From: Siphonodentalium dalli | Lineage: Eukaryota; Mollusca; Scaphopoda; Gadilida; Siphonodentaliidae | Direction: 5' to 3' | Assembly (NCBI GenBank): GCA_032622095.1 | Contig: CP136062.1 | Span: 154,374,875 to 154,438,874, forward strand | DNA: 64,000 nucleotides | Translations under genes and position numbers: made by a program | Shown here: positions 1-64,000 of the stretch, piece after piece | How positions within the stretch are numbered: position 1 is the first letter of the stretch | Layout of the letters: each line of letters begins with the position of its first letter | Notes under the pieces: model-generated | Database searches by the model: none | Told to the model about the DNA's origin: nothing | Seen by the model: only the letters and a program-made list of their open reading frames with translations

Positions 1-57
1 CTAGCGAAACTTGTAAATAATAGTCGGGTTGTGGGAACAAGAAGTCATAATGCATAA

Positions 58-2468
58 TTGACTTCAATCAAATTAAGATCTTACCGCGCAGGAAATCTCT
101 GCCTGCGTTGGTCGCTTATTTGGTTATATATCAGAGATTGTGTTTTTCCTCTTCGCTACACGTTTCGTATGCCACACGTTGGACACAAAACTTCTAAACG
201 GTTTGACAGTTTACGTGTTGGCGAAATGATCGCGTGTGTCAGCAACTGGCTGGAACAAATGTGTAAGAAAACTCCCACGTTCAAGTTCTGGCACATGATC
301 GCTCACTATAAGATTCTGATTCTCATATTTGTTAGAGCCCATCGGGAGAGAAACTTCCCATTGTATGTTACTGTATTAGAGGCACTCGTACCATTGTTCT
401 TTGCGTTACCATGTGAACTATTATCGGTGGCTGCCTGTACACATCAGAGACATGAAGGCGCTACCACAAGAGATCAAAGATGAGTTTGAAACTCGGAATC
501 ACTGGACAATCGCAAAGTCGTCACACAGATACTCTGCGATCCCAATAGACCAAGCGCATGAGCAGGAGAATAAAGTGGTGAAAGCATCCGGTGGTGCAGT
601 AGGACTCACTGAGAATCCAGTTGCTTTCAGACGCTGGATGACCGCTGGACCCGAGCTTGCCAGACTTCTGAGACAGTACGAGAACGGATATCTTCATGAC
701 GATGATCCGGAAAACCCCGCTAACTTCGAACACCATGAACAGGGACTTGCAGCACAGAAAACCTTCCAGCGACAGGTTGATAGCCTATCTAACACAACAC
801 GCCAGATGGGAAATCCCTTCCTGGCTGACTTCCCAGAGTTGGTAACTCTTGATAGTCGTAACTGCGCGAATGAGGCGCTTGTGAATACAATCCGTACACT
901 GGAAGACACACAAAATTATCAAGAGTATGTGAATACTGTGCTCGTGGATCGGAGTCACTCCATACATGATACGATCTAAAATAATTCACTACCCCTGTTC
1001 TCAACAAAGCTCAAAGTCAGAACGAAGGGTTGCAAGAAAGTAAAGGTGCTTGAGAACAATGTTGCACTATTCGGCCAGTTATACATCTCTTTACAAAATA
1101 GAGATGGTGACATCAGTGATTCTTTGCACACGAAGTTCAGTCGTATCCTCTATCCATGTCTGAGTTTGGAAAGCTTAATCTGTCTGGTACCAAATGTCAT
1201 CTGTTACAATGTATCGAGGAACCAAACCAGACAGAGGCACCTGTATTATATGACTGCAAAGTTCTGGACGGTGCGGTGACAGTACATGCATTGCCTGTAA
1301 CAAATGTCTCAACATTCCAGTAATATGCTGACAATGTGTTTATACCCCACCTGGAACGTCAGCTGCGTGACACAACGCGAGTTGATGTTGTGTGGGACGA
1401 ATACCGGCCAGATAGCCCGAAGGAGGGAACCAGGGAGAAACGAGGCAAAGGTGTGCGTAGGAAAGTATCAGGTGACACCAAGCTGCCGGGCAACTGGAAT
1501 GACTTCATCCGTGATCCAATCAACAAGAAGGAACTCTTTGAATTCCTGTCGTCAAAAGTTGCGGATTGCAGCATCCCTCCTGAGTGTTCGGTATATATCA
1601 CAGCTGGAGAGCATGTTACATGTGTTGGAACGCAGATCGAAATGTCCAGCTGCAATCAGTAAGAAGCAGACACTAGGATTGTGGTTCACGTGAAGCATGC
1701 TTTGGAGAATGGAGCAAAATCCACCCAGGTGCGAACTGTGGACACAGACGTCGTCGTTGTTCTTATCGGTGTGTTTCATGACCTATCTCAGATAAATGCT
1801 GATCTTGATCTCTGGGTAGCATTTGGAACTGGAAAGAACTACACTCATTACAGCATCAACGCCACTTGTGCCCATCTTGGTGAACAGAAATCATGTTCCT
1901 GCCCGTTTTCCACTCCTTGCCAGGATGTGATACTACATCAGCGTTTGGAGGGAAAGGGAAGAAATCGTTCTGGCAGGCATGGAATGTTTATGAGGAAGTT
2001 ACTGATGCCTTTGTTTATCTTGCCGCACATCCGTTTGAGCATCTTGACTTACATTCTGAATCATTTCAAAGAATCGAGAGACTAGTTGTCGTAGTTTATG
2101 ACAAAACAAGTAACGCCATGAATGTTAACAGTGTCCGGATGGAGCTGTTCAGCCAGAAAAGGCAAGCTGTTGACAAGATACCACCTACTCAGAATGCACT
2201 ACTCCAGCACACTAGGATGGCAGTATACCAGGCTGGCATCTGGACAACATGCATGTTATCTCAACAAACTAATCCTTGTCCAACCGACTATGCGTGGGTG
2301 AAAGTTGGGAACTCATGGGAACCTGTCTGGTCTACCATTCCAGAGGCGTCTAATGCGTGCAGAGAATTCGTGAAATGTGGCTGCAAAAGGGCTTGTACAG
2401 TCTGCAAATGCAGCAAGGCAAATCTGCCTTGCACATCTCTTTGTCGGTGCACATGTTCATCCAAATAG
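58..2468 (+). pseudogene. Broken intronless gene, PIN-like core with Cys-rich tail, invertebrate multi-copy family
   Basis: One homologous protein is spread over three frames. Frame 1 runs from 58 to about 405, frame 2 from 401 to about 1117, frame 1 again to about 1890, and frame 3 from 1893 to 2468. In-frame stops lie at 977-979 (TAA), 1321-1323 (TAA) and 1663-1665 (TAA). Visible blocks are IDQAHEQENKVVKASGG and GLTENP near 545-620, EADTRIVVHV at 1666-1695, a DTDVVVVLIG strand at about 1743-1772, and a GCDTTSAFGGKGKK block near 1920. The acid-rich DTD strand and the GCDTT block suggest a PIN/FEN1-like nuclease fold, which is inference. The tail (2380-2465) is CxCxxxCxxCxC-like, recalling CXC domains. 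I know this protein family as abundant, often intronless, uncharacterised predictions in cnidarians, molluscs and other invertebrates; a mobile origin is likely but unproven. It cannot encode a full protein here. Confidence 0.75.
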
Positions 2469-3284
2469 GATACATCGATTGTGAACTGTCTGGTAGAGAT
2501 ACATTGTATTGAAACACTGTAGATAGAATTCCTAAATACTACCAGTATGTACTTAAGAGTGACAACATGTGTATTTTCTGTTATATTGGCCGCCATCTTG
2601 GAAATGGGTGACCCGCGCAACATGCCATGACCAGCATCTGTTTTAGTGACCCCGGAAACACCCGAATTGACACCTCATTTGTTCATTTCCGATTTTTACA
2701 GCCAAATATATGACATTTCCTTTTTTTCTGGCGGCCATCTTGGATTTTGGCCGCCATCTTGGAAAATCGGAACCGATCAAGTGGGTTCCACGGATAAAAT
2801 CAATAGGTAGGTCGAAAAGAAACTCCATGCCAAATTTGGTACTTTTGTCCGACCGGTAACGTTAAATTTGCTAAGCCACCTGACTAGGTGTAACTATGAT
2901 CACATGGTCAGTGTAAAATGGAGCAGGGAATTCCAGAGTATAGGAAGAATGTCCACGCATAGCTGTCAACAAACGAATGTTTAATATCAAGAAAGTTGTA
3001 TTGTGTACAAACATGTCGAGCATGAATCTATACAAAATAGATGGTGGTTTATAAGCCGAAAAACAGTCCATCGCTAAAAACATATTCACTGTGTTCCAAA
3101 GTATACATGTAACGTTACTGTACAGTCTAATACAACATATGATATATGAATAAAAGAACAATCGGTGCACACATGATATGAACACAGTTTACGAAACTTA
3201 GGTGTGCTTCAAATTTAACACAGGTAAGATCGGTTACAATAATTTTTGGTCAATTAGTGATAACAGTATATGAGTCACACACTT
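2469..3284. other. Spacer with repeated GCCGCCATCTTGG motifs
   Basis: No credible gene. The motif GGCCGCCATCTTGG or a close variant occurs near 2589, 2732 and 2749. Related GGCGGCCAT/GACGCCATCTTGG copies lie near 11611, 13103 and 13258. The rest is AT-rich and unremarkable. Confidence 0.5.
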
Positions 3285-3536
3285 TTACTTTAAACATATT
3301 TTATTTGTTATCGAATAATACAAAAGGGATTGGGGACAAGTTACAAAACTTACTTTGCCCCTCTCCCTGTTTACAATAATATTATTCATACAAAATGTTG
3401 AAGGAGAGATTCAAAATCATATATAGGTTAAACATATTAACATTTACAAATGAGTGGGTTCGGGGTTTGGGGTGGGAGGTGCCAAAACCGATTTGTGACT
3501 AATTTTCTTTGTGTGGCTGTTCTGAAATGCGTTTGA

Positions 3537-5860
3537 TTATCCGACTTCGAATCGTTTAGTCGCTGTTATATATCGATGGACTATTTTGAAGAAAATTTTG
3601 TTTCTTCTATTTGAGATATCGGGAATTCCGAGAAGTAAATCATTGATATGTGTAATTTTCAGTCCTTCTTGGTATAATTTTTGACACATTTCCATTCGTT
3701 CGGTGTGAAATAGGGGACACGCCCAGAGGTAGTGGTAAGTATCTTCGCATGGATTTCCACAATGGCATTGGGGGCTGTCAGAGATATAATTTTGGAACAT
3801 ATCGGAACGTAGGCTGCTGCATTTGTTACGCAATTTGGCATGGGCGACATTAAGCGTTCTACGACCTGTATAGAAGTATGATGGTGGTTTTACTGTAGGA
3901 TCTATTAATTCGAGATAAAATTTGAAGTCTGCGATAGATTCGGCATCTGTTATTTCTGTGGGTATGTCATTCCACGATTTTAAAGTAGCGGGGAAGAATG
4001 ATTTTTTTAAATGCTCGGTGTTACAGAAGTAAGAATAAAATTTTCCCGGTTTTCTCAAGTTATATCCAGAGACTTCAGATGATCTAGGTGTTAGAAGATT
4101 TTGTAGGTATTCGGGGGCATCGTCATTTACTATTTTATACATTGCTTGTAGTTTATGGATCTCTCTTCTCTTGCTCAGTGTTGGCCAGCCAACTTCATTT
4201 AGGAGGTTTATATTGGACACTGATCGCGTGAGGCCACTAACTGTTGGGGCGGCATCGCAATGTAATCGGTCGAGCTTCTCGGTTAGGTATTTGGGAGCAC
4301 AATCCCAGACTACATCGGAGTAATCAAATAGTGGTAGGATAAAAGTTTTATAAATGCTTTCAAGCGATCTTCGGTCAAGCTGATACTTAAATCTTCGGAG
4401 CTGTGCTAAGCGTGAGGCTATTCTGTTTTTTATACCATTTAGGTGATTATTCCATTTTAAGTTAGCTTGGAGTTCCAGACCGAGGTGTTTATGTGTTTCA
4501 ACAAATGAGATTGGATCCTGTTTAAAGGTTAAGTCGGGGGCTTCTCCAGAAGTCCCCGTTAGTGCATAGGACATACTAATTGTTTTAGAAGGATTAAAGT
4601 TTACTAACCAGTTTTCAGACCATTGTGCTATGATTTGGAGGTCACTATTCATGACGCGGCCTAATTCATTTAGGTCATAGTGACTATTTGTTAGACATGT
4701 GTCGTCGGCGTACATTCTCGTAAAAGAAAGTATGTTGTCTGGTAAATCGTTGATATAGACAAGGAAGAGGAAGGGTCCTAAGATTTATCCCTGTGGTACA
4801 CCAGCTGGGATGATTTCGTATTCAGAAAAGGTGTTATTTACTAAGACTCTTTGTTGCCGTTTATGAAGGTAGTCCTCTATCCATCTCAATGTTCTCCCGC
4901 GAACTCCATAATTATATAGCTTATATAACAGTCCCCTGTGCCAAACTCTCTCGAAGGCTTTGGAAATATCACAGAAAACAGAGCATGTATATAGTCCTTT
5001 GTCGAGAGATTGACATAGGTGATTGTAGAGTCTATCAGTTGGTAAGATGTGCCGTGGCCGGTTATGAAACCCGATTGGTTGGAATAAAGTAATTTATTGT
5101 CGTCAAAGAACGGACTTATTTGTTTTAGTACAAGTTTTTCAAACGCTTTCCCAAGACAAGGAAGCAGGGAGATAGGTCGATAGTTTTTTGTGTCGGCTGG
5201 GTCATCTTTTTTGAAAATTGGAACAACGTTAGCCTTTTTCCAGGTAGATGGAAACTTTGCGTTGTTGAAGGATTTATTGAAAATTATTGACAGAGGATAT
5301 GCTATTGATTCAGCTGTTGAATTTAACATTTTCGCACTTATTCCATCATGTCCATGGGCTTTATTCAGTTTGAGCGATGTTAATACAGAAATTATCTCAT
5401 CCTGCGTAAATTCCAATTCCGTTAGTTCTTTTTCACAACGCGATTTGAATGGTGGTAATTTATGGGATGAATCGTTAATCGAAGAATTGGAAATGAAACT
5501 TTTATTCAGCAGGTTGGCTTTGTCCAGATCATCTGTTACGCAGAGTTTTCCGTTTATATCAATCGTGTTGCTCGCGTTGGGGAAAGAGCTTGGAGTAGAT
5601 AGGGGTGGGATACAATTTGTTTTCTTTTTACATAGCAAGAAGTTTATTAATTGCCAAAAATCGCGGGGGGATGATGAGTTTTTAACCCGATTTTCCAGTT
5701 TCTCTTCAAATTTTGCTTTTGCGAACTTTTTCATGTTATTAATTTTGTTTCTGGTATTCTTATACTGTTGCCACGTATCAGGGCGATTGTTTTTTAGCGC
5801 TTTGTTTCGTAATTTTTCTCTTTTGCGGATTTCTTTTCTAATGTCGGAATTAAAAGATAT
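3537..5860 (-). pseudogene. LINE reverse transcriptase, left copy of the duplication
   Basis: It begins at FNSDIRKEIRKREK, lacking the preceding linker, and runs through RT to the natural C-terminus at 3537. MYADD lies at 4715 and the HCGNPCEDTYHYLWACP block at about 3730-3790. It shares the frameshift (near 5030) with the right copy but has its own stop, TAA at 4785-4787 inside the VPQG-ILGP motif. It retains the Gln codon that is TAA in the right copy. The last 10 residues (TATKRFEVG and stop) are missing from the right copy. Confidence 0.85.
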
Positions 5861-8151
5861 ATATCGATGGACTATTTTGAAGAAAATTTTGTTTCTTCTA
5901 TTTGAGATATCGGGAATTCCGAGAAGTAAATCATTGATATGTGTAATTTTCAGTCCTTCTTGGTATAATTTTTGACACATTTCCATTCGTTCGGTGTGAA
6001 ATAGGGGACACGCCCAGAGGTAGTGGTAAGTATCTTCGCATGGATTTCCACAATGGCATTGGGGGCTGTCAGAGATATAATTTTGGAACATATCGGAACG
6101 TAGGCTGCTGCATTTGTTACGCAATTTGGCATGGGCGACATTAAGCGTTCTACGACCTGTATAGAAGTATGATGGTGGTTTTACTGTAGGATCTATTAAT
6201 TCGAGATAAAATTTGAAGTCTGCGATAGATTCGGCATCTGTTATTTATGTGGGTATGTCATTCCACGATTTTAAAGTAGCGGGGAAGAATGATTTTTTTA
6301 AATGCTCGGTGTTACAGAAGTAAGAATAAAATTGTCCCGGTTTTCTCAAGTTATATCCAGAGACTTCAGATGATCTAGGTGTTAGAAGATTTTGTAGGTA
6401 TTCGGGGGCATCGTCATTTACTATTTTATACATTGCTTGTAGTTTATGGATCTCTCTTCTCTTGCTCAGTGTTGGCCAGCCAACTTCATTTAGGAGGTTT
6501 ATATTGGACACTGATCGCGTGAGGCCACTAACTGTTGGGGCGGCATCGCAATGTAATCGGTCGAGCTTCTCGGTTAGGTATTTGGGGGCACAATCCCAGA
6601 CTACATCGGAGTAATCAAATAGTGGTAGGATAAAAGTTTTATAAATGCTTTCAAGCGATCTTCGGTCAAGCTGATACTTAAATCTTCGGAGCTGTGCTAA
6701 GCGTGAGGCTATTCTGTTTTTTATACCATTTAGGTGATTATTCCATTTTAAGTTAGCTTGGAGTTCCAGACCGAGGTGTTTATGTGTTTCAACAAATGAG
6801 ATTGGATCCTGTTTAAAGGTTAAGTCGGGGGCTTCTCCAGAAGTCCCCGTTAGTGCATAGGACATACTAATTGTTTTAGAAGGATTAAAGTTTACTAACC
6901 AGTTTTCAGACCATTGTGCTATGATTTGGAGGTCACTATTCATGACGCGGCCTAATTCATTTAGGTCATAGTGACTATTTGTTAGACATGTGTCGTCGGC
7001 GTACATTCTCGTAAAAGAAAGTATGTTGTCTGGTAAATCGTTGATATAGACAAGGAAAAGGAAGGGTCCTAAGATTGATCCCTGTGGTACACCAGCTGGG
7101 ATGATCTCGTATTCAGAAAAGGTGTTATTTACTAAGACTCTTTATTGCCGTTTATGAAGGTAGTCCTCTATCCATCTCAATGTTCTCCCGCGAACTCCAT
7201 AATTATATAGCTTATATAACAGTCCCCTGTGCCAAACTCTCTCGAAGGCTTTGGAAATATCACAGAAAACAGAGCATGTATATAGTCCTTTGTCGAGAGA
7301 TTGACATAGGTGATTGTAGAGTCTATCAGTTGGTAAGATGTGCCGTGGCCGGTTATGAAACCCGATTGGTTGGAATAAAGTAATTTATTGTCGTCAAAGA
7401 ACGGACTTATTTGTTTTAGTACAAGTTTTTCAAACGCTTTCCCAAGACAAGGAAGCAGGGAGATAGGTCGATAGTTTTTTGTGTCGGCTGGGTCATCTTT
7501 TTTGAAAATTGGAACAACGTTAGCCTTTTTCCAGGTAGATGGAAACTTTGCGTTGTTGAAGGATTTATTGAAAATTATTGACAGAGGATATGCTATTGAT
7601 TCAGCTGTTGAATTTAACATTTTCGCACTTATTCCATCATGTCCATGGGCTTTATTCAGTTTGAGCGATGTTAATACAGAAATTATCTCATCCTGCGTAA
7701 ATTCCAATTCCGTTAGTTCTTTTTCACAACGCGATTTGAATGGTGGTAATTTATGGGATGAATCGTTAATCGAAGAATTGGAAATGAAACTTTTATTCAG
7801 CAGGTTGGCTTTGTCCAGATCATCTGTTACGTAGAGTTTTCCGTTTATATCAATCGTGTTGCTCGTGTTGGGGAAAGAGCTTGGAGTAGATAGGGGTGGG
7901 ATACAATTTGTTTTCTTTTTACATAGCAAGAAGTTTATTAATTGCCAAAAATCGCGGGGGGATGATGAGTTTTTAACCCGATTTTCCAGTTTCTCTTCAA
8001 ATTTTGCTTTTGCGAACTTTTTCATGTTATTAATTTTGTTTCTGGTATTCTTATACTGTTGCCACGTATCAGGGCGAATGTTTTTTAGCGCTTTGTTTCG
8101 TAATTTTTCTCTTTTGCGCATTTCTTTTCTAATGTCGGAATTAAACCAAAT
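3570..8151 (-). repeat. Two 2,291-bp tandem copies of LINE sequence
   Basis: Copy one is 3570-5860 and copy two 5861-8151. Matching landmarks are exactly 2,291 bp apart: 3570/5861, 4886/7177 and 5190/7481. No indels were seen across the copies, only scattered substitutions. That implies a recent duplication or, alternatively, an assembly artefact. The breakpoint joins a ttaaa stretch to atatatcgatgg with little microhomology. Confidence 0.9.
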
Positions 8152-8406
8152 TTTGTCTTTTGGGCGTATTGTCACTTTTGACTGTGGGATTGTTTGATTC
8201 ATGATGGAGAGAAATGTCTCCTGAAAATTGTTAACTATAGTATCTATGTCTGGTGCAGATAGGAAATCATCCCAGTTTGTGTTACTAAGCAGGCTATTTG
8301 CTCTTTCAAAATTTGCTCTAGTATAATTCCAAACCGTTCTCTGGAAAGAGGTGGTGGGGGAGTAATCGTATTCTAATGTTACATAAACACCACGGTGGTC
8401 TGAGAC
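5861..8406 (-). pseudogene. LINE reverse transcriptase, right copy of the duplication
   Basis: From the endonuclease stop it reads through the linker (MNQTIPQSK at 8202) and the finger/palm blocks: KNYRPISLLP, then GVPQGSILGP, and MYADD at 7006 with catalytic Asp-Asp. The C-terminal HCGNPCEDTYHYLWACP block follows at about 6030-6080. Defects are a frameshift near 7321 between GFITGHGTSYQLID and the FCDISKAF block, TAA at 7142-7144 and TAA at 6245-6247. Its last codons (KIVHRYI) run directly into the start of the left copy at 5860/5861, giving a fused frame. That junction is the breakpoint of the tandem duplication. Confidence 0.85.
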
Positions 8407-9216
8407 TCATGGGTTAATGACGTCGGTGTCAAGAACGCGGAAGGTATTGCTGATTACAATTGGATCAAGAAGTGTGCTCGATGTATTTGTGATCCTAGTA
8501 GGGGCTGTTATCACATTTTTAATACTATAAAAACCTATAATTTCTTTAAGTTTGGAAGAGCTATCTAGAAGGTTAGAATTAAAGTCACCTCTAATGATAA
8601 CATTTCCGGTTATTTCTAGAGCATCTGCTATTGAGTTATCAAGGTACTCCCAATAGTTTGGATCACAGTATTGTTCTGATCTATAGGACATTCCTAAGAG
8701 AATGTGAGTTTTCTTCGAGAAAATATCAAACCATAATATCGAGGAATCGAATTCTAAATCGTGTCTTCGTCTATGGACTATGTGATTTGCAAACATTACG
8801 CATATTCCCCCTCCTTTGGAATCGCGATCCTTGCGGACAGGTGGGTAGTAGCCAGGAATAATTAATTTATCGGATGAATATGAAGGGTCAAGATGGGTCT
8901 CACTAAAACACAGGATGTCATACTCGTCAATGATATCAACTATCTTTTCGAGCTTATTGCGAATACTTCGGATATTGTAATGAAATATATAGATTGAATG
9001 ACTATTTACAGGTAAGGTATTAGGGCCTGGGTTCTTTTCAATGTCGCCGGATAACATAAGGATTAGACAGATCAGAATCAAACATATCTTCAGATTGAAT
9101 ATTCGGAAGTTGCATTTTAAGGGTCCAACATTTTTTGCCGCCTGACATTTTTTAGTTTTCTTCCTCAAGTCGAAGACTCCAATCGCTGCCCTATACTGCT
9201 GTGTCGAACAAGTCAT
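8407..9216 (-). pseudogene. LINE endonuclease region with signal-anchor and 2A-like leader
   Basis: This 269-codon frame opens with a basic leader, then a hydrophobic run at residues 44-55, then the 2A-like DIEKNPGP at residues 58-65. The APE endonuclease follows. Visible catalytic motifs are Asn81 in HYNIRSIRNK, Glu106 in LCFSETHLD, the YR at 178-179, and GDFN at 210-213. The frame ends at a TGA (8407-8409). Directly after it, in the same frame, comes VSDHRG, which is the expected SDH motif of the endonuclease. The stop is therefore a nonsense mutation inside the domain. In this family the endonuclease nicks target DNA to prime reverse transcription. The ATG at 9216 is the first in-frame Met; it leaves a 65-residue leader that 2A would separate from the enzyme. 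Confidence 0.82.
9022..9045 (-). other. 2A-like ribosome-skipping motif (DIEKNPGP)
   Basis: The codons read DIEKNPGP, matching the D-x-E-x-N-P-G-P consensus of 2A peptides, preceded by a Leu/Ile-rich segment and SG. Known 2A peptides cause the ribosome to skip the last Gly-Pro bond. Such motifs upstream of the endonuclease are known in CR1-type and related LINEs of marine invertebrates. Every consensus position is intact here although the element is dead. Confidence 0.85.
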
Positions 9217-11019
9217 AACAGTGTTTTAGTCTGTGATTCGATGTGAGTATATATATAGGGGAGCGATTGAGTCCTGGTCCTGTGGAAGATCCGTCGTATA
9301 TATAGAGCTGATTTGGTGTTGGCACCTGATACCCGCAGGTTACATTGCTATGTGGGGGGGGGGGGAATAGTTCGGTGTAAATGTGGTCGGTTGATGGAAC
9401 CCCTGGAATGTACAAAACATGCAAACAACATGATACGATATGTGCATAGATGAAAACATGAAAATGACAGTAACAAAAATGAGGAAATGGTGATATGAAA
9501 TAATGATGGTTTGGTGATGGGGTTCCATCGTGGGTCGGCTGGCGCGGTTTTTGGTTCGAGACGGCGGGGGGGGGGGTGCTTCAAGTTATTTACGATGTTC
9601 AGCAGGACAAGCATGCAGCGATTTTTGAGGGGAGAGAGAGGGAGAGAGCTGTCGTTATTTAGGTCCTTGGTTCGTTGTGGGAAACTAATAGGTTGGTACC
9701 CAGACGCTGTACCAACTGTGGGAGTGTAGCCTTCTACTAGCATCGCTGAAAATCTCAAAGAAATCGAGTCACACACTACCCGGGTAAACTTGAAACCACT
9801 CGTCATTGTAGTAATACGATATTTATATTCCCGAAGAGATTATGTTTGCAATAAATATGATACATTGAAAGTGGTTGATATAATGACAATCGAGTAAAGG
9901 TCTACACAAGTGGACATGAACCTGAAAGTGTGTCGAAATCATAGGATTATGACAAAGCGTTGACTATTGTGATATCGGTTCGCCGTGTGAGGACTAAGAT
10001 GTATGACGCACGTTTTGACAAAATGTCCTGGTATTTCAAAATGGATTTTCTCACAATTTGTCAGGAATTGCTATGTGAAATTTGGTACAAGCGATTACTG
10101 TGACACAATATTTAAGAACCATCGACCCGCTGGAAATTACAACTTCATTTACTTACTTTAATGGCATAACAAATATTTTTATTTCTCTGTTTTTCGATTA
10201 AGCACTTCTGTCAAAAAATTTGTTTAAGCTGACCACCATATCTCTTAACACTGTGGCCTAATTCCAGGTTGATTGCCCCCTGCTTGAGTTATCATTGGGG
10301 TGGAATATGTGTGACTGGTTTATTTAATAAATACTTGAATTATTAATTTCCTCTGTAATAGTTTATTAGATTTTAAAACAGAAATGAACTTGAAAGTGTC
10401 GTTAAATAATTGGAATATTGTTTTGATACAATATTAAAATTCAGAGAAAATAGCTTGACCTTGACCTCCGTTTTACTTTCGCTTACAAAATTTACTGCCA
10501 TTCGCAGACACGTCTTGTTTCTGGAATTCGTTTGATGAATAAAGTTGAAAAATTGGGCACAAACACTTCGGATGGAATAAAAAAGGATTGGATTGCTTCA
10601 GTACAACAATATACTGTAAACTAAGAGTGTTCATTGCGTGGTAGCATATTCCAGTTGTAAAGCGCCGACTGAAATAATTTAAAGAAAATTGTCTGCTAAG
10701 AAATCGGTTTGGTAGCAGAATGAAAATTAGTTTTAAACAAAATGTACGATGTACCGTGTTATGCATGCCATAATCTTTTTGTTTTTTTGTCCGACTATTG
10801 GATGTATAGTCTAAACAGAAAACCCGAATTTCAAAGACGTAAATCATTTGGTTTGACTGGCTTTGCAGTAACCGATAAATCATTCAGACGGATCTGTTTT
10901 AATGATATGTGTACCTCTAAAGATATTTAACAACAGATTTGTATATTATCAATACGTATTTTAACTACTATATGTGGTTAACCAATATGTTGCTTTCCTC
11001 GTGGCATGGCTTGGAGTCA
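9217..11019. other. No gene seen; possible LINE 5' UTR at the start
   Basis: 9217-9830 may be LINE 5' UTR; it holds G-runs at 9354-9365 and 9566-9577. From 9840 to 11019 the sequence is AT-rich with stops in all frames and no recognisable domain, repeat or splice pair. Confidence 0.4.
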
Positions 11020-11260
11020 CGGCCATTGTGGAGCTCCGTGGTCCAGTGGTCGGCGTGTAGGACTTGTATTCGCTGTAAACACACCGATATGGGTTCGCAA
11101 CGCGCCGCCGGTCATTGAGTCTCCACACAGCAGTGGCTTGGCCGCTTTGAGCGGCGTGCAATTGTCGGAATGCTCGCTGTTTCAAAACTCGCGCCAAGTT
11201 GTGACCCTTGAGCAAGGTCGCTCGTACTGCATTGACTTCGCATCACTCATGCGTTAAACG
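11020..11260 (+). mobile_element. Probable tRNA-derived SINE head (Glu/Asp-tRNA-like promoter)
   Basis: TGGTCCAGTGGTCGG at 11039-11053 fits a Pol III A box in the style of tRNA-Glu/Asp. GGGTTCGCAAC at 11091-11101 fits a B box. The spacing is close to that in tRNA genes. The sequence between does not fold into a clean tRNA that I can see, so a SINE head is more likely than a functional tRNA. The 3' end is not defined; the listed end is a guess. Confidence 0.45.
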
Positions 11261-12288
11261 TCATACTGATGAGTATCAGAGAATGTTCTGATCAAACTAG
11301 AACAGCGCCTGCAATGGCTGCAGCCGGTTCATTGGTTGGCTTGTACAAATGACTGGGGTAATATTGTACCAAGCGTGTTAGAGCAAGTAATTGGTTAATC
11401 GCTATATAAAATTGGTCATTAGGCTATTTATTATTATTACATTATTATTTTTATTTTGACAGCCATTTGATGTCCGCAATTGTATAATTTTCTGTCCGTG
11501 TCATTCTATTCACTTCCATACCTCAATATCACACAAACTGGCATAACTGCGTAATTACTATGCCAGAATATATCATACAATGACCTATTTCGAGAACTGG
11601 TGTCCATGTTGGACGCCATCTTGGATAACACAGTTTCCACAAAGCGGATTTTAGCGGATTTCAGATATGTTATACTAAGAATTCTCCTGCGTCTTTTGAC
11701 ACCAAAATCTCTTCTTTACCAATTTATTCCGGGTTAACCCATCATTTCGCCTACCACGACCATACTATATATAGGTGATTCATAGCTTTTTACGAAGTGT
11801 AGGCTTCAGTTATTTGTTTATAAACATCGCAAACCTTCGTGTAAATCGTATGGCGATTGTATTGATTCTTACGGGCGCTAATTGTGTGAATGTAGAGGTT
11901 TTTTTATTCTAATAAGTTAAACAGGCGATCGTATGTTGTTTCTTGGACTTATATATATATATTATTTGAACATTTCCCACCAACGAAAATAAATCCTTCG
12001 GCACTTGTGTTATACTTTTGCCTGTCTGTCGTTAATTTATATATCCTATGCATCCACCCAAATAATAGGAAATCCATTCAGCAACAAAATTATGTTAATG
12101 TTAAAATTACGCAGTCACTGATAAGAATAGACGCTCAAACTGAATTATGGGTCATTTCTTAGTCTGAAGGCAGCCAAAACATTTTGTAACCCAATTTGAA
12201 AGTAGAGCTAGATCGCATTCAACATTTGTTTCGAAATAATGCCTTTATATATATGTACATATATATATCTGAAGTTTAATATCGTCCC
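11261..12288. other. No gene seen; probable 3' UTR and flank of the minus-strand gene
   Basis: This lies downstream of the terminal exon on the minus strand. A minus-strand AATAAA is present near 11904-11909. GACGCCATCTTGG occurs near 11611. Otherwise AT-rich with short AT runs near 11949 and 12247. Confidence 0.35.
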
Positions 12289-12551
12289 TTATCCCCTTCT
12301 CATAGTGAATAACAGTAGCATGCAGCCAACGAGGACGGTGATCTGTGGCACGAGGAATTCACTCCCGCCATTGTTGCCGGAGTTTCCGCCATTGTTTCCC
12401 CCGCCATTGTTGGCGACAGTGGTGGCAGCACCCGGAACAGTAGTGGCAGCACCCGGAACAGTAGTGGCAGCACCCGGAACAGTAGTGGCAGCACCCGGGA
12501 CTGTAGTGGCAGCAGCGGGACTAGTGGCGGCGGGTGTCGTGCTGAGGCACA
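12289..12551 (-). CDS. Terminal exon of a putative GPI-anchored, Thr/Pro-repeat cell-surface protein
   Basis: On the minus strand a pyrimidine-rich tract ending TTTTACAG precedes the exon, giving a strong acceptor at 12552-12553. The exon reads CLSTTPAATSPAA, then PGAATTV repeats, a Gly/Asn stretch (NNGGGNNGGNSGNNGG), then SEFLVPQITVLVGCMLLLFT and a short basic end before TAA at 12289-12291. Small residues followed by a C-terminal hydrophobic stretch is the usual GPI-attachment layout; a single-pass membrane tail is the alternative. The Thr-rich repeats are likely O-glycosylated, which is inference. The first two exon bases complete a codon with the last base of the exon at 16443-16558, giving Val-Cys at the join. 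I do not recognise the family. Upstream exons are not fully found. Confidence 0.6.
12422..12526 (-). repeat. 21-bp coding minisatellite, five units
   Basis: GTGGCAGCACCCGGAACAG and close variants start at 12422, 12443, 12464, 12485 and 12506, an exact 21-bp period. On the minus strand each unit encodes PGAATTV, so copy-number change keeps the frame. Confidence 0.9.
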
Positions 12552-14632
12552 CTGTAAAAGAAGTTAATATATGGTTATAATATGACTACATTGTCATGTT
12601 TGTTATATATTACGAAATAAAATTGAATTGAATTGAATTGACTATATCGGTAACATAATATATTTACGGTTGCTATACGCAATACAACACGAACAAGCAT
12701 TCTCTGCTTGTAAAATCCATCTCCCCATTGTTTTACAACCAAAATATTATGGTCAATTATACATGGTAGGCTCAATTAAAACCAACAAATGATTATTACC
12801 ATGACCACCATGCATAATGTGTAGTTTATTAAAGAACATTTTTTGAAATGCCGCTTCAGTTATCAGAATCGATTAATTGCTAACTACAGTCAACTATAGT
12901 ATAAAATTGCCCAAAACGTGTTATTTATCAACATTTTGTTGAGCGAAATCGGGCCGGATTGTCAAATATCTAACACCCAAAGCCACTGGATTTTAGAGTT
13001 ATCCATCTTCATCCGCAATTTGGTCCCTCAACCAGTTCCAAACAGCATAAACTGATCTAGAAGATATGAGTGAAAAAACGTCATATTTTCAACTTCCGGT
13101 GGCCATTTTGGCGGCCATCTTTGATGGGTAGTTTCAATTTTGCCCTATAAAAGTATCCTTATGTCTTAACTTCACGAAAATATATACATTTGTATAAAAT
13201 TTACTAGATTTTCCCGCTATAATTTGCATCAAACTGACTTGGGGCCTAGTCTGAAAAACGGCGGCCATGATGGACGCAATCTTGTCTGGAGTCTACACGG
13301 CCACTTTTTTTCTTGTTAGCATTGCTTAAAAGTTGAAGAACATAATAAGGAACAAAATGAGTGGGGTAAAGTTTAGTCAAGGGTAAGTTAAGGGGGTGCA
13401 ATGGTACCCCTATTAGCCCCCGGACCAGGGGGGTCCGAAAAAAGTGACATGACAGTAGGCTGAAAAAACTTTTTTCCGGTACCCACCACCCCCTATTTGA
13501 AGGAAAACATTTTTTTTTTCAATTTCATGCGGGATAGCCACCCCCTTTTTACCTCCAAATCTGTAGTCTCACACCATTTAAGCTTGATGGTCAGTATTAC
13601 AGTTACCCTATTTCAGTTTCTGGTTCTTTTAAGTCATTCCAACTTTTGTAATAACACGAAACAGGAAGTGATCTAAAAAAAAAAAACCAAGAAAAACCCA
13701 AAATAAAACGCAGAATACATGTGCTGATCAGTAAATTATTGATTGTTTCGTCCCCAAATATTGTCCGAGGTAGCTCATTATACATGTAAACAAGTACAAA
13801 AGCATTAGTGTACCTTCTTTTCATCACAGCAAGTGTAATTTTAGATGTGTCCCATAGTATCACATGAATTTATGTCATTTATGATTTTTGAAAAAATATT
13901 AGGGCAACCCCACCTGGCAATTAACTCTCCCACAATACAGGTATTCAGCTTAAATCCACCATGTATCACAAAACTAATTTTCATTTCCATGAGCTGAGTT
14001 CTTCGGCTAGGTACTGTGCCAAGGCCAAACCCAGGTCAAGCATTCAGACACATACATGTACGTGTAAATAGAAACTTGAAAATAAGACGGCCATATGCAG
14101 TCTGCAGAATAAGCTCCAAGGAGGGTGAGTTTAGTGATGCTACCCAGCATAGTGGGCTAAAGCATTACCAAACTCACCATATGTTACCCTCATTCTGTAG
14201 TTAGTTCTCCATGGTTGGTCGAGACCAAATAGAATGAGGTCGACAAAGGTTGAATTTGTTGATGCTATGTCGGGTAGTATCGCCAAAATCGCCCTCTGCA
14301 GACCTCGATCATATTGCTGATGACCAGCACATCATTTTTAGACTTGCATATATATTAAGTTATATTATATTTTCTCTCGCTTCTTTTCACTCGTCTGTTC
14401 TGATTCTGTTTATTCCACTTAGCAGCGTTCTCCACATCTACACATTCAAGTTCTATGTATGCTCGCCAAATCTGTTATATGGGTCCCACCATCAAGATTG
14501 TTATCTCAGTGATATGCATTGTTGCAATCTACAATCCCATACCCGAGTTCAGATACAATTTTGACTTGGTCATCAGGTCGCGTTAATATTAATGCTATAA
14601 ATGAATAGCTTTTTTCATTTTATTTACATTAA
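12552..14632. other. Probable intron, first part
   Basis: Lies between the two minus-strand exons. It holds a TTGAA microsatellite at 12617-12636, GGCGGCCAT motifs near 13103 and 13258, and a C/G-rich inverted stretch with GTGACATGAC near 13380-13490. No other coding signal was seen. Confidence 0.4.
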
Positions 14633-15266
14633 AGGGGTACTGTACCCCAATTTCAATAAATTCCCGGTGACAATAGCGATCTAATATGAATATTATATTA
14701 TAAAATAACTAATTTGAGTCGACGATGTCTACTGAAAACGTTCCGGTTAACAGGCTATCGTAAAAGTAAAATTGAATTATTTAATATAAATTCATTTACG
14801 GCTGGAGTCATAAAATGGAGAATTATGCCATTACGAGTTACCGTTCTTGAAATCGCATATGTTGCGTGTCTTTTATCGACGGCCGTTCGCGAACATTATT
14901 GAGTTGCAAACAAAACATGTTACCTGCAAAAGAAAGCCCGTTATAACCGATTCGAAAAAAATGAGAAAGAAACAAGAGTCATAAAGCGTCAAGTATTTTA
15001 TAGGGAGCGAGATTGTTCGATGGGAGAGATTGAATGCATCAATCGAAGCTGTGAGCAATGAACTTCCGGCGACCTGCGTCTTCTCCGGTGAAGGTCAAAA
15101 ACATGGCGCGTAGTTTGAAATCGTAATATTTTTGTTTCCAAGATCAATATTTTCTTCGCTAAATTAGGTTTATACGAAACTCATATAACACGAACACAAT
15201 CTAACTTGAAAGTTATTTCAATGGGAGTAAATAAAAAAATCGCCTATCTTTGTGTACAGTACCCCT
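14633..15266. mobile_element. MITE with AGGGGTACTGTAC termini and TTAA target duplication
   Basis: Left end AGGGGTACTGTAC at 14633 and right end GTACAGTACCCCT ending at 15266 are perfect inverses. TTAA flanks both sides (14629-14632 and 15267-15270). The TTAA duplication suggests a Kolobok- or piggyBac-type source transposase; no coding capacity remains. It sits in the intron of the minus-strand gene. Confidence 0.8.
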
Positions 15267-16096
15267 TTAAAGTTTATTCATGTGCTACATAACAGTCCAT
15301 TTTCATCTGGAAACAGTAGCATTGGTACATGGCAATGTGATCGGATGTAAAAGGCGGATACCTGAGAGTTGGTTCGTAATCTGGATTTCTGAGAAGCATC
15401 ATGCCTATATCCACACTAACTACCCCCCCCCCCCATAAGCACTGCCCTAAGTGTCATACACACCTTAACAATGATGCTGAACACTTTGAGGCAATTATAT
15501 TGCAGAAATGTTGTAAGAGGAAAAAAATGTGACCACTTGGGAAAAAAGTGACTTTTTTTCGCGGCTGAGCCACCCACCCATCCCGGTCTACTGTATGGGA
15601 AAAAAGTGAATGACAAAAATCGGAGTCATTGTGTTCCCGCCATAAAATCTTCAACAGTGGTCCAGCCATTGTTGATATCTAAACATTGAAAGCAATTAAT
15701 GCGGTCATAATAGTTACACACTGCAACTATCAATCCAGCGAATTTGATATGATTGATAGAACAAACCACTATTATCATGATAATGTCGTTATTTGTTTAA
15801 AATACGTATCAATTGACATATACGCACCCGTTCCCTCATTAAAATCAACATATTTCGACCATTTTAGGGGATCTCCGCGAATTCGGGGAACCCCGCAAAT
15901 AGATCCGCAAACAGGGACCTACTGCGAATTGTCACAACAGGCTATCTATCAGTTGGTTGAACACTATTTCCTTTTTTACGAAAGTAAATTAACAAGTAAA
16001 TATCGAATGACGATACATATATTTGTAAACAAGCATCAATAATGTTATTGGGACGAAAAGCCTCATGGGAAAAAAACTGTATACTAGTGTACTCTA
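15267..16096. other. Probable intron, second part
   Basis: No coding signal. A C-run at 15423-15433 and GGGAAAAAAGTGA motifs near 15539 and 15597 are the only features of note. Confidence 0.4.
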
Positions 16097-16370
16097 TTCT
16101 ACAAACTTCGCCGAAAATCTGAAGCTAAACGAACCTACCACTCCATAGAAAATATCGCCTGAACTACTGTCAATTGTAAATATTTACTACTCGATTCGGG
16201 ATGCATCTATCTGCGATAAGCTAATGAAAATGATTCTACAAAGTTCGCCGAAAATCTGAAGCTAAACGAACCTACCACTCCATAGAAAATATCGCCTGAA
16301 CTACTGTCAATTGTAAATATTTACTACTCGATTCGGGATGCATCTATCTGCGATAAGCTAATGAAAATGA
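16097..16370. repeat. 137-bp tandem duplication
   Basis: CTACAAACTTCGCCG starts at 16099 and its copy CTACAAAGTTCGCCG at 16236. The two 137-bp units differ at about one base. The duplication lies just downstream, on the minus strand, of the splice donor at 16442. Confidence 0.92.
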
Positions 16371-16442
16371 TTTCCCCATCGAGAGTCACTGCAATGAATT
16401 AATTCTCCACTCAGCCACCGGGGACTTCTCACTTGTCCATAC

Positions 16443-16558
16443 CTGAGATCGCAGTCCGAAAAGTTTGAATGTCATCCCACTCCGCAGTATCAACGTTCTG
16501 TTGGCACCCAGTGCTGGTGAATGCAGCCTCCTTGCATGTTAATGTTTGCACATTCATA
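16443..16558 (-). CDS. Internal exon of the same putative surface protein
   Basis: Minus strand: a pyrimidine-rich tract ending TTTCCACAG precedes 16558, and CTCAG|GTATGG ends the exon at 16443. The 116 bp contain one leading base, 38 open codons and one trailing base. The codons read MNVQTLTCKEAAFTSTGC and then QQNVDTAEWDDIQTFRTAIS. The trailing G plus TG of the exon at 12551 makes a codon, so the two exons are in phase across a 3.9-kb intron. One other frame is closed by TGA. Two Cys here and one at the start of the next exon suggest a small disulfide-bonded ectodomain. The exon before this one must end with two bases of a codon; I could not identify it within the window. Confidence 0.55.
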
Positions 16559-17231
16559 CTGTGGAAAGAAGTACAGCAAAGAAAATATAAAAGAAACTCA
16601 GGCCCTTCAGAGTAGGGTATTTATACGGAAAATATAGAACTAATATAGGATTCACCGCCTGTCGAAGCCACAACTATTCCACAATGAGACATTTACACCA
16701 ATACCAGCAATCAATTTGTTATATATATACATGTAATTTCTTATGTTCCTATTATGTCACATGCGATTTAAACGAGTGAAATAAACACATTGAAATTGAA
16801 ATTGGGTACAATCGTATATATGTAATGCAAATATAGGCAACACATGTACATGTATAATATATTAACTTCTCATATTGACTGGAAATAATTCTCCCATAAC
16901 AATATTTCGCAGGCTCCTCGCTCAACCATCGTTAATTTAGAACGGTATTTTCGGCTGGCAATTAGCCACATATTTCTTGAAAATGGTGTATCTCTTATAG
17001 ATTCGGGGGTGTTACTAAGAAATTAATTTGTCATGAATTATTCCATGTGAATCGGAACAGTTTATGTTTTTATTTTTAGAGCATTACTACGATTGGAAAG
17101 TAATCCTTTAAGACACTTTTATGTGGAATATTAAGACACCAGATGTTTCTCATGTATTTGTTTTTGGGAACAGAAGAACTAAGTTTGTAAGACCATCTTA
17201 AGTCCCAACTATTTATATATCTTTATTGCCT
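16559..17231. other. No gene seen
   Basis: AT-rich sequence upstream (minus strand) of the internal exon. It ends with gaccatcttaagtcccaa near 17190, matching a segment near 61480 and suggesting an old MITE terminus. Confidence 0.35.
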
Positions 17232-17500
17232 CCAATTGTGGAAATTGATTGCTGTGCAATATTTGCAAGAAATACATAATAATGCATACTACGTAAGTAC
17301 TGATATACCATATATCCAATTGTGGAAATTGATTGCTGTGCAATATTTGCAAGAAATATATAATAATGCATACTACGTAAGTACTGATATACCATATATC
17401 CAATTGTGGAAATTGATTGCTGTGCAATATTTGCAAGAAATATATAATAATGCACACTACGTAAGTACTGATATACCATATATCTCACAACCGTGTGAGC
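17232..17500 (+). repeat. 84-bp minisatellite, three full units, with terminal hairpin
   Basis: CCAATTGTGGAAATTGATTG starts at 17232, 17316 and 17400. The period is 84 bp, a multiple of three, so all frames stay open through the array. It ends in CTCACAACCGTGTGAG, a 6-bp stem with ACCG loop (about 17482-17497). A lone unit with the same ending lies at 18045-18178, so this is a dispersed element with variable internal copy number, not a host coding repeat. Confidence 0.88.
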
Positions 17501-18044
17501 GCAAAATAATCAAGTGGATATAGAATATCGAGTTATGTAAGATCTAGAGAAAAAAAGGTGTATTGACCTTGTTGTAATTAGTAAATCAACCATATTATCT
17601 GCGTTTTACATGCGAATTCATTCTAACCGTTGCATAAAACCGATTAGGACTATTCTAGAAATTTATATATGACAATATATATGACACTCACGGACAACCA
17701 CGCACAATGAAAGTAAGACAGACAGACAACGAACATGCTCCCAACGACTGGTGACAAAGACCTGGAATTAGATATAATCGTTTGTTTATGGAGGGTAAAA
17801 ACGGTCATAATTCTAGCTTAATATTCAAATTCTTAATTTAATCTTTTAACCTCAATTCACTACTTGCACACGGATCTGCGCGTTGCGATGGCACTGTGTA
17901 CAGCAGCTCACTGGCGGGAAACAGCTTTCACCTTTCACAATCGCTCCCGGTTATTTCACTCGAGTGCATGGGTGGTATTAGACTAGACGCTGGCTCTATG
18001 AGGCTACGTTGTTACACTATGCACATTGCACGCCGTCATGATCC
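17501..18044. other. No gene seen
   Basis: Spacer between the two copies of the 84-bp repeat element. No recognisable domain or splice pair. Confidence 0.35.
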
Positions 18045-18178
18045 GGCACAAGTAAGCACTGATATACCATATATCCAATTGTGGAAATTGATTGCTGTGC
18101 AATATTTGCAAGAAATATATAATAATGCATACTACGTAAGTACTGATATACCATATATCTCACAACCGTGTGAGCGCA
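18045..18178 (+). repeat. Single-unit copy of the 84-bp minisatellite element
   Basis: Carries one 84-bp unit (from about 18074), the flanking TACTGATATACCATATAT block on both sides, and the same CTCACAACCGTGTGAG hairpin at its right end as the array at 17232-17500. Confidence 0.85.
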
Positions 18179-18369
18179 ACAGAGCAGAGCGTCGGAGCGT
18201 CATAGAGCGATGCAGTGTCTAGTCCAGGGTGGCATTAACGTCGTGTGACTGTAACGTAACCCAAAGAATTTAATGACTCAAAGAGTATAAAATCAAAGAC
18301 GGATGCCGAGGTTCATGTTTCCGGAATTCGGAAAAGAAACGTTAGCTTATTGAGTTGTCACCACAAATA

Positions 18370-20790
18370 TACATATGCAATTTGGGATGTATCAAATAAA
18401 AGATGTTGCCTATATAATCAAATGCAATAAAAGTATGCACATGAAATAAAAGATATTGCCTATATATATAATCAAATTCAATAAAACGAGCGTCGCACAG
18501 CGACCGCATTTATCCCGTCGGGTCGCTAAAACATGACAGCTAGAGAGACACGTTTGCAGTTGTTTACCAAAACTAAGAATAGAACCAAAACAAGATCACG
18601 TGCCCGATTGGGTCAGTTGCTAAATAAAGATTTGATGGATCATGCGGATCGATACACAAATTCCATTGGTGGGATTAACATGCAGTACTATATGATCATT
18701 CATAAGATTTAATAAGTAAACATCTGCCTGGTAATTTATTCGCAATGTTACCAAAAACTCTCAGCAGCATCAGGGTAATATATAACCAGGGCGCTGATCG
18801 TTCTCAGTAAATCGGGAGAGCGGAACTATATCGCCGGAGGCACGCGATCAAGTCGTGAGAGGGCCAAGGTCTTTTCGCAAGATTCGAAAATTGGGGAAAG
18901 TATGTTTTTGTTTGAAATTAGCCCCCCCCCCCCAAACCTTCCCCTTTTTTGTTTGTTTGTTTGTTTGTTTTGTGATCCTGCGGCATTCGCTTGGCACTGA
19001 CCAGCAGACATCACCAACCAAGGGGTATAGTGTCTCGTTTCAGGTCCGGGTTCCCACGGACTCCGCTTGTTTGCTTGTGGCCATGGCGCATTGTGGGCCA
19101 AAAAGGGAAGACGCGAAGCAAGAAATGGATAAATGGACAGTGAACATCCTACCAATAATTTCACGACTACCTTTTTGATTAATAATTCATTAAATAAAGG
19201 TAGTCAATCAGGCAGACCTGTCTTTGTTGTGTTACGACCCTGCGGGATAAAAGTATGTATACCCAACCCCTCGTGCGGCGTCGTGCCACGAGAATATACA
19301 CATGAAATATTCTAACCGACCGGACAGTGTTGCACCCATATGTGACGATGTGATCAGCCTTGATGACATACACACGAAATAATGAAATATACCATATAGT
19401 GGCCCATGCAATATAAGTACGCACATCCTAACCCCATGTCGCCAAGTCTCTACACGGGACATATTGTGACATGTGAAAACATGCACATGAAATGTTCAAG
19501 CAGACATGGTCCCATGCAATATAAGTGCGTACACGCCAATCACATGTCGCCGAGTCCCTACATGTAACCAGTCGTGAGAACGTGCGCATTAAAATGTTAA
19601 ACAGACCCGACAGTGTCACAATCAGTATTAGAAACAAAGTACATACTTCACCCCAACCACCTGTCGCCGCGTCCCTACATGTGATGACCAGACGTGAAAA
19701 CATGCACATGAAATAAAAGATATTGCCTATATAATCAAATGCAATAAAAGTATGTATACCCAACCCCTTGTACTACGCCGCTGTGACCAGCCATGAGAAC
19801 ATGCACAAGAAATGTTCAAACCGACCGGACAGTGTTGCATGCAATATAAGTATACGTACATTCCAACCCCCAACCCCGTGGCAGCCTCTGTGACGATGTG
19901 ATCAGCATTGATGACATTATACTTATGAAATAATCAAATAGACCAGACAATGTCCCATGCAAGTACGCACACCATTACCCCATGTCGCAACGTCTCTACA
20001 CGGGACATATTGTGACATGTGAAAACATGCACACGAAATGTTCAAACAGATATGGTCTCATGCAATATAAGTGCGTACACGTCAATCCCAAATCGCCGCG
20101 TTCCTACGTGTAACCAGTCGTGAGAACGTGCACATGAAATTGTCAAACAGATCCGGCAGTGTCACAATCAATATCAGAAAAAAAGTACGTACTCCACCCA
20201 ACCACCTGTCGCCGCGTCCCTACATGTGATGACCAGACGTGAAAACATGCACATGAAATTGATATTGATATTGCCCATATAATCAAATGCAATAAAAGTA
20301 TGTATACCCAACCCCTTGTACCACGCCGCTGCAGTGACCAGCCATGAGAACATACACATGAAATGTTCAAACCGACCGGACAGTGTTGCATGCAATATAA
20401 GTATACGTACACCCAACCCCATGTGCCACCCCTCTGTGACGATGTGATCAGCCTTGATGGCATACACACGAAATAATCAAATAGACCAGACAGTGTACCA
20501 TGCAATATAAGTACGCACACCCTAACCCATGTCGCCACGTGTCTACACGTGACATCTTGTGACATGTGAAAATATGCACATGAAATGTTCAAACAGACAT
20601 GGTCCCATACAATATAAGTGCGTACATGGCAATCCCATGTCGCCGCGTCCCTACATCTAACCAGTCGTGAGGACATGCACGTGAAATTTTCAATTAGACC
20701 CGATAGTGTCCCATACAATATAAGTACTTACACACCAACCCCCTTCCACTGCGTCCCTACGTGTGACCCACCGTGAACACACGCACGTGG
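18370..20790. repeat. Satellite array of ~109-bp monomers with higher-order structure
   Basis: Monomers share GCAATATAAGT, CATGTCGCC, CCAGTCGTGAGAACATG and CACATGAAATGTTCAAAC. A distinctive block, TAAAAGTATGTATACCCAAC, recurs at about 19249, 19748 and 20296, so a higher-order unit of about 500-546 bp (five monomers) is superimposed. The ~740-bp element at 18486-19254 is inserted near the left end. Long minus-strand frames here are by-products of the repeat. Confidence 0.85.
18486..19254. mobile_element. Non-autonomous element, copy 1 (~740 bp core)
   Basis: Nearly identical to 25900-26643. The core begins ATCCCGTCGGGTCG at 18512 and ends CGACCCTGCGGGAT; these ends are imperfect inverses. Internal landmarks are a GTTT microsatellite (18950-18970) and a C-run at 18922-18933. 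The block CGAGCGTCGCACAGCGACC directly precedes the core here. In the second copy that block lies 957 bp further out, so this copy looks internally deleted. It interrupts the satellite array. Confidence 0.75.
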
Positions 20791-21044
20791 TATTGAGTTC
20801 ACATTTTTATAAACCTATTTACTTTACTAAAGGTCAGTAATAATATTAACTATTTTACTTTTAATTAACTATTTGCTTCTTCTCATCGTAAATACGCCAC
20901 TACAAAGTTTGCGTCCATGTACAAAATATCGTATCAATCTTTAATTAATTTCACGTAACAAACTTCAGTTAAAATACTCATTAAGTGGTTACCAAGAACA
21001 AGTATAAAACTAATAACTGCACATTACCTCTTCTCTTTTTAAAG

Positions 21045-21118
<74 letters not shown>

Positions 21119-22079
21119 CTAACATAGTATATACCGCATACTTTAGTAGAACATGTTAATTAATACATCATACATTGTATCAGATTCTAAAAGTAATTCT
21201 TTGTAAAATGATTCACGGACGATCTGATGCATGCATCTTTATTTCTTTTTGCTGATTGTTCTCGGTATACAGTTGTACCATTGGCACAGGCCAATATATA
21301 TTGGGCTGGTTTGATGCGATTCGAAGCTGGTTTACTACGATTTCATATGATAACAAAGAAAAGCATGATAATTTCGGGCTTATTTCGGCCAATTTGGCCG
21401 GTTACTTCATGTGAGTTTTTCATCTGACGTGTGTGTCGGAATAATGATATGGAGGATTTATGTAAATGTTAGCCCAAACTACATTTCCAAGTAACGATGG
21501 TTTTGTTGTTTATTTTGAGGAATAATACCGCGTCAGATGAATTCAGCCCAAATATGTTAACAGTTGTCGTGTAAAACATTCGGCAGTAAGTTAGCGTTAT
21601 TTAGTATTTGTGGATGTCCTTTAACATGGGGAAAATAGACTACTGCGCTTGAACGAGCATGTGAATTGTCGTTTTTAATGTATAGCAACTTTATAATCAA
21701 TAACAGAGACATTCTCTGTCAAATAAGGTCGCTCTATTTACGATACCAATTGGGGAACTTTGTAAATTAAATTACGCGTAAACTTAACCTGCTGCAAATA
21801 GAAAAGGTGTCGGAATCGGCGTACTCGCCCCATGGGCTAACTCGCCCAATCGGCGCGTGCCAACTCGGAATAAAAGGCCAACTCGGAATAAAAGATGCAT
21901 ACGGGGTGTTATATGGTGTTTGGTCCGTTGTTTCTCAATGAATATTATTGAAATTTGGTGTATATGTCCGGGCTGGGACATGGAATACAACAACGTTTGA
22001 ATTGTTTTTAAATTTACAAATTTGTTGATTTTATTCATTTTGTTTTCGTTCTGAAACACACTATAAAGTGTATATAATA
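20791..22079. other. No gene seen; AT microsatellite inside
   Basis: An (AT)n tract occupies 21049-21117. The remainder is AT-rich with no recognisable element ends. Confidence 0.5.
21049..21117. repeat. (AT)n microsatellite
   Basis: About 34 uninterrupted AT dinucleotides. Confidence 0.98.
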
Positions 22080-22380
22080 TAATAACGAACACGAGACATA
22101 CATAATTTATGAACTGTTAACAAAAGATATCAAATTCAATACATGACAAAGATGACTCAGTAGAGTTTATAAAGTGAACATAAAAACATTGAGGTAAGAA
22201 TCTTTTTAAGGAATTCAACTTTATTTAATGATAATAAACACATAAATTAAAATAACAAACATGAGACATACATGATTTATAAACTGTTAACAACAGATAT
22301 CAAACTCAATACATGACAAAGATGACTCAGTGAAGTTTATAAAGTCAACATAAAAATATTAAGGTAAAAATCTTTTTAAG
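22080..22380. repeat. ~130-bp direct repeat, two copies
   Basis: The block running from GAGACATACAT to GGTAA(G/A)AATCTTTTTAAG occurs at about 22080-22209 and 22252-22380, period about 172 bp, with roughly a dozen differences. Confidence 0.88.
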
Positions 22381-23780
22381 CATTACTAAACCGTTTAGCA
22401 CAGTCCACTTCACTCATCCGATCATCACTAAACTTCATATTTATCTTGATATTGATCTATCAGATGAGAGCTATCAAATATTTTTTTAATTTTATAGGAA
22501 AAAATGGTCGCCAGCGGCCATATTGCATTTACGTTATATGTTATCGCGTCATGTCGATATCTAGTATTACTTAGAAATTTCACCTTTCCAGATTCATAAT
22601 TGCTCCATTGACTGTAACAGATGGAATTATTCCCCTCTTCGGATAGAGTGTCACTGAAACTTTATTTTGTCAGACTGTCTGTATAGTCACTGATTATATA
22701 TGGCAATAATCTGTAATAAGATGTAGCACTATTTTATTTTATATTTACATGCAGTGCTGTTTTTATACAACAATTCTAATCCCCCCTAGATCATCATGTG
22801 ATCGACCATACATCGCGCGAGGACCTGGTTGAATTAAGGGGGGTTTTATGGATAACTTCTGTCCTCAAGCTAGATTATACTTATGACATTTAATGGCATG
22901 TTTCTAACGTGGAGGGTTATAGATATACTTGAGACACCACCACTCTTCAATTCACACCAAGTTCTCAGCTGTCATATTCGGATATTATAACCCATAGCCA
23001 TGATATATGGTTTATTTTGTGTATACTAGTAATATTGTTATTTTCAGTACCTTTATATACCAGTACTGTGTATAACAATGCATATAAATTAATCCATGTA
23101 TACATGTATATTGATTCAACAGATTCAGTGGTTTTGTCCATCAGTCTATCAAATTTGCGGGGAAAACATGGCCACAAGCAGTACACCCTGCTAAATTTGG
23201 AATTTGAATCAATTGGCGCACCCTGCAGCTAGCTTTTATTGGAGAACCTTTTCTCATGTGGATATTTTGGGTCACCGCTAGATGTGAGCCATATTTTGTT
23301 CTCAAACTGTCCTTGTGAAGACATCACTGCCAGCGGTGATCTTGAATTTTACTATTTTTATGGCTAAATAATTTGGTTGATCCTACAGACGACACCCCTT
23401 GTCCGATCGTCACCAGATTCCACAAAGATCTTCTGGATAACCAGGGTGAGAGTAATCTAATTTCCCCGAATTTCGTTAAAAAACATTACCACAGGCAGCA
23501 ATTTGGTATCTTACTGTTTGATCCTCTTTTGCATGACTGAATTGTTTAGCAACTGTACAGACATATCCCTCATCTGATAGTCACCAAACTTCATATTGAT
23601 CTTCGGGCTGACAACTAGATGGGAGCTATCGAATGCTTTGAATTTTTTTTGGAAAACATTGTCGCCAGCAGTCATCTTCTATTTTTGTTTATACATACAT
23701 GTATATCTCTTCATTCGGATAGCCAGTATTACGTGGGTACTTCAACTTTCCGCATTCCTGTCATCATTTTAAATATAAAA
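22381..23780. repeat. Old diverged repeat with GTCGCCAGC / ATCGTCACCA motifs
   Basis: Segments near 22430-22600 and 23590-23765 align loosely: CATATTxATCTT, GAGCTATC, GTCGCCAGC, then a TTTCxCCTTTCC-like end. Related pieces occur near 23270-23330 and 23400-23510. This suggests a decayed dispersed repeat; the boundaries are not clear. Confidence 0.4.
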
Positions 23781-23913
23781 ATTTACCTGATACATGCACT
23801 CTTCAAAATTTGTTTCGTCGTATCTATTTTAACGACCCGTATGATAATATTGATACAGATATATTTGTTAAACATATATTTAGTTTGTAACTAAATCTAG
23901 AAATATATAATAG

Positions 23914-24790
23914 TAGCTGGTGGACCCGACTTCGTCCGGGGTGTTCCCCTCTGATTTTCGGAGAATTGCGCGATTTAACCTTGAATTGACCATTTTAAAG
24001 GTGAACGTCATGTCGGGTCACGATTTGACCCGTCCAAAACACTCCCCGGACAAAAGTCACGACAAAAGTACCCGTCGAAATCCGCCCGGCTTACCAGATT
24101 TGACCTTGAATTGACAATTTTGAATGTCAAGATCAGGTCAGGGTCATGATTTGACCCACCCGAAACACTCCTGTGACAAAAGTAACAGTAGGTATTAAAT
24201 TTCGTTGAAATACTTCCGTTTTACCAGATTTGACCTTGAATTGATCTCTTTTAATGTCAAAGTCAGGTCGGGATCAAGATTTGACCCGTCCAAAATACTC
24301 CCTGGAAATAATTTCCCCTAGGTATCAAATTTCGTCAAATCTGTCCGGCAGTTTTCCCGGCCATAGCGAACAGACAAACAGACAGACAAATGTCCAAAAT
24401 ATATATTAAACTAGCTGATGTACTCGACTTCGTTCGGGCTATTTAGGAATTTATTTGTGATCGCCTCCATCTGGACAGTACCCAGTATATACAGCGTCTG
24501 GCCAAACTATTGTTCAATTGGTCCAGAAACATGCCTATATCAACACGTTCGAGAACATGGAATTGGACCCGTCCATATTTCTCCCGGGATCGAAGTAGTC
24601 CTACACACAAATTTTTAGTCGGATCGGTCAAGGTCCAGAAACATGCCTATGAGCGAGGTCAAGTTGACACGTTAAATACCAAATCCGAGTCGGATCAGTC
24701 GAGCAGTGTTAGAGTCTATAACACATACAGACATGCATTCATGCATACACACATACATACAGACAGGTGTTCCAAAATGTATAATCGATA
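23914..24790 (+). mobile_element. Two tandem copies of a dispersed repeat (TAGCTG...ACTTCGT...CAGACA)
   Basis: Copy one (23914-24411) starts TAGCTGGTGGACCCGACTTC and ends in CAGACAAACAGACAGACAAA and TCCAAAATATATA. Copy two (24412-24790) starts TAGCTGATGTACTCGACTTC and ends in ACATACAGACAGGTGTTCC and AAAATGTATA. Copy one contains three ~130-bp internal repeats, each with GATTTGACCTTGAATTGA or a close variant (near 23967, 24092 and 24226). The layout suits a retroelement 3' region or non-autonomous repeat; the class is uncertain. Confidence 0.6.
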
Positions 24791-24904
24791 GCTACAACAA
24801 TTCTGTGGTAGATAGTTCACGGCCGACCTGATGCATGCATCTTAGTTTTCTTGTATATATATATCCGTGGTATGACAACCGCATAAAACATCTGCATACA
24901 AATT

Positions 24905-26643
24905 ATAAAAAAAAGCGAGCGTCGCACAGCGACCGCATTTGTCTTCCCTCCACGCAATAATAATAACAAACACCAAAACTACTTTTGGAAACCAGCCGCG
25001 AGCGACTCAGCCCCATTTATTGATGACGACTTATTTACAAAGTATGACCTGACCACCTTAAATTGCCTCCCCAGTAACAATGGCATATTCGCGGGCCAGA
25101 AAAAAACCGCCATTTTATGTATATCTTTTTTAATTCATGGCGGAAATCTGTGACCAGGACCTGTGCGAACTCCATCTACGGGGTGAAATGCTGGTCCTCA
25201 TTTCGTTTTGAAAAAAATAAAAAGTAATACAATAATTTAAAATTGTGATGTGACCCTGTCATGACACGTTTATATCTGTTCTTAATTTTTATCAGACAGT
25301 TTGAGAAAACAAAAACATACGCAATGAAAAATCTCTAAGCCGAGTTATGTTTGTTACGCCCGTATTTTACTTTCAAATTGAATATATGTTTTATATATTC
25401 GAAAACCAAACATTCTTCCAATAACTCATGACAGAGACACCCGACGATTTCAAATGTATATATATAATTCTACATGTATTTCACCATAAACACATATTTC
25501 ATTCAAAAATGACATGAATATAAACAACCCAATGTTCCTAAATCGAAACATGTGACGTGATGGGGTTAAATCCATTAATTCGAAGAACCGACTTTTGATT
25601 TATAACATTTTCTCCAACTATATACCATCGTATGAATACATAATTTTTTAATAATAAAATTATTAAGAAAGTTGACAGACCGAGTGTCACGCTAGAAATA
25701 AATTTTCGCTACGAACATGTGACCTTCCAAACCAATTACGATACCTGATTGGCTAACCACCTGTCACGTGTTCGTAAACAACTCACTTGCCCCCAAGTTT
25801 AGATACGCTAATTTCCCGCGCTATGTGTCGTTATTATTAACCCCGTGACCGGCAAGACAAATGTTTTGCACTATTACTCCGAAACGTGGAAAACTATTAA
25901 TCCCGTCGGGTCGCTAAAACATGACAGCTAGAGAGACACGTTTGTAGTTATTTACCAAAACTAAGAATAGAACCAAAACAAGATCACGTGCCCGATTGGG
26001 TCAGTTGCTAATTAAAGATTTGATGGATCATGCGGATCGATACACAAATTCCATTGGTGGGATTAACATGCAGTACTATATGATCATTAATAAGATTTAA
26101 TAAGTAAACATCTGCCTGGTAATTTATTCGCAATGTTACCAAAAACTCTCAGCAGCATCAGGGTAATATATAACCAGGGCGCTGATCGTTCTCAGTAAAT
26201 CGGGAGAGCGGAACTATATCGCCGGAGGCACGTGATCAAGTCGTGAGAGGGTCAAGGTCTTTTCGCAAGATTCGAAAATTGGGGAAAGTATGTTTTTGTT
26301 TGAAATTAACCCCCCCCCCCCCACCCTCCCCCTTTTTTTGTTTGTTTGTTTGTTTGTTTTGTGATCCTGCGGCATTCGCTTGGCACTGACCAGCAGACAT
26401 CACTAACCAGGGGGTCTGGTGTCTCGTTTCAGGTCCGGGTTCCCACGGACTCCGCTTGTTTGCTTGTTGCCATGGCGCATTGTGGGCCAAAAAAGGAAGA
26501 CGCGAAGCAAGAAATGGATAAATGGACAGTGAACATCCTACCAATAATTTCACGACTACTTTTTTGATTAATAATTCATTAAATAAAGGTGGTCAATCAG
26601 GCAGACCTGTCTTTGTTGTGTTACGACCCTGCGGGATAAAAGT
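24905..26643. mobile_element. Non-autonomous element, longer copy 2
   Basis: The segment 25900-26643 repeats 18512-19254 almost base for base, including the GTTT microsatellite and C-run. The outlying CGAGCGTCGCACAGCGACC block lies at about 24915. The intervening 957 bp, absent from copy 1, contain no recognisable gene. Whether this copy is the longer ancestor or carries an insertion cannot be decided from two copies. Confidence 0.65.
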
Positions 26644-27159
26644 TACTCTTAACAAATATTTTTCATTTCCCTTTGAATCTAAAAATGAGCTATGTGTGTC
26701 CTGATGACATCGCCGATTTATTTTGATTATTGCTACACGTAGAGCGGTGGTCGATAATACACGAGTTATGTCGGCTCACATAAAAAAATCGCCGCCTGAC
26801 GATCATTGCTCTCATTGGATTAACTCGACGTGAACGCATGGTCGCAGTCATGCATCGATAACCACTCGACAGTAAGCGCAAAGCTCCCCATTTTGGCGAT
26901 GTACTCGTGGAACTCATACAAGTCTAAGATCCATATGCGAATATAAGGCCAATGGTTATAGACACTAAGATACATGCGCTGATTCGCCCACCCCCACCCC
27001 AGACGCTATCCAGCATCACTGTCACACAATAATGTCAACTCGGACTCGGCTCTTTCTCGATAACCTCTCAATGCCGTACATAAAGATTGCACAAGCCCAC
27101 ATCTTTTTGTTCCGGACTGTAGAAAATTGTCGATAACCAGTCTAAATGAGCGGGAACTT
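26644..27159. other. No gene seen
   Basis: Mixed-composition spacer with no recognisable element. Confidence 0.35.
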
Positions 27160-27305
27160 AACTTACTACTTAAGTAGGACTTAATCTTTTTTTGTGAAAC
27201 GCGTTCTTGAAACGGAAAAGTTACATCATAAGATCCACCTTAGATCTTAGATTAAGTCCATCTTAAGATAATATTATGACCTTACTTCATGAAACAGGCC
27301 CCAGA
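27160..27305 (-). mobile_element. MITE end with GGGGCCTGTTTCATGAAG terminus
   Basis: On the minus strand it begins CTGGGGCCTGTTTCATGAAG, followed by several TTAAG/CTTAAGAT motifs. Such termini are widespread in invertebrate and fish MITEs of uncertain, possibly Harbinger/ISL2EU-like, origin. The same motif set recurs at 60193-61548. The partner end was not found. Confidence 0.5.
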
Positions 27306-28656
27306 ATCTTAAAGATAAGCTAGTCAGACATGTCTGATATCTAATTATCCGCATAGTCAGATAGTATAACGTATAACTTTTTACAAGGTGTTTGTGTTCG
27401 ATATTGTTTTTGGCTGGCTTCAAAGCATTGTGCACGGAGTTATGGATCTACAATGGAGAGTATATATTCTGTACTTTGCAGATAGCATATACTGTCAATT
27501 GGGCTCAAAACAGGAGAAAACACTTACCACCTTTTTGAAAGAAATATGTTTGTTTAATCTTTGTTTATTTATTTAATGGCAATTTCTTAATTTATTTACC
27601 AGCATCGGTATGCTCAAATGACTCCTCATCGTAGCATTTCAATCAGCCTTCAAGTCAAGCTCGAAGGGGTGACTCACATATAATGTTCATCCGTTTCACC
27701 AAACATGATGCCGTACCATGCACACGCTATAAACATATAACCTATAAATATATCTATATTTGCTCCATACATGAATTTCTTTATGAGGATCTCGGCGGCA
27801 TCAACTTATCCAACTCAAGAATATATGGCTACTACTGTATCAAGGTGACTCACCTAGGAGACTAGCGTAGATGCATGCTTCGATTATTGTGATGAAGGAA
27901 GTTACATTTCAGTAACTTCAAGCAGTAATATATTAGCTCATACATTAAGTTTATTTATTATATTGTTCGAAATTTCCATCGAGTCCCTCTTTTTTTTAAA
28001 AGACAACAATTAAGTGGAAAGCTCGCTAGGAGGGGTAATACATCATTTAAATTGGCCAACAGATATATGATTAAAGTTTATATTTAATAGTGAATAATGG
28101 TGCGATAGTCATGGTAGGACTAACTTTGCTTGCTCTGGCACGTCCAAAATACAGCAAATGCGATAGATACTTACCATGTCCTAAAACCACCAGCTAAATA
28201 CAATTGTGAACACGTCAGAACAGCAAAAATTATCTAAAAACCTATTTGAATACGTTGAAATTTATTAGGCGTTTTGCTTTCTTCTTTCAATGGACAACAT
28301 GTTGATACACCTGAGCCTGGAAGCAAGAGTGAGCGCATGGTGATGTGATTCATTGGGACGCACCCACAAGGGGTGAATGTGACGTTCGGCCAGACATATA
28401 CGCGCACGGAACGAAGCTAGATTGACTGCACATCGAAATTGGGGAAGCTGGATCAACCAGAATGTTGACATGTCAGCAATGTGTTGATTTGTTTTATTGT
28501 GGACGAATATATTTTGTCCTGTATATGCTTTGTATGTTAACTCGTTACCCATTGAACTCTCCATAATAAGAAACTGTATGGAGATAATTTGATATTGAAG
28601 TTCAAATTCCAAGCGATTTTATTTAACATTATCTATAAATATATAAAAGAGTCCTA

Positions 28657-28706
<50 letters not shown>

Positions 28707-31700
28707 ACACATAAACCATCACTGGTTCCACGTATGAAGAACAATGTCGATTATCGCTTCAAATTAAGTCGGCACTACAATAATGATGTGTGGGACAAAG
28801 CGGGCACCAAATGCGTAGCCCCAGGGGCCTATACTATAGAATACATTTGTTGTAATAGCAGGCTTATTTGAGCCGTACAGAAGGTGTCGAGTACTATGGA
28901 CCACTGTAATCTAGCAGCGAAAGCGATTTCTTGTAAATCACAAAAAGACAGCAAATCGAGTACTATTGACCACCGTTCGTTAAACGCACATCTAAAATAT
29001 TTGTCAAGGGAAATTACTCTAATGATATATGCGAATGATATGGCAATGCCTATGTGTGTCAGTTGGTGAGTGATTTAGTTGATGCATAAAGGTACATTAT
29101 GTGTGACTAGTTTCAGATACTTGGGTTATGTTAACCACAATTGCGCACGATGAAAAGTAATTCGTTCGGTATCGTGTGGAATACTTACCATTTTCAGATG
29201 TTTTATGTTACATGTTTATTAACGGTTTGTCGAAAAAGGTCGGCAAGCACACATATCAGTTGCTCTTCAAATGGCCACATCAACTTTATATAGCAATATT
29301 ACCAAGGATGGAACCTGATTTGTCTAGCTAGCTTTGGGCAGGGACAGCGGCTGAAATATTAGAAGTGGGAACATCTAGACCTTAATTGTTATATCCGTTC
29401 CAACCGATATAAACTGCCTGCAAATCTCCGATAACATACACCAACAATTTTATGTCAACTATACTATTAATTTGTTATGTTTATGTATCTGTGTGTATTG
29501 TCTTTGTGTTGGAATAAAGTATGTTTAAACAAAAAAGGTTGAGGTACCATGCAGCTGGAAAAATTCAACCCATGATGGGGTGCGATGGCTGTTCTCGGAC
29601 TTGGTATTTTCGACCTGTGTCAAGGATGGGTGTTCATTTGGAAATTCCAATGTGGACCAACACTCCCTCGTCCAGGGTCTCCGGGGACACGCAACCTCGA
29701 CCTTCCATTTATACCCAATTAAGCGGCTGAATTTAGGTAAACATATGACATTTAGTTTATAACCAACACGCACTACTACATTGGTAAGTTAAGGATCATG
29801 GGACCCCGATTTTTTCTGAGAATTCACTCATGGAACTTTCTGTGCGGCACTATTGGCCAAATTAAATTGTTTAGACCACAAGGTGATTGCAAACTTCTTG
29901 AGCACACAAATGCCATTCGGTTCAAATATGTTACATAATGTCATGGTAAATATTTGGGGTCCACTGATTCTTAACGCAACTTAGCCTGAAATGATCAGTA
30001 ACTGTTTCAACACGAAATGCCACCACCCCCGATTCACCACATATACCCGTGTACCTTCGCACAAAGATCGTTTATACGTTTTGAGCACAAGCCCGACAAC
30101 TGTAACTCTTTAATTCCATTATTAATTAAAATCTAGGCCGCTGACATGGCTATCTCCTTTCAACTCTATTGAACGTAAACCACCTCAATGGGTTAACAAT
30201 TGAGATTCCGTGACTGCATTACAAAGAACATGTACCCAGCTAATCGCACTCACAATTATCCACACGAAAAATTGTCGTGATCACGGCGTGAAAAATCAAT
30301 AATGTAGCCTATGCAGTTGTAATCTAATACTGAATTTTTACAAAAATGGTATTATAGCTGTACTATAGAACCCGCTTAGACCGTACTTTATCATTCCGTA
30401 TTGCGAATTTTTACATATTACAAAGCTGTAGCGTTAGAGTACTATGAAAACATGAACATATGAAACTTCCAGGGCCCCTTTTTCTCCACCAAAAGCAAAG
30501 ATTTTCCGGCCAAGTGAATCCCGGCATATAGATCGTTCGCCAAAAAAGATCATATAAGTCATTACATATCGATGTATTTTGAATATAAAGAGTTTTGGGC
30601 ATATGTTGAGTTTCAATCTACAATGAAAGAAATACACTAATAGAAATACAGTCGAATACTATAGAACACAAAATATGTATTACAAAATCAGTAAATCACA
30701 AATTAACGCTGATATTACAAAAATTGTATTCTATAGTATAGAAAAAAAAGAACTTACCCATTAATGTCATATATCATGCAGATTGAAGCGTAGTTCTTAT
30801 ACAAGTTTTTTTTTATGTATTTGCCAATTGAACATATCGAATGTGACTCAAATCCATGGCGATTAAAAGGAAGCGGTCAAACATGATTTTTCACAAATTT
30901 CACGAAATGTTTACACATAAATTAAACCTTTACTGATCCATATTTCTAAGAAAACTGGCGATAATCGTTTCATATTATATCAGGGCAATATTCGAGGAAC
31001 ACATTATAGGTTCATGATTTTCAACCATTGGTGGATTTAATATATTGTTAGCAAATTTCAGAAAAACGTAATTTTACCCGATTTTACGGATAAAAATGCG
31101 CTTAAAATGTTGCCATGCACGCCGAACATATAGCTGTACACGATCTTTTCCAAGTGCGCAATAATTATGATAACAAATCGAAATAAATTGGTTCCAACTT
31201 GTTCTATACCCGACCACGGGGTCATGTCACAGTGTTGGGCCAAAGCCACACTTCTACTAGACTAAAATGGACATCCGTCGCTCTATATTGACTTCGAATT
31301 ATTTACTTACCAAGTACGAAACAAAAGAGAAACAGTTGTTTGAACATGGTTGTATCTTAATATTAAGAACAGTTCTGGAAACTAGAGCATGCACTCAGAA
31401 CCACGCCTGCATTGGCACTCCAGCGATTGGCGTTAATATAGTTGCAATGATTGTGTTAGGAATTATCAGGAACGCCCCCTTTTCTTTGCCTCAGAAAATC
31501 TTAAGGTGGCTCAGAGGTGGGCTTATGTTTGCAATGTTTTTCAATATATATCATCCATAACCTATAGCTGTATCATCATGACACGTGGGTGAAAAGATTA
31601 AGCGACATGATATTATACAACAGGGCACGAACAGAGGTAACAGTTAAAACAATTTAATTGAAAGAAACTATTATTGAATTTTTATCTGCCATCTCCGTTC

Positions 31701-32354
31701 CAGCGTTTGCAACTCTATATATTAACTCTGACTAATTTTCAGCTCTGGGGAAATTGAGCTTTCTGTGAAAGTGGAAAACTACAGCATCACATATTCCAAG
31801 TTTCTTTCGACGTAAACCAGCTTGTGAAATCGGAAGCGATAATACGTACGTCGACGTTCGGTTGTCTTATGCGTAAATCATCATCTCCTCTAAAATCACC
31901 AATGCCGATATAAAATGTAATTGTGAACGTAGCCCGGTTTATTCCATAGAAAGCATTATATTTGTTTTTAACTCCTCGTGAGTGTAAACTGAAAGTATAG
32001 TATTATAATGTGAAAAATATATTTTGTTACAATGTTTACATAAAATTATACGAACTCATTTGATCTCGCGAATTGTGAGGTCACAACTAATTTGTGCATA
32101 TTGTGAGCGTAATTTAAACGGACATGGCTCATTCGAACCCTAAAATGTATGTATATATACGTAATCCGAGAAAAGGGGTCTCAAAACATGCATATATGCA
32201 AACTATTCCCGAACTAATTCGTCGATATAGCGCTAAAAAACGCATTTTGCTAGTTATATTTTGCGTAAATTTGATATTGTTTCGCTGTTCCGTTTAAATT
32301 TTTCTAATCAGCCGATCTTCCGAGTGATGCCGGCAACGCTCGTGTGTTGTCGTT
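27306..32354. other. No confident gene; scattered short motifs
   Basis: An (AT)n run occupies 28657-28702. The motif GTACTATAGAAC or a close variant recurs near 28843, 28890, 28960, 30360 and 30652, with an inverse at about 30730. Three minus-strand positions read ATG|GTAAGT or ATGG|GTAAGT (28175, 29189, 30758) and look like first-exon donors. A TATATAAAG box lies upstream of the middle one. Frames at 28265-28612 (minus, 115 codons) and 31267-31560 (plus, 97 codons) have no recognisable domain. Confidence 0.35.
28657..28702. repeat. (AT)n microsatellite
   Basis: About 23 AT dinucleotides. Confidence 0.97.
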
Positions 32355-32442
32355 GCATTCTCGATACCGCCATGTTTGTGACGTAATATTTTTCAAGTGC
32401 ATTCTCGATACCGCCATGTTTGTGACGTAATATTTTTCAAGT
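32355..32442. repeat. Perfect 44-bp tandem duplication containing TGACGTAA
   Basis: Units 32355-32398 and 32399-32442 are identical. Each holds CCGCCATG and TGTGACGTAATA; TGACGTAA resembles a CREB/ATF-C/EBP site. The duplication therefore doubles any such site. No adjacent promoter can be proven. Confidence 0.9.
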
Positions 32443-33221
32443 TTCCGCAGCGTCTCTATCATTTTCGGTACGCGATAATGTGTTTCCGTTGGATCTTATT
32501 TGTCCATGCGAGAATAATAACCTCTGTTGACAAGGATGTAACGATAGAACGGTTTTCCAGTTTGATACACAATGTCAACATGAATTTTAGTCATTTACAT
32601 TGATCCTTGGAACACATTGATTTTTCTCAAATATACTCTAATCGCAATTTTGTAGGCAATAATTTTCAGTTGAGTGTGCATGTCGATGAACTGCACTTAG
32701 TTAAATTCCGTAGTTCTTTTTAAAGGTACTCAATCCGATCAGACGGTCCCCATACCATAAAGATACAACAGCAACAACATTTCTTCAAAATACCCTTTAG
32801 TTATCAGAATCGATGTATTGCAACAACATAATGCTAATCACTGTCAACTATAGTATATCAAATTTCCAAAAACTTGTTGTTTATCAATATTTTGTTCAAC
32901 AAAATATGGCCGTATTATCACTAAAGGATCAAACAAATTTACCGTATTACCACTTGACTTTAGAGTTATCCATCTTCATCCGCAATTTTGTCGGAGACCC
33001 TCCGTTTGACCACGTGTTTCTGGGCCACATATTATTACACAACTCGAGAAATAACAAACTTCAACCATCGATATCTGAACACTCTGAGCTTTGGCGGGTG
33101 GGATCCTCGACTCAAGTCTAATATTTTGTTAACCCCCGAAGCCAGAGAAACACTATTTTAGGACCGAAATGAAAATTGGGAAAATAGTTTCTACCTCTAA
33201 TAAAAAGGAACGATATTGAAA
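32443..33221. other. No gene seen
   Basis: AT-rich. A short stretch near 32800-33000 (TTATCAGAATCGAT, TTAGAGTTATCCATCTTCAT) matches 12855-13015, so it is part of an old dispersed repeat. Confidence 0.4.
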
Positions 33222-33354
33222 ACAGTCCATGGGCGTAGCCAGCTAGGGTTCGATGGGTTCGGACGAACCCGCCCTTGAAAACAGATGTGCCCTCGTCGCC
33301 CGACTTCCAGGGTTCGAGGGGTCGTTGGCTCGGGAAATTTCTGGGGTTCGTTAA

Positions 33355-34556
33355 TGCCACCGTTCCATATCCCCGATTTTCCACCCCGAATGTTCCCGAA
33401 TGACTCCCGAATCATAATTTTGCAAAAATCGTGGAGTAATTTCGGGACGAGTCGGGACTGTGAATTTTTACCCCCGAACATGATCGGGGATATCGGTGCT
33501 ATCGGGGTCGATTCTGGACTCCCTCCCGACAGTTTTGAAATGTTCAAAACTATCGGGAACCAAGCCGAATCGCTCCCGATTTGTCAATCATTGGGAGAAA
33601 TTCGGGAGCAATTCGGCACCTATTCGGGAGTAGTCGGCAACATTCGGCTGGATATTCTGGAGTAGTCGGCAGTATTCGGTAGGTTATTCCCGAATTCGCC
33701 ATCAAATTGCGTCCCGAATAACGTCATGACTCCCGAATACCTTCCCGACTATTCCAGAATGCTTTCCCGATCAGTCCAGAACATCTTCCAGAACATCTTC
33801 CCGACTATTCCCGAGTGCCTTCCCGATGACATTCAGAAGTATAAATTCTTATACGTATTGCAGGAATAATCAGTACAGTACAGTTGTTGACAGACATGGT
33901 GAGGATTAAAACCACAAAACGTAAGAATCCTCCTCCGCCGGAGTCTGCCGATGAGGATACGCAAGAGGTGCGCACGGGGGAGGAAGAGGAAGCTTCTCAA
34001 CCCCAAAAATCCCGCAGTATAAACATTCAGTTGACCGCATTATCATCTCTGACACCATTTCTGACATATCTGTATATCGATTTAGCTTGAACGTCAGGTA
34101 TGGAATGGTGGATGTGCTGATGTGTGGCTGCTTTTATACTGAGATCCGGTGTATCTGCAAAATTCGGCATCGATTCGGGACGTTCGGCAGCAATTGAATA
34201 CCAATTCGGTATTTATTCGGCATCAATTCGGTACCAGTTCGGCATTGATTCGGGGTATTCGGCAACAATTCGGTGTACGTCGGTAGTAATCTGGGCAATT
34301 CGGCAGCCACTCGCACGAAATTTCGGTATCAGTTCGGGATAATTCTTGATCATTCGGGAAGAAATTCGGAAGTATTCTGGAATACTCGGCAATGTTCGGA
34401 ACGATTAAATTTTGTCATAATTCGGCATCAGTTCGGCGGCTTTTTGGAATAAAACTCGTCCAGAATTCTCTCGAATGCTGCCGATTTGGTCTGGTCCCGC
34501 ATTGGTGCCGAATACACTAATTCGGGACAGAAAATCGGGAATATGGAACCGGGGCT
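33355..34556. mobile_element. ATTCGG-saturated element, long form, TAA-flanked
   Basis: The right end CGGGAATATGGAACCGGGGC + T (to 34556) is inverse to the left end at 33355 (TGCCACCGTTCCATATCCCC), which carries a few changes. TAA flanks both sides (33352-33354 and 34557-34559), as in PIF/Harbinger elements; TTAA can also be read. The left half is dense in CCCGAAT, the right half in ATTCGGCA and TTCGGGA, spaced about 10-12 bp. A 68-codon frame at 33884-34090 (MVRIKTTKRKNPPPP, then acidic) lies in a middle segment missing from the second copy. It might be a transposase-related remnant, but nothing in it is diagnostic. Confidence 0.72.
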
Positions 34557-34637
34557 TAAATTAATACATGATCACCGAGTTGCCCGAGCCAACGAACCGT
34601 CGAAACATGCATGGAAGTCAGGCGACGAGGGAACTTA

Positions 34638-35430
34638 AAGCCCCGGTTCCATATCCCCGATTTCCCACCCCGAATGTTCCCGAATGACTCCCGAATCATA
34701 ATTTTGCAAACATCGTGGAGTAAGTTCGGGACGAGTCGGGACAGTGAATTTTTACCCCCGAACATGATCGGGGATATCGGTGCTATCGGGGTCGATTCGG
34801 GACAATTCCGGACTCGCTCCCGACAGTTTTGAAATGTTCAAAACTATCGGGAACCAAGCCGAATCGCTCCCGATTTGTAAATCATCGGTATAAATTCGGG
34901 AGCAATACGGGAGTAGTCGGCAGTATTCGGCAATATTCGGGTGGATATTCTGGAGTAGTCGGCAGTAATCGGTATGTTATTCCCGAATTCGCCATGTGTG
35001 GCTGCTTTTATACTGAGATCCGGTGTATCTGCAAAATTCGGCATCGATTCGGGACGCTCGGCAGCAATTGAATACCAATTCGGTATCTATTCGGCATCAA
35101 TTCGGTACAAGTTCGGCATTGATTCGGGGTATTCGGCAACAATTCGGTGTAAGTCGGTAGTAATCTGGGCAATTTGGCAGCCACTCGCACGAAATTTCGG
35201 TATCAGTTCGGGATAATTCTTGATCATTCGGGATGATATTCGGAAGCATTCTGGAATACTCAGCAATGTTCGGGACGATTAAATTTTGTCATAATTCGGC
35301 ATCAATTCGGCGGCTTTTTGGAATAAAATTCGTCCAGAATTCTCTCGAATGCTGCCGATTTGGTCTGGTCCCGAATTTGTGCCGACTATACTAATTCGGG
35401 ACAGAAAATCGGGAATATGGAACCGGGGCT
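34638..35430. mobile_element. ATTCGG-saturated element, short form, TAA-flanked
   Basis: Ends AGCCCCGGTTCCATATCCCC and GGGAATATGGAACCGGGGCT are inverse; TAA flanks both sides (34635-34637 and 35431-35433). It aligns with the long form but lacks about 415 bp (33706-34120 there). The junction is in the context TTCGCCAT|GTGTGGC with AT microhomology, a typical internal-deletion derivative. Confidence 0.78.
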
Positions 35431-36921
35431 TAAGCAGTCGGCAAAAGCATGATCGGCCTATACTAGATTATTTCACATTAAATTAAGGTCCGTATGTTTC
35501 AGTGAAATCCACATATAGGCAGGGGCGAAAATTAGATTTTAATGTGAATTAAATCAATAGTCCCATGCATGGCATGTCGGCATATGACGTTGCTAGTCTA
35601 AAGTGGACAGCATTATGTTCAGTTTCAACTAAAGTGACGCTATATGAATGTGTGCATGTCAAACTAGTTTTCACAGTCATTGGTAATTGTGAACGAATAG
35701 ACAGTGTATGCAAACACTACATGTATAGGGTACATTTTGGGTGTCAAGTTGTATTCCCGTGTGGTCACGTAGTATATCGATGACGATGTTTAGGCCTACA
35801 CTGCGAGGGTTCGAACACAGTTTCTGGACATGCAGCCCCAACAGAAACAGGGTTTTAGTTGCAGTCCCACTTCTATCAATCAAAACAGGAGCACATTATT
35901 AGTTGGTGTGTGAGACTGTACATGCACAGTAACATTTCGATAGACCCGATAATGCCCCAAGATGGGAACAGCACGTTGGTCCGAGGGTTCGATTACAGGC
36001 CGGGGTACAGCGCGCTAGCCCGAGCCACTCCCATGGTTCAATTTATAGTCAAAGGGTTCAATGGTCCGAGGGTTCGATAGTCCGATGGTTCAAGGTTACG
36101 ATACTCCGAGGGTGCGACAGTCAGAGGGTTTAAAATCCCGAGTGCCCATTAGAGGGATATGGCGCCGGAGATTTGCGGGTCACCCCCCCCCCCCCAACTT
36201 TGTTACAAATTCCAGTTGGCATGCAATAGGTCAGGGTTATAGATTACATGTATATGGAATAAGTCAAATACAGTTTGTTCATGTATATAGTATAGGAAAA
36301 TAAATATGCAGGACATTCCAAGCTTTACATAACATGCTCTACATGCATGTATATATAGATCTAACGATAATGGGATATATGCAATGAGTGATTTACTGTC
36401 GTTCAATTCCATATATTATATAGCCCACTTCAGCCAATAACATAACAATTTTGAGTGCAGTTCTATACAAACTTCATCATATCGCAAAGGGATATCATAC
36501 GCAGATTATATCTGGGGTTGGTTGGGTTTTATCATCGTTCTTTATTATCCTAGTCTATACTACACGCGGTCACGGTCCCATACATGGAGAAAACATTAGT
36601 CCATAAAACTTGATCATGTATGAAGATAAATACTGCCATGTCATATATTCTCACATAATCGGTAGATCAAATCCAAAACATTAAATATTACCTCTCTAAT
36701 ATACGTGCAGATATTACACAAATAATCGTCAAATATGCTCCAGATTCGCGCTCGATGGGTTAATTTTTTCAGACACCCATCATGCACCTGCGGGAAAACG
36801 GACACTCCCTCCCGCACCCTTCACACGCGGCGCGGTCGGAGCTTTTCACCTCGGTCCTGTGCCCCTCAAGTTAATAATCGAACCCGCCTTTTAAAAATGC
36901 TGGCTACGCCCATGACAGTCA
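35431..36921. other. Interior of the 3.7-kb element; degenerate GGTTCGAT-type repeats
   Basis: Between about 36040 and 36135 the motif GGTCCGAGGGTTCGATAG recurs in degenerate form every 15-20 bp. A C-run lies at 36184-36195. No gene was seen in the remainder. Confidence 0.45.
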
Positions 36922-37278
36922 CTTCCCTGGTGACATACTGGCATCCGTGCATGTGGAGTTTAGGTTGCTTGGATAACTCAAAATTCGTTTATTTTATTTC
37001 ACCATCAGTTTAATTAAAACCACCTGCCTCTGAGTCACAAGACGAAATGTGGGTAAAGGGCAAACATGTAAGACCTCCAGGTCAGGGGTAAATGCTGAAA
37101 AGACAAAATATAGTCACGTCGATAAAAGTTTTGACATAGCAAATAATTGGACTAAGTTGGTTTTTTATTCCATTTTGAAGAGGAATAATAATCATATCCT
37201 CTATAACATATCCAAAATCCGACAAGTCCGCTTAGAGCAAAATGTTCTATTCAAAATGGCATCCATGATGACAATAAT

Positions 37279-37790
37279 GGCTGCGGACACACGTACCACA
37301 GTAGCGATGGCATATAGTAGGTGTGACAATTAATTATGGTAGAGTTTGGTGACAATTGGTCAACATAATTTATATGCCATAGGGAGTCGTGTCGCGCGCC
37401 GCATATTCGCACAGTGAGTCGACTGACCAATTAACCCATTGAGTTTCACCAAGGTTGATCTCTACTCATTACGTTTAGCCACATTGTATTCTCTACGATA
37501 CATAAAATTGCACGACCGATCGTCCAGAATTGTCTTGTGTGTTAGCATTAAAAATATAACATTGCGTGTTGAGTAACGATCAACAGCGACAAGACATTCG
37601 GTTTGATAAATCATTGAGATGTCGATCTCGACGCTGATAGAGCTTGGAAAAGACTCATTGTGTGCATGTGCGGCGGCGACATGTATCGCTATGGCACAGG
37701 AATATGACGACCAATTGTCACCAAAATTGCACCATAATTAATTGTCACACCTACTATGCCATCGCTACTGTGGTACGTGTGTCCGCAGCC
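37279..37790. mobile_element. 512-bp foldback MITE with ~85-bp inverted repeats
   Basis: Left GGCTGCGGACACACGTACCA (37279) is inverse to the right end at 37790. The match continues through TAGCGATGGCATA, GTAGGTGTGACAATTAATTA and GGTGACAATTGG, about 85 bp with a few mismatches and a 2-bp gap. AAT borders both sides and may be a 3-bp target duplication. The centre has no gene. Confidence 0.82.
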
Positions 37791-39736
37791 AATTGGTATG
37801 GAAAAATGCAGATTTTCTGTGATAGGTGGCTTTAGGTGCAGTTAGTATGCTTTATTTATAACTCAATCGTGCTATTATGCACGAAATATAGAGTCATATA
37901 ACATATTTACAGTGTATTTACATAATGTGACATTTGGCCGTCGAATTCGGGGTCCTTTGTTTGTGTAATCATCATCATTATTATCATCATCAACATGATC
38001 ATCATCATCATCATCATCATCATCGTCGTCATCATCATCGCCAAGATAGTAATAAAATGAAATATACACAAACAATGCTTAGTCGTAAACCATATAATTA
38101 TGTAGAATGTCTTTCCCAACATGGCCATAGCACACGTGTTACCCCATAAATTTTGATATTGGAATAGTTAGAAATTAGACATGAAAAATAACACTAAAAA
38201 CAGCGTCTTCACCATCGGTTTCAGTAGTAAAATAGGATTAAATCTGTATTAAATTATTTTTCCTCAAAATGTGTCTACATTGTTTACACGCCGTTCCCAC
38301 GACACAACTTTCAAATTATATGTACAGCAGTGCGGAACACAAAGCTCACATCTTCTACTTTCATATGATATCTATTTTTTCCGTGTGTTAAACAAATATA
38401 GTCAAAACAGTTAATCCATGTAGATAATTAACACAGTTCCAATGCTATAGTATATACGTGCGTGTGTACACACTCTCCCCGCCTGTCTACCTTGTCTACA
38501 GTTGATTTCAACATAAAAACATGCAATGGACGGATCTACGTAAATTGTGAAAAACTATATATGCACATATACTTAGCTAGATCATATCATGAATCTCTAC
38601 CCTGGCTATACGCCCGTAGAGATAATTCTACACCAGTTCAAGTGATGTGAAATTTTTCATGTTCAGATAGGGAAGTTTATAAACATTTTTTTTTAAACCA
38701 GTACAGCTAATATATTCTTAGTTAATATCGTTCCTCAGTAAATAGTGCATGTATTCCACTGTGTACGTAGTTCAAGAAGATCCTAACTCGATGTTGCATG
38801 AAATATGTCACTGTGTTGAGTCGAGTTTGATTGGCATCCTTTACAATCATGAACTTTCTCACGGGTAATCAATTCAATGTTTATTTCGATGTCGACTCAC
38901 AAAAGTCACAGACAAATCATGCAATCTGGAGTGTAACACCCCCTATATTGTGAAATATATTATGAAGGAACAAGTAATAAATAAATATATATAGTCACTG
39001 AGTTGTTTTTTCAATGCTATAAAGTTCTCCGTCAGAACATTAAAACGTTCCCGTTGAATATGATCTCTACGATAGCCAAAGTATAAATTCATGACATGAT
39101 CTAATACTTGGCGACCCAATCCTATATTCTATAAGAAATATATTCAGCATATACTGCAAATCATGCAATTTACTACGATATTGATGTTGGATTTAAATTT
39201 AAATACAAATGCATCTCAACATAATTACTTATTATACATGTATAAGTAATATTATGTTCCTTTTTACCCCCCCCCCCCCCCCCCAAATCGCACCATCGCC
39301 ATGTCTCGGATAAATTCAGGATGACCGTCCTATCATTAAATTCTTGCCAACAAAGACCATTTTTCTCACATGGACACACGTGTACGATCAAATTGAAACC
39401 CCATTATCGCGTACCGGAAGTTGCATCATCCAAAATGGAAGGTTGGAAAAAATGTTCGGGACCCAAACAGTACGATTTTGTTGTAATTTTCATGACCTGA
39501 ATGCGTCTTTATGGGACATATATTGGTCGTAGAAAGGTAGTTTGGGTATTTATCTACCTATTTTGATACCGGGAAAATTTCAAAAACGAATATTATTTTG
39601 TGTATTTTGGAGCGCGAACCTCCATGTGGCTTTAAGGCAACAGTTAGACTAAAATACATCATGCATTATGACCGTAAGATATCACTCTTTCCGATAAATG
39701 CTGCGTTTTGTATTGATTTATTGTATTTGATTCCAA
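37791..39736. other. No gene seen; simple repeats
   Basis: A (CAT)n tract lies at 37968-38040 and a C-run at 39267-39284. A palindrome around ATACATGTAT lies at 39215-39256. No exon signal was recognised. Confidence 0.5.
37968..38040. repeat. (ATC)n trinucleotide microsatellite
   Basis: Imperfect ATC/CAT triplets. The minus-strand frame would read Asp-rich but has no gene context. Confidence 0.95.
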
Positions 39737-40080
39737 TCTACTATATATTTTGAGACTTCCGTATATATATCTGTGTGTATATATATATGTGTGTGGGTAC
39801 TTCATACAATCGAATACGGCTGCGCGGATTGCAATTGAGCTCAAACTTCCTATCTAAGGGTAAAATCCCACGGACACCATCGGCGTCGCATTTTGGACAA
39901 GCTCAGAGCACCGCTTCTCCCTCCCAACCACAAAAAATGGCACCGTGGGGTTTAACACACCAACGCTCCTTATATCTTCCATATTGGGAGATGTATCCGG
40001 TTAACGCTCTTTATATAGTCATCGACGTATTTATCTAAGAGGCGTAACTCTACATTTTGTATTAGTTTTCGCTATCGAGA

Positions 40081-40452
40081 ACTACATAGCCGTGATCTCC
40101 CAAGCCGTGAATGCCAACAACAATTACTCTTTTAGGGACGGGTACCATTAGTTAATATAGCCGTGAATGCCAACAACAACGACATAATGCCAACAACAAC
40201 GACTCTTTTAGGGACGGGTACCATTAGTTAATATAGCCGTGTTGGCCACCCAAGCCGTGGATGCCAACAACAACGACAAGCCGTAAATGCCAACAACAAC
40301 GACAAGCCGTGAATGCCAACAACAACGACATTGTTGGCATACCTCTTTTAGGGACGGGTGCCAACAACAACAAGCGGGAACTACATAGCCGTGATCTCCC
40401 AAGCCGTGAATGCCAACAACAATGAATATAGCCGTGAATGCCAACAACAACG
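40081..40452. repeat. Minisatellite of GCCGTGAATGCCAACAACAA units
   Basis: AAGCCGTGAATGCCAACAAC and variants recur at least eight times, interrupted twice by TTTTAGGGACGGGTACCATT. Single units occur inside later Helitron copies (for example near 48660, 49850 and 54410), so the motif belongs to the Helitron family. Confidence 0.88.
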
Positions 40453-40468
40453 ACGGGCGGTGTAGATA

Positions 40469-40735
40469 CGCTTGTCGTGGCCGTAGTATAAGTCATCGAA
40501 TAATAATTATCTCCTACAAACCTAACTAACACTCATTGTATACCGGCATTCGCCAAATATTGATAACATGTACACCATTATATATTGACTAACACCAAAA
40601 TCAAAACATAGGTTAACGGGCTCACGCCCCAGATGGCTCCTTGGGCGCTGATGAATGTCCTCGGGCGGCAATATACGCTTGTCGTGCCGTAGTATAAGCC
40701 GTCGAATAATTATCTCCTCCAAAATCAACTAACAC
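40469..40735. repeat. ~65-bp direct repeat, spacing 206 bp
   Basis: ACGCTTGTCGTGGCCGTAGT starts at 40469 and ACGCTTGTCGTGCCGTAGTA at 40675; both continue through ATAATTATCTCCT to AACTAACACT. Confidence 0.85.
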
Positions 40736-40952
40736 TACTTAATTGACAACACTTCCTTTACAGAAATTGTGTATATATATACAATAATTTTACAAAACCT
40801 ATTAAAAACAACCCAAAAAAATCACAAAAACCAAAAAAATAAATATATTCACTGTGTATATATATACATTCACATATACCATTATACTATACTATACTAT
40901 GGGGGGTTTGGGATTTCTCCCGGGAAGATTTGAAAGGGGCGGAACCCCTCTC

Positions 40953-41453
40953 CTACAACCCACTTATGAATTTTAATTTGAAACATGGTATGGTATAACA
41001 TAAGCATGAATCGGTGAGATGAAAATGAAAATGATCTATTTTTAGTTTTGTTGGCTTCTTTTTTCTTCGGTTTGGTATTGCTGTTGTTGATGCTGTGGCT
41101 GTGTCTGAGTCGGAGCTGGATTTTTCTTCTGTTTTTTCCTGCTTTCCCCGTGGAGGAGGGTTTTTAGACAAGTATATATTCTCTTCTTGAATTTTGATGA
41201 TGCCTTGTGCGGGGTCCAGCTCGTCTGGTCCTCTGTATATATGGTGATCCCTCAGCAGGAAGAAATCGCGGTTGGTGATTGGATATTTCATTCCTGCTGC
41301 GTGGTGTTCGAGAATCGCATCTTTGAGGTCATCACGCTCTTGTTCGACCTGATGTGGTGTTGGCGACGCCGGCTTCACCTCGTACTTCGGCGTCGGAGGG
41401 ACGGAGATTGTGCTATCCGCCCCTGGTGGAGAAAGGCTGGGTGGTGTTTCCAT
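40953..41453 (-). CDS. Second frame of copy 1 (METPPSL; HHAAG..FFLLRD block)
   Basis: 166 codons, in the same frame as the ORF above and separated from it by one TAG. It reads METPPSLSPPGADSTIS, then KYEVKPASPTPHQVEQERDD, then HHAAGMKYPITNRDFFLLRD, then a Ser/Asp- and Lys-rich tail. The HHAAG..FFLLRD block is conserved in copy 4, which argues for past selection on this protein. Either TAG is a nonsense mutation in a ~336-residue protein, or two proteins are made by stop-restart. No catalytic motif is evident. Confidence 0.5.
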   Translation of the reverse strand: METPPSLSPPGADSTISVPPTPKYEVKPASPTPHQVEQERDDLKDAILEHHAAGMKYPITNRDFFLLRDHHIYRGPDELDPAQGIIKIQEENIYLSKNPPPRGKQEKTEEKSSSDSDTATASTTAIPNRRKKKPTKLKIDHFHFHLTDSCLCYTIPCFKLKFISGL

Positions 41454-41963
41454 CTAAACGTCGAAACTGGCGGCAGGAACATCGGGGGTGGTATCCGCGT
41501 CCCTGTCTCCGCTTGTCTCTGTGACGACAGCAGGGATCTCCGGCAGATCTACGGAGTCCCTGCTAGCTGGTCTGATGTCACCTGTCTCCATGCAGGCCGG
41601 GTCGTCTGTGCGTCTCTCAGACAACTCCGGCCTACCGGCTGTGACACTGGATGGTTGAACCACACGGGGAGGGGTGACCGGCAGATCAACAGTCACCCCC
41701 TTCTTTTTCTTCCATTTCGCCCGTCTGGCTGCGTCCCTTCTCCTTCGAGCTGGCGTCTTTCTCTTAGGAGGCTCCTCTTTCATGGTACGGCTGGTCTTGG
41801 CGTTCCTGCTCCGGGTAGAAGATCTCTGGATACCAGCATCCTCCGTCCGGAATTCAACACAAAGAACCAAATAGCCCCTGTTAGACTGGAGACTCCAGCT
41901 AACAGTGTCCACTATTTGAGATCTTTGTATTGCAGCTAACGCGGCGTCAGGGATTAGCTCCAT
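41454..41963 (-). CDS. MELIP-family ORF, copy 1, basic nucleic-acid-binding-like protein
   Basis: 169 codons starting MELIPDAALAAIQRSQ. The order is an N-terminal ~45-residue block (VSWSLQSNRGYLVLCVEFRT), a strongly basic stretch PPKRKTPARRRRDAARRAKW at about residues 71-90, then an acidic, Ser/Thr/Pro-rich tail ending PDVPAASFDV. The basic stretch suggests nucleic-acid binding, as in Gag- or ORF1-like proteins of retroelements. That is inference; I do not recognise the family. It ends in TAG at 41454-41456, immediately followed by the in-frame ATG of the next frame. Three related copies nearby support it being a real protein family. Confidence 0.55.
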   Translation of the reverse strand: MELIPDAALAAIQRSQIVDTVSWSLQSNRGYLVLCVEFRTEDAGIQRSSTRSRNAKTSRTMKEEPPKRKTPARRRRDAARRAKWKKKKGVTVDLPVTPPRVVQPSSVTAGRPELSERRTDDPACMETGDIRPASRDSVDLPEIPAVVTETSGDRDADTTPDVPAASFDV

Positions 41964-42164
41964 TGTCCATCGCTCTAAGCCTAATCCAATACCGTCTCAC
42001 TCGCCGGCATCAGCACGAGGGCGGTTGCTTCCAATAAAGGTTACAGACCGCACAACTCACTCGTACCGACGCTCTGACAAAAAGGAACTAATTAAGCCAA
42101 ATAAAATCTGACTTGTTCGCTCCACCTTCTGCCAGAGTCACATATACCATTTTTTGTTTTACTA

Positions 42165-43350
42165 TGGGGGGGTTTGGGATTTGACCAGGGAGGATTTGAA
42201 AGGGGCGGCACCCCTTTCCTACAACCAACTGTTGAATTTAATGAGATACATGTTATGGTAATACATAAGCATGAATTGGTGAAGGTGAAAAGGAAATGAT
42301 CTAGACATAATTATTTCTTTTTCTTGGCTTTCTTTTTTTTCTGTGTTGGAGTTCTGTTTGTTGTTGTTGTTGTTGGAGTTATGTTTGCTGTTGTTGTTGT
42401 TGGAGCACAGATGCCTGTTCTTCTTCCCGTTGTTGTTGATGGAGCGTAGCATCATTGTCAGAATATATATCTGCCATTGCTCTCTCATGTCTTTGTTGTT
42501 CTTCATGTCTTTGTTGTTTTTCTTCTACCAACCATCTCATGGTGTCTGCGATTAACTCCTCGTTTGAACGGGTGGCGGCTGTGCTGGTGTTGTCGCTAGT
42601 GATGGTAGAGCTGGGGGACACCGAGATGTGTTGGTAATCCGGTGTCCGAGGTGTAAAACTATCCAGTTCCACGTCGAAGCTGGCGGCAGGAACATCTGGG
42701 GTGGTATCCACGTCCCTGTCTCCGCTAGCCTCGACGACGACAGCAGGGACCTCCGGCAGATCCACGGAATCCCTGCTAGCTGGTACTATGTCGTCAGTCT
42801 CCATGCAGGTCGAGTCGTCTGGGCGTCTCTCAGACAACTTCGACCCGCCGGCTATGACTTTGGACGGCTGAGCCAGACGGGGAGGGGCGACTGGCCGATC
42901 TACAGTCACCCCCTTCTGCTTCTTCCATTTAGCCCATCTGGCAGCGTCCCTTCTCTTCTGTGAGGGTGTTTTTCTTTTGGGAGGCCCCTTCTTCATGTTA
43001 CAGCGGGTCTTGGCGTCGTTCCTGTTCGCAGCAGAAGACTTCTGGGTACCAGCTTCTTCTGTCCTGAATTCTACACAGAGAACCAGAGAGCCCCTGTTAG
43101 CTTGTAGTGTCCAACTAACAGCATCAACTAACCGGCTTTTCTGTATAGCGGCCAACGCGGCTTCAGGGATTAGCTCCATAATCCGTCCCGAGCCTAATCC
43201 AAAACCATCTCAGTCTGGCGTCTCCACGAGGGCAGTTACAACCTGGGTCGCGACCGCACAACTCACTCGTGTAGACGCTCTAGCTGACGAGGAACTAATT
43301 AAGCCAAATAAAATCTGACTTGTTCGCTCCACTCGCAGCTTCACCCCACC
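42165..43350 (-). mobile_element. MELIP-family element, copy 2
   Basis: Leader from about 43350 (GGAGCGAACAAGTCAGATTT), ORF from 43179, and 3' hairpin at about 42194-42215 (AAGGGGCGGCACCCCTTTC). It is head-to-head with copy 3, whose leader begins near 43545 on the other strand. Confidence 0.65.
42379..43179 (-). CDS. MELIP-family ORF, copy 2, with Gln-rich coiled-coil tail
   Basis: 266 codons starting MELIPEAALAAIQKSRLV. It keeps the N-terminal block, the basic stretch (PPKRKTPSQKRRDAARWAKW) and the acidic PDVPAASFDVELDS region. It then continues into LADTMRWLVEEKQQRHEEQ-like heptads and a poly-Gln end (QQQQQQT). This is the longest intact version, so it best shows the full order: conserved head, basic block, acidic linker, coiled coil. 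The likely role is RNA or DNA packaging, by analogy with element-encoded nucleic-acid-binding proteins; this is not proven. Confidence 0.6.
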   Translation of the reverse strand: MELIPEAALAAIQKSRLVDAVSWTLQANRGSLVLCVEFRTEEAGTQKSSAANRNDAKTRCNMKKGPPKRKTPSQKRRDAARWAKWKKQKGVTVDRPVAPPRLAQPSKVIAGGSKLSERRPDDSTCMETDDIVPASRDSVDLPEVPAVVVEASGDRDVDTTPDVPAASFDVELDSFTPRTPDYQHISVSPSSTITSDNTSTAATRSNEELIADTMRWLVEEKQQRHEEQQRHERAMADIYSDNDATLHQQQREEEQASVLQQQQQQT

Positions 43351-43544
43351 CCGCTCCATTGTCTATCGTCGTTCATATTTATATCAACCAATAAACTACA
43401 ACAAGAACATGAAGATGATTTCACTTACGCCCGCGCCACGGGAACCCATACAAATTGGGGGGAAAACGCAATCATTTCTATAACAGGCACTACCCGCCAC
43501 CCGTATAATAACAAATTCACTTTCAGAAGCTAGAATCTGCTCTG

Positions 43545-44757
43545 GCAGCAAGTGGAGCGAACAAGTCAGATTTTATTTGGCTCTATTAGTTCCTTGTATT
43601 GTCAGAGCGTCGGTACGAGTGATTTGAGCGGTCTGTAACCTTAATTGGAAGCAACCGCCCTCGTGCTGATGCCGGCGAGTGAGACGGTTTTGGATTAGGC
43701 TTAGTGCGACGGACAATGGAGCTAATCCCTGACGCCGCGTTAGCAGCAATAGAGAGATCTCAAATTGCGGATATTGTTAGCTGGAATCTCCAGTCTAACA
43801 GAGGCTATTTGACTCTCTGTGTTGAATTTCGGACGGAAGATGCTGGAAACCAGAGACCTTCTACCCGGAGCAAGAAAGCCAAGACCAGCCGTATACCATG
43901 AAAGAAGAGCCTCCTAAGAAAAAGACGCCAGCTCGAAGGAGAAGGGACGCAGCCAGACGGGCGAAATGGAAGAAGAAGATGGGGGCGACCGTTGATCGAC
44001 CGGTCACCCCTCCCCGTGTGGCTCAGCCGTCCAAAGTCATAGCCGGCGGGTCGAAGTTGTCTGAGAGACGCCCAGACGACTCGACCTGCATGGACACTGA
44101 CGACATTGAACCAGCTAGCAGGGACTCCGTGGATCTGCCGGAGGTCCCTGCTGTCGTCGTCGAAGCTTGCGGAGACAGGGACGTGGATACCACCCCAGAT
44201 GTTCCTGCCGCCAGCTTCGACGTGGAACTGGATAGCTATACACCTCGGACACCGGATTACCAACACACCCCGGTGTCCTCCAGCTCCACCAGCACCAGCA
44301 CAGCCAACACCCTCTCTCATGAAGAGTATACGGCCCTTGCCCGTTCTGTGGAAAAGACTATCGCTGAGTCAAACAGAGTTATGGAAGAACAACGATTACG
44401 AACCGAACAAACCGAGAAAGAAAATGTCCGATGGATGAAAGAAAATGCTCAGCGACAGAAAGAATTACAACAGGAGCAGACAGAACGGGATAAAAGATAC
44501 GAAGCTGCGATGCAACAATCCCAACAAACACTAGATGAAGCTCAACAACGGAAAACAAAGAAACCAAAGAAGAAAACATCATAATATGTCTAGACCATCT
44601 TTTTTTTTTTTTGTATTCATCTCATGCTATGTCGAAGTGTCATAACTTTCCATAGCCCCTATATCACTTCACAAGTGGGTTGTAGGAGAGGGGTTCCGCC
44701 CCTTTCAAATCTTCCCTGGGCTCACTCCCAAAACCCCTAATAAATAAAAAATAAAGC
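43545..44757 (+). mobile_element. MELIP-family element, copy 3
   Basis: Plus strand: leader with GGAGCGAACAAGTCAGATTT (from 43555), ORF start at 43716, 3' hairpin GAGAGGGG-TTCCG-CCCCTTTC (44686-44706), and an A-rich end (AATAAATAAAAAATAAAG). GAAGCTAGAATCT stands before it and AAGCTAGAATCT after it, an apparent short direct repeat. Confidence 0.65.
43716..44584 (+). pseudogene. MELIP-family ORF, copy 3, frameshifted
   Basis: The first frame (43716-43901) reads MELIPDAALAAIERSQ and stops at TGA. A second frame opens at the overlapping ATG (43898) and runs to 44584. Compared with copy 1, two extra bases just before the ATG break the frame. The second part holds the basic block (ARRRRDAARRAKWKKK), the acidic PDVPAASFDVELDS region, and a long charged coiled coil (LARSVEKTIAESNRV...QQRKTKKPKKK). 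The ATGA overlap could in principle allow coupled translation, but the simplest reading is a frameshift mutation. Confidence 0.6.
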
Positions 44758-45215
44758 TAGAATCTACCATCACCGCCCCTCCGACGCTGAGGTATGAGGA
44801 GAGGCCGGCGTCGTCCATCACCAAAGAACGGATGGAAAAAGAACGAGAAATAATCAAAACAACGATTGTAACACACCACGCAGCAGGAACGACTTACCAT
44901 CTTACCAAATACGAATTCTTCCTGCTGCGGGATCGCCAGCTCTACTTACATCGAGACAAAAGTGAGAGAACATCTGGAACAGTAACAGTCAATCCAACAC
45001 AGACATATGGCAAATTCACACTGGCCTATTAGAAGCACCCACGACCACCAGAAAAAAAGAAAATGATCATAAAGAATCTCCAAATTGCTATCTTTTTTTC
45101 ATTTTTTTTCTTATATTATTTCTCTAATAAAAGCAAAATCATGAGGGATTAAGGAAAGGGCCCTTCGGCCCTTTCGACAATCCCGGGGCTAGCTACCCCA
45201 AACAACCCAATTAAA
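44758..45215 (+). mobile_element. MELIP-family element, copy 4, 5'-truncated
   Basis: Follows copy 3 directly. An open frame from 44763 to 45032 (TITAPPTLRYEERPASS, ATG at 44832, THHAAG, EFFLLRDRQLYLH) aligns with the second frame of copy 1. The 3' region has a perfect 9-bp hairpin (GAAAGGGCC-CTTC-GGCCCTTTC, 45154-45175) and an A-run before ACCTAG. Confidence 0.6.
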
Positions 45216-46260
45216 AAAAAAACCTAGCGATCATGTCATACACATTCCACTCACCTAACAACACCAACCAAGTGGGATCCGGCTTGAAAACCGACCCAGC
45301 ACTAGCTTGGGTGGGGTGCAGGAACTACAGACCCATAAGTGGTCATAGCTCTCAACGAGTTAGGAGCGGCATATACCAAAATATGCTCGTCCCGCTTGCC
45401 GCTCTGACATTTCTTCGGGAGCAGGACGGCTCACGGCTCAAGAACACACTGACATGTACTAAATGTATACATAATTTTAACAAAATAAAGAAATTACCAA
45501 AACAATATATAAAACCAAAAAAATCTATTGAATGTAATCATATATATATCTGTACAAAACCATTCACATATATCGTCAACTATTAAAGTCTATCTTGTAC
45601 ATTATCAATCAGATTTACTTCATTTATCAAAACCCAAATAATTCTGCACATAAAATTGTCCGAGTCTTCACTTACGCCCGTGCTATGGGATGTAGGGCGG
45701 TCCATACAGTAACAACGAAATAACCAAAACATACTGTCTCTGCGCATTTGGCTATAGCAGAATCGCGGTATGATGGTGCATTGAATCACATTGAATCACA
45801 CGCTCTGCCTTGCGGTTGTTTTTTAAATAACTAACAAACTAACACTATTTTAAATTATAACACGGGCCTCGTTCCTTTTTCAGCGCACCATATGACACGC
45901 TCAGCTTAACCATATATTAAAGGGACCCACCGGGACACCCCTCACACCCTCACACCCCATATTAAAGCTCGTGGGCTCTTCCCCAAATAATCCATCCAAT
46001 TAATTCAATCAAAGAGATAAGATTAATTCAATTGTGTCCGCTTTTGCCGTGTTCAGACATGACTATTTTCTGTGTGCTATATCTCCAACAACAACAAACC
46101 GTGGGGTGAAGGAGAAGATCACTCGATCTTTTCGACCATCCCGGGCGCTTCGCGCCCATCTACTCACTTTATTATTACAACAACGACATATGTTATTTTC
46201 TCTTTACCGCAACGGCCAAATGCATTTATCTTGATTAAAAAAGGCAGAAAAATGCGTGTT
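45216..46260. other. No gene seen; right flank of the insert
   Basis: TCACTTACGCCCGTGCTATG near 45668 repeats TCACTTACGCCCGCGCCACG near 43421, so part of this belongs to the same repeat cluster. Otherwise AT-rich. Confidence 0.4.
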
Positions 46261-46607
46261 GTCTGATTGTCTGATTGTTATGTCTGTCGTTCCTAGGAAC
46301 GGGGGACATTTTCATCGGAATCTTTTAGGGACGGGTACTGTCTGATTCTTATGTCTTCTTCATCTTAATCGGGTAAAATAAGGTCTAATCGGGTAAAATA
46401 TTGAAAATCCAAAAATTAAATTAAAAAATTAATCAAAAAATTTAATTCAAAAATCCAGTAAATTAAAAATGCACAATTAACTCATGTTATAAAAAATAAA
46501 TTAATATTAACTCATTGAAAAAAAAAATTTAATTCAAATATTAATTTAAAAAATCAAAAATTGTCATGTTTCTGACAAACGCCGCCAGTGGCGGGCTAAC
46601 CTGCTAG

Positions 46608-48102
46608 TCTACTATATATTTTGAGAACTACGTAAATATATGTGTAAATATATGTGTATATATATTTGTCCTCTATAGACTCGAAAACGGCTGGACCGAT
46701 TGGGCTCAAACTTCCCATCTAAGGGTAAAATGCCACGGGAATGGTCGTCGCTGTGTTTTGGAGAAGCTCCCAGCACCCATTCTCCCCAGTCACAAAAACG
46801 GCACTGTGGGGGTTAATCGCGCTGATAGTTAAAGAGCGTTCGTATCCGCAGTGTCGTTGATAAAGAGCGTCTATATACACGACGAGTATAAATACGGTTC
46901 CATTGACCGTCTCGAGACGAAATTTCGTACTTAATTTCGTACTTAGGGGTTCCAAAGAACGGGGGAGATTTGTATCGGGTCAGTTTTTCCGCGCGAGGAG
47001 ACCTTGACCTTCAAACGGGTACCCACAAATGATCTATATGTGCGTGTCCTTTATAGACTCGAACCGATTGAGCTCAAACTTGCTAACTATGGGTACTTTT
47101 GTGCGGGAAGTGTCATGGACGGGTCAAATTGTGACCCATACCTGACCTTGAAAATGATCGATTCAAGGTCAAATCGTATAAAACTGGCGGATTTCGACGA
47201 ATTTTTACACCTAAGTGCAGCACACGTGTCTCGGAAGCTGTTGCAATTGCTTTTTCGAACAAAGCCATGAAACGAACCACACTCTTATGACTAATGTGTA
47301 GGTTTTCTACACAAAATGTGTAGCCCTGCTACACAATCATTATTCAATTTTGATCTTAAACATATTTGTGTAGTATATGTGTAGTTTAATATTCGTACAC
47401 ATATTGTGTAACAATTTTTACACATAAATGGGTAAATTTTTACACATTTATACACAACTGTGTGTATAAAATCAACACATATCCCTTACACATTTTGTGT
47501 AGGTTCTTACACACACAGTTCGTAGACAAGAAATGCAAGTTCAGTACTCCGACCTGTGGGTATAGTATTAAAGATATATGCAGATTTATATGTTAAAACT
47601 TACATGGCGCATAGTGGGATGTAGTATTTTGTTCTGTACTGTGAGTTTTTGCTTTGAATGAACAAACCAGGGTCGAGGCGTGATTGCATAATATTAGTAT
47701 TATTACAACAATCATAACAAGAGTCTAAGCGCAGTAATCGCCATGAAAGTTTTAACAAATAAATCCTCATATACTATTAATACTATACCCACACATTGGA
47801 ATTCCGAACTTACATCCTTGTCTACGATCGCTGTAGATTGTATTCCAAAAAATATACTCAAACAATATGGCCGTCACGTAGCAGACTATGAAACTGAAGG
47901 CATCGCAATGCGCATGCTCGACGTTCTTACACAATTGCGTGAAACAAAATATACACATTATGTGTAGAACGGCACTGGTCAATGTATTTGTATGTAAAAC
48001 TACAAATTGCTATGTGTATTAACCGGGTTTACACATTTGATGTGTAATAGCTTCTACACATTAGTTATAAGAGTGCACGCCAGTGGCGGGCTAACCTGCT
48101 AG
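46608..48102 (+). mobile_element. Helitron unit 2 (interrupted by a MITE)
   Basis: Starts TCTACTATATATTTTGAG and ends in the GGCGGGCTAACCTGCTAG terminus. Its interior differs from later units and includes GACCTTGA-type motifs like those at 23.9-24.8 kb. A 796-bp MITE sits 27 bp before the CTAG, breaking the left arm of the terminal hairpin region. Confidence 0.82.
47280..48075. mobile_element. 796-bp MITE rich in TGTGTAG motifs, nested in Helitron unit 2
   Basis: CACTCTTATGACTAATGTG at 47280 is inverse, with one mismatch, to CACATTAGTTATAAGAGTG ending at 48075. CA borders both sides, a possible 2-bp target duplication. Subterminal TGTGTAG/CTACACA and TTTTACACAT motifs recur many times. A 74-codon frame (47743-47967) has no recognisable domain. 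Confidence 0.82.
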
Positions 48103-49240
48103 TCTATCTATACTATATATTTTGAGACTTCGTATATATGTACTTCATAGAATCCAAAACGCGTGTAAAGATTGAGCTCAAACTTCCTATGTAAGTGTCA
48201 AATCTCACCGACACGACCGTGGTCGCGGTTTAGGGAAGCTCAGAGCACCCGTTCTCCAATCTCAAATCACCGCAAAGGCACGGCGGGGGTTAATCAAGTG
48301 ATTATTTAATGAGCGTTTGTTTTTGACGCATCTCTATAAAGAGCGTCTGTTTCCCATTCAACGTTATTCGCATCTGCAGAGTTATACGGGAACGCAAACG
48401 TTATCGCTCGAAATTTATTCCCTGCGAGCACGGATGGCGCGCTTTGTTTTTACAGTATATATACCGAAATCATCCCACATAATCACGAATATAGCATCAG
48501 ATTTCTCCCCAGATATACCGTTATAAAGCTACTGGAATCTGCCAATCTACGGGAAATTCCAGGGAATGCTGATTGAGCTCAAACTTGCTACCTACGGGAA
48601 GTGTCATATATATGAGTGTGTCCTTTATAGACTCTAACCGATTGAGCTCAAACTTGCCCAAGCCGTAAATATCAACAACAACGATATTGCTACCTACGGG
48701 GAGCAACGTTATTAGCATCTGCAGAATTATGCAGAGAGAAAGTGCTTTCCTATTTTTAGAACGCAACACATGTTTACGTCGCGTTGGTGATTGGGGTTCA
48801 CAACGGGGTTAATTGACTGTCCGCTCTTTGCGACGATGAGGTTCACGGCGGGGACTATTGACCAAACACTCACAATTTCGTCTTTTGCATCAGATACCAA
48901 CACCTCGACCGATCGGGACGAAACTTGGTACGTGAGTGTAGTTTGACCAGGTGGTCGTCGCTGTCGTATTGGCGAGCCCGTGCGACGCCCGTGCAGCGCA
49001 TGCGCAGACGAGATATCGGAAACGGGTGGAGCTATCGACTTGAAATTTGGTATGTGAATGTATCTTGCCCCGGATACGAATTTTATCGGGTCGCCGAGCC
49101 GTGCGACGCCAGATTCGCGCATGCGTGAAATTTGGTTTTTGAGTAGCCCGGTCCTGTACGGGGTTACATTGAAAAACTAAAATTAATGGATCGACCAAAG
49201 CCATCGGACGAATGCCGCCAGTGGCGGGCTAACCTGCTAG
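48103..49240 (+). mobile_element. Helitron unit 3, chimeric 3' end
   Basis: Head TCTATCTATACTATATAT. Near 49140-49165 it contains TTTTTGAGTAGCCCGGTCCT and GTACGGGG, which resembles the alternative terminus of unit 5 but lacks CTAG. It then runs on to the usual GCCGCCAGTGGCGGGC-CTAG end. Confidence 0.85.
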
Positions 49241-50568
49241 TCTATCTATACTATATATTTTGAGACTTCGTATATATGTATGTATGTACTTCATAGAATC
49301 CAAAACGCGTGTACATATTGAGCTCAAACTTCCTATGTAAGTGTCAAATCTCACCGACACGACCGTGGTCGCAGTTTAGAGAAGCTCAGAGCACCCGTTC
49401 TCCAATCTCAAATCACCGCAAAGGCACGGCGTAGGTTAATCAAGTGATTATTTAATGAGCGTTTGTTTTTGACGCATCTCTATAAAGAGCGTCTGTTTGC
49501 CATTCAACGTTATTTGCATCTGCAGAGAGATATACGGAACATACATTAAATTTAAAAAACATTTGTTTCTGACCAACCCTGCGAGCACGGATGGCGCGCT
49601 TTGTTTTTACAGTATATAGTTATATACCGAAATCATCCCAGATAATCACGAATATAGCATCAGATTTCTCCCCAGATAATACCGTTATAAAGCTACTGGA
49701 ATCTGCCAATATACGGGAAATTCCAGGGAATGCCGATTGAGCTCAAACTTGCTACCCACGGGAAGTGTCATATATATGAGTGTGTCCTTTATAGACTCGA
49801 ACCGATTGAGCTCAAACTTGCTAAATAAGAAAATAGCACCCAAGCCGTAAATATCAACAACAACGATATTGCTACCTAAGGGGAGCAACGTTATTAGCAT
49901 CTGCAGAATTATGCAGAGAGAAAGTGCTTTCCTATTTTTAGAACGCAACACATGTTTACGTCGCGTTGGTGATTGAGGTTCTCAACGGGGTTAATTGACT
50001 GTCCGCTCTTTGCGACGATGAGGTTCACGGCGGGGACTATTGACCAACACTCACAATTTCGTCTTTTGCATCAGATACCAACACCTCGACCGATCGGGAC
50101 AAAACTTGGTACGTGAGTGTAGTTTGACCAGGTGGTCGACCCTGTCGTATTGGCGAGCCCGTGCGACGCCCGTGCAGCGCATGCGCAGACGAGATATCGG
50201 AAACGGGTGGAGCTATCGACTTGAAATTTGGTATGTGAATGTATCTTGCGCCGGGTACAAATTTTATCGGGTCGCCGAGCCCGTGCGACGCCCGTGCAGC
50301 GCATGCGCAGACGAGATCTAGGAAACGGGTGGAGCTATCGATTTGAAATTTGCTATGTGAATGTATCTTGCACCGGGTACAAATTTTATCGGGTCGCCGA
50401 GCCCGTGCGACGCCAGCTTCGCGCATGCGCAGACCAGATCTCGGAAACGGGTGGAGCTACCGGGTACAATTTTTTCTTATTGAAACGCGTGGAGCTAAAA
50501 ATTAAAAACAAATATATAAAAAAATGTCATGTTTCGGACAAGCCGCCGGTGGCGGGCTAACCTGCTAG
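49241..50568 (+). mobile_element. Helitron unit 4
   Basis: 1,328 bp. Head TCTATCTATACTATATAT; three ~122-bp internal repeats (near 50154, 50278 and 50400); tail AAGCCGCCGGTGGCGGGC and CTAG. Confidence 0.88.
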
Positions 50569-51106
50569 TCTCATATATATTTTGAAGACCTCTGTCTGTA
50601 TGTTTGTCTGTCTGTCATTAATACAAATTTACGATTCTCGACCGATCGGAACGAAACTTGGTACGTGTGTGTAGTTTGACCAGGCGGTGAACGTTGTCGT
50701 ATTGGCGAGCCCGTGCGGCGCCCGCTTCGCGCATGCGCAGACGAGATCTCGGAAACGGGTGGAGCTATCGACTTGAAATTTACTATGTGAATGTATCTTG
50801 CCCCGGATACGAATTTTATCGGTGTCGCCGAGCCCGGGCCGTGCGACACCAGCTTCGCGCATGCGCAGACGAGATCTCGGAAACGGGTGGAGCTATCGAC
50901 TTGAAATTTGCTATGTGAATGTATCTTGCCCCGGATACGAATTTTATCGGGTCGCCGAGCCCGTGCGACGCCAGCTTCGCGCATGCGCAGACGAGATCTC
51001 GGAAACGGGTGCTATCGACTTGAAATTTGGTTTTTGAAACGGGTGGAGCTATCGACTTGAAATTTGGTTTTTGAATAGCCCGGACAACGTCGGGCTCATC
51101 GGCTAG
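50569..51106 (+). mobile_element. Helitron unit 5, second terminus type
   Basis: 538 bp. Head TCTCATATATATTTTGAAGA and tail CCCGGACAACGTCGGGCTC then ATCGGCTAG differ from all other units, but the interior has the same ~122-bp repeats. It is therefore a distinct Helitron family sharing internal satellite with its neighbours. Confidence 0.8.
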
Positions 51107-52424
51107 TACTATATATTTTGAGACTTCGTATATATGTATGTATGTACTTCATAGAATCCAAAACGCGTGTAAAGATTGAGCTCAAACTTCCTATGTCAGT
51201 GTCAAATCCCACCGACACGACCGTGGTCGCAGTTTAGAGAAGCTCAGAGCACCCGTTCTCCAATCTCAAATCACCGCAAAGGCACGGCGTGGGTTAATCA
51301 AGTGATTATTTAATGAGCGTTTGTTTTTGACGCATCTCTATAAAGAGCGTCTGTTTGCCATTCAACGTTATTTGCATCTGCAGAGAGATATACGGAACAT
51401 ACATTAAATTTAAAAAACATTTGTTTCTGACCAACCCTGCGAGCACGGATGGCGCGCTTTGTTTTTACAGTATATAGTTATATACCGAAATCATCCCAGA
51501 TAATCACGAATATAGCATCAGATTTCTCCCCAGATATACCGTTATAAAGCTACTGGAATCTGCCAATCTACGGGAAATTCCAGGGAATGCCGATTGAGCT
51601 CAAACTTGCTACCCACGGGAAGTGTCATATATATGAGTGTGTCCTTTATAGACTCGAACCGATTGAGCTCAAACTTGCTAAATAAGAAAATAGCCCCAAG
51701 CCGTAAATATCAACAACAACGATATTGCTACCTACGGGGAGCAACGTTATTAGCATCTGCAGAATTATGCAGAGAGAAAGTGCTTTCCTATTTTTAGAAC
51801 GCAACACATGTTTACGTTGCGTTGGTGATTGAGGTTCACAACGGGGTTAATTGACTGTCCGCTCTTTGCGACGATGAGGTTCACGGCGGGGACTATTGAC
51901 CAACACTCACAATTTCGTCTTTTGCATCAGATACCAACACCTCGACCGATCTGGACGAAACTTGGTACGTGAGTGTAGTTTGACCAGCTGGTCGTCGCTG
52001 TCGTATTGGCGAGCCCGTGCGACGCCCGTGCAGCGCATGCGCAGACGAGATATCGGAAACGGGTGGAGCTATCGACTTGAAATTTGGTATGTGAATGTAT
52101 CTTGCGCCGGGTACAAATTTTATCGGGTCGCCGAGCCCGTGCGACGCCCGTGCAGCGCATGCGCAGACGAGATCTAGGAAACGAGTGGAGCTATCGACTT
52201 GAAATTTGCTATGTGAATGTATCTTGCACCGGGTACAAATTTTATCGGGTCGCCGAGCCCGTGCGACGCCAGCTTCGCGCATGCGCAGACCAGATCTCGG
52301 AAACGGGTGGAGCTACCGGGTACAAATTGTACTTATTGAAACGCGTGGAGCTAAAAATTAAAAAAATATATATAAAAAAATGTCATGTTTCGGACAAGCC
52401 GCCGGTGGCGGGCTAACCTGCTAG
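51107..52424 (+). mobile_element. Helitron unit 6
   Basis: 1,318 bp. Joined to the previous CTAG as CTAG|TACTATATATT, lacking the usual TCTA. Closest to unit 10 (shared GATCTGGACG and ACAAATTGTACTTATTG). Confidence 0.88.
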
Positions 52425-53743
52425 TACTATATATTTTGAGACTTCGTATATATGTATGTATGTACTTCATAGAATCCAAAACGCGTGTAAAGATTGAGCT
52501 CAAACTTCCTATGTCAGTGTCAAATCCCACCGACACGACCGTGGTCGCAGTTTAGAGAAGCTCAGAGCACCCGTTCTCCAATCTCAAATCACCGCAAAGG
52601 CACGGCGTGGGTTAATCAAGTGATTATTTAATGAGCGTTTGTTTTTGACGCATCTCTATAAAGAGCGTCTGTTTGCCATTCAACGTTATTTGCATCTGCA
52701 GAGAGATATACGGAACATACATTAAATTTAAAAAACATTTGTTTCTGACCAACCCTGCGAGCACGGATGGCGCGCTTTGTTTTTACAGTATATAGTTATA
52801 TACCGAAATCATCCCAGATAATCACGAATATAGCATCAGATTTCTCCCCAGATATACCGTTATAAAGCTACTGGAATCTGCCAATATACGGGAAATTCCA
52901 GGGAATGCCGATTGAGCTCAAACTTGCTACCCACGGGAAGTGTCATATATATGAGTGTGTCCTTTATAGACTCGAACCGATTGAGCTCAAACTTGCTAAA
53001 TAAGAAAATAGCCCCCAAGCCGTAAATATCAACAACAACGATATTGCTACCTACGGGGAGCAACGTTATTAGCATCTGCAGAATTATGCAGAGAGAAAGT
53101 GCTTTCCTATTTTTAGAACGCAACACATGTTTACGTCGCGTTGGTGATTGAGGTTCACAACGGGGTTAATTGACTGTCCGCGCTTTGCGACGATGAGGTT
53201 CACGGCGGGGACTATTGACCAACACTCACAATTTCGTCTTTTGCATCAGATACCAACACCTCGACCGATCGGGACGAAACTTGGTACGTGAGTGTAGTTT
53301 GACCAGTTGGTCGTCGCTGTCGTATTGGCGAGCCCGTGCGACGCCCGTGCAGCGCATGCGCAGACGATATATCGGAAACGGATGGAGCTATCGACTTGAA
53401 ATTTGGTATGTGAATGTATCTTGCGCCGGGTACAAATTTTATCGGGTCGCCGAGCCCGTGCGACGCCAGCTTCGCGCATGCGCAGACGAGATCTAGGAAA
53501 CGGGTGGAGCTATCGACTTGAAATTTGCTATGTGAATGTATCTTGCACCGGGTACAAATTTTATCGGGTCGCCGAGCCCGTGCGACGCCAGCTTCGCGCA
53601 TGCGCAGACCAGATCTCGGAAACGGGTGGAGCTACCGGGTACAAATTTTTCTTATTGAAACGCGTGGAGCTAAAAATTAAAACAAAATATATAAAAAAAT
53701 GTCATGTTTCGGACAAGCCGCCGGTGGCGGGCTAAGCTGCTAG
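52425..53743 (+). mobile_element. Helitron unit 7
   Basis: 1,319 bp. CTAG|TACTATATATT head. The end reads GGGCTAAGCTGCTAG instead of AACCTG, a variant shared only with unit 11, as is GGAAACGGATGGAGC. Confidence 0.88.
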
Positions 53744-53768
53744 TCTATACTATATATTTTGAGACTTC

Positions 53769-53805
<37 letters not shown>

Positions 53806-54799
53806 ATAGAATCCAAAACGCGTGTACAGATTGAGATCAAATTTCGTATGTAAGTGTAAAATCCCACCGACACCGCCGTAGTCGCGGTTTAGAGAAGCTC
53901 AGAGCACCCGTTCTCCAATCTCAAATCACCGCAAAGGCACGGCGGGGGTTAATCAAGTGATTATTTAATGAGCGTTTGTTTTTGACGCATCTCTATAAAG
54001 AGCGTCTGTTTCCCATTCAACGTTATTCGCATCTGCAGAGTTATACGGGAACGCAAACGTTATCGCTCGAAATTTATTCCCTGCGAGCACGGATGGCGCG
54101 CTCTGTTTTTACAGTATATAATTATATACCGAAATCATCCCAGATAATCACGAATATAGCATCAGATTTCTCCCCAGATATACCGTTATAAAGCTACTGG
54201 AATCTGCCAATCTACGGGAAATTCCAGGGAATGCCGATTGAGCTCAAACTTGCTACCTACGGGAAGTGTCATATATATGAGTGTGTCCTTTATAGACTCT
54301 AACCGATTGAGCTCAAACTTGCTAAATAAGAAAATAGTCCCCAAGCCGTAAATATCAACAACAACGATATTACTAACTACACGTTTTCGGCAATGTGAAA
54401 GTTTTCGGGGAGCCGTGATGCCAACAACAACGACCCGAAGACAGATTTCCCGACGGGAAGCGTTTGTTTTAAATTCAATGCAATGTTATCGTAGAGAGAT
54501 TTCACGAAACAAAGAATGCGTTGTCTGTCGTTCCTAGGAAGGGGGGATTTCTACGGGTAAATTTTTCCGCCAGAAACAAAAAAATTAATTAAAACAATTT
54601 AATAAAAACAATTTAAAATTAAAAAAAATTAACAATAAAATAACAATTCAGAAACGAAATATATTAAATTTAAAAAACATTAAATTCATATTCAAAAATA
54701 AAAAACAAAAATAAATAAAAACAAAATAATTACAAAAATGTCATGTTTCTGAAACAAAGCCATGGGACGAATGCCGCCAGTGGCGGGCTAACCTGCTAG
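53744..54799 (+). mobile_element. Helitron unit 8
   Basis: 1,056 bp. Head TCTATACTATATATTTTGAG followed by a (TG)n run. It lacks the 122-bp repeats and instead carries CACGTTTTCGGCAATGTG and an A-rich stretch (54590-54740). The first half matches unit 12. Confidence 0.87.
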
Positions 54800-55915
54800 T
54801 CTATACTATATATTTTGAGACTTCGTATATATGTGTGTGTGTACTTCATAGAATCCAAAACGCGTGTACAGATTGAGCTCAAACTTCCTATGTAAGTGTC
54901 AAATCCCACCGACACGACCGTGGTCGCGGTTTAGAGAAGCTCAGAACACCCGTTCTCCAATCTCAAATCACCGCAAAGGCACGGCGGGGGTTAATCAAGT
55001 GATTATTTAATGAGCGTTTGTTTTTGACGCATCTCTATAAAGAGCGTCTGTTTGCCATTCAACGTTATTTGCATCTGCAGAGAGATATACGGTACATACA
55101 TTAAATTAAAAAAACATTTGTTTCTGACCAACCCTGCGAGCACGGATGGCGCGCTTGTTTTTACAGTATATAGTTATATACCGAAATCATCCCAGATAAT
55201 CACGAATATAGCATCAGATTTCTCCCCAGATATACCGTTATAAAGCTACTGGAATCTGCCAATCTACGGGAAATTCCAGGGAATGCCGATTGAGCTCAAA
55301 CTTGCTACCCACGGGAAGTGTCATATATATGAGTGTGTCCTTTATAGACTCGAACCGATTGAGCTCAAACTTGCTAAATAAGAAAATAGCCCCCAAGCCG
55401 TAAATATCAACAACAACGATATTACTAAATACACGTTTTCGGCAATGTGAGAGTTTTCGGGGAGCCGTGATGCCAACAACAACGACCGAAGCCCTGAATG
55501 CCAACAACAGATTCAATGCAATGTTATCTATTATGCAGAGAGATTTCACGACATTACGACGGGTACGGCAGACTCAAAATATTATGCAGACAGATTTCCC
55601 GACGGGAAGCGTTTGTTTTAAATTCAATGCAATGTTATCGTAGAGAGATTTCACGAAACAAAGAATGCGTTGTCTGTCGTTCCTAGGAAGGGGGGATTTC
55701 TACGGGTAAATTTTTCCGCCAGAAACAAAAAAATTAATTAAAACAATTTACAATTTAATTAAAACAATTTAAAATTAAAAAAAAGTAACAATAAAAAAAC
55801 AATTCAGAAACAAAATATATTAAATTTAAAAAACATTAAATTCATATTCAAAAATGTCATGTTTCTGAAACAAAGCCATGGGACGAATGCCGCCAGTGGC
55901 GGGCTAACCTGCTAG
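54800..55915 (+). mobile_element. Helitron unit 9
   Basis: 1,116 bp. Same interior type as unit 8 (CACGTTTTCGGCAATGTG, GTTCCTAGGAAGGGGGG, A-rich tail). The GCCGTGATGCCAACAACAAC repeat is expanded near 55463-55508. Confidence 0.87.
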
Positions 55916-57235
55916 TACTATATATTTTGAGACTTCGTATATATGTATGTATGTACTTCATAGAATCCAAAACGCGTGTAAAGATTGAGCTCAAACTTCC
56001 TATGTCAGTGTCAAATCTCACCGACACGACCGTGGTCGCAGTTTAGAGAAGCTCAGAGCACCCGTTCTCCAATCTCAAATCACCGCAAAGGCACGGCGTG
56101 GGTTAATCAAGTGATTATTTAATGAGCGTTTGTTTTTGACGCATCTCTATAAAGAGCGTCTGTTTGCCATTCAACGTTATTTGCATCTGCAGAGAGATAT
56201 ACGGAACATACATTAAATTAAAAAAACATTTGTTTCTGACCAACCCTGCGAGCACGGATGGCGCGCTTTGTTTTTACAGTATATAGTTATATACCGAAAT
56301 CATCCCAGATAATCACGAATATAGCATCAGATTTCTCCCCAGATATACCGTTATAAAGCTACTGGAATCTGCCAATCTACGGGAAATTCCAGGGAATGCC
56401 GATTGAGCTTAAACTTGCTACCCACGGGAAGTGTCATATATATGAGTGTGTCCTTTATAGACTCGAACCGATTGAGCTCAAACTTGCTAAATAAGAAAAT
56501 AGCCCCCCAAGCCGTAAATATCAACAACAACGATATTGCTACCTACGGGGAGCAACGTTATTAGCATCTGCAGAATTATGCAGAGAGAAAGTGCTTTACT
56601 ATTTTTAGAACGCAACACATGTTTACGTCGCGTTGGTGATTGAGGTTCACAACGGGGTTAATTGACTGTCCGCTCTTTGCGACGATGAGGTTCACGGCGG
56701 GGACTATTGACCAACACTCACAATTTCGTCTTTTGCATCAGATACCAAAACCTCGACCGATCTGGACGAAACTTGGTACGTGAGTGTAGTTTGACCAGTT
56801 GGTCGTCGCTGTCGTATTGGCGAGCCCGTGCGACGCCCGTGCAGCGCATGCGCAGACGAGATATCGGAAACGGGTGGAGCTATCGACTTGAAGTTTGGTA
56901 TGTGAATGTATCTTGCGCCGGGTACAAATTTTATCGGGTCGCCGAGCCCGTGCGACGCCCGTGCAGCGCATGCGCAGACGAGATCTAGGAAACGGGTGGA
57001 GATATCGACTTGAAATTTGCTATGTGAATGTATCTTGCGCCGGGTACAAATTTTATCGGGTCGCCGAGCCCGTGCGACGCCAGCTTCGCGCATGCGCAGA
57101 CCAGATCTCGGAAACGGGTGGAGCTACCGGGTACAAATTGTACTTATTGAAACGCGTGGAGCTAAAAATTAAAAAAATATATATACAAAAATGTCATGTT
57201 TCGGACAAGCCGCCGGTGGCGGGCTAACCTGCTAG
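55916..57235 (+). mobile_element. Helitron unit 10
   Basis: 1,320 bp. CTAG|TACTATATATT head; equivalent of unit 6 in the second higher-order repeat. Confidence 0.88.
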
Positions 57236-58554
57236 TACTATATATTTTGAGACTTCGTATATATGTATGTATGTACTTCATAGAATCCAAAACGCGTGTA
57301 AAGATTGAGCTCAAACTTCCTATGTCAGTGTCAAATCCCACCGACACGACCGTGGTCGCAGTTTAGAGAAGCTCAGAGCACCCGTTCTCCAATCTCAAAT
57401 CACCGCAAAGGCACGGCGTGGGTTAATCAAGTGATTATTTAATGAGCGTTTGTTTTTGACGCATCTCTATAAAGAGCGTCTGTTTGCCATTCAACGTTAT
57501 TTGCATCTGCAGAGAGATATACGGAACATACATTAAATTTAAAAAACATTTGTTTCTGACCAACCCTGCGAGCACGGATGGCGCGCTTTGTTTTTACAGT
57601 ATATAGTTATATACCGAAATCATCCCAGATAATCACGAATATAGCATCAGATTTCTCCCCAGATATACCGTTATAAAGCTACTGGAATCTGCCAATATAC
57701 GGGAAATTCCAGGGAATGCCGATTGAGCTCAAACTTGCTACCCACGGGAAGTGTCATATATATGAGTGTGTCCTTTATAGACTCGAACCGATTGAGCTCA
57801 AACTTGCTAAATAAGAAAATAGCCCCCAAGCCGTAAATATCAACAACAACGATATTGCTACCTACGGGGAGCAACGTTATTAGCATCTGCAGAATTATGC
57901 AGAGAGAAAGTGCTTTCCTATTTTTAGAACGCAACACATGTTTACGTCGCGTTGGTGATTGAGGTTCACAACGGGGTTAATTGACTGTCCGCTCTTTGCG
58001 ACGATGAGGTTCACGGCGGGGACTATTGACCAACACTCACAATTTCGTCTTTTGCATCAGATACCAACACCTCGACCGATCGGGACGAAACTTGGTACGT
58101 GAGTGTAGTTTGACCAGTTGGTCGTCGCTGTCGTATTGGCGAGCCCGTGCGACGCCCGTGCAGCGCATGCGCAGACGAGATATCGGAAACGGATGGAGCT
58201 ATCGACTTGAAATTTGGTATGTGAATGTATCTTGCGCCGGGTACAAATTTAATCGGGTCGCCGAGCCCGTGCGACGCCCGTGCAGCGCATGCGCAGACGA
58301 GATCTAGGAAACGGGTGGAGCTATCGACTTGAAATTTGCTATGTGAATGTATCTTGCACCGGGTACAAATTTTATCGGGTCGCCGAGCCCGTGCGACGCC
58401 AGCTTCGCGCATGCGCAGACCAGATCTCGGAAACGGGTGGAGCTACCGGGTACAAATTTTTCTTATTGAAACGCGTGGAGCTAAAAATTAAAAAAAAATA
58501 TATAAAAAAATGTCATGTTTCGGGCAAGCCGCCGGTGGCGGGCTAAGCTGCTAG
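57236..58554 (+). mobile_element. Helitron unit 11
   Basis: 1,319 bp. Equivalent of unit 7, sharing the AAGCTGCTAG end. Confidence 0.88.
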
Positions 58555-59756
58555 TCTATACTATATATTTTGAGACTTCGTATATGTGTGTGTGTGTGTG
58601 TGTGTACTTCATAGAATCCAAAACGCGTGTACAGATTGAGATCAAATTTCGTATGTAAGTGTAAAATCCCACCGACACCGCCGTAGTCGCGGTTTAGGGA
58701 AGCTCAGAGCACCCGTTCTCCAATCTCAAATCACCGCAAAGGCACGGCGGGGGTTAATCAAGTGATTATTTAATGAGCGTTTGTTTTTGACGCATCTCTA
58801 TAAAGAGCGTCTGTTTCCCATTCAACGTTATTCGCATCTGCAGAGTTATACGGGAACGCAAACGTTATCGCTCGAAATTTATTCCCTGCGAGCACGGATG
58901 GCGCGCTCTGTTTTTACAGTATATACCTTTGGTATATACCGAAATCATCCCAGATAATCACGAATATAGCATCAGATTTCTCCCCAGATATACCGTTATA
59001 AAGCTACTGGAATCTGCCAATCTACGGGAAATTCCAGGGAATGCCGATTGAGCTCAAACTTGCTACCTACGGGAAGTGTCATATATATGAGTGTGTCCTT
59101 TATAGACTCGAACCGATTGAGCTCAAACTTGCTAAATAAGAAAATAGCCCCCAAGCCGTAAATATCAACAACAACGATATTGCTACCTACGGGGAGCAAC
59201 GTTATTAGCATCTGCAGAATTATGCAGAGAGAAAGTGCTTTCCTATTTTTAGAACGCAACACATGTTTACGTCGCGTTGTTGATTGAGGTTCACAACGGG
59301 GTTAATTGACTGTCCGCTCTTTGCGACGACGAGGTTCACGGCGGGGACTATTGACCAACACTCACAATTTCGTCTTTTGCATCAGATACCAACACCTCGA
59401 CCGATCGGGACCAAACTTGGTATGTGAGTGTAGTTTGACCAGGTGGTCGTCGCTGTCGTATTGACGAGCCCGTGCGACGCCCGTGCAGCGCATGCGCAGA
59501 CGAGATATCGGAAACGGGTGGAGCTATCGACTTGAAATTTGGTATGTGAATGTATCTTGCGCCGGGTACAAATTTTATCGGGTCGCCGAGCCCGTGCGAC
59601 GCCAGCTTCGCGCATGCGCAGACCAGATCTCGGAAACGGGTGGAGCTACCGGGTACAAATTTTTCTTATTGAAACGCGTGAAGCTAAAAATTAAAAAAAA
59701 ATATTTTAAAAATGTCATGTTTCGGACAAGCCGCCGGTGGCGGGCTAACCTGCTAG
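58555..59756 (+). mobile_element. Helitron unit 12, last of the array, mosaic
   Basis: 1,202 bp. The first half matches unit 8 (TG run, CACCGACACCGCCGTAGTCG); the second half matches units 4/7/11 but has two ~122-bp repeats where those have three. CTAG ends at 59756 and host T follows. Confidence 0.87.
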
Positions 59757-60192
59757 TCCTATATATAATAACATATATGATTATGAACATTTAATACAAG
59801 ATTTGACAGTAATGCATATAATGGTATAGATGGATTGATTGGAAAGGGGCCGATTAAACAATAAGCCCAAGGAATTGTGTTAAGTTATCTTATAAGCCAC
59901 CCTTATGTTTCGCGCCGTCTCTCAATTAAATGGAGTCGGACGGGAAGGAATGGAAATATTATAATAATAGTAATGATGATGTCGTACGTGAGAGGTAGAG
60001 GAGAGCGAGAGAGAGGAGATGGATAGAGAGAAAATGATCAAAAGCTATATATTGAGAGCGAGAGAGATGGAGAGAAAAAGATCAAGCGAGATATAAATAA
60101 AGTCGATTAAAGTTGACGAAAAATCCGGCAACTGGATCTGGGCGTAAAGTCAGCTATATGGCGGGGTAACGCAACCGTACTTCCATGTAAAC
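59757..60192. other. No gene seen; GA-rich tract
   Basis: GAGAGAGG-type purine repeats at about 59990-60090. Host flank of the Helitron array. Confidence 0.5.
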
Positions 60193-61548
60193 CAGGGCAC
60201 ATTTTCATGAAGCTTAAGGACTTAAGACGATCTTATAAGGGACTTAATCTAAGATGTAAGGTGGATCTTATGATGTCACTTTTCCGTTTCACGAACGCGT
60301 TTCATAAAACAATCTTAAGTCCATCTTAAGTAGAAAGTTAAGTTCCCGCGCTTTTAGGCTGGCTCTCGACAATTTGTTACAGCTATGCGCAGAAAATATT
60401 GGTTCTGTGTATGCTATAATAATGCCTGGGAACATTATTTGGTGATAGACAATAGGGCGTGTCTAGGCTAGCATAATGATGATATTGTAATGAAAGGGGA
60501 GATAATCATAATATAGTGATTGGTGTATAATGCATGTGCGCGCCTTCTAACATATATGTCAGATTCCACGCATACATATATGCATGCTTCAATACCTATT
60601 ATATACTAACAGAACGATTATTTAAGTTATTAAAGGGACATTATAACTCTGGAGGTGAACCTTCACCAATTGCACATGCCACTAATGCCAGGGCATATGT
60701 TAGCTCCTTTTTGGGTTGCTGGTATTATAGGTTCTAATACATTATCCGTCTTTGAAACATTTTAGTAAAGAGCGTTTATAATTAACAACACGTGAATAGA
60801 TGGTTCATAGTGACATATGTTTTATATATATGTTATTTGCGATATTGTTTTATTTCATATTTAATAAAAATGTGGTGTAGATGTAATAAATGTCTGAGAT
60901 TCACGTCGGTGGATCATGATAAAATATACGGGTTTATTGTTTGTTATTATCCTTCCGATATATATACTGAGTACATATTTATCAAACAGATAAGTCACTA
61001 TTATCATAGACGAGAAAAGTTTCGGACCAATTGTCACATGCAACATGATTACTGTTTACAGTACGATTGCGTGATTTGAGTAGCAAATAATGTCAAAGTC
61101 TATGAAAATGTATTCTTTTTGTTACAGCATGTACAGTCGGGTCTTGGCTGTTTACAGTTAGTATAGTGCATGGACACCCGGTCACACCCAGGGGATCGCG
61201 CAACTACTGGTCACGCCCCTGCTATAGCGTGCCAGTTGGTTATTAATTACTACCATTTCCGAAACATCCCTCCGTGTTCGCAAGATGTTATTCAGTTAAA
61301 TTTATTTATTATAACATACACGAACAAGATCCCATCCATATTTCCGACAAAAGGCGGATCATAACTTGGGTCTTATAACGTTAAGATTATGTTAAGACAC
61401 CTCACACAAGACTTAAAGTTAAGACCATATTAAGTTAGGACCTTGTTCGTGAAACGCACCTATGACTGAAGTTTGAACTTATGACCATCATAAGTCCCAA
61501 CTATATATGTCAAAAGTTGCTTTCATGAAACTGGGCCCAGTATTCTAA
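60193..61548. mobile_element. Possible MITE or composite with TTTCATGAA termini
   Basis: Left AGGGCACATTTTCATGAAGC and right GCTTTCATGAAACTGGGCCC are inverse and resemble the end at 27291-27305. CTTAAGAT/ATCTTAAG motifs are dense inside each end (60215-60330 and 61370-61500). The centre (60400-61350) has no recognised gene; the frame at 60792-61079 has no domain. Two old elements in opposite orientation are an alternative. Confidence 0.45.
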
Positions 61549-62210
61549 TTCACTCTGCAAACAGGTAAATCCAATTTCCGAGGCGCTGATCGGTCAATTG
61601 CCCAGGTGTAGCTGTCGTAGAATTATATGGTTATATGCCTTGACCACTGGCACTGATGCAATGCAATGCCAATGGCCCGTCCGCAATGTAATACCTGATT
61701 GGCCACGAAACTTACATTTATTAATATAATTTATACATATCCGATTTCATTTGTAGCTGTTTTACGTCGAATGAAGCTTGGGACTGATCGAGATCGCCAT
61801 GGACCTTAGGTTAACCGACAGCATGCAGTATCCATTGGATGCATACTAATGGTTACCACACAACAGCCCAAATAATGTACACTCCCAACAACGTTCCACG
61901 TCGGTATATCGGTCAGATTTAATTAAAATTTATGACATATCAATACAATGCGATTAGAGTTCAAATAACACAATATAATTAGTCTTGCAATCTGCATAAT
62001 TATACTCGTGTATTATGCGTGGTCAATGCCGTTAAACTTTTATATACTGAATACCCATTGATGAGTATTCATGCACCTTAAGAAATGTTCAGATAATAAG
62101 TTCATCCAGCTTGTCTGAACTTTTGCCACCAATAGATATGAACCATTCTGCGCTACTTTAATAGGTGAATGGAAAAAATCAATTTAGTATAGAAAGGGTT
62201 AACAGTCAAC
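61549..62210. other. No gene seen
   Basis: AT-rich, no recognisable repeats or exons. Confidence 0.4.
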
Positions 62211-62282
62211 AACTGAATACCGTTCATTATGAAGAACTGAATACCGTGCATTATGAACAACTGAATACCGTGCATTATGAAT
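62211..62282. repeat. 24-bp tandem repeat, three units
   Basis: AACTGAATACCGTGCATTAT units start at 62211, 62235 and 62259; the first has minor changes. Confidence 0.9.
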
Positions 62283-62654
62283 GCTAGTTGGTGGCCTCTT
62301 ACGTTGTTTCAATAACATATGAAGGTCAGATGTGCATGGGCAGATGGTGGGTGTCCACATGCAGGGTGGATACATTTATATATAATTATTTTCATTTTCA
62401 GGATGATATATACACGTGGTCGTCAATGAATAGACTATATGATATACCCCATCCACCAACCCGTGAACACAACTCAAACCAGATTTCCAAAATTGTCTCT
62501 ATCTCTGCCCCCAGCTATTGGCTGGAAAAAGTTAAACACTTTCAATTTTTTTGTTTACTGTGGAATGTAATCTGTTGTGTCGTAAAAAGTGTGGTTACCA
62601 TTGCTGAAACACACAATCTGCGCCACGTTATATATAAGTGCTCTGGCTTTTCAA

Positions 62655-63097
62655 CCCGTATAAGAAAGCACCTCGGTAAACCACGATGAATGTACCATGG
62701 TACTTTGGCCCAAATATCATGGTATTACCAATATTTACCACAGTAAACAGTGGTACATAACAAACAACCCATGGTTTACCGTGGTGAACGCATGAGGTCC
62801 AAGACCTTGCATTGCGGTATACCAAGGATTTTGTTTTGTTATGTGCCACTGTTTACTGTGGTATACCGTGGTATACTAGTGGTATACCACATTAAACAGT
62901 GGTACATAACACAAAATCATTGGTATACCGAGGTCTATGATTTTAGACCTCAGTCGTGCACCACGGTAAACCATGATTTTGTTTGTTATGTACCACTGTT
63001 TACTTTGTAAACATTGGTAATACCGCGGTATTTTGGGCCATTTGATTATACCATGGTAAATTTATCGTGGTTTACCGAGGTGTTTTTTGTATAAGGG
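62655..63097. mobile_element. ~443-bp palindromic foldback element built from GGTATACC-like blocks
   Basis: CCCGTATAAG at the left is inverse to the right end GTATAAGGG. Both continue as CACCTCGGTAAACCACGAT. Arms match most of the way to a centre near 62874. CCACTGTTTA (62846-62855) mirrors TAAACAGTGG (62893-62902). GGTATACC, GGTTTACC and CCATGG blocks recur on each arm. No gene is inside; frames are short. Confidence 0.85.
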
Positions 63098-63210
63098 AAT
63101 GAATCAACTAGTTTCAAGTAGCTTTGTTTGTGGAAGATATTAGTTTTTGAAAGAAAAAAAAACTGTCATTTTTACCAATGCAGAAATAAGCCATATCTGT
63201 GTTATATTAA

Positions 63211-63336
63211 AGATGGTCTATCTTTTCCCTGCAAGCTTTATATAGATTCGAGGGTATAACATAATAGATTTTATTTATAACATCTTATGACCTTCGTGAG
63301 AGAGTTTTAGATTAAAAATATGTTGGAAGACCATCT
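63211..63336. mobile_element. 126-bp element, AGATGGTCT termini, TTAA-flanked
   Basis: AGATGGTCT at 63211 is inverse to AGACCATCT ending at 63336. TTAA stands on both sides (63207-63210 and 63337-63340). The inverted repeats are only 9 bp, so this is a modest call. Confidence 0.55.
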
Positions 63337-63553
63337 TTAAGTGTTCTGGCTTTTCAATGCACGTCCTCACTTTCTTTTGGGGATAGATAAGGAGAGATCG
63401 AATCGAACACGCTTGATTTACCATTAACAAACTTAGAACTCCTAAAATAACTGGTCGGCGCTACTGGCACCCTTATAAAGGCGTACAAGTATATTTACAC
63501 ACTGTCTGATAGTCTCGATATCCTCCCCCGCCAAAAGGTAGGACATTAAGTGG

Positions 63554-64000
63554 CTAGTGAGAATTTGTACTCGGAATGTCCGTCATGACATCCGGGAATG
63601 CTGTGGTTTGTACATTCTTCACAAGAATTCTCTTTGCATTTACGAGTTCATCTGCTCGAAGTGGTCCTACTCTACGAGAGTTATCTTTCTTTGCGTTGTC
63701 AGCAAAACGTAGGATCCACGAAGTAACACGACACAGTTTGTCAAGATTTGAGTATCGGTTAACGTCAATTACATTTTCGATGTTTGGCGGAATGTCACTT
63801 TTCAAATATTCATTAGTGGGTGGCGTATCCGCCTCACCTGCAGTGGTAAGGAGATAAATGGCTGGTTCTACAGGTAAGTTGTTCATCCGCCATTCTGGTC
63901 CACAAAGCCACATGTTGCACGATTTAAGCTGTTTTGCTGAGAGGCCGCGTGTTAGCACATCGGCCGGATTGTGCTCAGATGGGCAGTATTTCCAGTTCTC
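63554..64000 (-). pseudogene. BEL/Pao LTR-retrotransposon fragment, RNase H/integrase junction
   Basis: The minus frame is open from the window edge (ENWKYCPSEHNPADVLTRG at 64000-63944) to TAG at 63554. Diagnostic blocks are HNPADVLTRG, then WLCGPEW, then RYSNLDKLCRVTSWILRF about 85 residues later, then VGPLRADELVNAKR. These mark the end of RNase H and the start of the integrase in BEL/Pao polyproteins. The integrase Zn-finger and DDE core should follow but are not visible past the stop; downstream sequence does not resemble integrase. The fragment is therefore 3'-truncated or rearranged. Protease, RT and Gag, if present, lie beyond the window. Confidence 0.82.

Follow-up and report, generated by a model that had tools for sequence, protein, structure and literature searches.

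Complementary TCTA scars in a twelve-unit Helitron array and its probable assembly by repeated insertion

Canonical Helitrons begin with TC at the 5' end, carry CTRR at the 3' end with a hairpin ~10-13 nt short of the terminus, insert between A and T without target-site duplication, and depend on a RepHel protein of their own or of a partner.

Of 1,751 insertions of the bat element Helraiser, all but 46 lay between A and T, and its preference for AT-rich targets was strongest on the 3' side; in vitro, its transposase cleaves the left end both at the 5' TC and at an internal AT (PMC4778049). The array described here shares with Helraiser the TC start, the hairpin, the CTAG end and the A-T target, where the hyphen marks the point of insertion (PMC4778049). 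Helraiser forms precise head-to-tail circles, and its lack of local hopping in the experiment is a difference from the array that counts against serial self-insertion; resident left ends as targets are not described in the available portion of that report (PMC4778049).

Tandem arrays of Helitrons are already known from bat, silkworm, maize and plant centromeres (PMC4067079, PMC5876387, PMC12628747). The bat, silkworm and maize arrays are head-to-tail clusters in which different Helitrons sometimes directly adjoin, and they have been ascribed to a bypassed terminator or to rolling-circle copying, whereas the scars reported here favour repeated insertion (PMC4067079, PMC5876387). The truncated arrays of plant centromeres (Xiong et al. 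2016, via PMC12628747) are head-to-tail Helitron repeats, as here; however, many of them combine a single 3' end with numerous 5' ends (PMC12628747), whereas both ends are present in 12/12 units of the present array, whose 12 heads and 12 tails set it apart from that type.

Insertion at the 5' end of another Helitron was earlier considered for single fungal cases. In FoHeli, a Helitron lies 2 bp upstream of the partial 5' end of another, and a triple was read as two insertions into the 5' end, or as the result of a rolling circle (PMC5148889). These cases differ from the present one in that they are single and concern non-canonical Helitrons, and the available text gives no scar count (PMC5148889). 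The target of barley Helitrons is likewise asymmetric and lies downstream of A-T, with AAA 8 bp downstream (PMC5738225), whereas here TATA[A/T] is found at 3-8 bases and matches the head of the element itself. The Helraiser and barley data agree with a transposase that would read the sequence downstream of the cut (PMC4778049, PMC5738225). Dimers of transposable elements formed through insertion-site preference (McGurk and Barbash, via PMC12628747) are comparable in that repeated insertion gives tandem units, although the account of them in the available part of PMC12628747 has no Helitron head as target.

Tandem Helitron arrays are often cited as footprints of rolling-circle read-through, and the four-base scar described below separates repeated insertion from read-through by sequence alone. 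If this is true, the scar test is usable in any genome with Helitron arrays, and the target choice of Helitrons becomes testable with a reconstructed transposase. Neither the paired TCTA scar, nor the scar test, nor the match between target motif and head was found in the available portions of the literature surveyed, which was mostly open-access, and we tentatively suggest that the scar test and the match may be new.

Layout of the array and its joints

The window is the whole stretch of DNA analysed, 64,000 nucleotides in length, and its content is eukaryotic. Positions 39737-59756 are filled by twelve units in head-to-tail order with zero bases between neighbours; the CTAG terminus is followed by T in 12/12 units, and the outer bases of the array are A at 39736 and T at 59757. 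The first-pass annotation had described twelve units with exactly these limits, abutting without host bases and bounded by A and T in one A-T site, and this description was confirmed, with no other bases at any joint. The features, all on the + strand, are as follows.

39736..39737, +, 5' edge: host A, then the first base of U1
39737..46607, +, U1: diverged head with TCTACT start, AT-rich tail, CTAG
46608..48102, +, U2: diverged head with TCTACT start
48103..49240, +, U3: extra TCTA (48103-48106) on the head
49241..50568, +, U4: extra TCTA (49241-49244) on the head
50569..51106, +, U5: other Helitron family, with TCTCATATATATTTTGAAGACC head and ATCGGCTAG tail
51107..52424, +, U6: TACT start, head without TCTA
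52425..53743, +, U7: TACT start, head without TCTA
53744..54799, +, U8: full TCTATACT head, AT-rich tail module
54800..55915, +, U9: full TCTATACT head, AT-rich tail module
55916..57235, +, U10: TACT start, copy of U6
57236..58554, +, U11: TACT start, copy of U7
58555..59756, +, U12: full head; first ~636 bp are a copy of U8
59757..59768, +, 3' host flank T-CC-TATATATAA: target T, with a TATA-like stretch from base 4
51107..54380, +, block copy 1 (U6, U7 and the first part of U8)
55916-59190, +, block copy 2, 98.6% identical to copy 1

The units differ in family and content. U1 is 6.9 kb long and contains ~5 kb of unrelated cargo with three copies of an ORF-like stretch, and U2 contains an inserted inverted-repeat element of ~796 bp at 47280-48075. 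U4, U6, U7, U10 and U11 are mutually 97.8-99.2% identical over ~1,320 bp; U3, U8 and U12 have a common head cassette, which is another than that of these five units, and an AT-rich tail replaces the body of 122-bp repeats in U8 and U9. The heads of U1 and U2 are 72-75% like each other and like the heads of U3, U4, U8 and U9, and the last 25 bases of these six units differ by at most one; assuming uniform decay, the chance of 25 identical bases at 74% identity is ~5e-4 per pair. Both the head and the tail of U5 are foreign to the other units.

Five classes of joint were found after CTAG, namely TCTATACT (U8, U9 and U12), TCTACT (U2), TCTCAT (U5), TCTA+TCTATACT (U3 and U4) and TACT (U6, U7, U10 and U11). 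The bases at these joints suggest that the extra TCTA and the TACT heads are complementary scars of insertion at the A-T within TCTA-TACT, where TCTA would come to stand before the newcomer and TACT behind it. A possible order of events is U6 into U7, U5 into U6, U4 at the A-T before U5, and U3 between two TCTA, which would give two extra TCTA and two TACT heads, matching U3, U4, U6 and U7. The location of U5 between U4 and U6 would fit the second and third of these steps.

The whole array has four heads without TCTA versus two with an extra TCTA. The block duplication covers two of the missing-TCTA heads, but one copy then begins exactly at a unit edge; when U5 is taken to have entered U6, the U9-U10 joint requires either a separate insertion or a duplication that broke precisely at the unit edge.

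We consider it likely that serial self-targeted insertion of Helitrons, followed by block duplication, built the array. A newcomer at the 5' edge of a resident would leave a clean CTAG-TC joint, and a newcomer at the A-T inside a TCTATACT head would leave TCTA before itself and the resident head cut to TACT. Edge insertion would retain the A on the left and bring a new head, so that growth could continue, and repeated rounds by several related families would give a row of units from one host site, A-TCCTATATATAA. Later recombination would have copied the U6-U8 block to give U10-U12 and shuffled the modules of heads and tails, and unequal exchange would add blocks after the insertions. Clean joints may have arisen by serial insertion too, and those between like units could be concatemers or read-through products.

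The duplication is evident from the 98.6% match between 51091-54380 and 55900-59190. Among the sites that two of the five similar units have in common, 5 pair U6 with U10, 2 pair U7 with U11 and one pairs U4 with U10, and none pairs U6/U7, U10/U11, U6/U11 or U7/U10. As judged from this block match together with the shared-site pairing, U10 and U11 are taken to be copies of U6 and U7. The block copies also carry private differences (3 sites in U6, 9 in U10, 8 in U7 and 2 in U11), which argue against a misjoined or expanded repeat in the assembly; similar arrays lie at many loci of the 9-contig assembly, and an artefact of this kind is extremely unlikely.

The same duplication supports a different explanation, in which unequal exchange, as in a satellite, did most to lengthen an initially short array, whose scars would descend from a few founding joints. 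Stretches of constant period elsewhere, such as C1:158159617-158162993 with a spacing of 1,116 bp, are in keeping with such expansion. However, unequal exchange offers no source of foreign units or of the first scars, and joints with scars are scattered over many different parts of C1; L042 and L045 are examples of scarred loci with unrelated flanks. Unequal exchange is a real second step and not the origin, and as the main account of the array it appears unlikely.

Joints and scars across the genome

The genome, 2.23 Gb in 9 contigs, was searched on both strands with exact patterns. The main head type gave 5,986 joints (reversed-pattern control, 1) and the U5 type 9,586 (control, 0); these counts include copies made by duplication. 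The main-type pattern is not a product of chance, because 5,986 matches stand against 1 for the reversed pattern. Clean joints of the main head amounted to 1,931, and 1,520 main heads without TCTA were found behind the CTAG of another unit. An extra TCTA was present at least once on 871 main heads, at least twice on 230 and at least three times on 71, giving a total of at least 1,172 extra TCTA, or 77% of the 1,520 missing ones. For the 1,520 joints that bear it, the scar speaks for repeated insertion, in a smaller number of events, since some of these joints are copies. Some U1-like heads also start with TACT, and starts with TAA were seen among heads of other types.

The frequency of both TCTATACT and TACT starts behind CTAG could also be explained if the transposase cut the 5' end at variable A-T sites, such that mobile copies start with either sequence, and in vitro the Helraiser transposase does cut the bottom strand of the left end at an internal AT (PMC4778049). 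Copies that moved with a TACT start should, however, also lie behind host sequence. TACT heads behind a host-type A, that is, an A not preceded by T, occurred 16 times genome-wide under a filter that covers three of the four possible bases before the A, versus 684 full main heads behind an A outside an extra TCTA (1,555 minus 871). TACT is not an alternative mobile end, because of this ratio; the explanation by variable cutting is contradicted, and it is scarcely credible.

Serial insertion would place the extra TCTA upstream of the cut head. Among the matches listed for C1, a head with extra TCTA lay within 3 kb upstream of 28/100 TACT heads and downstream of 7/100, and within 20 kb the numbers were 46/100 upstream and 14/100 downstream. 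On the opposite strand, none was found within 5 kb of the TACT heads among the same listed matches. The other 54/100 listed TACT heads had no upstream head with extra TCTA within 20 kb, possibly as a result of decay, of rearrangement or of the involvement of other head types. These partnerless heads and the shortfall of extra TCTA, at 77% of the missing ones, count against serial insertion.

Individual loci were examined in three sets: L001-L030 were picked for likeness to U7, L031-L041 are consecutive joint clusters at C1 36.1-49.0 Mb, and L042-L051 were picked for carrying both scars. Among the last ten, L045 is a two-unit array, which reads host A, TCTA, a first unit, a second unit from TACT to CTAG, and host T. 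L042 probably has the same layout, and the others are longer or mixed arrays; in L048, TCTA is added twice and the 3' flank resembles a head.

In the window array and 46 loci, different families were joined at 41 of the 101 joints with both neighbours named, and like families at 60. The 150 joints in total comprise these 101, another 19 in which an unnamed family takes part, and 30 unclassified ones; a looser count, in which head-like motifs inside units serve as neighbours, gives 62 like, 60 unlike and 28 unclassified. Both counts exclude L001, L002, L003 and L013 (copies of the window), L012 (overlap) and L052, and the stricter one additionally excludes L053.

These joints bear on the claim of the first-pass annotation that one rolling-circle event with read-through produced the array. 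In this explanation, read-through or the copying of a circle with joined ends gave a twelve-unit concatemer, which later diverged. Tandem arrays are usually read in this way (PMC5876387, PMC4067079), and clean CTAG-TC joints such as the 1,931 counted here are the joined ends of Helraiser circles (PMC4778049); the 60 joints between like families are also in its favour. The 41 joints between different families, the foreign U5, the diverged U1 and U2, and the identical 25-bp tails on heads ~26% apart stand against it. A one-template origin is unsupported because one template cannot yield different families with ends of their own (U1, U2, U5 and the main type), and read-through is unsupported because it does not predict the extra and missing TCTA. 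With its mixed families and five joint classes, the array does not fall into the class of single rolling-circle concatemers, and a single event of this kind is very improbable.

Target motif in host flanks and heads

Of 14 host 3' flanks, 12 have a TATA[A/T] motif that begins 3-8 bases past the point of insertion; this rule was formulated post hoc on few flanks, some of which may be decayed heads of unknown families. The corresponding frequency is 5.9% at 7,987 background A-T sites (P 1e-13) and 19.4% at the AT-rich ones (P 2e-7), where the background sites come from the window, with those in the array and in the second pair excluded. In the host 5' flanks the motif occurs in 3/21, versus 8.4%. 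The 3' flanks start with T in 14/15 cases; the one non-T flank was dropped to give the set of 14, and head-like flanks had been filtered out beforehand. Among the 14, a Helitron head follows L043 and possibly L042. For another tail family the motif fits in 4/5 3' flanks; L009 and L029 in this group resemble heads, and the remaining three flanks fit. L053 is included in the motif counts of both the main and the other tail family.

As for the heads, the A-T sites of a main head preceded by A are at positions 0, 4, 9, 11 and 13. The motif starts at 8 when counted from site 0 and at 4 when counted from site 4, and it starts at 6 from site 0 of the U1-type and U5-type heads. Deeper sites either lack the motif or have it from 1 onwards, with the exception of the first internal U5 site, where it starts at 1 and 3. 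By these positions, the head sites used are those that resemble host targets. The deeper A-T sites of the main head gave 5 matches as joints genome-wide, none of which is the exact expected scar. Among the 100 U5-type joints listed, most were clean and none was at an internal A-T. A random choice among the A-T sites of a head was rejected on these counts (5 deep-site matches without an exact scar, and 0/100 for the listed U5-type joints).

Separately, the U5-type heads, mostly clean and never internal among the 100 joints listed, speak against a pure model in which any A-T in a head is used. L052 reads CTAG-TCTCA-TCTATACT, an apparent insertion at the internal A-T of a U5 head, and from these bases it seems to be an exception to the strict motif rule.

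A Helitron would thus enter between A and T with a TATA[A/T] stretch a few bases downstream, and the heads of the array bear the same arrangement, A-T...TATATATTTTG, by which an inserted Helitron would create a new target at the 5' end that it brings along. We infer that the transposase reads the TATA-like motif in host and head alike. On balance we lean towards the view that Helitron 5' ends are landing pads, in which A-T with a TATA-like stretch is recognised both in the host and in the left end, and the preferred target is rebuilt each time. If this is true, head-to-tail stacking is a common fate of these elements, with 15,572 joints of two head types, and a transposon can turn into a satellite-like array with no need for rolling-circle read-through.

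Terminal structures and transposase

The ends of the units agree with those of Helitrons. TC starts are present in 8/12 heads, and the four TACT starts (U6, U7, U10 and U11) may be explained as heads cut by insertion. All units end in CTAG (12/12), with a palindrome 10-14 nt before the end in 12/12: in 10/12 it is CCGCC-N3-GGCGG, ending 13 nt before the terminus, and in U2 a 4-bp version of the same. The palindrome of U5 differs in sequence (AGCCCG..CGGGCT) and lies 10 nt from the terminus. When the last 45 nt were folded, the minimum-energy structure contained the plain hairpin in only some units. Of the earlier description of Helitron-like heads and hairpin-CTAG tails in each unit, the CTAG and the palindrome stand, and the heads require amendment in the TACT starts and in U5, which is of another family. 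Membership in Helentrons or HINEs was rejected, as the A-T flanks and the CTAG end contrast with the T-T insertion of those elements, which are also marked by subterminal inverted repeats.

No transposase was found among the array ORFs scanned, some of them in U1, and a Pfam search of nine window ORFs gave only LINE reverse transcriptase/endonuclease and weak sub-threshold matches. The tail motif had 0 matches in viral contigs. A RepHel source, own or partner, is provided by the Helitron_like_N matches of the genome (151, versus 0 in 14 control genomes) and by L052, in which a main-type head is accompanied by Helitron_like_N and PIF1 domains. The first-pass annotation had proposed a search for an autonomous Helitron with the same termini; L052 answers to this in its main head and its Rep and PIF1-helicase domains, although its frame is broken and the match is by the head, as the sequence read stops short of the tail. 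Several of the 151 Helitron_like_N matches sit in open frames of 1,600-1,700 codons.

Scarred arrays and Helitron_like_N matches in the host genome

Two arrays with near-constant spacing were observed in the host genome, on its contigs C1 and C4:

C1:158159617-158162993, spacing of 1,116 bp, three times
C4:77240110-77252069, spacing of about 2.2 kb or slightly above

Every unit of both arrays carries the extra TCTA, the four-base scar before the head that is read as left by Helitron insertion at A|T inside a resident head. These arrays are scarred units that were expanded locally.

One Helitron_like_N match, at C1:13743912-13744451 (minus strand), falls within an open frame that is 1,614 codons long. 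It is flanked by joints, at which a CTAG end directly abuts the next head, of a long array of the main head type (C1:13715559-13759221); this frame possibly belongs to an autonomous unit within the array. A second group of Helitron_like_N matches in the host genome is weaker-scoring and falls within much longer open frames of about 1,800-2,860 codons, and it perhaps represents a second Helitron lineage. Examples are as follows:

C8:4875782-4876378
C8:82475387-82475983
C1:169483708-169484307

Contents of the first two units of the main array

The cargo of U1, the first unit, contains an ORF-like stretch in three copies (41242-44938), which are 80-89% alike and one of which is inverted; no Pfam match was found for this stretch. 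Within U2, near its tail, an element of ~796 bp is inserted (47280-48075), which has long terminal inverted repeats, CACTCTTAT...ATAAGAGTG, and an inner palindrome at 47520-47827.

Other repeats in the window

A head-to-tail Helitron pair of a different family from the main array lies at ~24790-23910 on the minus strand, where the tail CATCAGCTAG directly abuts the TTTAATATATATTTTGG head, and the second tail is decayed to CTAC, followed by TATTATATATTT. Two partial copies of LINE-type sequence (~3537-9225, minus strand) show matches to endonuclease and reverse transcriptase, and one ORF contains GDIEKNPGP, which we take to be a 2A-like ribosome-skipping motif. An imperfect palindrome of ~440 bp with inner repeats (62655-63097) matches its own reverse strand at 80%.
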